From Tillus elongatus (taxonomy: Eukaryota > Arthropoda > Insecta > Coleoptera > Cleridae), in NCBI GenBank assembly GCA_964006375.1, contig OZ023267.1, positions 85,421,406 to 85,485,405 on the forward strand: 64,000 nt of DNA, read 5' to 3'. This document shows, one piece after another, positions 1 to 64,000 of the stretch; position 1 is the first letter of the stretch; each line of letters starts with the position of its first letter. Under the pieces are notes generated by a model, which was given only the letters and a program-made list of their open reading frames with translations, was not told the DNA's origin and did not search any database. A program made the translations under genes and the position numbers.

Positions 1-2610
1 CTATGGATAAAACTCTCTCTCAGGGCTGCAACTAAATTCATCTGTTGCATTTACCGGTCACCTTCTGACAACAACTTTGTCCAGCTCTTTGACTACCTTT
101 CTGAAAAAACCGACTATCTGATTTCTGAATATCCTTCCTCCGAGGTCACTATTCTTGGCGACTTCAATGTCCATAATAAGGAATGGCTAGGATCTTCAAA
201 AACCGATCCACAAGGGAGAGCAGCGGAGGCCTTTGCAGTCAGCAATTCTTTGGCCAATATGGTACAGCAATCTACTTACTTTCCTCGTATCCCAACACAC
301 AGCTCAAATCCCTTGGATCTCCTTCTTACTACAAATCCTGAATGCTATAAGATATCAGTCACCGCCCCCCTTGGTCGCTCAGACCACGGCATGGTCACTG
401 CTTCCTGTGCAATGCAACCCGAGGTCACACAGTCATCACACCCACGTATCGTTTGGCACTACAACTCCGCAAACTGGGACGAAATGCGGGATTACTTTTC
501 CTCATTTCCATGGGCGTCTGTCTGCTTCTCTCATCCTGACCCCTCTGATATCTCACAAAACGTCACCGAAATTATCCAAGCTGGCATGGAATTATTTATT
601 CCACGTACACAGAAAACCTCTTCAGCCACTCAAAAGCCCTGGTTTTCTAAATCCTGTGACAAGGCCAGACTTGAAAAGGTCAAAGCTCACAAAACGCTTC
701 TACACAATCCCAGTCAAGAAAATCGTCAAGCATTCAACGACGCAAGAAACCGCTATGTCCGCATTCTTTCTGAGGCAAAAAACTCGTTTAATAACCACAT
801 CAAAAACAAAGTCCTCTCAAGCTCCAACGGCGGCAAACCCTTCTGGACTCTTGCTAAGTCTATTGGGAATAATTTCTGCAAGAGCACGTTCCCACCTCTT
901 GTCTCAGGTGATGAAATTGTTTCTACCGCCCTGGGCAAGGCTGAACTTTTTGCTTCGTTGTTCGCCGGAAATTCTACTCTCAACCCACCTCCAAATGTTC
1001 AACCACCAACAGTCCCCAATGTCGCGCATAAAATGACTGATATCATTTTCCAAACTAAAAAGGTACGAAAGATGCTCTCTTCTCTTAATACCAGGAAAGC
1101 CTCTGGCCTTGACGAGATCCCAGCAATTGTTCTCAAAAAATGCGCACCAGAACTTGCTCCTGTCCTGACTCGTCTGTTTCAGATATCTTACAATAAAGGC
1201 ATATTCCCTAGTAACTGGAAAACTGCTCGAGTACAACCCATCCCCAAGAAAGGATCCAAAGCGCTTCCTAGCAACTACAGGCCTATTTCTCTCCTTTCAG
1301 TCATCTCTAAAGTGATGGAAAAGTATATAAATACCGAACTACTAAAATTCCTTGAAAAACACAGTCTAATCCACGACAGGCAGTATGGATTCCGTCAGCG
1401 CAGATCGACTGCCGACCTCCTTTCTTTTGTCACCCATTCTTGGAACAAGTCTATGGAACAACACGGTGAATCCCAGATTGTTGCTCTAGACATATCCAAA
1501 GCATTCGACCAGGTCTGGCACGCAGCGCTGCTTAATAAACTTCCGGCCTATGGCCTACCACCAAAACTTTGTACCTGGACAGCAAATTTCCTCTCCAACA
1601 GGAGCATATCTGTTGTTGTGGATGGCCATTCCTCTAAACTGTATCCAATTAATGCAGGAGTTCCTCAAGGTTCAGCTTTAGCCCCTACTTTGTTTCTTCT
1701 CCACATCAATGACCTCCTCTCTAGCACATCCAACCCAGTTCACAGTTACGCGGACGACAGCACCCTCCACTCAAACATACAATATTCTAAGCCTGTCTCT
1801 TTAGCCCAATTAGATGAGGATCGCAGACTCATGGAGGGTTCTGTCTCCGTAGACCTCCAAAAAATATTAGACTGGGGAAGTAGAAATCTTGTACAATTCA
1901 ACCCCACCAAAACTAAGTCTTGCTTTCTTTCTCACAAGAGATACACCAGCCCTAGACCGATCACAATGAACAACCAAGTTATTCAAAGTAATGAGTCCTT
2001 TTCTCTTGTTGGCATTACTGTGGATCGAAATCTTAATTGGCACCAACATGTTACATCAATTGCAGAAGCGGCTGCTAAGAAATTGGGTTTCCTCTTCCGG
2101 GCTCGCAAATTTTTTTCACCAACTAATCTCTATACCTTATACACTTCACAAATAAGGCCAAACCTCGAATACTGCTCCCACATCTGGGGTGCAGCTGCCG
2201 CTTCTACACTCGCTATCCTGGACTCCATTCAAAAGAGAGCTATACGTCTCATCGGTGACCCTACCCTCACCCAAAGGCTTCCATCCCTTGCCCACCGACG
2301 TGCCGTTGGTGACCTCTCTCTCTTTTATAGATATCTGCACGGGCACTGCTCAGAGGAGCTTTCCTCCATAATTCCCCCACCTGCTGCCCCCAGCAGATCT
2401 ACCAGGGGAACAGAGCGAATGCACCCTCTTAACGTCCAGGTTACCAGGCATAGAACATCTTGTTATGCCCGCTCTTTTGTCCCGAGGACTTCCAAGTTGT
2501 GGAATTCCTTGCCGGCACATGTTTTTCCTTCTCCTCCGAACCTCCAAACCTTCAAGTCCAGAATTAACAAGCTGCCTCTTTCCTCCTTGTCAACACCCAC
2601 GGTACGATAG
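1..2610 (+). CDS. Non-LTR retrotransposon ORF2: APE endonuclease + reverse transcriptase (5' partial)
   Basis: This is the enzyme that nicks target DNA and copies the element's RNA into it. The frame is open from base 1 to the TAA at 2608, 869 residues. The N-terminal part is the C-terminal half of an APE-type endonuclease, with ILGDFNVHNKEW and the catalytic RSDHG motif. Reverse transcriptase follows: NYRPISLLS, ALDISKAFDQVWH, VPQGSALAPTLF, and the catalytic YADD at about 1747-1758. The C-terminal region has the RPNLEYCSHIWG and QKRAIRLIG motifs typical of Jockey/CR1-type elements. An internal ATG at 250 is not the true start, because the endonuclease domain extends upstream of it. All visible catalytic motifs are intact. 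The clade within the APE group is not certain. Confidence 0.93.
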   Translation, partial: LWIKLSLRAATKFICCIYRSPSDNNFVQLFDYLSEKTDYLISEYPSSEVTILGDFNVHNKEWLGSSKTDPQGRAAEAFAVSNSLANMVQQSTYFPRIPTHSSNPLDLLLTTNPECYKISVTAPLGRSDHGMVTASCAMQPEVTQSSHPRIVWHYNSANWDEMRDYFSSFPWASVCFSHPDPSDISQNVTEIIQAGMELFIPRTQKTSSATQKPWFSKSCDKARLEKVKAHKTLLHNPSQENRQAFNDARNRYVRILSEAKNSFNNHIKNKVLSSSNGGKPFWTLAKSIGNNFCKSTFPPLVSGDEIVSTALGKAELFASLFAGNSTLNPPPNVQPPTVPNVAHKMTDIIFQTKKVRKMLSSLNTRKASGLDEIPAIVLKKCAPELAPVLTRLFQISYNKGIFPSNWKTARVQPIPKKGSKALPSNYRPISLLSVISKVMEKYINTELLKFLEKHSLIHDRQYGFRQRRSTADLLSFVTHSWNKSMEQHGESQIVALDISKAFDQVWHAALLNKLPAYGLPPKLCTWTANFLSNRSISVVVDGHSSKLYPINAGVPQGSALAPTLFLLHINDLLSSTSNPVHSYADDSTLHSNIQYSKPVSLAQLDEDRRLMEGSVSVDLQKILDWGSRNLVQFNPTKTKSCFLSHKRYTSPRPITMNNQVIQSNESFSLVGITVDRNLNWHQHVTSIAEAAAKKLGFLFRARKFFSPTNLYTLYTSQIRPNLEYCSHIWGAAAASTLAILDSIQKRAIRLIGDPTLTQRLPSLAHRRAVGDLSLFYRYLHGHCSEELSSIIPPPAAPSRSTRGTERMHPLNVQVTRHRTSCYARSFVPRTSKLWNSLPAHVFPSPPNLQTFKSRINKLPLSSLSTPTVR

Positions 2611-2674
2611 TATTTAGGCTGTAAGCCCTCGTGGTGTGTTGTTGACATTAAAAAAAAAAAAAAAAAAAAAAAAA
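1..2674 (+). mobile_element. Non-LTR (LINE) retrotransposon, 3' portion with poly(A) tail
   Basis: The element enters from the left window edge, so its 5' end and any ORF1 lie outside. It carries one long endonuclease/reverse transcriptase frame, a short 3' UTR of about 40 bp and an A-tract at 2650-2674. The 3' end has three further 5'-truncated copies in the window (23043-23309 and 28972-29238 on the minus strand, 61513-61937 on the plus strand), all ending at the same 3' boundary, which fits target-primed reverse transcription by one family. The frame has no stop, so this copy is young. Confidence 0.92.
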
Positions 2675-4520
2675 GTTAATGGGCACGTTCAGCTGACACT
2701 AACGTTGACTTGCAACGTAAAGGGTTTCTGTTATGAAAAAAACATTTTGAATGTGTCTGAACGGCAGCTTCACTATTGAACTCCCCAATAACAAAATATT
2801 GTTGTCTTAACCAATAGCCGACAAATAAGCTGTCATTTGTACAGAAAGTAGAGTTAGAATTTACAGTTTATTTCAGTGAACGTAAATAATCTTGGTACCT
2901 AAATGTCCAAGAGTTAAAAGTCATGTAGGTCATGTACGTCAAATTTTAGCGTTCAGCGGACTAAACGCCTCAACTGTTGGCTACTCTGCGCGCCCAATAC
3001 ATCTTATCACTATATCGTAGTAGCAATTTCTCGGTAGTATATTTAATGGTATTTCGCAAATAAACTGAATAAAAAAAATTCTTTATTGTATGGGTATTTC
3101 TTTTAGATGCCTTGATGGTATATATTATATGTAGTATTTTTAATGTATTAGATAATTATTGTGTGAGTGCTTGCGTATTAACTTACACTTTTGATGGCAA
3201 TGGACGGGATTCGAGCTTGCATGATAATGGATATAGTTGACTTCCCTCGGTGTGTAGGTATACTTACTAACGGTGAATGTCTAAACCAAACCATGAAACT
3301 TTCGGCATTGGGCGGGATTTCGTACTGGAATGTCTAGAGGATATTAAACTTGCCGACTAGATGTATTACATGTAAGGTTGCAGTAAACGCTTATATATCT
3401 TTTCTCGTTAAATCATATAGTATCCTTACACAATAAATTTCTTTTGTTGGGCCATTTATTAAGTATAGGTACGCAGGAAAGAAATGTTATAACCACTACA
3501 AAACATGACACACATGATAAAATTCCTGAAGAAAGTATAAGCAATAAAGGTGTACCTATTAGATAGATAGTGTTAAAGTAGTTGATAGGAACTTGAAAAT
3601 CATTTTCCTATAAATTATCTACTAATCATTCCGCAACTAATAGTACATATTTCTATTAAACCAAAGTATGTATGTTTATGGTGTAATTGAAATATTTTTA
3701 ATGCTCAAAGTCATTCAAGGTCTCCAGTCGATTTAAAATTTTCTGTTCTACGGTAATAAAGTAATAAAGTGATTTTCTTATATATACAGCAGCTTGCGAA
3801 AGAAAAGCACTGAATATTTTACCAGGCTCATTGTGATGTCACATATATATGTGTCAATTAGGGTCTATTTGAATAACGGATAAATTCGGTACAGACAAAA
3901 ATAAGATTCGATATAAATTAAGGACAGAATATAAAAACTTAGGTATTTTCTTTTTTTTTGCAACTGCATTATTATATTTCAATAAATGTATATTCATTTC
4001 TTATGGTCATCACGTAATAAGAGGTAAGGGCTATGAAGTTCTCGTTTCTAGCGGCCGTGCTTTTCGATTACGTTGTCGACATTCTAGGGTTTCTGTTGAT
4101 GGGGTAATACCGTTGCCAATTAATATAGCTGCCAAAGATTAAAGGACGATAATTATGGGTATTCCTAATATAAATCATAACCATGTAATATTCTCCCTTG
4201 CTTGAGGTCTCCTTGCCGACGTGCGTTAAAAAAATAATCTAGAGTGTTTCCTTAACGGAAACGTTAAGGAGGTTCCATCTGACTGTCTGTAAATATCAAG
4301 TGCATGAACTGTTGCATCACGTTGCAATTTGCGACAAAAGATAAAAATATAAAAGTTTTTATTTTAACTTACCGTATGTGGGCCTAGGCCCTTCGTCCGA
4401 CCCTGCCTACATACTTCTATGTCTGGAGGATACTGTAAAACCGAGTCACGACGGATATCGAAAAATAACGGCATTGCCTATCACTATTGTAATTTTACTA
4501 ACCACAATGAACTTTTATTG
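2675..4520. other. Non-coding AT-rich interval
   Basis: No supported coding frame, RNA gene or repeat with an internal copy was found here. The sequence is AT-rich with scattered short homopolymers. It separates the non-LTR element from the first SINE-like copy. Confidence 0.5.
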
Positions 4521-4795
4521 GTAGTTATTCGGAAGGGTACTGGGTTCGATTCACAGGATTTCCCTTTCAATGTTTCAACACATACCTACTGTAAAATTAA
4601 CATCAAACGAGGTTGTGGCATTGTATTTGAGCAGGTTGAATGTCTGCATGTTCGCTTTTTGGAGGGGGCGTAAAGCCGTATGTTCCGCGTTGATGCGATG
4701 TTACCCTCCTTACAGAAAGGCAGGGGTTCGGCTAAATTTCCAGTATAGTAAGGTGAAATTGCCCCCTGCCGTCGATGATTGGCAGTAGTCGCGGA
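4520..4795 (+). repeat. tRNA-derived SINE-like element, copy 1
   Basis: A stretch containing GGTACTGGGTTCGATTC, a good match to a Pol III B box, is followed by a body ending GGGGGCGTAAAGCCGT. The same order of blocks recurs at about 9225-9500 (GGTACTGGGTTCAATCC, then GAGGTTGTG.CATT, then GGGGGCGTAAAGCCGT). Two diverged dispersed copies with a B-box-like head support a tRNA-derived SINE. Ends and target duplications were not resolved. Confidence 0.6.
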
Positions 4796-5849
4796 AATAA
4801 ACGGACCTTAAAGAAACAAAAAAACACACACACGTTGGTAGTTGGGTATTTAATGTTTCGGTGGATATTTCAAGAAAATCTGTCGATTTTTTTTGTAGAT
4901 TTATGTTAAATAAAAACTGCTATAAAAATTGCTTGTATTTCCAAGCATTGACTAACTATAAATGTCATTGTTAAAGGTTGTTTAATGACCGACCATTGAC
5001 TAACCCAAACTACAAATGACTTATGGTTTCAGTACCAAGGTTGAAAATTGACTGCATGGGCACGACGGTAAATGATCTGTTGTCTGCACGTGTTAAAGTC
5101 TCTTTTTATTGTTTGTGGTATAAATTTGTATCTCCTATGTAAATAAAAAGAGTTTCCCAATATATCTGTATTAATTAGGGCTTAAAGTGAGATGATCATC
5201 GAGATATTAAAATTATTTCTTTTTTACTATTTCTATTAATTAGTCTATGTAATTTACACAAAACTATATTAACAATTTGACAGTTTTTTCCAAACAGGTT
5301 ATGAATATTTCCTACCCTGAGATCTGTGACTGTAAATTAACTTCTGCCTCCTAGAACTTTCTGGCTATCTATATTTTCCCGAAGGCAGTAAATGAGGAGT
5401 CCCGATCAAAATTGAATTTTAAAAACTACGTCAGCTAATGCTGTAGAAACAGGAAATAACATTTTCGAAAGAAATGTTTCTTGCTAAGCACTCGTTGACA
5501 GTTAAATCTGCCGCCGAATGTTCGGGGCGGAAATTTTCACACCACGGTGTTTTAAAAATTTCTGGACACAGCAAGTGCATTACTGTAGTGAATTTTCATA
5601 AGAATTGTACACTATTAGTAAGGTATATTATTAAAACTAATTCTTTAAATTTAAATGGACCTGATGGGAGACCGGTTTTAGAGGTCCCAGTTAGCGATTA
5701 TTTGCAGGATTTTATATTTTCTCTGGAGCTAGAAAATTATCATTTGGTAGAGATATATGTAAGTACTGGAAGTTTATTTAAAAACATTTTGTTACCAATT
5801 TGATTAAAGTCACGAAAGTTTTCTGGAAAAAAAAATGATTACTTACAAA

Positions 5850-7145
5850 GGACTGTACCTACCAATTCATAAGTATGGCAGGTATTTTCCTTTTAATTGC
5901 TTGGATGGTTTTGTTTTAGTCAACCAAATCGAACTAGTTTTTGTAAACAACACAACAAAAAAGGTTTTTTTAAACCAACTTGCAGTTATCCGCGCAGCTC
6001 ATTATGTTATTTTTCTTTAATTTAGTACCCACGCTGCGTTTACATAGGTGTTACTATGGTTCAAGATTGAAGATTCTAGCTTAATGGGAAATTGAGGTAT
6101 CGGATTAAAATAATTTATAAAAATTCTCTACGATAATATATTTGCTGCACCCAGGCCCTTTTCAATACTTATTTACTGTTGCTGTATCCATATTTTTTGA
6201 AAATAATAAAATATTGCAGCTTACTATGTAAGACTGACAAACACGACAACCTCAATTTCATTTTTGGAAAAATATTTTAAACAAATGAAATGGGGTAACA
6301 ATTTAAACATAGATTGAAAATCTTGGTTCGCTGCTTTGTCACAGAAGTTCTCCTTCCCCTTCTGCATGCCTACAACAACCCTCAATGCATAAAAAAGAAC
6401 AATGTAAACAAGAAAAGTTTCTTGGGAACAACGCGCAAGAAAATTACGGGACCTGCGGTGAATATAGGGGTTCTGGGCGGGATAAACAGAATTTTAAGGA
6501 GGTATAGCTGCAAAGTGGGATTAAGGCAGCTTATAGAGGTCCAACTAAGCTGGTTTTTTCGCACTTTACGCTCACATTTCCTTTTTATATTCTTCCCCGC
6601 CCAACATCCATATTCACTGCTGGTCCCGTAACTTTCTTGGGGATTGTTTGCAAGAAATATTTCTAGTGGTGTGTGCACAGAAGGAGATTTAAGCATGTTT
6701 ATGATTTTTGCCTAAAAAGCCACCGTGTGCTAATCTGAAAATTAATCCACAATTTAATTTTTATTTACAAAACTAATGTACCTGCTAAATTATAAACGTG
6801 ACAGGATTCTTTTTTTATTAGTCGCTTGGTTGATCTGTTTTAGCCAACTCAATCGAACCAGTTTTTAGAAACAAAATAAGAAAAATGGTTTTATAAAACA
6901 AATTTGTCGTTGCCTGTGAAGCTCATTGTGTGTTTTTTTAATTTAGTACCCTCGCTGCTTTTATATAGGCTAGTATGTATCAAAACTGAAGATTCTAGTT
7001 TGATGGGAAATTGAATTATCACCTTTGGGATATTTTTACGAAAATTCGCTACCACGCACTTGCTGCACCTAAACTCTTTTCAACACTTATTTAATATCGC
7101 TGTATCCATACTCTTTTAAAACAAAATAAATAAACATGAACAATA
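5850..7145. repeat. Diverged direct repeat (about 5850-6240 and 6775-7145)
   Basis: Two blocks about 0.93 kb apart share the same order of words: a CAACCAAATCGAAC/CAACTCAATCGAAC block, then AGCTCATT.TGT, TTTAATTTAGTACCC, GCTGC.TTTA.ATAGG, then GAAGATTCTAG and ATGGGAAATTGA. They are substantially diverged, so this is an old duplication. Short open frames inside it are not conserved and are not called as genes. A foldback element lies between the two copies. Confidence 0.7.
6418..6657. repeat. Foldback (inverted repeat) element
   Basis: The arm at 6418-6482 (with ATTACGGGACCTGCGGTGAA and ending GGGCGGG) is matched in inverted orientation by 6596-6657. The arms are about 62-65 bp with a spacer near 113 bp. 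The symmetry explains why both strands show overlapping open frames here, so neither is called as a gene. It could be a MITE. No coding capacity was seen. Confidence 0.7.
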
Positions 7146-7334
7146 CACAATTTTTAAATAAAAATTTTAATAATTCACGCTGAACATATCTTTAGGTATA
7201 CTTTAAACTACTGTATGATATTATGTCGTTTTATTTAGCTCTAATTTTCCATATACCAGATGAAGAGTAAATAAAAACTAAAAGTAAGCAATAAGTAAAC
7301 AATAAGTAAACAATAAGTACCTTATTTTAAGGTA

Positions 7335-7440
7335 TTAGCGGCAGCGGAGTCGAGTTCGAGGTTATCTTCTTCTTCTTTCTTTATGACGTCTGTAAACAAA
7401 GAAGAGTAACTAGATAACCTCTAATTCGACTCCACCTGCT
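7335..7440. repeat. Short foldback
   Basis: GAGTCGAGTTCGAGGTTATC near the left side is inverted as GATAACCTCTAATTCGACTC near the right side, with an AAGAAG/CTTCTT-rich spacer. Arms are about 30 bp with a few mismatches. Probably a small foldback or MITE remnant. Confidence 0.6.
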
Positions 7441-8119
7441 GACAGTTGGCAAAATATGAAATGTAAAATAGGTAATTGGTGTTGTCAGATTTAACTAGGA
7501 GAGCGAGATGGCTTTTAAATACCCTAAAGAATGAGAAGCTTAATATTTATACATAATAAGACGTTGTTCTAGATTGCCTTTGAACAAATTGAATCACTTT
7601 CATTAAATTTTTTATTTATTACTATATATTTTTCTGATATCTTGAGTTGTTTATCTTGAGAGTTTTGGCAAATTGCAATCCCGCTGATTATTTATTGTGA
7701 CATATTTTTGTAGCCTATTCGTTTGAAGTTTGATTTGGAGCATTTGTTTGCAATAGCAGCGTAACCCTGATATATCTGTCTGACCGTGTCTAACATTATA
7801 GGCACCCATTCAGAGGTAATTTCAGGTTACATCGTAAATTATTTATTTTTTATTTGGTTATAACTCAAAATTTACTAAATCGATTAAGTTCAAGTTTTAG
7901 TTTCATACTTCTATTAATTTAAAATATATTGCGTTTTCAAACAGTTTTTCGCATTTTTTCTAAAAGTATTTGCGTGTCAAAATTACCTAACGAACTCATC
8001 CAAGCTATTAAAAAAAGTCTTGACGCAGCAAGTGCGTTATGGTAGTGAATTTTGATAGAAATAATCTGGCACAAAACATATTTTTTTAACTTTTTGCTTG
8101 TAACATAGAAATTAATAAA

Positions 8120-8640
<521 letters not shown>

Positions 8641-9224
8641 ATGCAAATTTAACCAATAAACACTTAAATGTAACAATATTATGTTTTTTTACATTTTTTG
8701 TAGATGCTGTTGGACCTATTTTTAGATGTATTTGATACAGGCAAAAATATATTAAAAAGTATAAAATATGTATTACATCTTATTCAATGAAAAGAAGTAC
8801 AACCCGACAACACTGTATGTGGTATTTACGTTTCTGTTTCATATCTTGGCTGCGCCGTTTAGGATGCGCCGTCTGACACCGTCAATTCAAAGATTGCCGA
8901 TAGATTACTTGCAGAAAGCCTCCTGCAAGTTTGTTGCAAATGGCAAACCTACAACTCCCACCGTTATTTTACGGTAATCCTGCATTGTAGACACATCACT
9001 AGTAAACAAACAATTCGGCTGTAATCGGAAGGCAGAAGTGGACGCTGGACGATGTGCAGCGTTGCCGGATGAGTATTGCCAAGGCTCATTTTAAATATAG
9101 AAGGAAATCAAGGGGTGAACAAATGTTTTTATAATGTAAATAAATTATAATATGGCGTCATCTACATAAATTGATATTTGACATATTTTGCGGAAAGCAG
9201 TAGGAAAACGGAAATGTAAAAAGT

Positions 9225-9500
9225 TAATTTTCAGCCATGGTGGTCCAGGGGAAAAACGTGGGCCTCTGGGCCCAAGGGTACTGGGTTCAATCCCAAATTT
9301 CCCCTCTCCTCCCTTTGTACGTGCATCAGTAACATCAACAGAGGTTGTGCCATTCTGATTGAGCAAGGTAATCTGCACGTTCCGCCCTTCCCAGGGGGCG
9401 TAAAGCCGTCTCCCGTGCGCATGCGATGTTGGGCACGTTAAAGACCCAAATTTCCCGGACAGTGAGGTGATTGAATCAATAGTAAGGTCAATGAAGCAAT
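9225..9500 (+). repeat. tRNA-derived SINE-like element, copy 2
   Basis: An A-box-like GTGGTCCAGGGG is followed by a B-box-like GGTACTGGGTTCAATCC, then a body shared with 4520-4795 including GAGGTTGTG and GGGGGCGTAAAGCCGT. It is better preserved than copy 1. It runs directly into the satellite array, which may have nucleated on its tail. Confidence 0.65.
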
Positions 9501-10046
9501 TTCCGGTGCGAATTGCCGATGATAAATACAACTGTATATGCTAATAGCAAACGGTATCCAGTATATTTTTTTCAAGTCGCAATGTTTCATGGTAATGAAG
9601 CAATTTCTACTGACAACTGTCAATGATAAACAAAACTGAGAAAATGGCTCAAAATGGGCTTCCCTTCGGACTGTTTGTTTTTATTTTAGCTTCAGACTTT
9701 AAATGAGTGTGAAAAGTGAGTTAAGCAATTTCCGTTGCGAATTGCTGATGATTAATACAACTGTATATGGTAATAGCAAACGGTATCCAGTATATTTTTT
9801 TAAGCCGAAATGTTTCATGCTAATGAAGCAATTTCTACTGACAACTGTCGATGATAAACATACCCGAGAAAATGGCTCAAAATGGGTTTTCCTTCGAACT
9901 GTTAGTTTTTATTTTAGTTTCCGACTTTAAATGAGTGTGAAAAGTGAGTTAAGCAATTTCCGTTGCGAATTGCCGATGATAAATACAACTATATGCTAAT
10001 AGCAAACGGTATCCAGTATATTTTTTTAAGCCGAAATGTTTCATGG
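9485..10046. repeat. Tandem satellite, about 228-bp units (nearly 2.5 copies)
   Basis: The word AAGCAATTTCCG recurs at 9494, 9723 and 9951, giving periods of 229 and 228 bp. Each unit also contains a related half-unit, AAGCAATTTCTACTGACAAC, about 103 bp downstream, so the array has a higher-order structure of paired sub-repeats. No coding frame is supported. Confidence 0.85.
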
Positions 10047-10439
10047 TACCCTATGTGAAAACTGGAACCTGTGATGAGCACTGATAAGTACACTTGGAGA
10101 ACCCAAATCACCACAACACATATTTCAAAGACCTTACGATCGTTTCGTTGACCACGTCAACGCCATCAGAGGATGAAAAATTCTATTAAAAAAAATTGAT
10201 AAGTACAGTGAATTCTTAATCAGCTAACTTTAATAGGTGTATTCATGTCAATGTTTATTTACTCCCAGAAAAATTACTTGATTAGCTGGCGCCGGGTTAA
10301 CTAGCTTATTGATCATCTAACTAATAAAGTTTTATTAGCTCCATAGTCCTATTTCACAGAAAAATCACAGATTCTAAATATGAATGAGTTTTGCACTATA
10401 TTATATCGATTTTTAATTTTATTAGTAAATTTTCTTAAA

Positions 10440-10860
<421 letters not shown>

Positions 10861-10866
10861 CTGGAA
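10861..10866. repeat. Left target-site duplication CTGGAA
   Basis: CTGGAA directly precedes the terminal AGTAGG of the left TIR. The same six bases directly follow the right TIR at 22573-22578. A 6-bp duplication is characteristic of Polinton integrases. Confidence 0.92.
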
Positions 10867-10911
10867 AGTAGGTATAGATAGCCGGTTCTGGAACCTCCGC
10901 CAGGCTACTGC

Positions 10912-10930
10912 GCCGGCGCGAAGCGCCGGC
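10912..10930. promoter_or_regulatory. C(GNA)G mini-hairpin with 8-bp stem in TIR
   Basis: GCCGGCGC-GAA-GCGCCGGC is a perfect 8-bp stem closed by a GAA triloop. Its core GCGAAGC is the well-known extraordinarily stable DNA mini-hairpin. A shorter version, GGCGC-GAA-GCGCC, lies at 11144-11156, and GGGGC-GGA-GCCCC and GGGGC-GTA-GCCCC lie at 10963-10975 and 11010-11022. All are repeated in the right TIR. A role in replication or end recognition is inferred. Confidence 0.7.
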
Positions 10931-11073
10931 ATGACGTCACAGTGACGCCATTGGGTGGGGTCGGGGCGGAGCCCCGCCCCGCCCCGTTTTGGACAAAGCC
11001 CCACCCCGTGGGGCGTAGCCCCGCTCCTTTTGGGACGGAGACCCACCCGCCCACTTGGGCGGAGCCAAATACG

Positions 11074-11140
11074 CGACCACACCTCGACCACACCCGACCA
11101 CACCTCGACCACACCCCGACCACGCCCCGACCACACCCTC
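11074..11140 (-). repeat. 12-bp G-rich subterminal tandem repeat (GTGTGGTCGGGG type), 6 units
   Basis: Units of the form GTGTGGTCGGGG or GCGTGGTCGGGG (read on the minus strand) run in tandem. The right TIR has about eleven units at 22237-22358. The G-runs could form quadruplexes or bind a replication protein; neither is shown by sequence alone. Confidence 0.85.
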
Positions 11141-11732
11141 ACTGGCGCGAAGCGCCGGAGTGACGTTTTGGTGACGTCACTGGACAGAGAGCCAATAGGG
11201 CGCTAACTTGAGATGACGTAATCCAAGATGGCGGCCAAGATGGTCGACCGGAAGTGAAAAACGCGGGAAATTTAAATTTTGAAATGACAGGTGGTACCAC
11301 CTGTCAATGTAAGAGGATCCGCCATTTTGATTATTGGTGATGTGACGTAGGCAAAGATGGCGGTTTGCGCATGCGCAAACCTAACTTTGTTATTAAGTGA
11401 CGTAGATGTATAGTGTTTGGTGCTGTTTTACTCGGCTTGGCAAGCAGAATTCGAATTTAATGTATACGCATGCGCAAACCCAAACTTTTAGAGTTTTCGG
11501 TCTAAGCCTTAGGTGTTTGGTCTTAGAGCTCAGCAAGCAGATTTTAGAATATGTGAATGCCCGGCATGCTCGATATGGCAACATAGCAACAACTACATGT
11601 GTAGAACAACCTTGACACGTGACAGGAAATGAGTCATATGTTTACCATCTCAGTCAGATGATATTATTTAAAGAAAGCAAGATGTTAGCATTTTAAGGTT
11701 GAAAATAAAACAACTGATTTAAACACAATTAA

Positions 11733-11738
11733 TTTATT
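11733..11738 (-). terminator. Polyadenylation signal of the capsid gene
   Basis: AATAAA on the minus strand, about 35 bp past the MCP stop and just inside the left TIR boundary. The placement fits Pol II transcripts of the leftward capsid block. Confidence 0.6.
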
Positions 11739-11771
11739 AAGATAAATTCACAAGACTTACATACTAAAATA

Positions 11772-12977
11772 TTACATAATGGCTCTTACAATGCCAGTTA
11801 GAGGTTTATATTCAAATACACAATCATGAATAACTAAACAGTAGGCTTTGGTTCTATTGGGAAAATTGTTTTTACTCATAAACTCCACTTTGATGTCCAC
11901 TGTTGACGACTTGATTGACTCATTCTGGTGCTGACAGTCAATTACAAATAGAGCTCGATCTTTAAACTCATCATAATTTAGGAGAGGCTCTGCTATGTTT
12001 TTATAACAAAAACTTTTTTGAAAATCTGTGTACATCTGGTAAGCTTCAACATATTTAGATTTTTCGAAATCCATATTCATAGATTCATAAGGGTAGCATT
12101 CTGAATTGAGGAACACTCGTAGTTCTACCATACCAATATTATCAAAAAAGTCACCTTTCTTGCTTACATTATCTTTTCGATCTGTTTGAAATGCTATAAT
12201 CACATATCTAGGTCTTTCTAAGTTTGTTGCAGTTTTAACAGACCATACATCTTTATTAATATCTCTAAGCGCTGGTAGCTCATATATGTCCCATTTGCGG
12301 TATGCTAGAAATATAGATGTGTCTTTTGCAATTTTATCTATCAGTTCCAACTTCATTTTATCGTTTGGAAATACATGTTTAGCTTTTAAAAACATGTTGG
12401 TTACAGTTATTTTAGATCTTGCACTACCAGTACTATAATAACTGTTGGCATCACTTCGAGCTCTTGTAAATCGGAAAGTATGTTTACCGCAGAGAACTCC
12501 TTTAAAGTGATGGAAGAAACTGAAGAGGTACCAAAGAGGCAGGAGCAAGTGAAACTTGTTATCGTTTAAGGTGATATGATCTGACGATACATTCACTCCG
12601 GCGTTGCTAAGAGATTTAGCTTCATTCTTGCTAAACGAAAGCAGGGTTTTGATAGTTGTTGTGGTGTATGGGTCTCGTACTCGCTCCACTTCCTTGTTAT
12701 TTAATTCATACGACACTGATTCAAACAGAGCGGCTCCTCCATTATTTGACATATAACACTCACCATCGGCATTTTGTATTGCTAAAGGTTCCAGAGCACC
12801 TTCGATTATTAGAACCGACTCTGCTAGGCATACAAAGGCATCTTGCTGATTGATGTTTATTTCGACTTCATCACTGTTACCAAAGGATTTAGTTGACGAA
12901 TAGTAAGACCGAAGCTCTTCTCGATCAATGGAATCGTCAAACTCGGGGTCTTTGAATATTTTGAGTTTTGATGACAT
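11772..12977 (-). CDS. Candidate major capsid protein (MCP), 401 aa
   Basis: Probable structural shell protein of the encoded virion. The start is the ATG at 12977 (MSSKLKIFKDPEFDD), not the upstream ATG at 13070, because a TATAAAAG box and TCAGT initiator at 13046-13081 place transcription start inside that longer frame. The protein is beta-rich with few charged clusters, no membrane segment and no enzymatic motif; 401 residues fits a small double-jelly-roll MCP. Diverged relics of the same protein occur at 45180-46230, 51690-52300 and 53165-53640, keeping IPYRKWEMYELP where this one has LAYRKWDIYELP. The capsid role is inferred from length, from neighbours (penton, protease, PLA2 protein, ATPase) and from my recognition of the family, not from a fold search. 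Confidence 0.75.
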   Translation of the reverse strand: MSSKLKIFKDPEFDDSIDREELRSYYSSTKSFGNSDEVEININQQDAFVCLAESVLIIEGALEPLAIQNADGECYMSNNGGAALFESVSYELNNKEVERVRDPYTTTTIKTLLSFSKNEAKSLSNAGVNVSSDHITLNDNKFHLLLPLWYLFSFFHHFKGVLCGKHTFRFTRARSDANSYYSTGSARSKITVTNMFLKAKHVFPNDKMKLELIDKIAKDTSIFLAYRKWDIYELPALRDINKDVWSVKTATNLERPRYVIIAFQTDRKDNVSKKGDFFDNIGMVELRVFLNSECYPYESMNMDFEKSKYVEAYQMYTDFQKSFCYKNIAEPLLNYDEFKDRALFVIDCQHQNESIKSSTVDIKVEFMSKNNFPNRTKAYCLVIHDCVFEYKPLTGIVRAIM

Positions 12978-13045
12978 GATAACCAAGACTTTTAAGGAAC
13001 TCAATATTATCGGAGCGAAGTGTACACTTTGAAGTGGTTGACTGT

Positions 13046-13081
13046 ACTGAACTTGTTTTAGTAGATTCACTTGCTTTTATA
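13046..13081 (-). promoter_or_regulatory. MCP promoter: TATA box plus arthropod initiator
   Basis: On the minus strand TATAAAAG (13074-13081) is followed about 33 bp later by TTCAGTAC, with the initiator TCAGT at 13046-13050. TCAGT is the arthropod Pol II initiator consensus. The predicted start lies about 70 bp before the ATG at 12977. Confidence 0.7.
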
Positions 13082-13099
13082 TCCTTAAAGACTAGCATT

Positions 13100-13816
13100 C
13101 TAGGTAATCTTTTTAAGGTTCAGACGAACAGACACCTCTTCACCTTGAAAGTTTACAGGAACTGAATCTTGATCCACGATGTCGATGCTTATATTTGAAA
13201 TCTCTTGCTTGTTCACTGGTAAATAAATTAGATTCTTAGGTTCGATGTCGATTGCATAACCAGGATCAACCATCGGGGCAAACTCATATAACGTATGTGA
13301 AGGTTTCTCGTTATAGTAGGAACCAGACACAATATTAGTTTCTATACGAATCTGTTTAACATCTACTATTTCAACAGGCAAATCAGATTCATGGAAGACA
13401 CCTGGTCGAAGAACTTGCTTTGAAAATCCCAGCATTCGCCCAATCGAATCATCAGCTTCAAAACTGATACTTGTGAAACATTTTATTTCACATCTAATGG
13501 TGTTCGGATTAGGTCTTAGAATCAAAGCTAGTTGCTTTTGTTCATGTGTCGCTGCAGCACCAACAAGCTCATTTTGAAGCAAGTTTTCCAAATGTGTTAT
13601 TTCATATGCACCAGTAGGTATCGTGATGGTTCTCCAAGCACCTCCTTCTTTTACATAAAATATATTTTTACCTTTATATATGTTAGGTATGTTGTTGTAT
13701 GTGTGAAAACCTATCAAAGCAACAGCATAACTACCACCAGGATCCAATTCAATTGGTGGATCGTAGTCTGTTGACAGATGGGAGCTGCGGTCTTTCAATA
13801 CAAAGGTTTGCGACAT
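13100..13816 (-). CDS. Candidate minor capsid (penton-like) protein, 238 aa
   Basis: Beta-rich protein starting MSQTFVLKDRSSHLS. It has a central SIGRMLGFSKQVLRPG segment and a C-terminal run ISNISIDIVDQDSVPVNFQG, a pattern of short strands ending in a conserved D-x-x-x-x-P-V turn that I associate with Polinton/adintovirus single-jelly-roll penton proteins. It lies 123 bp upstream of the MCP in the same direction, so the two could be assembled together as vertex and facet proteins. Its stop is followed within 20 bp by the MCP TATA box. A TATA-like AAATAAAAG and a TCAGT only 4 bp before the ATG suggest its own promoter and a nearly absent 5' UTR. The penton role is inference; the gene itself is clear. 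Confidence 0.68.
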   Translation of the reverse strand: MSQTFVLKDRSSHLSTDYDPPIELDPGGSYAVALIGFHTYNNIPNIYKGKNIFYVKEGGAWRTITIPTGAYEITHLENLLQNELVGAAATHEQKQLALILRPNPNTIRCEIKCFTSISFEADDSIGRMLGFSKQVLRPGVFHESDLPVEIVDVKQIRIETNIVSGSYYNEKPSHTLYEFAPMVDPGYAIDIEPKNLIYLPVNKQEISNISIDIVDQDSVPVNFQGEEVSVRLNLKKIT

Positions 13817-13856
13817 GACTGATACACAGAGGTTACTGTTTGAGTCTTTTATTTAA
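13817..13856 (-). promoter_or_regulatory. Penton gene promoter with initiator almost at the ATG
   Basis: Minus strand AAATAAAAG at about 13846-13854 is followed by TCAGT at 13818-13822, and the ATG begins at 13816. The predicted mRNA would have a leader of only about four bases. The box overlaps the 3' end of the protease gene. Confidence 0.5.
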
Positions 13857-14285
13857 AAATTTTAAACATAAGTGACCACAATTATAAGTATTATATGTTT
13901 GATACACATCATGATTATACATTAGAGTATAGTCTTTAATGTACTGTTGCAACTCGACTGGTGGCTTTAAGTTTCCATAGGAGTCAAAGTACTCGACTGT
14001 GTTACCACGTTTCCTAACTGCAACCCAATGACTACCAGGCTCCTTGTTGGTTTGTAAATTCATGATAAACGATTCATTTTTACGTGGTCCATTTCGAGGT
14101 AGACTATCTCGCATGTATACACCTCTAAAATATGGGATTTTCATTTTACCAGCAAATTTCAGAAGATCTTCATCTGTTAGAGGTCTTGCTGGCAAACGAC
14201 TTATTCGTTTTTTGGCTTTTGCAGATACAAACCATAGCCACCACGTTGTTTCTTCAGATATAGACCCTTGCCGAGTCTCTTGCAT
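13833..14285 (-). CDS. Adenain/Ulp1-type cysteine protease (virion maturation protease), 150 aa
   Basis: Processing protease of the C5/C48 type, which in adenoviruses and Polintons cleaves capsid precursor proteins. The catalytic order is visible: GSHWVAVR (His), EYFDSYG (Asp), then QTYNTYNCGHLCL with the oxyanion Gln and nucleophile Cys near the C terminus. The N-terminal half contains PYFRGVYMRDSLP, a block typical of Polinton adenains. At 150 residues it is shorter than adenovirus protease (about 200) but holds the whole core. The ATG at 14285 lies inside the end of the PLA2 gene, an 85-bp overlap in another frame; no later Met precedes the conserved block. Confidence 0.9.
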   Translation of the reverse strand: MQETRQGSISEETTWWLWFVSAKAKKRISRLPARPLTDEDLLKFAGKMKIPYFRGVYMRDSLPRNGPRKNESFIMNLQTNKEPGSHWVAVRKRGNTVEYFDSYGNLKPPVELQQYIKDYTLMYNHDVYQTYNTYNCGHLCLKFLNKRLKQ

Positions 14286-15022
14286 TTCGGTTTTAATTTC
14301 AAACCACTACCTCTCTTACCCATTGCGATAGCCTCCATTGTTTTGTTGTGACGTTCTTCTTCCTCCAGTTTGTGTTTGGCCGCTTTAGCATCGTTTACGG
14401 CTTTAGCAATACCAGCAGCACCACCACCCAAAGCACCAAGAGCTGATAGACCACCAAATATAAGAGGTAACAGTGGTAGGAAGCCTCCGTTTTTAGGTAT
14501 TGGAATAACTCGAGGTTTCAATACATTCTTACGCCCACCAATCTGTTTAACATTTGCATGAGCGATATCAAACACTGCATTCCCTGATGGAATAAGGTTT
14601 CTGTCTTTTATAACTTCTCCAATCAGACTAAGAATGTTTTTAAAAGGAACTTTCTTCTTTGGTTTTGAGTTGGTTACATCAAGACCCATACCAAGCTTTC
14701 TTTTAACTTTCATGGTGTTTGTAACGCTCCAAGCGACTAACTTTTCACCAAAACTTGCGTCCTTTGATTTAACTCTCTCCCAAGCTCGATTCTCCAACAC
14801 CTCGTCGGCTCGATGTCTATCACTTAACTCTTTTGATTGAGAGTAAGCGATGTCGTGGTCTCTACAAGCACGGTCTAGCAGATTGATACCTTGATCACCT
14901 CTGGCAAGACGTTCTTTAAGTTTAGTACCCGGACCACAAAATTGATAACCAGGTATGTGTAACTCAACAGGCAGCTTGTTAATAGCTGTGTTTACAAGAC
15001 CTTCACCCTGTGACACCAACAT
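14201..15022 (-). CDS. Minor virion protein with parvovirus-VP1-like phospholipase A2 domain, 273 aa
   Basis: Residues about 24-65 hold a secreted-type PLA2 core: calcium loop YQFCGPGTKL and catalytic CRDHDIAYS with the His-Asp pair at 56-57. This is the arrangement in the VP1 unique region of parvoviruses, where it breaches the endosomal membrane. After a basic linker comes a hydrophobic Gly/Ala-rich segment (FLPLLPLIFGGLSALGALGG, about residues 181-200) and a helical segment. The C-terminal tail is basic, with repeats of the form GKGLYLKK and GGYGLYLQK, recalling adenoviral core or membrane-lytic proteins. An entry or membrane-penetration role is inferred from these domains. It is transcribed divergently from the ATPase, from a gap of only 79 bp. 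Confidence 0.88.
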   Translation of the reverse strand: MLVSQGEGLVNTAINKLPVELHIPGYQFCGPGTKLKERLARGDQGINLLDRACRDHDIAYSQSKELSDRHRADEVLENRAWERVKSKDASFGEKLVAWSVTNTMKVKRKLGMGLDVTNSKPKKKVPFKNILSLIGEVIKDRNLIPSGNAVFDIAHANVKQIGGRKNVLKPRVIPIPKNGGFLPLLPLIFGGLSALGALGGGAAGIAKAVNDAKAAKHKLEEEERHNKTMEAIAMGKRGSGLKLKPKCKRLGKGLYLKKQRGGYGLYLQKPKNE

Positions 15023-15101
15023 TGATACTAACTATATGACTCACTTGCATCTGTCTATATATGTTTATACTTACTGAAAATATAGTTTAGTTTAAGTCAA
15101 G
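15023..15101. promoter_or_regulatory. 79-bp bidirectional promoter between PLA2 gene and ATPase
   Basis: The gap holds CTATATATGTTTATAC, which can serve as a TATA element in either direction, and TAGTTTAAGTC close to the ATPase start. It joins the leftward capsid block to the rightward ATPase/integrase block, so both virion and packaging genes may fire together. Confidence 0.55.
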
Positions 15102-15797
15102 ATGCGTACCATTAAACACACTTCTGTCTTACCTATTACAAATATAGACGATGTTGTTGATACATCATCAGAACAACAACAAAAACATGGCCCTCTCTTG
15201 CCAAACACAGTTAGATGTATCATATGTGGCCCGAGCGGGTGTGGTAAAACAAATGTTATGCTAAGTTTATTGTTTGAACCCAATGGTTTAAAGTTTGATA
15301 ACGTGTATGTATATTCAAAGTCTCTATATCAACCTAAATACAAGATGTTAAAGGATGTGTTGAAGGCAACAAAAGATGTTGGTTACTATCCATATAGTGA
15401 AAACGATGAAATATTAGATCCAGCAGATGCCTTGGGTAACTCTGTGTTTATATTTGATGATGTAGCTTGTGACAAACAGGATAAAATGAGAGCATACTTT
15501 AGTATGGGAAGACATAAAAATATTGATTCGTTCTATCTCTGTCAAACATATACTCGAATACCGAAACATCTAATACGTGATAATGCCAATGTGTTGATTC
15601 TCTTCAAACAAGACGAAACCAATTTAAAACACATCTACGACGATCATGTAACGACAGATATGGACTTTAAACAATTTAAAAATATATGCTGTGAGTGTTG
15701 GAAAGACAATAAGTATGGTGTGTTGGTGATTGTAAAAGAAAACGAAGTACACAGAGGGAGATATAGAAAAGGATTCGATAGCTACATATTAATCTAA
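15102..15797 (+). CDS. FtsK/HerA (A32-like) genome-packaging ATPase, 231 aa
   Basis: Motor that pumps viral DNA into the capsid in Polintons, adintoviruses and NCLDVs. Walker A GPSGCGKT is at residues 43-50 and Walker B VFIFDD at 115-120. A downstream MGRHKNIDSFYLCQTY block fits the sensor region, followed by NVLILFKQD. The length matches Polinton ATPases. A relic of the same gene, with the Walker B block as STFILDDVV, lies at 50490-50960, and another C-terminal relic is on the minus strand near 41470-41630. It heads the rightward gene block; an iteron array follows its stop. Confidence 0.93.
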   Translation: MRTIKHTSVLPITNIDDVVDTSSEQQQKHGPLLPNTVRCIICGPSGCGKTNVMLSLLFEPNGLKFDNVYVYSKSLYQPKYKMLKDVLKATKDVGYYPYSENDEILDPADALGNSVFIFDDVACDKQDKMRAYFSMGRHKNIDSFYLCQTYTRIPKHLIRDNANVLILFKQDETNLKHIYDDHVTTDMDFKQFKNICCECWKDNKYGVLVIVKENEVHRGRYRKGFDSYILI

Positions 15798-15859
15798 TTG
15801 ACTACAGCCAACAACAACAAAGAGATGTCTAGCAGGACAACCAACTATCTAACAAGACA

Positions 15860-16050
15860 GACAACCTGTCTAACAACCTGTCTAAAACAACCTGTCTAAA
15901 ACAACCTGTCTAAAACAACCTGTCTAAAACAACCTGTCTAAAACAACCTGTCTAAACCAACCTGTCTAAACCAACCTGTCTAAAACAACCTGTCTAAACC
16001 AACCTGTCTAAAACAACCTGTCTAACAACCTGTCTAACAACTAGATAGGT
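15860..16050. repeat. Iteron-like tandem repeat, ACAACCTGTCTAAA units (about 12 copies)
   Basis: A 14-16 bp unit, ACAACCTGTCTAAA with small variations, repeats head to tail between the ATPase stop and the p345 start. In the decayed related lineage the same position holds a different but similar array built on CAGCTGTCTAACAGCTGT (46250-46345), and the sequence after both arrays is alignable (ATAGATAGGTAGACA, then CTTTAGC.AGATGGA). Conserved position with drifting sequence suggests a binding array for a replication or transcription protein. Confidence 0.85.
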
Positions 16051-16140
16051 AGACATACCACCAATTCGAAGCTAGTACACCTTAAACCACCAAACTGTTT
16101 GCATCTCTTAACACGATCTGAAACAAATAACTTTAGCAAG

Positions 16141-17178
16141 ATGGAGATGATGGGTAAACAAGAGAGAAAAATCAAGAAAAAGATTTTACAACTTGCCGAA
16201 AACATTCGAAAAAAACATTTAATGCTTAAGCTTGGTAGAGTTGAGAATGATGAGATCCTACAACGTTTATATAAACCAATTGTTGAACCACTAAGTGAAA
16301 TATCTAAAAACACATCGGTACTTAAACTGCAACCAACGGCTGAACAAATCAAAGAAGAAGAAGTTTCTGCTGATGTACCAGAAAAGAAACCCAAAGTTGA
16401 GTTCCTTAAAGATCATGAAGTTTTTGAAGCCGAACCAGAGGTGGAGACAAGTTCTGATGAGGATATCCCAACATTTGAAGAGCTTGAGGCAGACCTACAA
16501 ACTGTCACAAACAACCCAGCATATCAAGAATTTTTGGAGCAATATCCTGAACGAGTTCGGTATTATGTAGACAAGTATTTTACTGAACCACGGAGGCTTG
16601 CTACTATTGATCAAACGTATGGTGCTCGCTACGCTAAAGATACTGGTAGCTGGAGTCTTGGCAACAAACACTTGGACTTTACTGATAATGACATACGACT
16701 AGGTCAAAGGAGATATCCGCAAACACAAGGTCTGCTAGAATTGATATTTATGAAAACACCTAGAGGGTATACCTATGACGATCTTCAACACTATAGAGAT
16801 ATTCTAGAAGCAACAAGTGTTCATAAAATGAACTACGATCCCAACGCACGAACCAAGGGTTGTTCCTCGGAAAAGTATCTGACTCTAATAAAACCAGTTA
16901 TAAACCCACGAGGACGAAGATCCTCAACTCCTCAAGGTTTTGGCTACGACACACATCTTAATGAAGAACAAAAAACCGAACCTAGAGCTCAGAATGTAAG
17001 CAACAACTATATGATACAAAATAACAAACAAATAGAATATGTCTATTGGGATGATATAAATGAGTTGGTTGATAGACTTAGACTTTTAGTAGCTTCTCAA
17101 GTTGCTGGTAATAATGCTCATAACAACGAAATTCAATCAATCATTGAAGAATTAAAGGAAGTCAGTGTTATTGCTTAG
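16141..17178 (+). CDS. p345, conserved Polinton-lineage protein of unknown function, 345 aa
   Basis: Function unknown. The ATG at 16141 is preferred over the one at 16099 because the relic at 46495 keeps the same CTTTAGC.AG-ATGGA context. Residues about 10-75 are basic and helical, followed by an acidic stretch to about residue 125. The middle holds YGARYAKDTGSWSLGNKHLD and QGLLELIFMKTPRGYTYDDL, and the C terminus holds WDDINELVDRLRLL and NEIQSIIEELKE. I associate this domain set with widespread invertebrate mobile-element proteins (possibly Pfam DUF8207; not checked). At least six relics in this window keep the C-terminal motif, making it the best-preserved protein of the lineage. It could be a virion protein or a replication factor; the sequence does not decide. 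Confidence 0.85.
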   Translation: MEMMGKQERKIKKKILQLAENIRKKHLMLKLGRVENDEILQRLYKPIVEPLSEISKNTSVLKLQPTAEQIKEEEVSADVPEKKPKVEFLKDHEVFEAEPEVETSSDEDIPTFEELEADLQTVTNNPAYQEFLEQYPERVRYYVDKYFTEPRRLATIDQTYGARYAKDTGSWSLGNKHLDFTDNDIRLGQRRYPQTQGLLELIFMKTPRGYTYDDLQHYRDILEATSVHKMNYDPNARTKGCSSEKYLTLIKPVINPRGRRSSTPQGFGYDTHLNEEQKTEPRAQNVSNNYMIQNNKQIEYVYWDDINELVDRLRLLVASQVAGNNAHNNEIQSIIEELKEVSVIA

Positions 17179-17226
17179 TAAACCTACATATATGTCATAC
17201 ATACATACCTATTGCTTAGTATAAAA

Positions 17227-17676
17227 ATGTCTATCGATAAGTTCGGACGTTCCCAGTCCAATAAACGCTTTAAGTTTAAAATCATCGAAAGAGAACTTTT
17301 CCCAAGAACTACAAGTGGTGACTTTGATTTGCAAAGCCATATATTGTGTAACGTTGGTGATCCAATCGATCCAACAGATGTTGTAAATAAAAAATTTGTA
17401 GATGCATGGATAGATGACTATCAGAAAAACAAAGACGAAGTGACAGAAAGAATAATTGCCATCTTACTTGAAGCTGTGCACAAACCAGAGTTGGTTGATT
17501 TAAAAAACGAATTTGAAAATAAATTGAAAAATTTAGCTAAGGACATAACTGCTCAAGTTTTAAAAGACATTGATCTGTCAAAGAATAACAAGTTAAAGAA
17601 GAAGTTGGGTGAAATAGACAACAAACTAAAAGATTTACATAACAAGTGGATACTCTTAAATCCATCATCACCATGA
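17227..17676 (+). CDS. Fibre-like coiled-coil protein, 149 aa
   Basis: Starts MSIDKFGRS at 17227; a longer frame begins only with TTG. The N-terminal third contains DFDLQSHILCNVGDPIDPTD followed by VVNKKFVDAWI, the 'L-x-N-V-x-x-P-x-D-x-x-x-x-V-N-K-x-F-V-D' pattern common at the head of phage and virus fibre shafts. The rest is highly charged and helical with heptads, suggesting a trimeric coiled coil. A virion spike or fibre role is inferred. The stop overlaps the next gene's start as ATGA. Relics lie at about 39888-40640 and 53655-54160, the first with NGDPVQPSNALN and DEWIDDYQK. Confidence 0.65.
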   Translation: MSIDKFGRSQSNKRFKFKIIERELFPRTTSGDFDLQSHILCNVGDPIDPTDVVNKKFVDAWIDDYQKNKDEVTERIIAILLEAVHKPELVDLKNEFENKLKNLAKDITAQVLKDIDLSKNNKLKKKLGEIDNKLKDLHNKWILLNPSSP

Positions 17677-18617
17677 AACGGAAAATAGTTGAACCATCTG
17701 ATGCTAAGAAGCAAGTAATAAATGAGTTATACACACCAGCACGAATCAACTTCAAACGTAGACGTACCATAATTAAAGGTTTAAATGACTTGTGGCAGAT
17801 TGATTTGGCAGAGTTTCAAGACTATCATCGCGAAAACTCTGGTTACAAATACATTTTAGTGGTTATCAATTGTTTTTCAAAATATGTGTGGACTCGTCCG
17901 CTTAAATCTAAAAATGCTGAAGAGGTGACTAAAGCTATGGCTGATATTTTAGCTAATAGTACAACGCCCTCTAACGTTCAATCTGATCTTGGTAAGGAGT
18001 TTTATAACTCCAAATTTAATGCCTTAATGAAAAAATATAACATCAATCACTATAGCACTTATAGTGTGAAAAAGGCTGCAATAGTGGAAAGAGTTATACG
18101 TACCTTAAAAGAGAAGATCTACAAAAATTTCAACTTGTTTGGCTCCTACAAGTGGTTAAATACACTACCTGATGTCACTGCTAACTACAACGCTACAATT
18201 CATAGAACAACTGGTGTAAAACCTAAAGATGTTAATAAGAAAAATGAAGAAGCTATCCGTAAACAAACATATTCAAATATTAAAGTGTTTGATCAGAATA
18301 AATTCAAAGCGGGTGATGTTGTACGTCTAAGTAAAGCAAAAGCTCAATTCGAAAAGGGGTATACACCTCGCTGGTCAACAGAGTTATTCAAGATTGTTAG
18401 TGTTCATTTCACAAATCCAGTAACATACTTTCTTGAAGACATGCAAGGCAAGCCTATCAGTGGAGGATTTTACGAGGAAGAACTACAAAAGACTAAACAA
18501 ACAGACATCTATCTGGTTGAACGCATCTTGAGGAAGAAAGGCAAGAAACTCTATGTAAAATGGTTGGGCTTTGATAAATCTCATAATTCTTGGATAAATT
18601 CGGATGATGTTAAATAA
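17673..18617 (+). CDS. DDE (rve) integrase with C-terminal chromodomain, 314 aa
   Basis: Inserts the linear element into host DNA, producing the 6-bp duplication seen at its ends. The catalytic triad is visible: WQIDLAEF (D), VQSDLGKEF (D) and AAIVERVIRTLK (E), with 33 residues between the second D and the E. No N-terminal HHCC zinc finger is visible; a basic PARINFKRRR segment precedes the core. An SH3-like region follows (KAGDVVRLSKAK), then a chromodomain, YLVERILRKKGKKLYVKWLG, ending in NSWINSDDV. Such chromodomains can steer insertion to marked chromatin. The ATG at 17673 overlaps the upstream stop; one at 17646 is possible. Confidence 0.94.
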   Translation: MKRKIVEPSDAKKQVINELYTPARINFKRRRTIIKGLNDLWQIDLAEFQDYHRENSGYKYILVVINCFSKYVWTRPLKSKNAEEVTKAMADILANSTTPSNVQSDLGKEFYNSKFNALMKKYNINHYSTYSVKKAAIVERVIRTLKEKIYKNFNLFGSYKWLNTLPDVTANYNATIHRTTGVKPKDVNKKNEEAIRKQTYSNIKVFDQNKFKAGDVVRLSKAKAQFEKGYTPRWSTELFKIVSVHFTNPVTYFLEDMQGKPISGGFYEEELQKTKQTDIYLVERILRKKGKKLYVKWLGFDKSHNSWINSDDVK

Positions 18618-18652
18618 ACTTACTTATATATTTAGTGTATTAATATACTTAG

Positions 18653-18692
18653 AATAAAATAAAAGTCGTTATTAAAATTAGTGTGTTTTATT
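18653..18692. terminator. Convergent polyadenylation signals (integrase and KilA-N genes)
   Basis: AATAAA on the plus strand at 18653-18658, 36 bp after the integrase stop, faces AATAAA on the minus strand at 18687-18692, about 47 bp past the KilA-N stop. Overlapping convergent 3' ends are typical of compact DNA viruses. Confidence 0.65.
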
Positions 18693-18738
18693 TTTCCATA
18701 TTGTTACATACATACATACAATTAAGTCAAGTGAAAAT

Positions 18739-19677
18739 TTAAAAATTCTGGCGTAAATCAATAATGTCCTGAATAAACTTCTCCTGTGGCACATCAACTA
18801 TCTGCAGATCATTTCTATTCGTCTTGAGGTATTTTACTTCGGTCTTTATTCTATTAAAGAGATTTATAGAATTTGGATCATACAACATGTTTAGAACCAC
18901 TTCGGAGTCGGGATGTTTATTTTTAAAGTTTCTGACGGCTCTTCTAAAACTCTTCTTCTGGGTTCGTATAGCATGAAACGGGTACTTAGCGTCTTTCTCA
19001 TTTCTTGAAAGTAAACCAAACATACTGATTTTTCCGGGATTGCTTGGTTTTGGAGATATATCTTCAATGTGTTCTGTAACTCTAGCATCTGCTTCTCGCA
19101 TACGTTGCACTTCATCCTCTATCTCCATTAATTTCACTTCAATTTCTTTAAGGTTTTCCTTGTATTTTTGATTAAATTCGTTTACGAAAAAATCAAAAAT
19201 AATTTGGTTGCACTTTTCATAGAAAGGATTATATATCCAACAGGCTAAATTTAATATCAAATCTTTACAGACATATGTACCAGATATCAAGTTGTTTTCA
19301 GTCTGTGTTCCACCAAAGTCCACCAAGTATGTAGCGGTTGTAGGTGTTAGTTGAGATGTTGCTTCCGGCACATCTAGGGGGCCGGAATTCCGGCCCCCTA
19401 GATGTGACTCTAAGTGGATACCTTCGGTTGAAATATTTAGGTAATCGGTATTCTGGCTACCTAAATGTTTCTTCACCTGACCGTTGTAATAGGTAATCAA
19501 CTCTTTAGTTTTCTTATTTTCCAACCAATGTCTGAATCTTTTCTCACCATTTTTACATAGTTTAGTTGCATTAAAATAACCAGTGTTTTTATCAATAATT
19601 AATTGAAAGTCTCCAAATAAACCATACCAGAAGTTGTCTTTAATTTGCTGGTAGCACACATCATTTAATGTAGCCAT
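18739..19677 (-). CDS. KilA-N domain protein, 312 aa
   Basis: Probable DNA-binding regulator. Starting at the ATG at 19677 (MATLND; a longer frame starts at 19698), the N-terminal half holds a KilA-N fold with NTGYFNATKLCKNG and FRHWLENKKTKELI, then a linker with two similar blocks (HLGSQNTDYLN and HLGGRNSGPLD). A second conserved part has DLILNLACWIYNPFYEKCN, a coiled coil, and a C-terminal YPFHAIRTQKKSFRRAVRNF region resembling the DUF3627-type tail of insect NCLDV KilA-N/Bro-like proteins. Such genes are frequent in insect large DNA viruses, so it may have been exchanged with them. The linker DNA contains a perfect 38-bp palindrome. Confidence 0.85.
   Translation of the reverse strand: MATLNDVCYQQIKDNFWYGLFGDFQLIIDKNTGYFNATKLCKNGEKRFRHWLENKKTKELITYYNGQVKKHLGSQNTDYLNISTEGIHLESHLGGRNSGPLDVPEATSQLTPTTATYLVDFGGTQTENNLISGTYVCKDLILNLACWIYNPFYEKCNQIIFDFFVNEFNQKYKENLKEIEVKLMEIEDEVQRMREADARVTEHIEDISPKPSNPGKISMFGLLSRNEKDAKYPFHAIRTQKKSFRRAVRNFKNKHPDSEVVLNMLYDPNSINLFNRIKTEVKYLKTNRNDLQIVDVPQEKFIQDIIDLRQNF
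19369..19406. repeat. Perfect 38-bp GC-rich palindrome inside the KilA-N gene
   Basis: Left arm CACATCTAGGGGGCCGGAA is followed directly by its exact reverse complement, with no spacer. About 30 bp away (19434-19466) is a weaker inverted repeat, ATTTAGGTA...TACCTAAAT. On the protein level the two encode a duplicated block in the linker after the KilA-N domain. Confidence 0.95.
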
Positions 19678-19803
19678 TTTAAACACACTACTAAACACTT
19701 AGATACTCAAGAGCAGACTGAAGCACGTCTTACTTCTAAGAAAACTAAATTTTGAATGAGCTTCAGAGTATGTGTACGACAATTTATAGATGTTGACCCC
19801 ACT

Positions 19804-20304
19804 CTACGGCTTAAAACTGTGTTTATTAATGTTTATTTCCAACCACATTAGTCGCTGCAACATCCATCCACTTTCGGCTTCTGCAAACTCCAAAGATTTT
19901 GTATAAATCTCGTTGCTGAATTCCTTAAATATATTTTCAAACTCAGTTGAAACTGTGACATTTTTGTTTTTAGTATTGAATGACTTCATTTCTTTTATAT
20001 TCCGACTTTGGAGCACATACAATCCAAACAATTCCAAGTTCATTTTAATTTGATTATGTTTAGCTAGAGAAGCTTCAATTAGATGAAACACTTTATGTTT
20101 CACAGTATCCATGGCTAAGTTTATGTCATTACCATCTAAGTTAATACGATAGGTGGCCACTCTATTTTTAAAAGCTTGAGCAAGCATATGCACTTGTTCA
20201 ACTTGCCATGGCTCACATACTTTTGCCTTGTGAACTTCACTACGTAAATGTCCAGAAAATTGATTCTTTTTCACTTGTATCGAGCATGACTCACAATATC
20301 TCAT
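19804..20304 (-). CDS. p166: C2H2 zinc-finger protein resembling the leader of a PolB gene, 166 aa
   Basis: The N terminus holds a single zinc finger, CESCSIQVKKNQFSGHLRSE followed by VH (C-x2-C, H-x5-H). The middle is helical. The C terminus ends with AESGWMLQRLMWLEININKH, a motif I associate with the leader region found just before the DNA polymerase B part in Polinton-type elements. Here a stop follows five residues later and no polymerase exists downstream. A diverged relic at about 52895-53150 on the minus strand ends at the same place, arguing against a recent truncation. So p166 may be a free-standing DNA-binding protein or a fossilised PolB leader. Function unknown. Confidence 0.7.
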   Translation of the reverse strand: MRYCESCSIQVKKNQFSGHLRSEVHKAKVCEPWQVEQVHMLAQAFKNRVATYRINLDGNDINLAMDTVKHKVFHLIEASLAKHNQIKMNLELFGLYVLQSRNIKEMKSFNTKNKNVTVSTEFENIFKEFSNEIYTKSLEFAEAESGWMLQRLMWLEININKHSFKP

Positions 20305-20363
20305 CTTAACTACAGATGGTTAACTAATGAATAAAACACATGTGTTTCGTTTAAGTAGATATA

Positions 20364-20798
20364 TTAACAAACATGTTTACGATACATATCCTTAAGTACA
20401 GTGTAATGTTTAAAACAAAAGTAAATTAACATAAATAATGCAAGACACATAAGAAAACCTGTTGATATAAACATGGAAATATAATTTGAGGTAAACAGGT
20501 AAGAATTATTTAATACAAGAGTTCTCCAATCAGATGTCTCACCACGTGTACCATCATCAAACAGAAACATAAGTTTGTAATGCACCACTTCAGACTTGCT
20601 TTTGGACATGTTGTACATTGAAAGTTGTATAAGTTCATCATTGTTTAGATATGTTGTTGCTGTAAGAGCTGACCATATCATGCAGTCATCGGTGTCGAAA
20701 CAAATTCGTTCTTCTGTTACATTGGGTGGTTTGTAAATATACAACACATTTTGACATAGTGCTGTCAGGATGATGAAGCTTGCTTTAAGATGAGTCAT
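20364..20798 (-). CDS. Small type I membrane protein, 144 aa
   Basis: No family recognised. From the ATG at 20798 it begins MTHLKASFIILTALCQ, a signal-peptide-like segment, followed by an ectodomain of about 85 residues with paired Cys (ICFDTDDC) and N-glycosylation sequons (NVT, NMS, NNS). Near residues 108-130 is a strong membrane segment, MFISTGFLMCLALFMLIYFC, and then a short basic tail. This layout suits a surface glycoprotein of a virion or infected cell. The start overlaps the end of the upstream 244-aa gene by 14 bp. A longer start at 20831 would bury the signal sequence. Confidence 0.65.
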   Translation of the reverse strand: MTHLKASFIILTALCQNVLYIYKPPNVTEERICFDTDDCMIWSALTATTYLNNDELIQLSMYNMSKSKSEVVHYKLMFLFDDGTRGETSDWRTLVLNNSYLFTSNYISMFISTGFLMCLALFMLIYFCFKHYTVLKDMYRKHVC

Positions 20799-21519
20799 TA
20801 TATATCGTGTGTATTTCTTTGAAACGATCAAGTACTTGCTTCTTTGTAAAGTGTAAGCACTCTAACATACTAACTCGGAATGAAGATTCATAGTCTTTTA
20901 ACATGGCTTTTATAAGCTTTATCACCTCCTCGTCACGTGGTAGCTCCTTCTTATTAACACATTTGAGAACATCAGCAACACAATAGAGGAAATCACTAAG
21001 TCGAATATCAAAGTTCAAATCGGTTAGAAACTTCAGCTTTTCGTTGATGATTTCAACCACATCTAGTAGCCGTTGAACTGCGTCTTCGGTTAAATAAAAA
21101 GTAATAGAATCATCTGAGATTGATATACCTTTACTGTCTACTACTTTAATAGGTTTGATGGTACATATTCCAATATTTTCAGGTTCGATCTTATTAGCTT
21201 TGGTATTATTATTAGCTGTATTTTTCAATGTTGAAATAAAATACTCCCATTCCCATGAGCCAGATGAGATTGTTATATTTGTATTTGGTGCATATAAGCT
21301 TGTATTTATAATTTTAATTATTGGAATCAATCCGGCCGCTTTTGATATACCAATTGCAACACTTAGAGCTGGAGTAATGGCATACCTTGTTTCCAGTAGC
21401 ATTCTACTTTCTTGCTTAATATCACTAATATTCTGACGTAGAGCTGCATCAATTTGGCCCCAATAACAATCACAAACATTGCTATTAATAGGTTCGTCGT
21501 TAACATCCATACCATACAT
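20785..21519 (-). CDS. p244, unknown protein, first gene of the right-hand block
   Basis: No family recognised. The 244-residue protein begins MYGMDVNDEPINSNVCDCYW; residues about 45-75 form a moderately hydrophobic segment ([20 protein letters not shown]) that may be a membrane-active helix; the rest is charged and helical. It lies next to the right TIR and is followed by the membrane protein with a 14-bp overlap, so the two may be one transcript. A TATA box (TATATATAAACA) and a TCAGT initiator lie upstream at 21576-21612. Its first 106 codons are duplicated at 27131-27448 by the tandem duplication, joined there to foreign sequence. Confidence 0.7.
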   Translation of the reverse strand: MYGMDVNDEPINSNVCDCYWGQIDAALRQNISDIKQESRMLLETRYAITPALSVAIGISKAAGLIPIIKIINTSLYAPNTNITISSGSWEWEYFISTLKNTANNNTKANKIEPENIGICTIKPIKVVDSKGISISDDSITFYLTEDAVQRLLDVVEIINEKLKFLTDLNFDIRLSDFLYCVADVLKCVNKKELPRDEEVIKLIKAMLKDYESSFRVSMLECLHFTKKQVLDRFKEIHTIYNDSS

Positions 21520-21575
21520 ATTGAACAGAACAAATACACTAATATATAACTACTGGGCGCAGACTACAGACAACA

Positions 21576-21612
21576 ACTGATGTACTTGCTTGCTACCTAA
21601 TGTTTATATATA
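21576..21612 (-). promoter_or_regulatory. p244 promoter: TATA box plus TCAGT initiator
   Basis: Minus strand TATATATAAACA (21601-21612) is followed about 32 bp downstream by ATCAGTTG, with TCAGT at 21576-21580. This is the same architecture as the MCP promoter, which supports transcription by host RNA polymerase II. An identical copy sits in the duplicated unit 5929 bp to the right. Confidence 0.65.
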
Positions 21613-21723
21613 CTTATACCCCCACTTTTGGCTTGTTATTGAAACTCATTTAACCGTCATCGGTGTTGTTGCTATGGCATGTTTGTTAGAACAATATTTG
21701 TCGAAGGTCACTCTCAAATTTGA

Positions 21724-22572
21724 AAACATATGACTCATTTCCTGTCACGTGTCAAGGTTGTTCTACACATGTAGTTGTTGCTATGTTGCCATATCGAGCA
21801 TGCCGGGCATTCACATATTCTAAAATTTTTAAAATCTGCTTGCTGAACTCTAAGACCAAACACCTAAGGCTTAGACCGAAAACTCTAAAAGTTTGGGTTT
21901 GCGCATGCGTATACATTAAATTCGAATTCTGCTTGCCAAGCCGAGTAAAACAACACCAAACACTATACATCTACGTCACTTAATAACAAAGTTAGGTTTG
22001 CGCATGCTCAAACCGCCATCTTTGCCTACGTCACATCACCAAAAATCAAAATGGCGGATCCTCTTACATTGACAGGTGGTACCACCTGTCATTTAAAATT
22101 TAAATTTCCCGCGTTTTTCACTTCCGGTCGACCATCTTGGCCGCCATCTTGGATTACGTCATCTCAAGTTAGCGCCCTATTGGCTCTCTGTCCAGTGACG
22201 TCACCAAAACGTCACTCCGGCGCTTCGCGCCAGTTAGGGTGTGGTCGGGGCGTGGTCGGGGTGTGGTCGGGGCGTGGTTGGGGTGTGGTCGGGGTGTGGT
22301 CGGGGCGTGGTCGGGGTGTGGTCGAGGTGTGGTCGGGCGTGGTCGAGGTGTGGTCGCGTATTGGGCTCCGCCCAAGTGGGCGGGTGGGTCTCCGTCCCAA
22401 AAGGAGCGGGGCTACGCCCCACGGGGTGGGGCTTTGTCCAAAACGGGGCGGGGCGGGGCTCCGCCCCGACCCCACCCAATGGCGTCACTGTGACGTCATG
22501 CCGGCGCTTCGCGCCGGCGCAGTAGCCTGGCGGAGGTGGCGGAGGTTCCAGAACCGGCTATCTATACCTACT
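21724..22572 (-). repeat. Right terminal inverted repeat (849 bp)
   Basis: Inverted match to 10867-11643. It differs mainly by having about eleven rather than six 12-bp units (22237-22358) and an extra 9-bp GGCGGAGGT unit near the end. One of the two NRF-1-like sites is altered here (GCGCATGCTC). A further copy is at 27653-28501 through the tandem duplication. Confidence 0.93.
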
Positions 22573-22578
22573 CTGGAA
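22573..22578. repeat. Right target-site duplication CTGGAA
   Basis: Identical to the six bases before the left TIR. It is repeated at 28502-28507 in the duplicated unit. Confidence 0.92.
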
Positions 22579-23042
22579 ATAACCAAGTAAGGGCAACCAA
22601 ATTAGATAGGTCTGTTTGTATTATAAAGAGTACACCATGTGTCAAAATTTAGGTCTATAAGTTTAAAGACAAAAAAGTTATTGGTAGATACTGAATTGTA
22701 TATTTTAAGTTTGGGGCTCTTTTTTTATTGAGCTTAAATTGTCAGCAGCAAACTCTGGCAGAATAGGAAATAGAAGTTAAATATCAATAAAATGAAAATG
22801 AAAATGATTACTAGATGTAATGTTGTCAATGTCAATGGATTATATATTCGCAAGTCATACAATTATTGAATTAGCAAATTAAGTAAATGTTACGTGATAG
22901 CAGTTAATATGCGTTGCATTTCTAAAGACACAATATAAATTGGCGACGAATGAATGGAAGAAGTTACGCAGGCAGAACATGTGATTTGTTTAGTTTTGTG
23001 TAGTGTGGTAAAGTCAAGAAATTGGAATCATAATAATGTCTG
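22579..23042. other. Non-coding flank of the Polinton-like element
   Basis: AT-rich sequence between the right target duplication and the LINE fragment. No frame or repeat structure was recognised apart from its copy in unit 2. Confidence 0.4.
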
Positions 23043-23309
23043 AGTTTTTTATTTTTTTTATTTCAACAACACTCCACGAGGGCTACAGCCTAAATACTAT
23101 CGTACCGTGGGTGTCGACAAGGAGGAAAGAGGCAACTTGTTAATTCTGGACTTGAAGGTTTGGAGGTTCGGAGGAGAAGGAAAACATGCGCCGGCAAGGA
23201 ATTCCACAAGTTGGAAGTCTTCGGGACAAAAGAGCGGGCATAACAAACTGTTCTATGTCTGGTGACCTGGACAGTAAAAGGGTGCATTCGCTCTGTTCCC
23301 CTGGTTACT
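23043..23309 (-). mobile_element. 5'-truncated LINE 3' fragment (unit 1)
   Basis: On the minus strand it encodes RGTERMHPF, RHRTVCYARSFVP and NLWNSLPAHVF, matching the C-terminal end of the ORF2 at 1-2610, and ends in the shared 3' UTR and an A-rich tail. The 5' break lies at ACCAGGGGAACAGAG. It is too short to code for anything functional. Confidence 0.9.
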
Positions 23310-25394
23310 TTTAACATAAGAGTGTCACAATACATACATTTTTTTCATCTGAAAAAATAATGCTATGAGACGACGCCGCAATGTCATAAAAATAATTTTA
23401 AAATGAAGACCATAACCACTTATGAACATAACCTAATTTCAGATTTCTATCAATTTTGATTCACTATATACTTCTAATACTCCATCAAGTTTGGCCCACG
23501 CTTTATATATAATTTTGATACAAGTATATAATGTGGTGGTATTTGGTGGTTTCAAATTAGTAATGCAAATTAGGTTAGCTGCGATTTCTATGAAATCCTG
23601 TTTTCGAGATTGTCATTTTAGGACTAAGGGTACAACAATTATGCTATTTAACTAATCTGTAAGTATGTATAAAGTTTTCACATGACCAGACAGACGATCC
23701 TAAATTTGATGTCTGTGATGGACAAACCTTCCCTTTAAATCTTCATTCATGTCCATGAGGCGTTTCTTGTATGGTTGATAATCTGCAACACAATTATAAA
23801 AAAATTAGATGCATACAAACTTCTAGATTGTACATCTATATGTGAGGTATATAATAAACCTAACTACCCAACCAATAGCCCCAATAAGGATCCAGATGAA
23901 AGCCCCACTATAGACAATACAGGACCGCCAAGCGACAGTTTGATCTCTTTCAAGTCTATGGTTGAATACACCAAGGCTTTAGAGATGATATCCGTTGAGA
24001 TTTAGAGAGTAGGAAGATTAAGACTCCATAATTGAACTACAACCCAACCTACACCTAACCATCACTCTATAGATTAGGCAGATTAAGGCCGAAAGAGTTC
24101 TATTCCATCCATATTTTACTCAACCTCTTGAAAATGACAAATGGCTACTTTTTGAAATAAAGATGTAATAAACATTTCATAAAATGATTATATATGAATT
24201 ACTACACTGTAACCACTGCCATGGTTGAGATATTAATTAAAGAAGTATATATATTTAAAATAAACCAAAAGTTTTATTTGTGTAAATTCAGCTGTTTATC
24301 ATTTATAAAAATGAACACATTAGCTTCCACGTGACCTTCCACCTACAGCGCCATGTAATCAATTTAACTTTAATGCTTAATCTGCGTCGACTGCTCCAAT
24401 CAAATGAAGCAATATCTTTTGCTCTGGGCTTTAGTTATTAACCGCAAAAACACGTTTCTATTGTATTTGAAAATATTACACAAGTAGCAAGGAGGTATGC
24501 AGTAGCAAAAACGGCCATCTTTCAGCATTGTATTGTATGTAGTAGGACTTCACCCGGCTTGAATTAGAGCTCTTGCTTCATCACTGTTTGCTTCCAAAAG
24601 TGTTCGAATTGTTGTAACTATACCAGGATTTCTCACATGTTCAATAATCGGGCTGCTGCATTAGATGTTACTTGTACATCTCCAATCGTAGCAGTCGTCT
24701 CTCTACTGCCATTTATTAGTAGAACAGCTGAAGGGCAAACGAAAAAATATCTTGTTGCTTGATTGCAGAATCACAGGTATTATTATGGGCAACCGAACTG
24801 GTTTGAGAAGCCTATGTGTGTATTCCTTTCCCTTTGATTGACTCGTCGTGCACAGGGTCAGCGAATATATGTAGTCTGCTAAATATCGGTAGCTAATTAA
24901 TCTAGATACTGCATGTGCTCCCAAGATAGAATCGTCTTATGCAGGTAGCGAATATACTGAAGGTGGGGCGGCTTGATTGCTGGTATTTATAATCAACATA
25001 ATATGGTGGTTTCTGTCTCAATTCCAATATCACAATAATCTCCTCACCTTGAAACGTCACAAGTACTCAATTCTGATCGACGAAGTTTACATTTATATGC
25101 GAAATAATGCGAGTCGTAAGAGGGATAAAAACCTTACTATACGGTTTTATCTCAAATCTATATAAGGTTTAATTGTAGATAAGGTAGAAACCTAAAGGAC
25201 GAGAATAATGAAGAAACAGGTAGTATTATGAAGACACGTACACTTGGAGAACTCAAATAACTACAATATGTTTAAAAAATCCTGACGATCGTTTCCCTAA
25301 CCGAGTTAACGTCATCAGGGTTATAATGATCTTAAATATGTTACATCTATATCTCTGCTTATATTCTTTTACAGGTAGTTGGTCACTAACGTTA
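23310..25394. other. Non-coding interval (unit 1)
   Basis: No supported gene. A word pair, CACTTGGAGAACTC and GACGATCGTTTC...CATCAG, occurs near 25236-25330 and again at 10080-10170, 25995-26090, 43190-43290 (inverted) and 47370-47460. It marks a dispersed repeat of unknown class. Small open frames here exist only because the segment is duplicated. Confidence 0.45.
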
Positions 25395-25745
25395 GTGAAT
25401 GGGTGAACTAATTTTTCTCAGAAAAGTATCTAACTCTAACGAAACCAATGACAAATCCTTGAGCGGAACATCCTCAACTCCTCACGTTTTTGGTGACGAC
25501 ACACATCCTAACTTAAAACAAAAACCCAACCCAAAATTCACAATGTAAATGATAGAAAAATCAGCACTAACAAGTGGATGATACAAAATAACAAGCAAAT
25601 AAAATATGTGAATGAGGATGACATCAATGAGTTAGTTGATATACTTAGAGTTCTAGTGCCTTCTCAAGTAGCTGATAATAATGCCCATAACAACTAAATT
25701 CAATAAATCATTGAAGAACTGAAAGAAGCAGATGTTATCTCCTAG
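25395..25745 (+). pseudogene. p345 relic, C-terminal part (unit 1)
   Basis: Alignable with the C-terminal third of p345: DDINELVDILRVL, then SQVADNNAHNN and IIEELKEADVIS, ending at the homologous stop. Several stops interrupt it. The intergenic sequence after it, up to the start ATG of the coiled-coil gene (ATGTCTATCGA), is kept before homology stops, so gene order was the same as in the intact element. Confidence 0.85.
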
Positions 25746-26800
25746 TAAAGCTTCATATATCATACATGCCTGCCTACTGCTTAGTATAGAAATGTCTATC
25801 GAACAAACACATTGTATAGCTTAGTTAAAAATATACGTAATGAACACAAAGTCATAGTGACTGGCACTCAAAATATCAACAAAACTGAATGTAACCGTCA
25901 TCTCATTTATAAATGACACAAGCTGGACGGTTTAATTGTAGATAAGGTAGAAACCCAAAGGACTAAAATAATGAAGAAACAGGTAGTATTTTGAAGACAC
26001 GTACACTTGGAGAACTCAAATAACTACAAGATATTTAAAGAAACCTGACGATCGTTTCCCTAACCGAGTTAACGTCATCAGAGTAATAAATGATCCTAAA
26101 TATCTTACATCTATATCTCTGCTTATATTCTTGTGCAGGTAGTTGGTCACTAACGTTAAACAACTAAAAAATTAACATATTTGTATCGGCGGAAATACCT
26201 AAATTACTTTATTATCTATCGTACTTGCTCCTGCTGATCTTTCTTGTACATAAGACCCTACTTTCGGTCTTCCTGTCTGACAATAAATAATAATGAAAAG
26301 CCCATCTACAACATCTGAATTTAGGAAGGATAAAGAAACCTTTAAAGTTCCTTTAAAGTACAGTAAAGTTATAATAAGGACGTTGTGTAAAGTTAAATTA
26401 ATTAATACATTTGCTTAGAGGCCTGTACAAATGACGGTGCACTTCATACAAGATTTTTTTTCATCTTACTTGACTGTAATTTTCCAAAACGTTCAGCCTT
26501 TAAAAGCATATATGAAGGATATTATTGCAGATGAATGCTATTTGTAAACATCGATTATACTACTTGTTGAATCTTCGACAACTCAGCAGGATGATATTCA
26601 GATACCTGACCATATTAGAATTTACACATCTTATGTAAAGAGCAAGAGATATCCATGTGGTTCTACGATATACATCAGCAATAATTTAAAATCAGATCAA
26701 TTTAAAATTTTGTTTGAAGACAATTGCAAAACTTTGGATTTTGTGTAATATACAAACCACCATTTACCCCATCCACGCAGTTAAAGACAAATTCAATAAG

Positions 26801-26997
<197 letters not shown>

Positions 26998-27130
26998 TAA
27001 ACGGATGCCAGAATACGGTGATTTTTGGTGATTTCAATGTAAACATTACAAAGAAACAAAGCAGTTCATTCTTAAATTATTTTACAAATAAAATGTTCAA
27101 TATTCTAACATCACAATCGTCTATTGTCGT

Positions 27131-27448
27131 GGTATTATTATTAGCTGTATTTTTCAATGTTGAAATAAAATACTCCCATTCCCATGAGCCAGATGAGATT
27201 GTTATATTTGTATTTGGTGCATATAAGCTTGTATTTATAATTTTAATTATTGGAATCAATCCGGCCGCTTTTGATATACCAATTGCAACACTTAGAGCTG
27301 GAGTAATGGCATACCTTGTTTCCAGTAGCATTCTACTTTCTTGCTTAATATCACTAATATTCTGACGTAGAGCTGCATCAATTTGGCCCCAATAACAATC
27401 ACAAACATTGCTATTAATAGGTTCGTCGTTAACATCCATACCATACAT
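27131..27448 (-). pseudogene. Truncated duplicate of p244 (unit 2)
   Basis: The first 106 codons are identical to p244 and then run into unrelated sequence from the end of unit 1, giving a 123-codon chimaeric frame ending at 27077. The promoter region upstream is intact, so a truncated product could be transcribed. Confidence 0.9.
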
Positions 27449-27652
27449 ATTGAACAGAACAAATACACTAATATATAACTACTGGGCGCAGACTACAGAC
27501 AACAACTGATGTACTTGCTTGCTACCTAATGTTTATATATACTTATACCCCCACTTTTGGCTTGTTATTGAAACTCATTTAACCGTCATCGGTGTTGTTG
27601 CTATGGCATGTTTGTTAGAACAATATTTGTCGAAGGTCACTCTCAAATTTGA

Positions 27653-28501
27653 AAACATATGACTCATTTCCTGTCACGTGTCAAGGTTGTTCTACACATG
27701 TAGTTGTTGCTATGTTGCCATATCGAGCATGCCGCGCATTCACATATTCTAAAATTTTTAAAATCTGCTTGCTGAACTCTAAGACCAAACACCTAAGGCT
27801 TAGACCGAAAACTCTAAAAGTTTGGGTTTGCGCATGCGTATACATTAAATTCGAATTCTGCTTGCCAAGCCGAGTAAAACAACACCAAACACTATACATC
27901 TACGTCACTTAATAACAAAGTTAGGTTTGCGCATGCTCAAACCGCCATCTTTGCCTACGTCACATCACCAAAAATCAAAATGGCGGATCCTCTTACATTG
28001 ACAGGTGGTACCACCTGTCATTTAAAATTTAAATTTCCCGCGTTTTTCACTTCCGGTCGACCATCTTGGCCGCCATCTTGGATTACGTCATCTCAAGTTA
28101 GCGCCCTATTGGCTCTCTGTCCAGTGACGTCACCAAAACGTCACTCCGGCGCTTCGCGCCAGTTAGGGTGTGGTCGGGGCGTGGTCGGGGTGTGGTCGGG
28201 GCGTGGTCGGGGTGTGGTCGGGGTGTGGTCGGGGCGTGGTCGGGGTGTGGTCGAGGTGTGGTCGGGCGTGGTCGAGGTGTGGTCGCGTATTGGGCTCCGC
28301 CCAAGTGGGCGGGTGGGTCTCCGTCCCAAAAGGAGCGGGGCTACGCCCCACGGGGTGGGGCTTTGTCCAAAACGGGGCGGGGCGGGGCTCCGCCCCGACC
28401 CCACCCAATGGCGTCACTGTGACGTCATGCCGGCGCTTCGCGCCGGCGCAGTAGCCTGGCGGAGGTGGCGGAGGTTCCAGAACCGGCTATCTATACCTAC
28501 T
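27653..28501 (-). repeat. Second copy of the right TIR (unit 2)
   Basis: Copy of 21724-22572 with very few changes (for example GCCGCGCATT for GCCGGGCATT near 27733). Together with the left TIR it could delimit a larger 17.6 kb element ending at 28501. Confidence 0.93.
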
Positions 28502-28971
28502 CTGGAAATAACCAAGTAAGGGCAACCAAATTAGATAGGTCTGTTTGTATTATAAAGAGTACACCATGTGTCAAAATTTAGGTCTATAAGTTTAAAGACA
28601 AAAAAGTTATTGGTAGATACTGAATTGTATATTTTAAGTTTGGGGCTCTTTTTTTATTGAGCTTAAATTGTCAGCAGCAAACTCTGGCAGAATAGGAAAT
28701 AGAAGTTAAATATCAATAAAATGAAAATGAAAATGATTACTAGATGTAATGTTGTCAATGTCAATGGATTATATATTCGCAAGTCATACAATTATTGAAT
28801 TAGCAAATTAAGTAAATGTTACGTGATAGCAGTTAATATGCGTTGCATTTCTAAAGACACAATATAAATTGGCGACGAATGAATGGAAGAAGTTACGCAG
28901 GCAGAACATGTGATTTGTTTAGTTTTGTGTAGTGTGGTAAAGTCAAGAAATTGGAATCATAATAATGTCTG

Positions 28972-29238
28972 AGTTTTTTATTTTTTTTATTTCAACAACA
29001 CTCCACGAGGGCTACAGCCTAAATACTATCGTACCGTGGGTGTCGACAAGGAGGAAAGAGGCAACTTGTTAATTCTGGACTTGAAGGTTTGGAGGTTCGG
29101 AGGAGAAGGAAAACATGCGCCGGCAAGGAATTCCACAAGTTGGAAGTCTTCGGGACAAAAGAGCGGGCATAACAAACTGTTCTATGTCTGGTGACCTGGA
29201 CAGTAAAAGGGTGCATTCGCTCTGTTCCCCTGGTTACT
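28972..29238 (-). mobile_element. 5'-truncated LINE 3' fragment (unit 2)
   Basis: Duplicate of 23043-23309 by the tandem duplication, not an independent insertion, because both flanks are also duplicated. Confidence 0.9.
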
Positions 29239-31323
29239 TTTAACATAAGAGTGTCACAATACATACATTTTTTTCATCTGAAAAAATAATGCTATGAGAC
29301 GACGCCGCAATGTCATAAAAATAATTTTAAAATGAAGACCATAACCACTTATGAACATAACCTAATTTCAGATTTCTATCAATTTTGATTCACTATATAC
29401 TTCTAATACTCCATCGAGTTTGGCCCACGCTTTATATATAATTTTGATACAAGTATATAATGTGGTGGTATTTGGTGGTTTCAAATTAGTAATGCAAATT
29501 AGGTTAGCTGCGATTTCTATGAAATCCTGTTTTCGAGATTGTCATTTTAGGACTAAGGGTACAACAATTATGCTATTTAACTAATCTGTAAGTATGTATA
29601 AAGTTTTCACATGACCAGACAGACGATCCTAAATTTGATGTCTGTGATGGACAAACCTTCCCTTTAAATCTTCATTCATGTCCATGAGGCGTTTCTTGTA
29701 TGGTTGATAATCTGCAACACAATTATAAAAAAATTAGATGCATACAAACTTCTAGATTGTACATCTATATGTGAGGTATATAATAAACCTAACTACCCAA
29801 CCAATAGCCCCAATAAGGATCCAGATGAAAGCCCCACTATAGACAATACAGGACCGCCAAGCGACAGTTTGATCTCTTTCAAGTCTATGGTTGAATACAC
29901 CAAGGCTTTAGAGATGATATCCGTTGAGATTTAGAGAGTAGGAAGATTAAGACTCCATAATTGAACTACAACCCAACCTACACCTAACCATCACTCTATA
30001 GATTAGGCAGATTAAGGCCGAAAGAGTTCTATTCCATCCATATTTTACTCAACCTCTTGAAAATGACAAATGGCTACTTTTTGAAATAAAGATGTAATAA
30101 ACATTTCATAAAATGATTATATATGAATTACTACACTGTAACCACTGCCATGGTTGAGATATTAATTAAAGAAGTATATATATTTAAAATAAACCAAAAG
30201 TTTTATTTGTGTAAATTCAGCTGTTTATCATTTATAAAAATGAACACATTAGCTTCCACGTGACCTTCCACCTACAGCGCCATGTAATCAATTTAACTTT
30301 AATGCTTAATCTGCGTCGACTGCTCCAATCAAATGAAGCAATATCTTTTGCTCTGGGCTTTAGTTATTAACCGCAAAAACACGTTTCTATTGTATTTGAA
30401 AATATTACACAAGTAGCAAGGAGGTATGCAGTAGCAAAAACGGCCATCTTTCAGCATTGTATTGTATGTAGTAGGACTTCACCCGGCTTGAATTAGAGCT
30501 CTTGCTTCATCACTGTTTGCTTCCAAAAGTGTTCGAATTGTTGTAACTATACCAGGATTTCTCACATGTTCAATAATCGGGCTGCTGCATTAGATGTTAC
30601 TTGTACATCTCCAATCGTAGCAGTCGTCTCTCTACTGCCATTTATTAGTAGAACAGCTGAAGGGCAAACGAAAAAATATCTTGTTGCTTGATTGCAGAAT
30701 CACAGGTATTATTATGGGCAACCGAACTGGTTTGAGAAGCCTATGTGTGTATTCCTTTCCCTTTGATTGACTCGTCGTGCACAGGGTCAGCGAATATATG
30801 TAGTCTGCTAAATATCGGTAGCTAATTAATCTAGATACTGCATGTGCTCCCAAGATAGAATCGTCTTATGCAGGTAGCGAATATACTGAAGGTGGGGCGG
30901 CTTGATTGCTGGTATTTATAATCAACATAATATGGTGGTTTCTGTCTCAATTCCAATATCACAATAATCTCCTCACCTTGAAACGTCACAAGTACTCAAT
31001 TCTGATCGACGAAGTTTACATTTATATGCGAAATAATGCGAGTCGTAAGAGGGATAAAAACCTTACTATACGGTTTTATCTCAAATCTATATAAGGTTTA
31101 ATTGTAGATAAGGTAGAAACCTAAAGGACGAGAATAATGAAGAAACAGGTAGTATTATGAAGACACGTACACTTGGAGAACTCAAATAACTACAATATGT
31201 TTAAAAAATCCTGACGATCGTTTCCCTAACCGAGTTAACGTCATCAGGGTTATAATGATCTTAAATATGTTACATCTATATCTCTGCTTATATTCTTTTA
31301 CAGGTAGTTGGTCACTAACGTTA
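29239..31323. other. Non-coding interval (unit 2)
   Basis: Duplicate of 23310-25394 with a few base changes. No supported gene. Confidence 0.45.
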
Positions 31324-31674
31324 GTGAATGGGTGAACTAATTTTTCTCAGAAAAGTATCTAACTCTAACGAAACCAATGACAAATCCTTGAGCGGAACAT
31401 CCTCAACTCCTCACGTTTTTGGTGACGCCACACATCCTAACTTAAAACAAAAACCCAACCCAAAATTCACAATGTAAATGATAGAAAAATCAGCACTAAC
31501 AAGTGGATGATACAAAATAACAAGCAAATAAAATATGTGAATGAGGATGACATCAATGAGTTAGTTGATATACTTAGAGTTCTAGTGCCTTCTCAAGTAG
31601 CTGATAATAATGCCCATAACAACTAAATTCAATAAATCATTGAAGAACTGAAAGAAGCAGATGTTATCTCCTAG
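31324..31674 (+). pseudogene. p345 relic, C-terminal part (unit 2)
   Basis: Duplicate of 25395-25745, with the same stops and one visible difference (GACGCCACAC for GACGACACAC). Confidence 0.85.
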
Positions 31675-32729
31675 TAAAGCTTCATATATCATACATGCCT
31701 GCCTACTGCTTAGTATAGAAATGTCTATCGAACAAACACATTGTATAGCTTAGTTAAAAATATACGTAATGAACACAAAGTCATAGTGACTGGCACTCAA
31801 AATATCAACAAAACTGAATGTAACCGTCATCTCATTTATCAATGACACAAGCTGGACGGTTTAATTGTAGATAAGGTAGAAACCCAAAGGACTAAAATAA
31901 TGAAGAAACAGGTAGTATTTTGAAGACACGTACACTTGGAGAACTCAAATAACTACAAGATATTTAAAGAAACCTGACGATCGTTTCCCTAACCGAGTTA
32001 ACGTCATCAGAGTAATAAATGATCCTAAATATCTTACATCTATATCTCTGCTTATATTCTTGTGCAGGTAGTTGGTCACTAACGTTAAACAACTAAAAAA
32101 TTAACATATTTGTATCGGCGGAAATACCTAAATTACTTTATTATCTATCGTACTTGCTCCTGCTGATCTTTCTTGTACATAAGACCCTACTTTCGGTCTT
32201 CCTGTCTGACAATAAATAATAATGAAAAGCCCATCTACAACATCTGAATTTAGGAAGGATAAAGAAACCTTTAAAGTTCCTTTAAAGTACAGTAAAGTTA
32301 TAATAAGGACGTTGTGTAAAGTTAAATTAATTAATACATTTGCTTAGAGGCCTGTACAAATGACGGTGCACTTCATACAAGATTTTTTTTCATCTTACTT
32401 GACTGTAATTTTCCAAAACGTTCAGCCTTTAAAAGCATATATGAAGGATATTATTGCAGATGAATGCTATTTGTAAGCATCGATTATACTACTTGTTGAA
32501 TCTTCGACAACTCAGCAGGATGATATTCAGATACCTGACCATATTAGAATTTACACATCTTATGTAAAGAGCAAGAGATATCCATGTGGTTCTACGATAT
32601 ACATCAGCAATAATTTAAAATCAGATCAATTTAAAATTTTGTTTGAAGACAATTGCAAAACTTTGGATTTTGTGTAATATACAAACCACCATTTACCCCA
32701 TCCACGCAGTTAAAGACAAATTCAATAAG

Positions 32730-32886
<157 letters not shown>

Positions 32887-33671
32887 TAAACGGATGCCAG
32901 AATACGGTGATTTTTGGTGATTTCAATGTAAACATTACAAAGAAACAAAGCAGTTCATTCTTAAATTATTTTACAAATAAAATGTTCAATATTCTAACAT
33001 CACAATCGTCTACAGATAGCAACACACAGAGTCATGTGGGTTTTTCAAACAACAGAAAAAAATCAGGCTACTCACTCGGGCTCACTATTCCAATTCATAT
33101 TTCAGCTTTCGTAAGCCTGTAGTTTGTATTTTAAAAAACTATTAAAAAAGCTACTCCGTCAAAACTGATTCATGGGTCATCTCTAATAGGGACATCAAAC
33201 ATTGTAGCAACTGTTTTATCTAGGGAATGAGACTCCCAAGTCCATTTTAGACAAAAACGTGAAAAACCGATAAACCAACCTGACTTGTCTGAGGCTGTAC
33301 TGTGAACTAGGGTAAACTCGAACTGAGAAAAAGGTGGTCAATATTTGTTTAAACATACACTGCCGTGCCACCTCTGAAAGTGGTGTGATCATTGCGGTAT
33401 GCCTTTATAGATAGTACTTGACCGGGACGAATGACGGGGCCGGATTCTTTAAGAGTGACCTAAGTCCACAGCGCCGCGTAACAAAAACAAAGTCGATTTT
33501 GGTGCGGACAGACATAACAATCGACACCCATTTAAACGGCAACACAAAATCCGAAAAGAAGTAATGTAACGTTACCGAAGCAACACCCGAAAAATATAGT
33601 TAAAGACCAAAGAAAAAGAAAGCGGGCCGTCACTATCGTTCCGACGTTTGTTCTGTATACTGTACGACAAG

Positions 33672-34036
33672 ATGCCACCGAAGGCTAGAAGTAAAGTTAT
33701 CAAGAACCGCAAGGCACAGAAGAACATCTGCAAGGGCGACAAAAAGAAGCGGAGAATGAAGGAGTGCTACGCAATTTATATTCACAAAATGATGAAGCAA
33801 GTACATCCCGACCCCGTATCTCGATCAAGGTCATAAGCATAATGGAGAGCTTCGTCAACGACATATTGGCGCGCATCACCGCCGAAGCCTCCAGGCTCGC
33901 TCATTACAACAACAGATCCACGATAACCAGCTGGGAGATCGAGACCACCGTCAGGCACCTTCTACCCGGTAAACTCGCCAAACACGCAGTCAGCGAAGGC
34001 ACCAAGCCCGTTATCAAATACACCAGCTCGAAGTAA
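33672..34036 (+). pseudogene. Histone H2B pseudogene, copy 1 (replication-dependent type)
   Basis: H2B packages DNA in nucleosomes. [18 protein letters not shown] and [18 protein letters not shown] are followed, in a frame shifted by one base near 33810-33815, by [32 protein letters not shown] and [20 protein letters not shown], ending at the normal C terminus. Several core residues are changed, and the frameshift would truncate the product before the histone fold is complete. A histone 3' stem-loop lies about 65 bp downstream, so this is a DNA-level copy of an H2B gene rather than a processed retrocopy. A more decayed copy is at 48953-49320. Confidence 0.92.
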
Positions 34037-34100
34037 ATAAATAAACGTGTGCCTTTCAATTGTTTCACATTAGACGGAAAACTTGGAGAGAAAAAAATTC

Positions 34101-34118
34101 GGCTCTTTTCAGAGTCAC
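34101..34118 (+). promoter_or_regulatory. Histone mRNA 3' stem-loop
   Basis: GGCTCTTTTCAGAGTCAC matches the canonical histone 3'-processing hairpin with one stem mismatch. It belongs to the H2B pseudogene. The equivalent site in copy 2 (near 49384) has lost the symmetry. Confidence 0.85.
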
Positions 34119-34459
34119 AAATTTACAAACACTACAAACGCTGGTTCCGTAACCTAATCGCAATTAGCTACTGTTTGACCGACGCCACATTTCAGTTTTT
34201 CTTTCTTCTCCATTATTATTTTGCCCTCTGAAGTGTGTCGATCGAAATGACACCACGCCCTTCTTGTCTGTTATTGTATTTGCCAATTTGAGAAGTTAGA
34301 AATATCGTGAAGAGCAAGCGTAGTTCACAGTGCAACCGCAGCCAAGTCAGTGCCCAGGTTAGACTCTGCCTACTTTGTTGTCCCTAAAACGTCCTATACG
34401 TGGCACTCGCATCGAACGCTCATACGATTTACTGATAATTTCGCACAGATGTTGCTACG

Positions 34460-34960
34460 GTTCTCACGGCGGAACGTCTAATATAAGTAACCGACAGTAG
34501 GCTTTACGCTCTTTTTTTTTTCTCGTCACTTTTGGATCCAGTATCCGCCCTACCCTTGTTAACGTTGCTGGACACCATAAAGTGATAAAACCAAAAATCT
34601 CTGCATTCCCCAACTTGACGGTTACTGTTCTCCGTGTTCTTCGTCCCACTAGCACTATACTTTAAGTTTTGTGAAGCTCAAGTCAGAGACCACTATTTTC
34701 GATCCAGTTTTGCACCCTTGCCACTGACCAGTTAATATTATTCTCTAGGTCACCCTTATTTACTCCGCTTACAATCACCGCCAAATGATCTGCAACCCTA
34801 TAATAGGCGTGTTGTTTAAGGACTCCAGACTAAAGCGCTTATCGTAATACATGTTCCACAGTGTTGGTCCTGACGCACGCCACATGTAGCATGAATCCGA
34901 TATTTCCGTCCAATGAGTATCTATCTGCAAACTGGTACAAGCCTTTTCAGAGAACGAATA
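34460..34960 (-). pseudogene. R1-like LINE reverse transcriptase relic
   Basis: Minus-strand fragment with VGRRTRRTVTVKLGN and TLTRVGRILDPK, colinear with the better-preserved copy at 49643-50194 that carries the RT active-site region. Frameshifts break it. It lies next to the H2B copy in both places, so the two moved together in a segmental duplication. Confidence 0.75.
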
Positions 34961-34984
34961 ATAGAGAATGATTCATAGACATAC

Positions 34985-36290
34985 TTGAGACAACTATACG
35001 ACGACTTTAATGGACTAAAAACTTACTTCGACAAGCGTAATGAATGCAGAGTACAAGTTGGAATATAAATTTTTTATTTTAACCATTAATTTCACCATTA
35101 GCAATATTGATGACACATTTCATCGAATATTTCCAACAACAATTAGGAACAAATGAGGTATAATGAACAGACTAGGATCTATATTCAAATCAATAACTGT
35201 GAACGTAGATGCGGATGACAGCAACAGAATATATAAAGCTCTCGAAATTTTGAGAAAAGATTGAAATCAAGTACATCAACTTTTTAGGTCACAAACATCA
35301 CTAATGATAGATGGTATAGCAGAGTTTAATAAAACAATAGACAATCTGAACCATAATCAAGAAGCCATAGTAGCGAGAATAAACGATTTGGAATAGACAA
35401 TAGATAGTCTACAAGGCGACCAACTAACGAATTTTCATAGAGTAAAACATTTGGAATTACTCACACATATCAGTTATTTGTTAAACAGTGTACTAAATAT
35501 GATATTAACAACAGAAAATGCAATTACATTTTCAAAATTACACAGGTATCATACGTCAATACTGAAACCAAAGTTAATATCAGAAGAATTAGCAACCATT
35601 GAAAACCACATCTCGAAATCAAGATTAATAACAAAATCCGACATTACACTTTACGAAAAAATATTTACCATAAAAACAGTTTAAATTGACTTTAAAATTA
35701 TATTCCAAATAGATATAACTTCAGTAGACCAAACAGACTATATTTATTATCAATTATATGCATTACCAGTCCCTAAATATCCGTATATCTTTAAAATGAT
35801 TGTCGCTAGAAACAAGTACCTAACCCTTAGCGCAAACACTACGCTGACAGAAAGAAAAAGTGTAGGAATCTAAAACACCAAACATAATTTTGTTAAACCG
35901 ACAGCACTAAAAAAAACAACCCATGCGAAATTAAACTGATCAACTTCCAGACAAATGGCATCGGATACACAACAATCATTCAATCTCCCAACAATAGAAT
36001 TGGTAACAATTAAAGCACCCATCTTCCCAGATAAATTACCAGAATTAAAATTAAAAAATGTCCCACTGCACGATTTGAACAATATCAAATCCCAGTTACA
36101 ATAAATCAATGGCAGAATTCCAGGAACCATTAATTTGCCCATATACCACCCTAGTGTATGGACAATTATATTATACATCGTGATAGTAATAACAATAATC
36201 ACAATAACTTCAAGAAAACTGCTGACTCCAAACCACCACTTCCCGATGACTATTCGGAACGAATCATAGGCTTTGTTCTCTAAACGATGG
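34985..36290 (+). pseudogene. Errantivirus-like env relic
   Basis: Stop- and frameshift-riddled envelope gene alignable with the env at 60090-62335: IDDTFHRIFPTTIRNK, GSIFKSITVN, then HLELLTHISYLLN, later SFNLPTIEL and a hydrophobic C-terminal segment (VWTIILYIVIVITIITIT) matching a membrane anchor. The furin-like site seen in the other copy is lost here. It ends near CGAACGAATCATAGGCTTTG, like the end of the other env. No LTR was recognised beside it. Confidence 0.8.
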
Positions 36291-36588
36291 AGCAGATAAC
36301 GATGGCCATATACGATACGTTGTATATAAGAACTACAAATCCCGATTCAACACCCAAGGTCGCTGACGAATGGGTTAATGCAGCGCAATTAGAATAGACT
36401 ATTCACTAATGGATAAACAGCTTATCATTTTTATTATTATTCATAAGTTAGGTGTGTAACTATAATCAATGAATTCTTTTAAAAATTTAAGTGTGTTAAC
36501 AAGAAAGTTAACTCGCGAAACGTGTTATCATGAAAAGGTATATTAAAGAGGTGTTATTGAAATGTGACTACAGCGGGGATGTCATCTA

Positions 36589-37169
<581 letters not shown>

Positions 37170-37170
<1 letters not shown>

Positions 37171-39215
37171 CGCATAAAGTTGTTTCCAGATTATCGACTT
37201 GACTTTCTGGTGATGGACTGGATACGATGTTTTGTCTTCCCTTTGGTATATCTCATGTATTATGCAGTTGTGGTTGCTTTTCATGCTTCTTAGCTAGGGA
37301 ACACACATATAGATTCTTGGAGATTGGGATGCTGCTTGTGAGTTCATAATCATCGTTGCGTGTTATAATTCACTCCTAAGATTTGGTTGGGTACTTTAGA
37401 CCAATAGGTTTCGTTTTCGACCTTATACGGAATCGAGGTGACTTTTATTAGTATAAATTGCTTTACCTCTGTCATTGTGAAGTAGCTGTACAGATGAATA
37501 TAGTTCTCACTGTGACCAATTTCTGACCGAAGTATCGGATATGAAATGATCTCCAGATGCTGTGGTAGTTTTCTCGTTGCTGCAATAATGATTTGATCAA
37601 TGTGCGCCGATGAAAAAAGTCGTAAATTTTAGTTTAGCAAGCTTCTATAATGATGAGTAAGTTCAGCTAGCAATCGATCAGCTATCTGATAAACACTCAA
37701 TATCTTTGATGAATTCTTATCTACTGCTTTGTACCAAGATTCATGTTGTTGATGGCTTCTAGATCTTGGTTCAGTTTGGACTCGAACTGCGTTAGCGTGT
37801 GGTATATCCTCTTCTCTGTGTCATTGAATCTTGATAGTGATTGCAGCATCAGCCGCGTTCGATTATCCGATTTTCGAGTTTTTAATGAATTTAGGTAATG
37901 TAATTCGATTATTTATTTAATTTGTTTAATGAAAACAGATTGTATTCTTTTTTGTTGCAATAGTCATAAGTCGTAATATAATCTTTAATTTCCTTTCTCA
38001 TCTTTGAAAAAAAAAGTCTTTCATCATAGGTCTTCATGAGAAAACATGATTTGGTCTCTAATCTCTGATACTTTTTTTAATTCTTGCAAATTGGGTATTT
38101 TTGTTTCAGAATTATTAGTTGTATTGGAATTTTTAATTTTTAAGGTGTTTGTTTCCATACTACTATGTTTATTTATTGCGAAATTTTGTTTATCAGATGT
38201 TTCTATATTAGGTTTTGTTTTGCTTATTGTATGTTTTCCGTATTTAACCCAGTTTTTTCCGTGTTATCGTACTAGGCTAAAGGTTCATCCTTATATTGTT
38301 GTCTTACTGTTTCCTTATCTCTCCTTGTATCTTATTCGACTGCTTAATTAACTTAATACTAAACTGTAACTGGTTTTTGCATTTTGTTTGAACACCCTGT
38401 ATATTATTTAAACTAATATGATCAGTCTCCTCATTACAATATTTGTTTGTAGTGGGAACTTCATCTAAACTGCTCTGTGGGCTTTTGTTTAATTACTTAT
38501 CTTATTACTACTGGCAAACCAAGAATTAAGATAACTCATAATGCTATCATTGTCCTGTTGAGTTGTCTTCGTTGGTTTTACTGCATCAGCTCGGTCCACA
38601 GAATGCATTTGTCGGCTGTCCATAGACTAGCCCGCTATAGGAAAATTTTGGTTATGTACATCGTACAATTCTGATGGCGAATTTTCATTATATGTTTCAT
38701 AATCTACATAATCTATTTCGTAAGTTACATCGTTTATACTATTATCAACAAATTGTGTGTTATTAAGGTTAGCTGTGTGCCTTTGTTGCTGCTGTGACAA
38801 TCTTGATTAGAGCTGCCTATTCCATGGGCTCTGGATAGCTTCGGTTTAACATTTTGATTTGTATGAGGTCATACGTTTTGATTTAATTTATTATTTAAGT
38901 TGGGTCTTCTGAATTGGTTAAAGCAATTTTGTCTAGGCGTAAATTGTTGGTTTTATCTGGATTGGAAGTTTGTATGATTAAATTGGTTATTATTATTCTG
39001 TTGAAACGGTCTGAAATTTGGTTAAAATGGTCTCTGAATTGGACGTTATAAAAGGCGGCTTACTTTGTTTTTGGAAGAATGCTCAGTTTTGTCCTTCTTG
39101 TCTATTATTACTAAAATTTTTATGAATCGTTTTATCTCTATAGTTAAAGTTTTCTTCCGCAAATACGAATTTTAATGCTTGTTCTATGCTCTCTGGACGA
39201 TTTAACACAAGGGGT
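37170..39215 (-). pseudogene. Inverted, decayed errantivirus-like fragment (gag region recognisable)
   Basis: On the minus strand the segment at about 39060-39210 aligns with the gag segment at 55856-55950 (GAACAAGC.TT.AAATT.GTATT.GC.GAAGAAAA). The stretch at about 38860-39060 is Asn/Gln/Arg-rich like the gag C terminus. Further along (37920-38020), RKEIKDYITTYDYCNK resembles an integrase zinc-binding region, so the order is gag then pol, with much deleted. The plus-strand frame at 38046-38351 is a shadow. The env-like part below 37900 is uncertain. Confidence 0.6.
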
Positions 39216-40760
39216 TTGATCACTTTATATATCTCGGTTAACTGAAAAACGTTGGTTCAGTTCAGAACGAATGTTAAGTTAATATCCTATTTGTGTTAAA
39301 TACTATGTTGATAAATCTTTCACAGAGAAACATATACGTGATACGACATATAGTGTTATTTGTGATAAAACCACCAACGCCTAGATGCTTGGCCACAAAC
39401 CTATTAAATTTGTTGTTAACATTGATGATAAAAATGGACATAGCTTTCAAATTTTGGATGGTAACAAGTGGTACTAATTATCTGTTGGAATATAATTTTT
39501 GAGAAAACCTGTTACGGCTGCTATGGAAAATTCGTAAGCTTTACCTGATAATGAAAGCTGCTAGTCTTCACAGAAAAGAGAACGCTCCTCTAGAAGATAT
39601 TATAAGAAACAATATTCTCAAAGATCAACAAGTAGTAAAACCAATTCTAGAAAATAAGCAGGCGCCAAGCCACGTTCTACTTCCATAACCTCAGGTTATG
39701 GTATGCGACACATACTGAAACTGAAAGAGTATGTGCACTGGGATGATATAAACGTGTTGTTTGATAGACTGCGGCTTTTAGTGGCTTCTCAAGCCGCACA
39801 AACCAACAAATTCAACCGATTATCGAAGAACTGAAGGAAGTATGTGTTAATAAACAGGCAGAGTTGCGTTTTTAAATCACTTTCAACATGCCGTTTGACA
39901 AATTCTGAGGTTCTGCAAATAATTTAAAACATCTAAACAGAATTGTTGAAAGAGAGACATTTCCGGAGTGGAGATTTTTATTCACAAAATCATCAATTGT
40001 GTAACAATGGCGATCCTGTACAACCTTCAAATGCTCTAAATTAAAAAAATGTTGATGAATGGATAGACGACTATCAAAAAACCAAAGATGACTATCAGAA
40101 AATAGGGATAACTATAAGACGAACAAAAATGCTGTGACACTTCAAATTGCCATACTACTACATAAGCCAGAGTTGGAAAAACGAATATGAATATAGATTT
40201 TAAAATATGCTGATTTTAAACATCAGGCTTACGGCTTATTTCCACTTAAAACTAGTGTGGATCAATCATTACTTAGACTTGGAAAGGGCATGAAGGAGTT
40301 CATACATCAAACGTCTACCCTCAGTAATACGTTTGCTACCATGGTTGAAACCTGGATATCTAAGCTCCAAAAAGACTATAGAACTGACAGTTTCAAAACT
40401 TGAAGCTGACCTGAAAAATACGTTTGCTACTAAGGATGATTTCAATCAAGCAGTGATAACGACTATAAACTTAATACTTAAAACTTAACACATGTTTGCA
40501 ATTAAAGAATATATCGATGGTGCAATCTAAAGGATAAATAGAAGTCTAGCTTAGGAAGCAGTGACTGCAGTTTGAGTTATAGTGGATAATCGCATAGCAC
40601 AAATAGAATTTAGTTGAAGTCAATTAAATAAGTTGAGTGTAGGAATGTCTATCGAAAAGTTCAGACTTTCTCATTGTACAAAATTGTACAATGAGAGTCA
40701 TTTAAATTTTTGTCAGAACTCGGAAATTTTCGATCCACATGATGAAAGTGATTAAAAACA
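39216..40760 (+). pseudogene. Decayed Polinton relic: p345 then coiled-coil gene
   Basis: p345 homology includes VTAAMENS, MKAASLHRKENAP-like blocks, HWDDINVLFDRLRLLVASQA and the C-terminal ELKEVCV, followed at 39888 by the coiled-coil gene start with NGDPVQPSNAL and DEWIDDYQK. Many stops and frameshifts. The order p345 then coiled-coil protein is that of the intact element. The left part is repeated in inverted orientation at 40780-41450. Confidence 0.8.
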
Positions 40761-40769
40761 CGCAACTCT

Positions 40770-41640
40770 GTCTGTTTATATAACACCTACTTCCTTCAGT
40801 TCATCGATAATCGGTTAGATTTCGTTGTTGTATGCGTTAATACCAGCGGCTTGAGAAGTCACTAAAAGCCGCAGCCTATTAAACAACACGTTTATATCAT
40901 CCCAGTGCACATACTATTTTAGTTTCTTATTATGCATCATGTGTAGCATACCATAACCTGAAGTTATGGAAGTAGGACGTGACTTAGCACCTGCTAATTT
41001 TTCTAGAATTGGTTTAACTACTTGTTGATATTTGAGAGAACTGTTTCTTATAATGTCTTCTTGAGGATCGTTCTCTTTTCTGTGAAGACTAGTAGCTTTC
41101 ATAATATCTGCATAATCAGGTAAAGCTTGCGAATTTTCCATAGCAGCCGTAACAGGTTTTCTCAAACATTTTAATTCCCACAGATGATTAGTACCAATTA
41201 TTACCAACCATAATTTGAAAGCTATGGCAATTTTTGTCATCTATGTTTAACAACAAATTTAATACGTTTGTGGCCAAGTATCCAAGTGTTGGTGGTTTTA
41301 TCATAAATAACACTATATGTTGTATCACGAGAATGTGAAATATTTATCAACATAGTATTTAACACAAATATGATATTAACTAAACATTCGTTCGTGAACT
41401 GAACAACTCGATACCAACGTTTTTCAGTTAACCGAGATATGTAAAGTGATCAAACCCTCTGTGTTAAATCAGTATCTTTAAGAACAGCCATCATAATTTG
41501 TTTGTTTTGCCAAAATCCACCACAAAGAATTTTGAACTTTTCAAAACTCATATCGGTAGTTACATGATCATCATACACAAGACTAATTTCATATTCAGTT
41601 CATTGATCGTTGTTGCCCTTACTTGGTGAAATTGTGCCAC
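40770..41640 (-). pseudogene. Decayed Polinton relic, inverted: ATPase C terminus then p345
   Basis: Reading the minus strand, 41630-41470 encodes an ATPase tail (YDDHVTTDMSFEKFKILCGG region), and 41460-40780 encodes p345 with VTAAMENSQALPDYAD, MKATSLHRKENDPQED and DDINVLFNRLRLLVTSQA. The 108-codon frame at 40914-41240 is its best surviving piece. With 39216-39880 it forms an imperfect palindrome. Confidence 0.82.
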
Positions 41641-41689
41641 ACTACTGGCTTCACAGTGAATCCAGAAAGGTTATATCCGGTCTGTATTA

Positions 41690-42393
41690 CACGGCTTGTT
41701 TTCGGATTTTGTGTTGCTCTTTAAATGGGTGTCGATTGTCATGACTGTCCGCACCGAAATCGACTTCGTTTTTGTTACGCGGCGCTGTGGACGTAGGTCA
41801 CTCTCAAAGAATCCGGCCCCGTCATTCATGCCGGCCAACTTCTATCTATAAAGGCATACCGCAATGACCACACCACTTTTAGAGGTGGCACGGCAGTGTA
41901 TGTTCAAACAAATATTGACCATCTTTTTCTCAGTTCGTAGTTTAACGTAGTTCACAGTGCAGCCGCAGACAAGTCAGGTTGTTTTATCGGTTTTTCACGT
42001 CTACCTTTTTTGTGTAAAATGGACTTGGGAGTCACATTGTCTAGATAAAACAGTTGCTACAATGTTTGATGTCCTTATTAGAAATGACCCATGATTCAGT
42101 TTTGACGGAGTAGCTTTTTTATTTGTTAATAGTGTTTTAAAATACAAACTACAGGCTTACGAAAACTGAAATATGAATTGGAATAGTGAGCCCGAGTGTA
42201 CTCACTCGGCTACTGCCTGTTTTTTTTCTGTTGTTTAAAAAACACACATCACTCTGTGTGTTGCTATATGTAGCCGATTGTGATGTTAGAATATTGAACA
42301 TTTTATTTGTAAAATAATTTAAGAATGAACTGCTTTGTTTCTTTGTAAGGTTTACTTTGAAATCACAAAAATCAACGTATTCTGTCATCCGGT

Positions 42394-42484
<91 letters not shown>

Positions 42485-43430
42485 GTTATTGAATTTGTCT
42501 TTAACTGCGTGGATGGGGTAGATGGTGGTTTGTATATTACACAAAATCCAAAGTTTCGTAATTGTTTTCAAACAAAATTTTAAATTGATCTGATTTTAAA
42601 TTATTCCTCATGTATATCGTAGCACCACATGGATATCTCTTGCTCTTTACATAAGATGTGTAAATTCTAAGATGGTCAGGTATCTGAATATCATCCTGCT
42701 GAGTTGTCGAAGATTCAACAAGTAGTATAATCGATGCTTACAAATAGCATTCATCTGCAATAATATCCTTCATATGTGGTTTTAAAGACTGAACGTTTAG
42801 GAAAATTACGGTCATGTAAGATGAAAAAAACTCTTGTATAAAGTGCAGCGTCATTTTTACAGGCCTCTAAGCAAATGTATTAACTAATTTCACTTTTCAC
42901 AAGGTCTTTATTATTCTACTTTAAAGGAACTTTAAAGGTTTCTTTATCCTTCCTAAATTCAGATATTGTAGATGGGCTTTTCATTAATATTTTTTGTCTG
43001 AAAGGAAGACCGAAAGGAGGGTCTTATTTACAAGAAAGATCAGCAGGAGCAAGTACAATAGATAATAAAATAATTTAGGTATTTCCGCCGATCCAAATAT
43101 GTTAATTTTTTCGTTGTTTAACGTTAGTGACCAACTACCTGCACAAGAATATAAGCAGAGATATAGACGTAAGATATACAGGATCATTTATAACTCTAAT
43201 GACTTTAACTCGGTTAGGGAAACGATCGTCAGGTTTCTTTAAATATATTGTAGGTATTTGAGTTCTCCAAGTGTACGTGTCTTCATAATACTACCTGTTT
43301 CTTCATTATTCTAGTCCTTTAGGTTTCTACCTTATCTACAATTAGACCTTCTAGCTTGTGTCATTGATAAATGAGATGACGGTTACATTCAGTTTTGTTG
43401 ATGTTGAATCCGTCCCCGTCATTAGTGTCG
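41690..43430 (-). repeat. Left arm of a large inverted repeat
   Basis: Matches 47220-48830 in opposite orientation over about 1.7 kb, including the (TA)n tract (about 42397-42482 here, 48168-48227 there) and a 67-codon frame (MILYILRLYLCLYSC start at 43187) that differs from its partner (47463-47666) at few residues. The frame's conservation only reflects the duplication. Related sequence is also in the tandem units (about 26100-27120). Confidence 0.85.
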
Positions 43431-43439
43431 GCCAACAGC

Positions 43440-44560
43440 TATCTATAAAGGCATACCGCAATGACCACAACACTTCCAGAGGTGGCACGGTATTTAAACA
43501 AATATTGACCAGTCTGTAGTTCAGCGTAGTTTATAGTGCAGCCGCAGCTAAGTCAGCGCCCAGGTGAGACTCCACCTACTTTGTTGGCCCTAAAACATAC
43601 TATAGGCGGCCCTCGCAACGAACGTGTATACGTTCTTTCTTCTCAATTATTATTTGCTCTCTAAAGTGTGTCGATCGAAATGACACTATGCCCTTCTTGT
43701 CTGTTATTGTATTTACCAATTTGAGTACTTCGAAATATCTTGAAGAGCCAGTGTAGTTCACAGTGCAGCCACAGTCAAGTCAGCACCCACCTACTTTGTA
43801 GACCCTAAAACATCGTATAGGTGAAACTACCAACGAACGTTCATACGATTGAGTGGTAATTTCGCACAGACGTTACTCCAGTTCTCACGGCGGAGCGTCT
43901 ATTACAGGTAACCAACCGTAGACTTCACGCTTTTTTTTCTCTCGTCACTTATGGATTCAGTATCCGCCCTACCCTTGTTAACGTTGCTGGAAACCAAACT
44001 TCCCTTCCCTCTAGGTCGGGACTACCCACTAAACACCCTCTTGAAACTTAGAGTGGTGGCGTAAACCACTCGCCACGTCCCTAACTTTTGTTGTTTTAAA
44101 AACTTCTACATCCTGTCTTCATCCTCCTTTGACTTCGTAATTTCTACGACTTCTATTCCCACAGTATTCCACAGCATTTCACCACATTATCTGCTGCTAC
44201 ATTTTTGCCAATATTATTTACATTTGTTCTCTCAATCGCGGCCATCTTGCGCACTCAAAAACGGTGTGTTCTGGCATATCTCTATCACCACAATTGTTAC
44301 ATTCTTATTTGTCAACTATTTTCGTTTTACTCAAGTAAGACCTGAAACGTCCATGACCTGACAGAAATTGGGTTAAATAATAACCCACCCCCAATGCAGT
44401 CTCGATATCCATGTCTATATATGTAGAATGAGCCACTTTGTCCACTGGGATGTTGACTTTTACTCTTCCCTTTCTCGCTGCCACTTCAGCAATGTTTCGG
44501 TGCTTGCTCCTTTTTTTCTTTTCTTCTATTTTCGTCTCTTTCGTAAGTTACCTCTATTGC
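43440..44560 (-). pseudogene. R1-like LINE C-terminal relic and linked debris
   Basis: On the minus strand at about 44255-44330 a CNNCGDRDMPEHTVFECARW motif is visible, the zinc-binding C terminus of R1-clade ORF2 proteins (C-x2-C ... H ... C). The left part (43440-43930) repeats the sequence that follows the H2B pseudogenes (34200-34500 and 49500-49800). Confidence 0.75.
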
Positions 44561-45179
44561 CAGTAATTAATTAAGCAAGCGCCACCATTGAAAATAAATT
44601 TAAGAACATGTTTGTTACTAAACATTAGAGGTAAAAAGAAGTTTAGTGAAGAAGCAGTGGCAGCAGTTTTGGTTATGGTGGAGATACGCATAGTGGAGTT
44701 TAGTTGGAATCAAATAAAATAGTTAGTTGCATAAAAACCTATTCTAGCAAACCTTCTATTTTAGTTGAGTTTCAGCATTATTGAAGTCTAAGTGTTTGTA
44801 TAAATGATGCAACCCTTCATAATTGTAGGCTCTATCAGGTTTAACCATCAAGTGATTCTTTCGAATGTTTTCAGAAAGTTTTGTGTTGTGCTGTACTAAA
44901 ATAATATCTTTTTGTTACCGTGCTAAGAGAGACAAACTGTTTGGCGTTTTAAGGTAGATTAGCTTTAGGTTGGTTGTCTCTCTACCTATCTATTGTTAGT
45001 TGCCTATCACAACAGCTCTTGGACAGCTGTGTGTCTAACACTACTGATGTTAGACAGCTACTAGTTTCACACGACAGCTGTTGGACAGCTGTTAGACAGC
45101 TGTCTGTAGTGATACTGTATATCTATGTAATATTTTCATAGACTATATAAGAGAGCTTTTGGCAATCGTTAATAGGGAA

Positions 45180-45850
45180 AACTAGAAATTTCTCCAATTT
45201 GGTTGCCGCAGCAGATGCAGATAAGGCTTTAACGTTTAACATTCAATGCATGGTACTCCATATTCATCCAAATGATGTTATACAACAGCAATTAGTAAAG
45301 TCGACTACTATGGATAAAAACGTTCTTATACCATATAGAAAATGGGAAATGTATGAATACCGAATCTCAAAAATTCTACTTAAGGCTTGTGGTCAATTCC
45401 TCAAACGCTGACCAGCCAAGATTTGGCATTGTAAGATTTGAAACGGATTGATATGATAACGTTGGAAAATACATTCGAGATCTAAGACTTCACTTAAATT
45501 ATAAGCAAATCCCCACAGAAGGTATGAATCTGAACTTAAACCAAGTAAATTACATCGAGCGTTCGTATGTTGGTAGAGAAACAACACCTACCTTGAATTA
45601 CAAACGCTTTTATAAAATACCCATGTTTATATTACCTCGGATTAGAAGCCCTTTACAACATATTCCATGTTTGTATTTGATTGCTCCAGGTACAGCGATT
45701 CCATACAAACATGGGATATTTTGTAAAAGTCTTATAATCCAAGGTAGGTGTAGGTTCTATACCAATATACGAACGCTTGATATAATTTACTGGGTTAAAG
45801 TTCAAATTCAGACCTCCTGTGGGGATTTCTTTAGAATTTAAGTTAAGTCT
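45180..45850 (+). pseudogene. MCP relic (left arm)
   Basis: Encodes ADADKALTFNIQCMVLHIHP and VLIPYRKWEMYEYR, matching the middle of the MCP (FLAYRKWDIYELP), then a downstream piece with YVGRETTPTLNY. Truncated and frameshifted. A TATATAAGAGAG box lies about 25-60 bp upstream. Confidence 0.85.
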
Positions 45851-45854
45851 TATA

Positions 45855-46235
45855 TCTCGATTATATTTTATAACGTTGATGTATTTTGTAACGATCAGTT
45901 TGCAATCTCACAATAACAAATCTAGGTCGTTCAGTGTTTGAAGAAGTCTTAATGGACCACAAGCCTTTAGTCGAATTAGTGAGATTCGGTAATTCATACA
46001 TTTCCCATCTTCTATATGGTATATGAACCTTTTTATCCATAGTAATCGACGTTAATAATGGCTGTTGTATAACATTGTTTGGAGTGAATATATTTGACCT
46101 GCAGTACCATGCATTCAATGGTAAACATTAAAGCTTTATTTGCATCTGCTGCGCCAATCAAATTGGAGCAATTTCTATTTATGCGGATTAACAAACTGCT
46201 GAAAAGCTCTCTTATATAGCCTTTGAAATTAGAGG
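45855..46235 (-). pseudogene. MCP relic (right arm)
   Basis: Minus-strand counterpart with IPYRRWEMYELPNLTNSTKG, SIKTSSNTERPRFVIVRLQT and an upstream GAADANKALMFTIECM piece. It preserves the segment equivalent to SVKTATNLERPRYVIIAFQT in the intact MCP. Broken by frameshifts. Confidence 0.87.
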
Positions 46236-46249
46236 TATACAGTATCAGA

Positions 46250-46345
46250 AGAAAGCTGTCTGACAGCTGTTGTGTCAAGCTAGTAGCTGTCTAACAGCTG
46301 TAGTGATAGACACAGAGCTGGCCCAACAGCTGTCGCGATAGACGA
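46250..46345. repeat. CAGCTGT iteron array upstream of p345 relic
   Basis: Repeated CAGCTGT and TCTAACAGCTGT words, followed by ATAGATAGGTAGACAG as in the intact element after its own array. The inverted partner lies at about 45000-45110 and another array at about 51565-51630. Confidence 0.85.
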
Positions 46346-46494
46346 CTAACAATAGATAGGTAGACAGAAAATCAACTCAAAGCTAGTATACCTTAAACCG
46401 CCAAACAGTTTGTATTCTTAGCACGGCAACAAACTAACAAGTGGTTTACATCAGACCAACAACCAGCTTGTTTGAAACAAAAAAACTTTAGCGA

Positions 46495-47118
46495 GATGGA
46501 CCTGAGAAGAGAAAAATATCAAGTAAGTACAACGCAAAACAAAACTTGCTGAAAACATTCGAAACCACTTAATGCTTTAATCTGATAGACCTGACAATGA
46601 TGAAGATTTGCATCCTTTAAACAAACATTAATGATGAAATTAAAGTAGATAAAATAGAAGGTTTGCTAGAATTGGTTTTTATGTAAAGGCCTAAGGCATA
46701 TACCTATGATGATCTTCGACACTATAAAGATATTCTAGGATCAAACAGTGTTTATAAAGTTAAATACAATCCGAATGGGTGAACTAATTTTTCTCAGAAA
46801 ATAATCTAACTCTAACGAAACCAGTGACAAATCCTTGAGCGGAACATCGTCAACTCCTCACGGTTTGGGTGACGACACACATATTAACTTAAAACAAAAA
46901 CCCAACTTAGAATTCACAATGTAAATGATAGAAAAATCAGCACTAAGTGGATGATACAAAATAACAAGCAAATAAAATGTGTGAATGGGGATGACATCAA
47001 TGAGTTAGTTGATAGACTTAGTGTTCTAGTGCCTTCTCAAGTAGCTGATAATAATGCTCATAACAACTAAATTCAATCAATCATTGAAGAACTGAAAGAA
47101 GCAGATGTTATCGCCTAG
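46495..47118 (+). pseudogene. p345 relic, start to stop with internal deletion
   Basis: Starts ATGGACCTGAGAAGAG in the same context as the intact p345 and ends at the homologous stop. The middle (roughly the acidic region through the YGARYAK block) is deleted. C-terminal DDINELVDRLSVL and IIEELKEADVIA are preserved. Confidence 0.87.
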
Positions 47119-47219
47119 TAAAGCTACATATGTCATACATGCCTGCCTACTGCTTAGTATAGAAATGTTTATCGAACAAATAAATTGTATCGCTTAGTTA
47201 AAAATATACGAAATGAAGT

Positions 47220-48165
47220 CAAAGTCATAGTGATTGGCACTCAAAATATCAACAAAACTGAATGTAACCGTCATCTTATTTATCAATGACACAAGCTAGA
47301 AGGTCTAATTGTAGATAAGGTAGAAACCTAAAGGACTGGAATAATGAAGAAACAGGTAGTATTATGAAGACACGTACACTTGGAGAACTCAAATAACTAC
47401 AATATATTTAAAGAAACCTGACGATCGTTTCCCTAACCAAGTTAACGTCATTAGAGTTATAAATGATCCTGTATATCTTACATCTATATCTCTGCTTATA
47501 TTCTTGTGCAGGTAGTTGGTCACTAACGTTAAACAACGAAAAAATTAACATATTTGGATCGGCGGAAATACCTAAATTATTTTATTGTCTATCGTACTTG
47601 CTCCTGCTGATCTTTCTTGTAAATAAGACCCTCCCTTCGGTCTTCCTTTCAGACAAAAAATATTAATGAAAAGCCAATCTACAATATCTGAATTTAGGAA
47701 GGATAAAGAAACCTTTAAAGTTCCTTTAAAGTAGAATAATAAAGACCTTGTGAAAAGTGAAATTAATTAATACATTTGCTTAGAGGCCTCTAAAAATGAC
47801 GCTGCACTTTATACAAGAGTTTTTTTCATCTTAATTGACTGTAATTTTCCTAAACGTTCAGTCTTTAAAAGCACATATGAAGGATATTATTGCAGATGAA
47901 TGCTATTTGTAAGCATCGATTATACTACTTGTTGAATCTTCGACGACTCAGCAGGATGATATTCAGATACCTGACCATCTTAGAATTTACACATCTTATG
48001 TAAAGAGCAAGAGATATCCATGTGGTGCTACAATATACATCAGGAATAATTTAAAATCAGATGAATTAAAAATTATGTTTGAAAACAATTACGAAACTTT
48101 GGATTTTGTGTAATATAACAACCTCCATCTACCCCATCCACGCAGTTAAAGACAAATTCAATAGC

Positions 48166-48232
<67 letters not shown>

Positions 48233-48830
48233 ATTATTTTACAAATAAAATGTTCAATATTCTAACATCACAATCGGCTACATATAGCAACACACAGAGT
48301 GATGTGTGTTTTTTAAACAACAGAAAAAAAACAGGCAGTAGCCGAGTGAGTACACTCGGGCTCACTATTCCAATTCATATTTCAGTTTTCGTAAGCCTGT
48401 AGTGTGTATTTTAAAACACTATTAACACATAAAAAAGCTACTCCGTCAAAACTGAATCATGGATCATATCTAATAGGGACATCAAACATTGTAGCAACTG
48501 TTTTATCTAGACAATGTGACTCCCAAGTCCATTTTACACAAAAAGGTAGACGTGAAAAACCGATAAAACAACCTGACTTGTTTGCGGTTGCACTGTGAAC
48601 TACGTTAAACTACGAACTGAGAAAAATATGCTCAACATACACTGCCGTGCCACCTCTGAAAGTGGTGTGGTCATTGCGGTATGCCTTTATAGATAGATAG
48701 TTGGCCGGCTTGAATGACGGGGCCGGATTCTTTGAGAGTGACCTACGTCCACAGCGCCGCGTAACAAAAACGAAGTCGATTTCGGTGCGGACAGTCATGA
48801 CCATCGACACCCATTTAAAGAGCAACACAA
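47220..48830 (+). repeat. Right arm of the large inverted repeat
   Basis: Partner of 41690-43430. It contains (TA)n at about 48168-48227. It also aligns directly with about 25860-27120 continued at 33013-33560, so the whole block 46760-50500 is a diverged duplicate of 31330-35220. Confidence 0.85.
48600..48800 (-). pseudogene. LINE endonuclease N-terminal relic
   Basis: Minus strand reads LSIKAYRNDHTTFRGGTAVY, matching the 'YR-D ... GGTA-V' block near the N terminus of APE-type LINE endonucleases. Copies lie near 33370-33560 and inverted near 41720-41900. Only this fragment is present. Confidence 0.65.
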
Positions 48831-48952
48831 AATCCGAAAACAAGCCGTGTAAACTTAGAAGCAACAACCGAAAAATATAGTTAAAGGCCAAAGAAAAAGA
48901 AAGCGGACCGTCACTATCGTTCCGACGTTTGTTCTGTATACTGTATGACAAG

Positions 48953-49320
48953 ATGCCACGGAGGGCTAGAGGTAAAGTTATCAAGAAGAACTACAAGGCC
49001 CAGAAGAACATATCCAAGGGCGACAAAAAGAAGCGGAGGATGAAGGAGTGCTAGGCAATTTACATTTACAAAATGCTGAAGCAAGTATATCCCGACCCCG
49101 TATCTGGATCAAGGCAATAAGCATAATGAAGAGCTTCGTCAACGACATATTGGAGCGCATCACCGCCGAAGCCTTCAGGCTCGCTCATTAGAACAACAGA
49201 TCCACGATAACCAGCCGGGAGATCGAGACCACCGTCAGGCACCTTCTGCCCGGTAAACTCGCCAAATACGCATTCAGCGAAGGCACCAAGCCGGTTATCA
49301 AATACACCAGCTCTAAGTAA
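48953..49320 (+). pseudogene. Histone H2B pseudogene, copy 2
   Basis: Colinear with 33672-34036: starts MPRRARGKVIKK, keeps [18 protein letters not shown], then a TAG stop, later stops and a frameshift, and ends in NTSSK-like sequence. More decayed than copy 1. The 3' stem-loop is degraded. Some residues here (ISKGDKKK) are closer to normal H2B than in copy 1, so neither copy derives from the other in its present form. Confidence 0.9.
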
Positions 49321-49642
49321 ATAAATAAACGTGTGCCTTTCAATTGTGTCACATTAGACGGAAAACTTGGAGAGAAAAAAATCGGCCCTTTAAAGAGTCA
49401 CAATTTACAAACATTACAAATGCTCTATCCGTAACCTAATCGCAATTAGCTATTTCACTCATCAGAACCTTTTTTTTTCTTCTCCATTATTATTTGGCCC
49501 TCTGAAGTGTGTCGATCGAATGACACCATGCCCGTCTTGTCTGTTATTGTATCTGCCAATTTGAGAAGTTCGAAATATCGTGAAGAGGAAGCGTAGTTCA
49601 CAGTGTAGCCGCAGCCAAGTCAGCGCCCAGGTGAGACTCCAC

Positions 49643-50200
49643 CTACTTTGTTGTCCCTAAAACGTCATGTACGCGGCACTCGCAACGAACACTTATACAA
49701 TTTACTGGTAATTTCGCACAGACGTTACACGGCGGAACGTCTATTATAAGTAACCGACCGTAGGCTTCACGCTCGTTTTTGTTTCTCGTCAGTTTTGGAT
49801 CCAGTATCCGCCCTACCCTTGTTAACGTTGCTGGACACCATAAAGTGATAAAACCATAAATGTCTACATTCCCCAACTTGACGGTTACTGTTCTCAGTGT
49901 TCTTCGTCCCACTAGCACTATACTTTCAGTTTTCTGAGGCTCAAGTCGGAGACCACTATTTTCCATCCAGTTTTGCACCCTTGCCACTTACCAGTTGATA
50001 TTATTCTCTAGGTCACACTTATTTACTCCGCTTACAATCACCGCCAAATGATCTGCATACCCTATAATAGCCGTGTTGTTTACGAGCTCCAGACTAAAGA
50101 GCTTATCGTAATACATGTTCCACAGTGTTGGTCCTGACGCACGCCACATGTAGCATGAATCCGATATTTCTGTCCAATCAGTATCTATCTGCAAACTGGT
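49643..50200 (-). pseudogene. R1-like LINE reverse transcriptase relic with lost active site
   Basis: Minus strand holds SGPTLWNMYYDKLFSLEL and IIGYADHLAVIVSG, the RT motif region with YADH instead of YADD, so the second catalytic Asp is lost. Then come QNWMENSGLRLEPQKTESI and VGRRTLRTVTVKLGN. A stop divides the two pieces. Confidence 0.85.
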
Positions 50201-50224
50201 ACAAGCCTTTTCAGAGAACGAATA

Positions 50225-50500
50225 ATAGAGAATGATTCATATACATACTTGAGACAACTATACGACGACTTTAACGGACTAAAAACTTACTTTGACAATA
50301 TACTAAGCGTAATGAATGCAGAGTACAAGTTGGAATATATTTTTTTTATTTTAACCATTAATTTCACCATTAGCAATATTGATGACTCATTTCATCGAAT
50401 ATTTCCAACAACAATTAGGAACAAAAGAGGTATAATCAACGGACTAGGATCTATATTCAAATCAATAACTGTGAACTTAGATGCGGATGACGGCGGCAGA
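50225..50500 (+). pseudogene. Errantivirus-like env relic, N-terminal part
   Basis: Contains LYDDFNGLKTYFDNILS, then FTISNIDDSFHRIFPTTIRN and NKRGIINGLGSIFKSITV, matching the start of env at 60090. It is cut by fusion to a Polinton ATPase relic at about 50500. Confidence 0.85.
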
Positions 50501-52320
50501 ATATAGCATGTTAAAGGAGGTGTTTTGTGCTACAAAACGTGTTGGGTACTATCTATACAAAGAACGCGAAGAAATATTAAATCCAGCAGATGAAAAGAGC
50601 GATTCAACTTTTATATTAGATGATGTTGTGAGCAAGATAAATAAAATCGTATTTTTGTATGAGTAGACAGTGAGACATTGACAGTTTCCACTTGGTTCCA
50701 AAACAACTGGTGCATGATAATGCTAACATCATAGTTTTATTTAAACAAGATGAAATTACTACACACAGACTGGAGATAACTCTCTGGCTTTACTGTGACG
50801 CCAGTAGTATGGACAGTTTTATCAATTAAGGGCAACAACGATCAATGAATTGAATATGTAATTAGTCTTGTGTATGATGTAACTACCGATATGAGTTTTG
50901 AAAAGTTCAAACTTCTTTGTGGTGGATTTCGGCAAAACACGCATATTATCGTGGCTGTTGTTAAAGATATTGGTTTAACACAAGGCGTTTGATCACTTTA
51001 TATATCTCGGTTAGCTGAAAAACGTAGGTATTCAGTTGTTCGGTTCACGAACGAATGTTAAGTTCATATCCTATTGGTGTCAAATACTATGTTGATAAAT
51101 ATTTCGCAGAGAAACATTCACGTAATACAACATATAGTGTTATTTATGCTAAAACTACCTACACTATTAAACCTATTAAATTTATTGTTAAACATACATG
51201 ATAAAAATCTGTTGGAATTAATATTTTTGGGAAAACCTGTTACAGCTGCTATGGAAAATTCACAAGGTTTTCCTGATTTTGCAGATTTTATGAAAGCTAC
51301 TAGTCTTCACAGAAAAGAGAACGATCCTCAAGAAGACATTATCAAAAACAGTTCTCCTAAATATCAACAAGTAGAAAAACCAATCTAGAAAAATAAACAA
51401 GCGCTAAGTCACGTCCTACTTCCATATTTTCAGGTTACGGTATGCCACACATGATGCATAATAAAAAACTGAAACTGGGACTGGGATGATATAAACGTGT
51501 TAGTTGATAGAATGCGACTTTTAGTGACTTCTCAAGCCTCTGGTAATAACACACACAACAACGAAATTCAACCGATTAGTTTGACACGACAGCTGTTGGG
51601 CAGCTGTTGGACAGCTGTTCGTCAGCTGTCTCTCCTGATACTGTATACCTATGTAATATTTTCAAAAACTATATAAGAGAGCTTTAGGCAATTCGATAAC
51701 ACGGATAACTAGAAATTGCTCCAATTTGCTTGCCGCACCAGTTGCAGATGAAGCTTTAATATTTAACATTGAATGCATGGAACTACATATTCACTCCAAC
51801 GAGGTTATACATCAGCAATTATTAAAGTCGAATACTATGGATAAAAAGGGTCTTATACCATATAGAAAATGGGAAATGTATGAATTACCGAATATCAATA
51901 ATTCAACCTAAGGCTTGTGGTCCATTAAGACTTCCTCAAACATTGACCGACCTAGATTTGGTATTGTAAGTTTTGAAACGAATCGATACAATAATGTTAG
52001 AAAATATATTCAAGATTTAAGACTTCACTTAAACATTAAGCATAGAAGGTATGAATCTGAACTTTAACCAAATAAATTACATCGAGCGTTCGTATGTTGG
52101 TAGAGAATCAACACCTACCTTGAATTACAACGATTTTATAAAATATCCCATGTTTGTATTTGATTGCTCCAGGTACAGCGTTCCATAAAGCCATGGATTT
52201 CAAATTGGAAATGAAAAGTACTATCAACTATTTCGATCACAAGAAATGCTATTGTGTAATTTACGTGAGTGTGTCGTCCAGTACGCCCCAGTCTCCAACA
52301 TCGTGCATTATATAATGTAA
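50490..52320 (+). pseudogene. Decayed Polinton relic: ATPase, p345, iterons, MCP
   Basis: ATPase piece (MLKEVFCATKRVGYYLYKER, then NPADEKSDSTFILDDVV) runs to about 50965. p345 follows to about 51583, with MENSQGFPDFADFMKATSLH and WDDINVLVDRMRLLVTSQA. The C terminus is cut at a junction with an iteron array (51565-51630) and an MCP piece with IPYRKWEMYELPNINNST. Many stops. Confidence 0.83.
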
Positions 52321-52526
52321 GTCTTCATTGCCATACATAGTTTTAAGATGAGGTTTGTCGTGGTAGATACACAAGGCTTCTGTGTAATAGAGTAGGCACC
52401 CAATGAATTTGTAATTTATAATAGTTATCAATCTTCACATTATATGTTTAAGGGACCGAAACCGCTAGGTTATTAAATGCAGATATAGTTAAATATATAA
52501 AGTTACTACAAAGAACATAGAAGTGT

Positions 52527-52772
52527 TTGGATTATGATTGTGGTAACGTTACTTTAGAAGAATTACCCAACGAAATAGAAAAACATATTATAGAAGAGCG
52601 GGTAGATAGAGTTTACGTAAAAGCTGTTTTAATGAAAAGGTATATTAAAGAGGTGTTATTGAAATGTGATTACAGCGGGGATGTTATCAATTTGAAGAAC
52701 GATGGTGTTTGCCGAAACTTGGAGCAGACCATCCAATATGTATGTATCACGCTGTTAAATTTGATAAAATAA
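52527..52772 (+). other. Small open frame, 81 codons, unrecognised
   Basis: MDYDCGNVTLEELPNEIEKH and onward, charged, ending in a hydrophobic tail. A piece (MKRYIKEVLLKCDYSGDV) is repeated near 36529-36585, where it runs into a TA microsatellite. It lies between MCP and p166 relics. It may be a surviving small gene of the relic lineage with no counterpart in the intact element. Not called a gene with confidence. Confidence 0.3.
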
Positions 52773-52894
52773 AATGTATTTGTGATATTAGAAATTGTAT
52801 GCTTATTTACTTAAATTGTAAACTTATTACATAAATAAAATAACCATTGTACAAGTAAAATGTATTTATTAGTTTTATTTTAAAATACATTTAT

Positions 52895-53150
52895 TAATAT
52901 CCATCTCCAGTCACAAAGACGTTACAACATCAATCCACTGACGCCTTCTGCAGACTCCAATTCTGCAACTCTAAATTTCCTCGAAGAATTCCCGATAGAT
53001 ATTTTCATAATTAGTTGAAACTGTCACATTTTTTTTTATTGAATTTGTTTTCTTCCTTTATTTTGAAGCTTATACAGCCCCAAATAATTCCAAGTTTGTT
53101 TCAATTGCATCATGTTTAGCTGAAGCAGCTTCAATGAGCTGAAACAATAC
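52895..53150 (-). pseudogene. p166 relic, C-terminal part
   Basis: Minus strand aligns with the end of p166 over about 250 bp, ending LEMDINKCILK followed by a stop where p166 has LEININKHSFKP and a stop. No polymerase sequence follows on that strand. Frameshifted. Confidence 0.75.
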
Positions 53151-53159
53151 ATGAAGCAC

Positions 53160-54160
53160 TCTATGCGGATAAAGCATTAAAGTTTAACATTGAGTATATG
53201 GCGCTGCAGGTCCATGTCCACCCCAGCGAAGCTATACAGCAACAATTATTAAAGTCGATTGCTGAAAATAAAAAAAATCTTTATACCATATAGATAATGG
53301 GAAACGTGTGAATTACCAAATCTGAATAATTCAACTAAGGACTTGTTTTCCATTAAAACATCCTCAAACGACCTAGATTTGTTATTGTGATATTCCAAAC
53401 GGAGTATCACAATAACGTTAGAAAACACATCATCGACTTTGATCATGTATGCATTTGAGATATAAGACTCCCCTAAATTCTGAACAAATCCCCACAGAAG
53501 GCATATAGAAACATTATTGAATTTTAACGCGCATATGTTGGTAGAGAACCCAACCTACGCAAAATATCCCATGTTTGTAATTGGTTGCTCCAAGTACAGC
53601 GAATCCATAAAGCTACCAACGGTGGATATTAAATTGAAAATGGAAAGCACTAACAACAATCGAAGCCTTTCGATAAATTCGGACGTTCTACAAATGTAAA
53701 ACATCTAAACAGAATTGTTCAAGGACAAATGTTTCCGAAAAGTCTATAGTGACGCTGATTTACGAAAAATATATAGTAAGATCCTATTGATCCTTCAGAT
53801 TTTGTGAATAAACAAATTGTAGTATATTTGAAAATTGTGTTTAAACATTAAGCCTACAACCGATTTTCACTTAACTAGTATTATGTAAACATCTATTAGT
53901 CTTGAAACCATATCAAGGAGTACATACACATCAAATTGCATCTACTCTTAACGCAAATACAAAAAAGACCTCTGCTGAAATGGATTCTGTGGATACCACA
54001 ATATATAAACTCAAAAAACACTTTACAGATTAGCAATTTACACAAATCGAGGCTGATATGAAACATAGGTTTGCTATTAAAGGTGACTTGAATCAAGCAG
54101 TCGCCACGATTGAAAAAAACTTTAAAACATTTTTGTTACAAAATATTAGTGATAAATAGA
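53160..54160 (+). pseudogene. MCP and coiled-coil gene relics
   Basis: MCP pieces at 53165-53460 (IEYMALQVHVHPSEA region, then SIKTSSN-like) and 53510-53640 (NPTYAKYPMFVIGCSKYSES). After 53655 comes the coiled-coil gene with DPIDPSDFVNKQIV and, further on, long heptad-rich sequence. All interrupted. Confidence 0.75.
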
Positions 54161-54249
54161 AGTTTCTTTCAAGAAGCAGTGGCAGCAGTTTGGGTTATCG
54201 CAGAGAAACGCATTGCAAAAATGGAGTTTAGTTGGATACAAATAAAATA

Positions 54250-54515
54250 GTAAGAAAAAAAATTAGGAAAAAACCTACTTAAAACTTTCAAAAATATATT
54301 TCATATTTAAGCTTGACAGAGCTGCGAATGATGGAGCTCTACATCGTTTATACAAACGCTTAGACTTCACTAACGAAGAAATTCAACATAATGAAAGGAT
54401 GTATCCACAAACAGAAGGTTTGCTAGAATTGGTCTTTAATTAAAGACTTAAGGCATATACTTATGACGATCCTCAACACTATAGAGATTTTCTAGAATCA
54501 AACAGTTAGTTTAAT
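54250..54515 (+). pseudogene. p345 relic with internal deletion
   Basis: DRAANDGALHRLYKRLDFTN joins the N-terminal and central parts directly, and MYPQTEGLLELVFN and YTYDDPQHYRDFLES follow. The deletion removes the acidic region, as in the relic at 46495. Confidence 0.82.
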
Positions 54516-54622
54516 TCTAGATTTTCTCATGATGCTTTCGGATCCGCTGACTCTGAGTCTGCATACTGCTACATTGTTGTAATAATAGCCCGTTGTTATG
54601 GTCTCATCTATCTCGCGAGATC

Positions 54623-55021
54623 AATGGAGCCCCAACAATAAGCCTTTATACTACAAAGTTGACTTCCCACAGTAAGGACTGTCGAGTCAGCAGTACACTT
54701 GGAGGAGGCCACAAGTATGCAGGCTCAGACTAGCAAATTGGACGAAATATCACTCGTGAGAATCTACATCAGCAGATCCTTTGTTACACCCAGAGTGTAG
54801 TGTATAAATGAGCTGCTCACAAGGATACGACCGTTCATTCTTGTTCCGAGTAGTTAAGACTCTGCACATCGCGCGCTAGACTTTAGATCACATGTATGTT
54901 GATCGTTACCTTTGTCATTAGTTTATATTATTCATTTCTGTATTAAGTATTTAAGTATTGATTGTTTAAAGTAGTAAATAAATTGTTTTAAAAATTCAAA
55001 CGTCTTAACCGTAAAATTAAG
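54623..55021 (+). repeat. 5' LTR
   Basis: Matches 62338-62756, from AATG.AGCCCCAACAAT to AACCGTAAA.TTAAG. It lacks the internal CAATAGTGCTACGCCTGG segment present in the 3' LTR near 62514. AAGTAGTAAATAAATTG near the end holds a possible AATAAA signal. Confidence 0.9.
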
Positions 55022-55362
55022 TGGCGCAGGCGTTAGTATTGGTTAGAAAACCGAAAGCATATCGATTTTTAAGCGCATCGACGCCTAATAACCAATTCGA
55101 GCCAAGCAGATCCAATTTAAAGAAGAAACAGTAGTTAAGCAGAGCCAAATGGAAGCAGAAACCATCGTATTATGGTAAGTTTACTCTTATCCCATTTTTA
55201 ATTGCTATATAATTTGATGTATATGTGTTGTATTGAAATGTTATATGTCTGTTTCAGAAGAAGAATTACAAAATTTATCTAATATAGAATATAGGTTTAG
55301 CGATACTATCGTAACAGTAAACCGTTCAAATTTAAATAGTGATTAGTAATAGTAGCAACATG

Positions 55363-56226
55363 ACAGACCAATTCAAAGAATTTTTCCTTAAGGCTAGCCC
55401 AGAGTTTGATGGCCAACCAGTCAACGTAGGCAACTTTTTAACATCTTGTGAGTTGGTCATGAATCAGTTCTACGTAGCGAACGAGAATATGTATATGAAT
55501 CAATTTTTATTAAATTATGTACAGACAAAATTAACAGGAACAGCACGGCTATCGTGAACACTAAAATAATTAATACGTGGGCAGATCTGAGAAATGCCAT
55601 TATACAGAACTTTAGTGATCAGCGCGATGATATTAGTTTATTAGCAGAAATGCTGACTCTGAAACAACGTAATGCGGAGGACGCACTGTCGTTCGCTAAC
55701 AGATGCCGTCATATAGAGCAATTGCTCATCTCAAATTTAATCGCAAACGAACATAACGAAGGTGTAAGGTTAATTAAAAAGGACATTTACCTGAACCAGA
55801 CGTTGAGAGTATTCCGTGGTGAATTACGTAATCCAATGGGCATAGGTCACCAGAAAGTATAGAACAAGCTTTGAAATTTGTATTCGCAGAAGAAAATTTT
55901 GATTATAAAGACAAAACAATACATAAGAATTTCGGACCATTTTATCAAAACCATAATGCTCAAAATATTCACACGAACTTCCAATCTAGACAAAATCAAC
56001 AATTCGTGCCGAGACAAAATTTGTCGAGTCAATTTAGGAGACCAAATTTCAATAATCAACTGGGAGGACCCCATATAAATCACAACGCGAACAGAACTTA
56101 TCAAGAACCCATGGAAGTAGACAGCTCTACGAGACTGTCACAACAGCCACAAAGGCGAACAGCTTACGTAAATAACACGGAATTTAGCAATAACGATATA
56201 AATGAAATAAATTACGATTTAAATTA
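55363..56226 (+). pseudogene. gag pseudogene
   Basis: Structural polyprotein of the LTR element. MTDQFKEFFLKASPEFDGQP starts the N-terminal part, broken at 55555 by a stop and frame change. The next segment (NTWADLRNAIIQNF to about 55860) and a third frame with an Asn/Gln/Arg-rich tail (55871-56226) complete it. Three frames are needed, so it is inactive. No zinc knuckle, as in many errantiviruses. Confidence 0.85.
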
Positions 56227-56322
56227 AGTAAATGATGAACTAAATCATGAAAATTCGTCAGCAGAGGAATACGATATCCAACAGCGAAAATTTCCAGTTG
56301 CAGGTACTTCAACGCGAGAACC

Positions 56323-58960
56323 GTGATAGATATAAATAATATTAATACATTAAGTAGATTGTCATATATGAAATTAAAAGAAATACAAGGTAGATTTTTA
56401 TTAGACTCAGGATCTTCAAAAAATCTTTTGAACAATGTTGAAGCATATTATAAGTTTCCAGAGAACATATTTACACAGAATTTTACCATACGTACTGCGC
56501 ATGGAATTTCGGCGCATTCTAAACGTGCAAATGTTAAGCTTAAGTCAATTTCAGATAAGACACAAGAATACTGTCTTTTTAATTTCAATAATAATTACAT
56601 TGGTCTACCTGGGATGAAATTCCTCAAACTAAATTAAGCTAAAATATATTTTAAGAATCACAAGCTGTATATAGGCAATAAGATTATACCAATAAAATTT
56701 CCAGATCTTAACGATAATCAATCAGTCAAATAATATAATAACCCAGAAATATTTCATACGTAAGAACGAACTTGACAACTATGGTTTACTAAAACCACAT
56801 AGTAGGTGAAAACCAAGAAGCTTATATGATACAGAACAGGCCATTCAGCAGATTAAATAAACAATATGCCTCTGAAATCAGAGATACCCAGATGCAAAGG
56901 TTATATGAGCCTGTAACTATACATAATAGCAATTCTCATGCAGTTCATATTAATCATTTAAACACCCACAATACAGGGGTAATGAAAAACGAATTAACAA
57001 TGAAGACGCAATAATGGAACAAATAGATACAGACGACTTAAATGATGAGGAAAAACAATTATTATTTAGTTTATTATCGGAATATCAAGACATCTTTTTG
57101 AATAAAAACGAACCACTGACACTCACCAATGCGATAAAACAGAATAAGGACGACCGACGACATACCCGTCCATTTCAAATTATATAGATACCCTTACGTA
57201 CATAAATCGGAGGTAGAAGGACAAATAAATGACATGCTAAAACAGAAAATCTTTAGGAAAAGCCACAGCTCACATATTTGGGTTATATGGAAAAAATGGA
57301 CAAGTGAAATAAACAAAAATTGAGATTTGTGGTGGACTATAGGAAACTAAATGAGAAAACAATAACGGACAGACACCCAATTCCCAAAATAGACGAAATA
57401 CTGGACAAAATTGGGCGAGCCCAATATTTTTCGACGATCGATTTGATCTCTGGATATCATCAAATTGAATCGGACCCAAGGGACATAGAAAAAACAGCGT
57501 TTACCACTCATACAGGCCATTGGGAGTTCCCCAGAATGCCGTTCGGGTTATCTGGGGCTCCAGCGACCTTTTTTAGGCTCATGCAGAACGTATTAGAAGG
57601 CCTAATTGGACAAACATGCCTTGTATATCTGGATGACGTTATAGTTTTGTCCACATCGTTACAGGCACATCAAGGTGTTCCTGTAACGATGTGGAGAGAG
57701 AAACTAAAACTAGTACTGGAGCGCTTCAGACAAAGCAACTTAAAGATCCAGCTAGACAAAAGCGATTTCCTAGAGAAGGAAGCAGAGTTTTTGGGACACG
57801 TGGTCAGCCCAGACAGGATTCGTCCGAATCTAAAGAAACTGGATGCAATAAGGAAATTCCCAATACCTAAAACCCCCAAGGAAATTAAATTATTCCTAGG
57901 ATTAGTTGGATACTATCGTAAGTTCATAGAAAAGTTCGCACACGTTACAAAACCACTAACAAAATGTTTAAGGAAAAACTCAAAAATAAACGTGAACGTT
58001 ACATTACTGCCTTCAACTCGTGTAATAGCTTAATGAATTCACCCGTACTGATACCACCGTATTTTTTCAAAGATTCTATATTAACAACCTTCGCTTCAAA
58101 GGTAGCGATAGCTGGAATATTAAGCCAGGGCGCACCAAATGCGGATCACCCGATAGCTTAGGCCAGCCGGACATTAAATGACACAGAATCCAGGTACAGC
58201 ACAACAGAGAAAGAATTATTAGCCATCGTGTGGGCAACTAATTATTTCAGACCATACTTATACGGACAGAAATTCACCATCTATACAGACCAAAAACCTT
58301 TAAAATTTCTTTAAAACAACCATTCTGAAAAATGCTCCGTTGGAGATTAAAACTAGAGGAATATGAATTTAAAATTCGATACAAGAAAGGAAAGTTAAAC
58401 TGCGTAGCACATGTACTTTCCCTAGTAGAAATAAACCCACTGGATATAGATAACCAATCAATGGCCAATAATATTGACGAAGAGGAAGAAATAATAGAAA
58501 TTGACGATGACGACACAGCAAATTCAAGTGCGCACTCATACTCAGCACCAGGCATACCGACACTAGAGGAAGAAATCGTTAACAGCAAAACTAATCAGAT
58601 AGTTTTAAAAAATGCAGACAAACCAGACATATTCTCAGTTAGAAGGGACCAAAAGATTTTCATATATGCAAACTTGAATTTAAATAAACCGGATCAAATA
58701 GAGAAATTTATAAAAGAATATTGTTTACCACAGAGGAAATATTACTGCATTTTTGTAAATGAACAAGATTACGAAATGGTAAGTTCGGCAATCAATAAAA
58801 ACTTTAATAACGTAGAATCACGCAAATTTTATATATGTCTGGAAATTAGGAATGAAATTAACGAGGACGAGTTAACAGAGACAATAATGAAATACCATGA
58901 GGGTGAGAGTAACTATCGGAGAGCTGAGGAAACCTACCTGAGAATGAAGAAAACATAATA
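56323..58960 (+). pseudogene. pol pseudogene: protease, reverse transcriptase, RNase H
   Basis: The protease active site GRFLLDSGSS is near 56390. RT covers 57320-58033 with [48 protein letters not shown] and the catalytic YLDD at about 57628-57639. RNase H follows from about 58060 with SKVAIAGILSQGA and later RWRLKLEEYEFKIRYKKGK. At least three frame changes and stops separate the parts, so no full enzyme can be made. Motifs at the active sites remain intact. Confidence 0.9.
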
Positions 58961-59059
58961 TTATCCCAACTTAAAGAAACATATAGAAGATGTATGTACG
59001 AAATTGCAAATTATGCAAAACATGCAAATACAACAGGAACCCTGTACAAATAGCATTGG

Positions 59060-59887
59060 AACACCCCCGCACCATCCAAACCATTAGAAATATTACACAT
59101 AGACACATTACAAATTGAACAAGCTATCTTCCTAACAATAATAGATCCGTTTAGTAAATTTGGCCAAGCATTTCCGATAAAAAGTAAGAGTGCAACCGAA
59201 ATTGCTAAAAACTTAATCAAGTAGTTTTCACAATATGGAGCGTGTAAAACAATAATCGCAGACCCAGGTACGAAGTTTTTAAACCAGGTGATTAAAGAAC
59301 TATTGGAAACATATCAGATAGAGTTACATATAACAACATCGCAAAACCCAACACCAAACGGACCAATCGAAAGATTTCACAGGACGATTATAGATCATTA
59401 TCGATTATTCAAAATGAAATTTGAAAATATGAAACCCGTAGACTTAATACCATACTGTATATTCGCTTACAACTCGACGATACATTCACAGACACGAGAA
59501 CCACCTTTTGATTTAATATTTGGGTACATACCAGAAATGTTTAACTATGACCCGGAAATCCTAATTACGCAGGAGTACAACCTACAACATAGGGACTTAA
59601 TGCAAATTATTTACGAAATAGTAAGAAGCCGGATAGATAATTCGAAAATAAAAACACTACAAAGGACACATAAAAACACGAACCAACCATTCAAAGAAGG
59701 TGGCATTGTCTATAAAAAGATATCACCAGGATGTCATAAAAAACATAAAAACCCATTTTCAGGATCGTACTCAATAATCTCATTATTAGAACATATCAAG
59801 GCTATTTTAATAAACCATACAAATGATGAACAGACTATAGCACGTTTAAGTAATTTACGTATTGCAGGTTCCTTGCCACGGGAATAA
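59060..59887 (+). pseudogene. pol pseudogene: integrase domain
   Basis: DDE integrase core with EILHIDTLQIEQA (D), IIADPGTKFLNQ (D) and TPNGPIERFHRTIIDHY (E). A TAG interrupts it at about 59222. The C-terminal part ends in HTNDEQTIARLSNLR. The zinc-binding N terminus is not clear. Confidence 0.88.
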
Positions 59888-60604
59888 CCGCCCAAATACA
59901 AGACTTGACAGACAATCCAGGCATGCTACCAAAGAAATTAGGCACAGCATACACTGAGACTAGCATTTGGAATCTGATACACATACACAATTACATAAGG
60001 ACTACAACCAAATAAAAAGACACTACGCCGACACCGTTACATTCATGACGAACGATTACCATTCTGAATATCATAATTTCATATAGACATTGAATTTCAC
60101 CATAGACAACGTAGACGATATATTTTACAGGATTTTTCCAAATAATAATATTCTTAATCGACAGAAACGTGACATGATAAACCGAATAGGTTCTATATTT
60201 AAATCCATCAAGGGGAATCTCGATTCACAAGATGGGGAAGGCATTTATCAAGCAATAGAAGCCTTAACGACAGACCAAAATAAAATTCATGAACTTTTTA
60301 GGTCCCAGAATTCGGTCATGCTCGAGGCAATAGTCGAGTTCAATAAAACAATAGTAGGGTTGAGTCATAACCAGGACACGATAGTAAATATGATAAATGA
60401 ATTAGGTAATACCATCGATAGCCTGAGGAGCGAACAGCTAACTCACTACCATCGTATAAAAATTATAAAATTACTCACACAGCTAGGCCAACAATGTTCA
60501 AGAAATAGCACTAACACCAGAAAATGCGATCACTTTTTCAAAGTTAGGAATCTTTCACACATCTATTAAAGCCAAAATTTATAATAAGAGAAACCAATAA
60601 GATA

Positions 60605-60983
60605 CAAAATTATGTAACTAATTTCCAAGGTAAAAAAGAACAGAACTATACTCCAGACTGAATTGATTTAGGAAAAGTCCTACGCGTTTCGGCCTATATA
60701 TCTGGCCATCTTCAGGGGCTTCGTTATATTTTTGATAAAACAGGAACTGAACTTTACAAGAAAAAATCTATCATAGTGGCTATTTTCATCGACTGCCGCT
60801 TCTGTTTTCTTGCACTATATGGGTGAAGGCAGAATTAGAAGCATTAAAACCTCAAATCACAGCAATGGACAAACGGCGATACAAATAAATTTCGCATTTC
60901 AAATGGAGGACAGTTAAAAGCCGAATTTACCTTGGAAATATGTCTAACCCAGACGTTGTGACGTTCAAAATTATGTAACTAAT
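60605..60983. mobile_element. 343-bp insertion with 18-bp target-site duplication
   Basis: CAAAATTATGTAACTAAT occurs at 60605-60622 and 60966-60983. The enclosed 343 bp are unrelated to env, contain ACGCGTTTCGGCC...CATCTTCAGGGG, and have no coding capacity. Long duplications are typical of LINE-mobilised (SINE-like) insertions, though no A-tail is visible. Confidence 0.85.
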
Positions 60984-61512
60984 GCTAGATTAATAACAAC
61001 CACTGATCTAAGTCTATACTAAAAAATATTTAAAATAAAAGCAGTTCAAAACAATTTCCAAATTATATTTCAAATAGAGATACCTCTAGTAGACAAATCA
61101 GAGTATGATTATTATCAATTACACATTACCTGTCCCTAGAAATGCACACACTTTTACCATGATAATTCCTAGAACCAAATACCTAATCCTAAGCAGTAAA
61201 CAATATGCCAATCGTAATGAGGAGTGTCAAAATTTTAAGAACCAGGTATATTTTTGCAAAGACGACAATCCAACAACCATGAATGATCAAAACCCATGTG
61301 AAATCAAACTAATCAAATTTCAAAAACCTATCAACAATTGTAATCAAGAATTAGTCAAAATTAATAAAACCACAGTTTCGAGATATGGAACCAGTCAATA
61401 TATAGTTATAGCTCTCAAAGAAACTAACGCCAGAACAACAGGAGTGGACCAACATAATCAAAGGTACCAAGTTAGTCAACCTTCAACCAAATTGCCAATT
61501 GAGATTAGGCAC

Positions 61513-61937
61513 CAAGATCTACAAGAGCTATACGTCTCATCGGTGACCCTACCCTCACCCAAAGGCTGCCATCCCTTGCCCACCGACGTTCCGTTGGTGA
61601 CCTCTCTCTTTTATAGATATCTGCACGGGCACTGCTCAGAGGAGCTTTCCTCCATAGTTCCCCCACCTGCTACCCCCAACAGATCTACCAGGGGAACAGA
61701 GCGAATGCACCCTTTTACTGTCCAGGTCACCAGACATAGAACATCTTGTTATGCCCGCTCTTATGTCCCGAGGACTTCCAAGTTTTGGAATTCCTTGCCG
61801 GCACATGTTTTTCCTTCTCCTCCGAACCTCCAAACCTTCAAGTCCAGAATTAACAAGCTGCCTCTTTCCTCCTTGTCAACACCCACGGTACGATAGTATT
61901 TAGGCTGTAAGCCCTCGTGGTATGTTGTTGAAAAAAA
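61513..61937 (+). mobile_element. 5'-truncated LINE 3' fragment inserted in env
   Basis: Matches 2236-2650 of the LINE at the left window edge, from AGCTATACGTCTCATCGG to the 3' UTR and a short A-tract. It lies in frame with the preceding env piece, giving a 263-codon chimaeric open frame (61105-61896) that joins env to the LINE C-terminal region in a different reading at its start. Confidence 0.92.
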
Positions 61938-62337
61938 AAGACCGGACCAACAATAGCAGAAACACAACAGCTATTCAATCTGTCTACATTAGAAACCCCC
62001 ATTTCAGAAGGTCACATAAATCAAAAAAAGGTACCTGAACTATCATTAGAAAACGTACAGCTACATAACATCAATCAAATCCCACATCAACTTCAAAACA
62101 TTAAACCGAATATACCAGGACCAATAAATATACCGATCCATCACCTGAGCATATGGACCATACTATTATACGTAGCTGCCATAATAACAATAACAACGAT
62201 AGCCATCCGAATGGGGTTAAAGAAACGAGGAACAACCAGAGAAGACAAGGAGAACAACCCAAGAACCACCCAGTACGGATTTCCATTGAAAATCCGGAAC
62301 GAACCATAGCTTCGTTCTTTAAAAGGGGGAGGAGATA

Positions 62338-62756
62338 AATGCAGCCCCAACAATGGGCCTTTATACTACAAAGTTGACTTCCCACAGTAAGGACCGTCGA
62401 GTCAGCAGTACACTTAGAGGAGCCCACAAGTATACAGGCTCAGACTAGCAAGTTGGACGGAATATCACTCGTGAGAATCTACATCAGCAGATCCTTTGTT
62501 GCACCCAGAGACAATAGTGCTACGCCTGGAGTGTAGTGTATAGATAGGCTGCTCACAAGGATACGACCGTTCATTCTTGTTCCGAGAGGTAAGACTCTGC
62601 ACATCGCGTGCTAGACTTTAGATCACATGTATGTTGATCGTCACCTTTGTCATTATTTTATATTATTCATTTTTGTATTAAGTATTTAAGTATTGATTGT
62701 TTAAAGTAGTAAATAAATTGTTTTAAAAATACAAACGTCTTAACCGTAAAGTTAAG
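62338..62756 (+). repeat. 3' LTR
   Basis: Partner of 54623-55021, preceded by the polypurine tract. It is about 20 bp longer. Confidence 0.9.
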
Positions 62757-63650
62757 ACGCGTAACAAAAACGAAGTCGATTTCGGTGCGTGTGCAGTGCA
62801 ATATTAGTGCCGTCACTCCAACGTGTGTTCGCCGTAACCCGCAAAGGGTGCGGCAATTGAGGTATACTTTTGGGTTTCTCTTTCTGTCGTTGCCGTAAGC
62901 TACAGTATTTTAAACTTTTTATTTTTCTGGTTCCTGTATCTATTCTATCTACATTATCATTACCAGTCCACCAACAATTACTTACACCGTCTCTTCAGGT
63001 TTCTTCCTGAGGAGGATTCATTTCCTCGATACCGTTTTTAGCTTATTCCCACAAAATGTCTGCCGTCACGAATTCAATTCTAAAGGTTCATGCCGCTTTA
63101 TTACTCCAAAAAAGCCTTCCATAATTCCACCATCATATTTCGATGTGGGCCTTAAAACCTCAGCGATTAAAACAGTTCCATCGACCCCAAAATCCAACAG
63201 AACTCCAACAAAATACCCTTCCAAACCTTCATAAAGAAGTTATGAGTCGTCTTCAGGTCCGAAAGTATCAACTTTAAACCGCTACGACAGAGTTTTACTA
63301 GACGATCCAATTGATAGGAACGATACAATAGATGAGAATGGTCCACCCCTCCAAATAGTTTGCAAAACCAAGTCCAGTCAAGATCGCCGAAAAACACATC
63401 TTTCTCAGCCCTGAACTAGCGACACCTCTTCCGCTCAAATACCTGAGTAAGCCTCTCAAAAGTCTGCCCCACCAATTCATCTCCACGAGGAAAACTAACC
63501 TCACACAAATGGACCTGACTTTCGATTAGCATCCACTAGATGAAACACTTCAAAACCAAACCCCCCATGCCGCTTGATCTGATTAACCTACGGCGCTCTG
63601 AAAAGACAATCTTCGACGTGGTGACTTTCTGCGAATGAATTATCACAGTA
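62757..63650. other. Upstream part of a non-LTR element, mostly uninterpretable
   Basis: The first 30 bases (CGTAACAAAAACGAAGTCGA) also occur near 33475, 48758 and inverted near 41755. Beyond that, fragments of a decayed ORF1 are suspected because zinc knuckles follow, but stops occur in every frame. Confidence 0.4.
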
Positions 63651-63654
63651 GTCA

Positions 63655-64000
63655 CTACGCATAAAATCAGAGCCAAACCAATGCGATCGCTACCAAAGGT
63701 TTGGTCATTCTTAACTTCCTGCAAAAGCCAATTTTCTTGTGTAAAGTGCGGTCAAAACCACGAGACCGCAAAATGTAAAAGGGTCAATACAGTCCCTGGC
63801 TTTTGCTGTAACTGCAAACGTGAGCACACAGCCAATTATAAAGGCTGTCCCTTTTACCCAAAATCAGGAAAAACCACGAACACCAAAAAGCCCTGGGTTT
63901 CACATGCAGAGGCTACTTTGGCTAATACCACCACCCACAAATCTACCATTCCAACTGCTCCTACTCCCACAAATCTAGTCCCTCGCATCCCACCAGTTTT
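63655..64000 (+). pseudogene. Non-LTR retrotransposon ORF1 zinc-knuckle region (3' partial)
   Basis: Nucleic-acid-binding ORF1 protein. QCDRYQRFGHS is followed by a stop/frame change, then CVKCGQNHETAKC (C-x2-C-x3-H-x4-C) and CCNCKREHTANYKGC, the knuckle array typical of Jockey-type ORF1. The frame is open from about 63730 to the window end. Because of the frame break it is probably inactive. It may be of the same family as the LINE at 1-2674. Confidence 0.8.

Follow-up and report, generated by a model that had tools for sequence, protein, structure and literature searches.

Polintons are defined by a polymerase of their own and are called self-synthesizing, and the locus described here raises the question of how a Polinton-type element with no such gene is multiplied. 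The element occupies positions 10867–22572 (11,706 bp) of a stretch of 64 kb, hereafter the window, at 85421406–85485405 on the contig labelled C6 in the genome assembly of Tillus elongatus (1.72 Gb, 30 contigs). The initial annotation had described a Polinton-type element with both ends, a 6-bp target duplication and twelve apparently intact genes, from which DNA polymerase B (PolB) was missing, and had proposed a distinct replication strategy. The features of the element are given below, with domains of the twelve proteins assigned by Pfam at curated cut-offs.

10861–10866, no strand: left target-site duplication CTGGAA
10867–11643, forward strand: left terminal inverted repeat (TIR), first letters AGTAGGTATAGATAGCCGG
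11772–12977, reverse strand: major capsid protein (MCP), 401 aa, DJR-like PF21738, E 3.5e-77
13100–13816, reverse strand: p238, likely a minor capsid/penton protein, judging by position and co-occurrence
13833–14285, reverse strand: maturation protease, 150 aa, Peptidase_C48, E 3e-5
14201–15022, reverse strand: 273-aa protein with a phospholipase A2 (PLA2) domain, PF08398
15102–15797, forward strand: packaging ATPase, 231 aa, Pox_A32, E 6.6e-9
16141–17178, forward strand: p345, homologs of which carry PF26634 (DUF8207)
17227–17676, forward strand: p149, weak matches to PHROG families of tail-fibre type, E 0.003
17673–18617, forward strand: integrase (INT), 314 aa, rve E 5.7e-12, with a Chromo match below the cut-off
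18739–19677, reverse strand: Kil312, 312-aa protein with KilA-N and DUF3627
19804–20304, reverse strand: p166, stand-alone multicopy gene under purifying selection
20364–20798, reverse strand: p144, ORF
20785–21519, reverse strand: p244, ORF
21724–22572, reverse strand: right TIR, terminating in the complement of AGTAGGTATAG
22573–22578, no strand: right target-site duplication CTGGAA

The TIRs, the CTGGAA duplication and the Pfam matches agreed with the description of a Polinton-type element. The TIRs open with AGTAGGTATAG; their arms of 777 and 849 bp had 7 mismatches in 776 aligned columns plus 74 gap columns, and the difference between the left and right arms lay in the copy number of an 11-bp minisatellite. 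Among the features that mark a Polinton/Maverick, AG...CT ends with TIRs and a 6-bp target duplication were found (AG at the termini being a general Polinton trait), as were an rve-type integrase, a DJR capsid, a packaging ATPase and a cysteine protease. It should be noted that the segment 21201–26959 is copied at 27130–32888 with 99.88% identity, and therefore the right end of the element is present twice. Degraded relatives of the element lie at approximately 24–55 kb of the window.

All twelve ORFs were open. Matches above the Pfam cut-off were DJR, C48, PLA2, A32, rve, KilA-N and DUF3627, while p238, p149, p166, p144 and p244 gave no family match above the curated cut-off. The top-scoring species-named homologs of the MCP came from beetles (Molorchus, Sitophilus, Diabrotica), and p238 had a homolog at the equivalent place in another capsid family. 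The Chromo match of the integrase (E 2.7e-4, under the family cut-off) fits the chromodomain of the Sf Maverick integrases, as described in passages of the corresponding report (PMC5803895).

The reported lack of PolB was borne out, none being detectable in the element or in the 64-kb window by family, tblastn or profile searches. No polymerase family was recognized among the twelve proteins in the family searches, a tblastn search of the window, for which eight PolB ORFs from this genome served as queries, gave nothing below E 0.51, and a profile built from four PolBs of this genome, applied with filters off to 1439 six-frame stretches, reached a best E of 0.12 in the window and 0.5 in the element. 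The best blastp match of the PolBs to the twelve proteins (E 0.055, 29 residues of p149) is taken as chance and is the weakest point of the PolB absence; no tool gave a remote PolB match in the twelve proteins or the six-frame translation. As a control of the method, the MCP and DUF8207 profiles recovered degraded copies in the same window stretches, with E down to 1.1e-24. Because the protein-primed PolB that characterizes an autonomous Polinton/Maverick was tested for and not found, the element was kept apart from the autonomous Polintons; in its remaining tested features, it is of Polinton type.

The relatives of the element in the same genome were analyzed using three of its genes. For p166, 150 matches of 3078 candidates were scored, forming identity groups near 99, 92, 81 and 79%, and 131 of the 150 listed matches contained no stop; since the matches were mostly in a frame of approximately 171 codons, p166 is regarded as a stand-alone gene. 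For the MCP, 103 of 7357 candidates were scored (91 without a stop), with a large subfamily at 92%, and for p244, 152 matches were obtained from 150 scored of 1988 candidates. A same-strand p244 lay within 20 kb of 65 of the 103 MCP loci, mostly at a distance of 8.4–9.1 kb. At the loci of the 20 best p166 matches, covered with flanks of 1.5 kb on each side, the set Kil312–p166–p144–p244 was kept in all 20 and the integrase in 19, and PolB was present in none. Queries with PolBs of this genome against 40 further loci of the capsid or p166 type likewise revealed no PolB (best profile E 0.29). Seven copies retrieved with both ends all began with AGTAGGTA[TG]AGAT, spanned 11,236–11,962 bp and had seven different perfect 6-bp duplications; the insertions of PolB-less elements are independent. 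Neither of the two findings that the initial annotation had set against its reading, a PolB-bearing sister copy with a deletion scar (among the loci read) or a remote PolB match, was encountered.

A deletion scar in the window copy is ruled out by the absence of PolB at the 20 p166 loci with their 1.5-kb flanks, by the length of 11.2–12.0 kb in all seven complete copies and by the retention of the p166 slot in the divergent subfamilies L037–L040. Decay is ruled out for the family as a whole, since most MCP and p166 matches were without a stop; individual copies are broken, with frame breaks, deletions or insertions in several p166 loci (L018, L020, L025, L026 and L035 among others). The absence of PolB is thus supported as a property of the family rather than a scar. 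Between subfamilies, the dN/dS ratio was 0.14–0.23 for p166 (seven pairs, dS > 0.49), 0.18–0.20 for the KilA-N gene Kil312 and 0.13–0.17 for the integrase, and these three genes are under purifying selection at that level. Less clear-cut values were obtained for three pairs of closely related p166 copies (0.27, 0.43 and 0.56), for p144 (0.22–0.48), for the MCP compared with L037 (0.27, with dS saturated at 2.0) and for p244 between close copies (0.74 at dS 0.03), the last value counting against the reading proposed below.

An unrecognised protein, as the initial annotation had suggested, could have taken the place of PolB. The p345 protein had 129 homologs at E ≤ 1e-3, and these are widespread in insects. 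The homologs (120 of them listed) carry PF26634, a family missing from the Pfam results for p345 proper; they include proteins named DUF8207 from Popillia, Tribolium and an ant, and others from Cotesia, Microplitis and a bracovirus, the last named Maverick ATPase. The predicted structure of p345 had a well-modelled core of approximately 140 residues (mean pLDDT 76, pTM 0.48); on the grounds of this core and of the homologs across insects, p345 was rejected as a replicase. No polymerase signature was found in p244 or p166 in family and profile searches. The p166 protein may be similar to the N-terminal part of PolBs from arthropod Polintons, and its profile comparison with the PolBs of this genome gave a probability of 0.4%; its structure model was poor (pLDDT 42), no relatives were found by a profile scan of IMG/VR, and a protein search, by design omitting long proteins, found nothing. 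Scans of IMG/VR with the MCP, the MCP profile and the DUF8207 profile were unproductive. An initiator acting with a host polymerase might be p166, p244 or a 272-aa protein of a sister subfamily. In favour of this, p166 is conserved throughout the sampled subfamilies of the window kind, and L038 carries in the p144/p244 slot a 272-aa ORF with an H-x-H-containing stretch that may be similar to that of HUH nucleases. However, p166, p244 and the 272-aa ORF had no family match (a phage tblastn of the last was unproductive), the profile comparison of p166 with PolB was as low as stated, and an element of a second capsid family, described below, gave no match to p166 up to the right end. Such an initiator is considered quite improbable, and this part of the initial proposal is weakened.

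PolB genes were found elsewhere in the same genome. A search with PF03175 yielded 809 candidates, of which 77 loci were scored; in many of these the frame was open over approximately 1040 aa. The class A element C3:63180244-63199015 (18.8 kb, covered over its whole length in separate pieces) had the duplication GGAATG, the ends AGTAGGTAATG / AGTAGGTAATGCGG and TIRs of approximately 1.65 kb with 218-bp tandem repeats. It contained a PolB ORF of 1044 aa, a 121-aa ORF with a 64% match to the PolB N-terminus, a truncated p166 fragment, a 560-aa matrixin-hemopexin ORF and a 137-aa ORF, the last probably representing a C-terminal exon of PolB because its class B counterpart and a DTDS-type motif are in a single frame. 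Another locus of class A, on C7 and reached at its right end (AGTAGGTATTG / AGTAGGTATTGGG), matched the C3 element at 94–97%. The class B element C8:59433184-59452449 (19.3 kb, all read except stretches of 2.2 and 1.3 kb) had the duplication AAAGGG, the ends AGTAGTTAG / AGTAGTTAGTGGG and a PolB in each of its inverted arms. In the pieces of the PolB elements read, neither the MCP, ATPase, protease (PRO), PLA2 protein, INT, p238 and p345 of the window element nor the INT, ATPase, PLA2, p345 and p238 counterparts of the second capsid family were found at E 0.05, and the MCP and DUF8207 profiles reached at best E 0.29 and 2.4, respectively. Beyond the p166 fragment, the one similarity to the window element spanned 22 residues of p144 (E 0.04). 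The PolB elements and the window element have AGTAG termini and 6-bp duplications in common, although the terminal likeness is short, extending over 8 nt for class A and over AGTAG for class B.

Comparison of locus positions revealed no scored PolB locus (of 77) within 25 kb of any of the 103 MCP loci (nearest 32.8 kb) or of the 126 loci scored, out of 5790 capsid candidates, in a search with the DJR family (nearest 66 kb). It should be noted that 0.28 co-located pairs would be expected for 126 × 77 independent loci, so that the zero is not below chance and shows only that the scored PolB and capsid loci are not one element. The separation gains its weight from a control, in which p166 was found within 12 kb of 31 of 50 MCP loci. 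The second capsid family (407-aa MCP frame) had ATPase, INT, PLA2, PRO, p238-like and p345-like matches in 18.3 kb around the capsid gene and no PolB match in that stretch; its right end opens with AGTAGTATGGATAAGCGGGTTCTGG. Thus, PolB and the capsid/integrase genes were on different elements at all sampled loci (77/809 PolB and 103/7357 plus 126/5790 capsid candidates).

Most PolB and capsid candidates were outside the scored set, and a complete PolB-plus-capsid Polinton may therefore exist in this genome. The window element could then be a satellite, albeit one rich in genes, that uses the PolB of such autonomous Polintons, with no reciprocal dependence. Sf Maverick 1 and 2 (PMC5803895) do unite PolB, capsid, PLA2, ATPase and integrase on one element; nevertheless, none of the 229 scored capsid loci was near a scored PolB, and the 407-aa MCP family likewise lacked a PolB match in its 18.3 kb, so that we regard a satellite of this kind as rather unlikely.

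With about even confidence, we propose that the window element may be the virion-and-integration part of a split Polinton system that would receive PolB in trans from the separate elements. The window-type element would provide the capsid, protease, ATPase and integrase; the protein-primed PolB of the separate elements would copy in trans the window-type linear DNA with suitable ends; the window-type integrase would insert the PolB elements; and the window-type capsid would package both kinds, PolB elements perhaps included. A single integrase and a single priming system would suit the AGTAG ends and 6-bp duplications common to both kinds, although these features do not prove exchange. From the sequence features of the two kinds of element, we infer replication in trans, reciprocal dependence and virions, and complementation appears to be the most economical account. 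More tentatively, and with somewhat less confidence, the whole may be a bipartite Polinton, in which a capsid/integrase kind and a polymerase kind multiply only jointly but pass to the offspring as insertions at different chromosomal sites; such a pair would amount to a multipartite virus maintained by its host genome. The interpretation of the initial annotation is partly supported: the PolB-less state belongs to the family, and of the options offered the helper is favoured, with PolB on separate elements having AGTAG ends and 6-bp duplications.

Host enzymes alone might also copy the element, by integrase cut-and-paste with gap repair or by host replication of the excised DNA, and the retained integrase and TIRs, together with the lack of a recognised replication gene, are compatible with this. 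The packaging genes and the long, near-identical TIRs have nevertheless been kept, and the genome abounds in PolB of the Polinton type, which makes copying by the host alone improbable. The pairing of KilA-N and DUF3627 in one protein, which occurs in large insect DNA viruses, would suit a satellite of such a virus, comparable to the virophages of giant viruses; given Polinton-type PolB in the genome itself, this origin is considered highly improbable.

The proposed split system was compared with known ones on the basis of parts of the respective reports. The Sf Mavericks (PMC5803895) resemble the window element in having an ATPase, an rve integrase with a chromodomain, a PLA2-bearing protein and a cysteine protease, but carry a POLB ORF of approximately 3500 bp on the same element, whereas in T. 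elongatus separate elements carry PolB. Polinton-like viruses (PLVs; PMC4642659, PMC11071308), like the window element, combine a capsid module and ATPase mostly without pPolB; unlike it, they mostly lack an rve integrase and protease and use other replication proteins, and no family of the PLV type (helicase, primase-polymerase, pPolB-S1H) was found in the twelve proteins. For some integrated PLVs, integrase supplied in trans by resident Polintons has been proposed (PMC4642659). Bidnaviridae (PMC4061559), with a bipartite genome, conserved termini and a PolB of Polinton origin encoded by one of the segments, resemble the proposed split; however, they are small ssDNA viruses with a parvovirus-derived capsid and are not integrated, whereas the window element has a DJR capsid instead, is found as chromosomal insertions and showed no helicase family above the cut-off in its twelve proteins. 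Mavirus-type virophages (PMC11071308) share the DJR capsid, the rve integrase and, as proposed here, reliance on another replicon, but mavirus itself encodes pPolB and relies on a giant virus. In the titles, abstract openings and passages of the literature searched, no report of a PolB-less or split insect Polinton was recognised.

If the proposal is true, a large, conserved PolB-less population next to polymerase-only elements in which no integrase is detectable would show that the Polinton module can be divided between elements dependent on each other, comparable to multipartite viruses and to the proposed origin of bidnaviruses, and the T. elongatus genome would be a natural case of satellites and helpers side by side. 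Should reciprocal dependence be demonstrated, it would represent a life style new to the Polinton group.

The element itself contains an array of approximately 13 copies of a 14-bp unit, located between the ATPase and p345 genes (15,826–16,037 of the window). At its right end, the segment 21,201–26,959 was repeated directly at 27,130–32,888 (5.76 kb, identity = 99.88%); the duplicated unit starts within the p244 gene and takes in the right end of the element together with the flank. It reflects either a segmental duplication of recent origin or an artefact of the assembly. Decayed relatives, represented by pieces of the MCP (major capsid protein), p345, ATPase, p149 and p166 genes, were found at 24,450–54,650, and the gene order at 51,786–53,159 (MCP, p162-like, p166) was the same as that of the divergent subfamily at locus L037. 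Interrupted ORFs at 55,452–60,569, which resemble gag, reverse transcriptase and integrase by eye (with a weak tblastn match for integrase), look like a gypsy-type retroelement.

In the sister subfamily at locus L038, the p144/p244 slot was occupied by a 272-aa ORF (L038:1310–2128), a portion of which was present again in inverted orientation at L038:576–923. This ORF contains the stretch HEHMHALIHF and is reminiscent of HUH/Rep nucleases; family and structure searches with it returned no match.

Within the PolB elements, a 560-aa matrixin–hemopexin ORF was identified at L009:1767–3449, L011:1627–3309 and L014:8390–9901 (505 of the 560 residues covered in the last), which is perhaps a captured host metalloproteinase. 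PolB genes also occurred in nine facing pairs spaced 7.7–16 kb apart, including C8:59436082(+)/59449006(−); in the one pair of the nine that was read, PolB lay inside inverted terminal arms.

The first-look candidates in the T. elongatus genome numbered 7357 for MCP and 3078 for p166, a minority of which were scored, and these numbers suggest that Polinton-type elements have been very greatly expanded in this genome.
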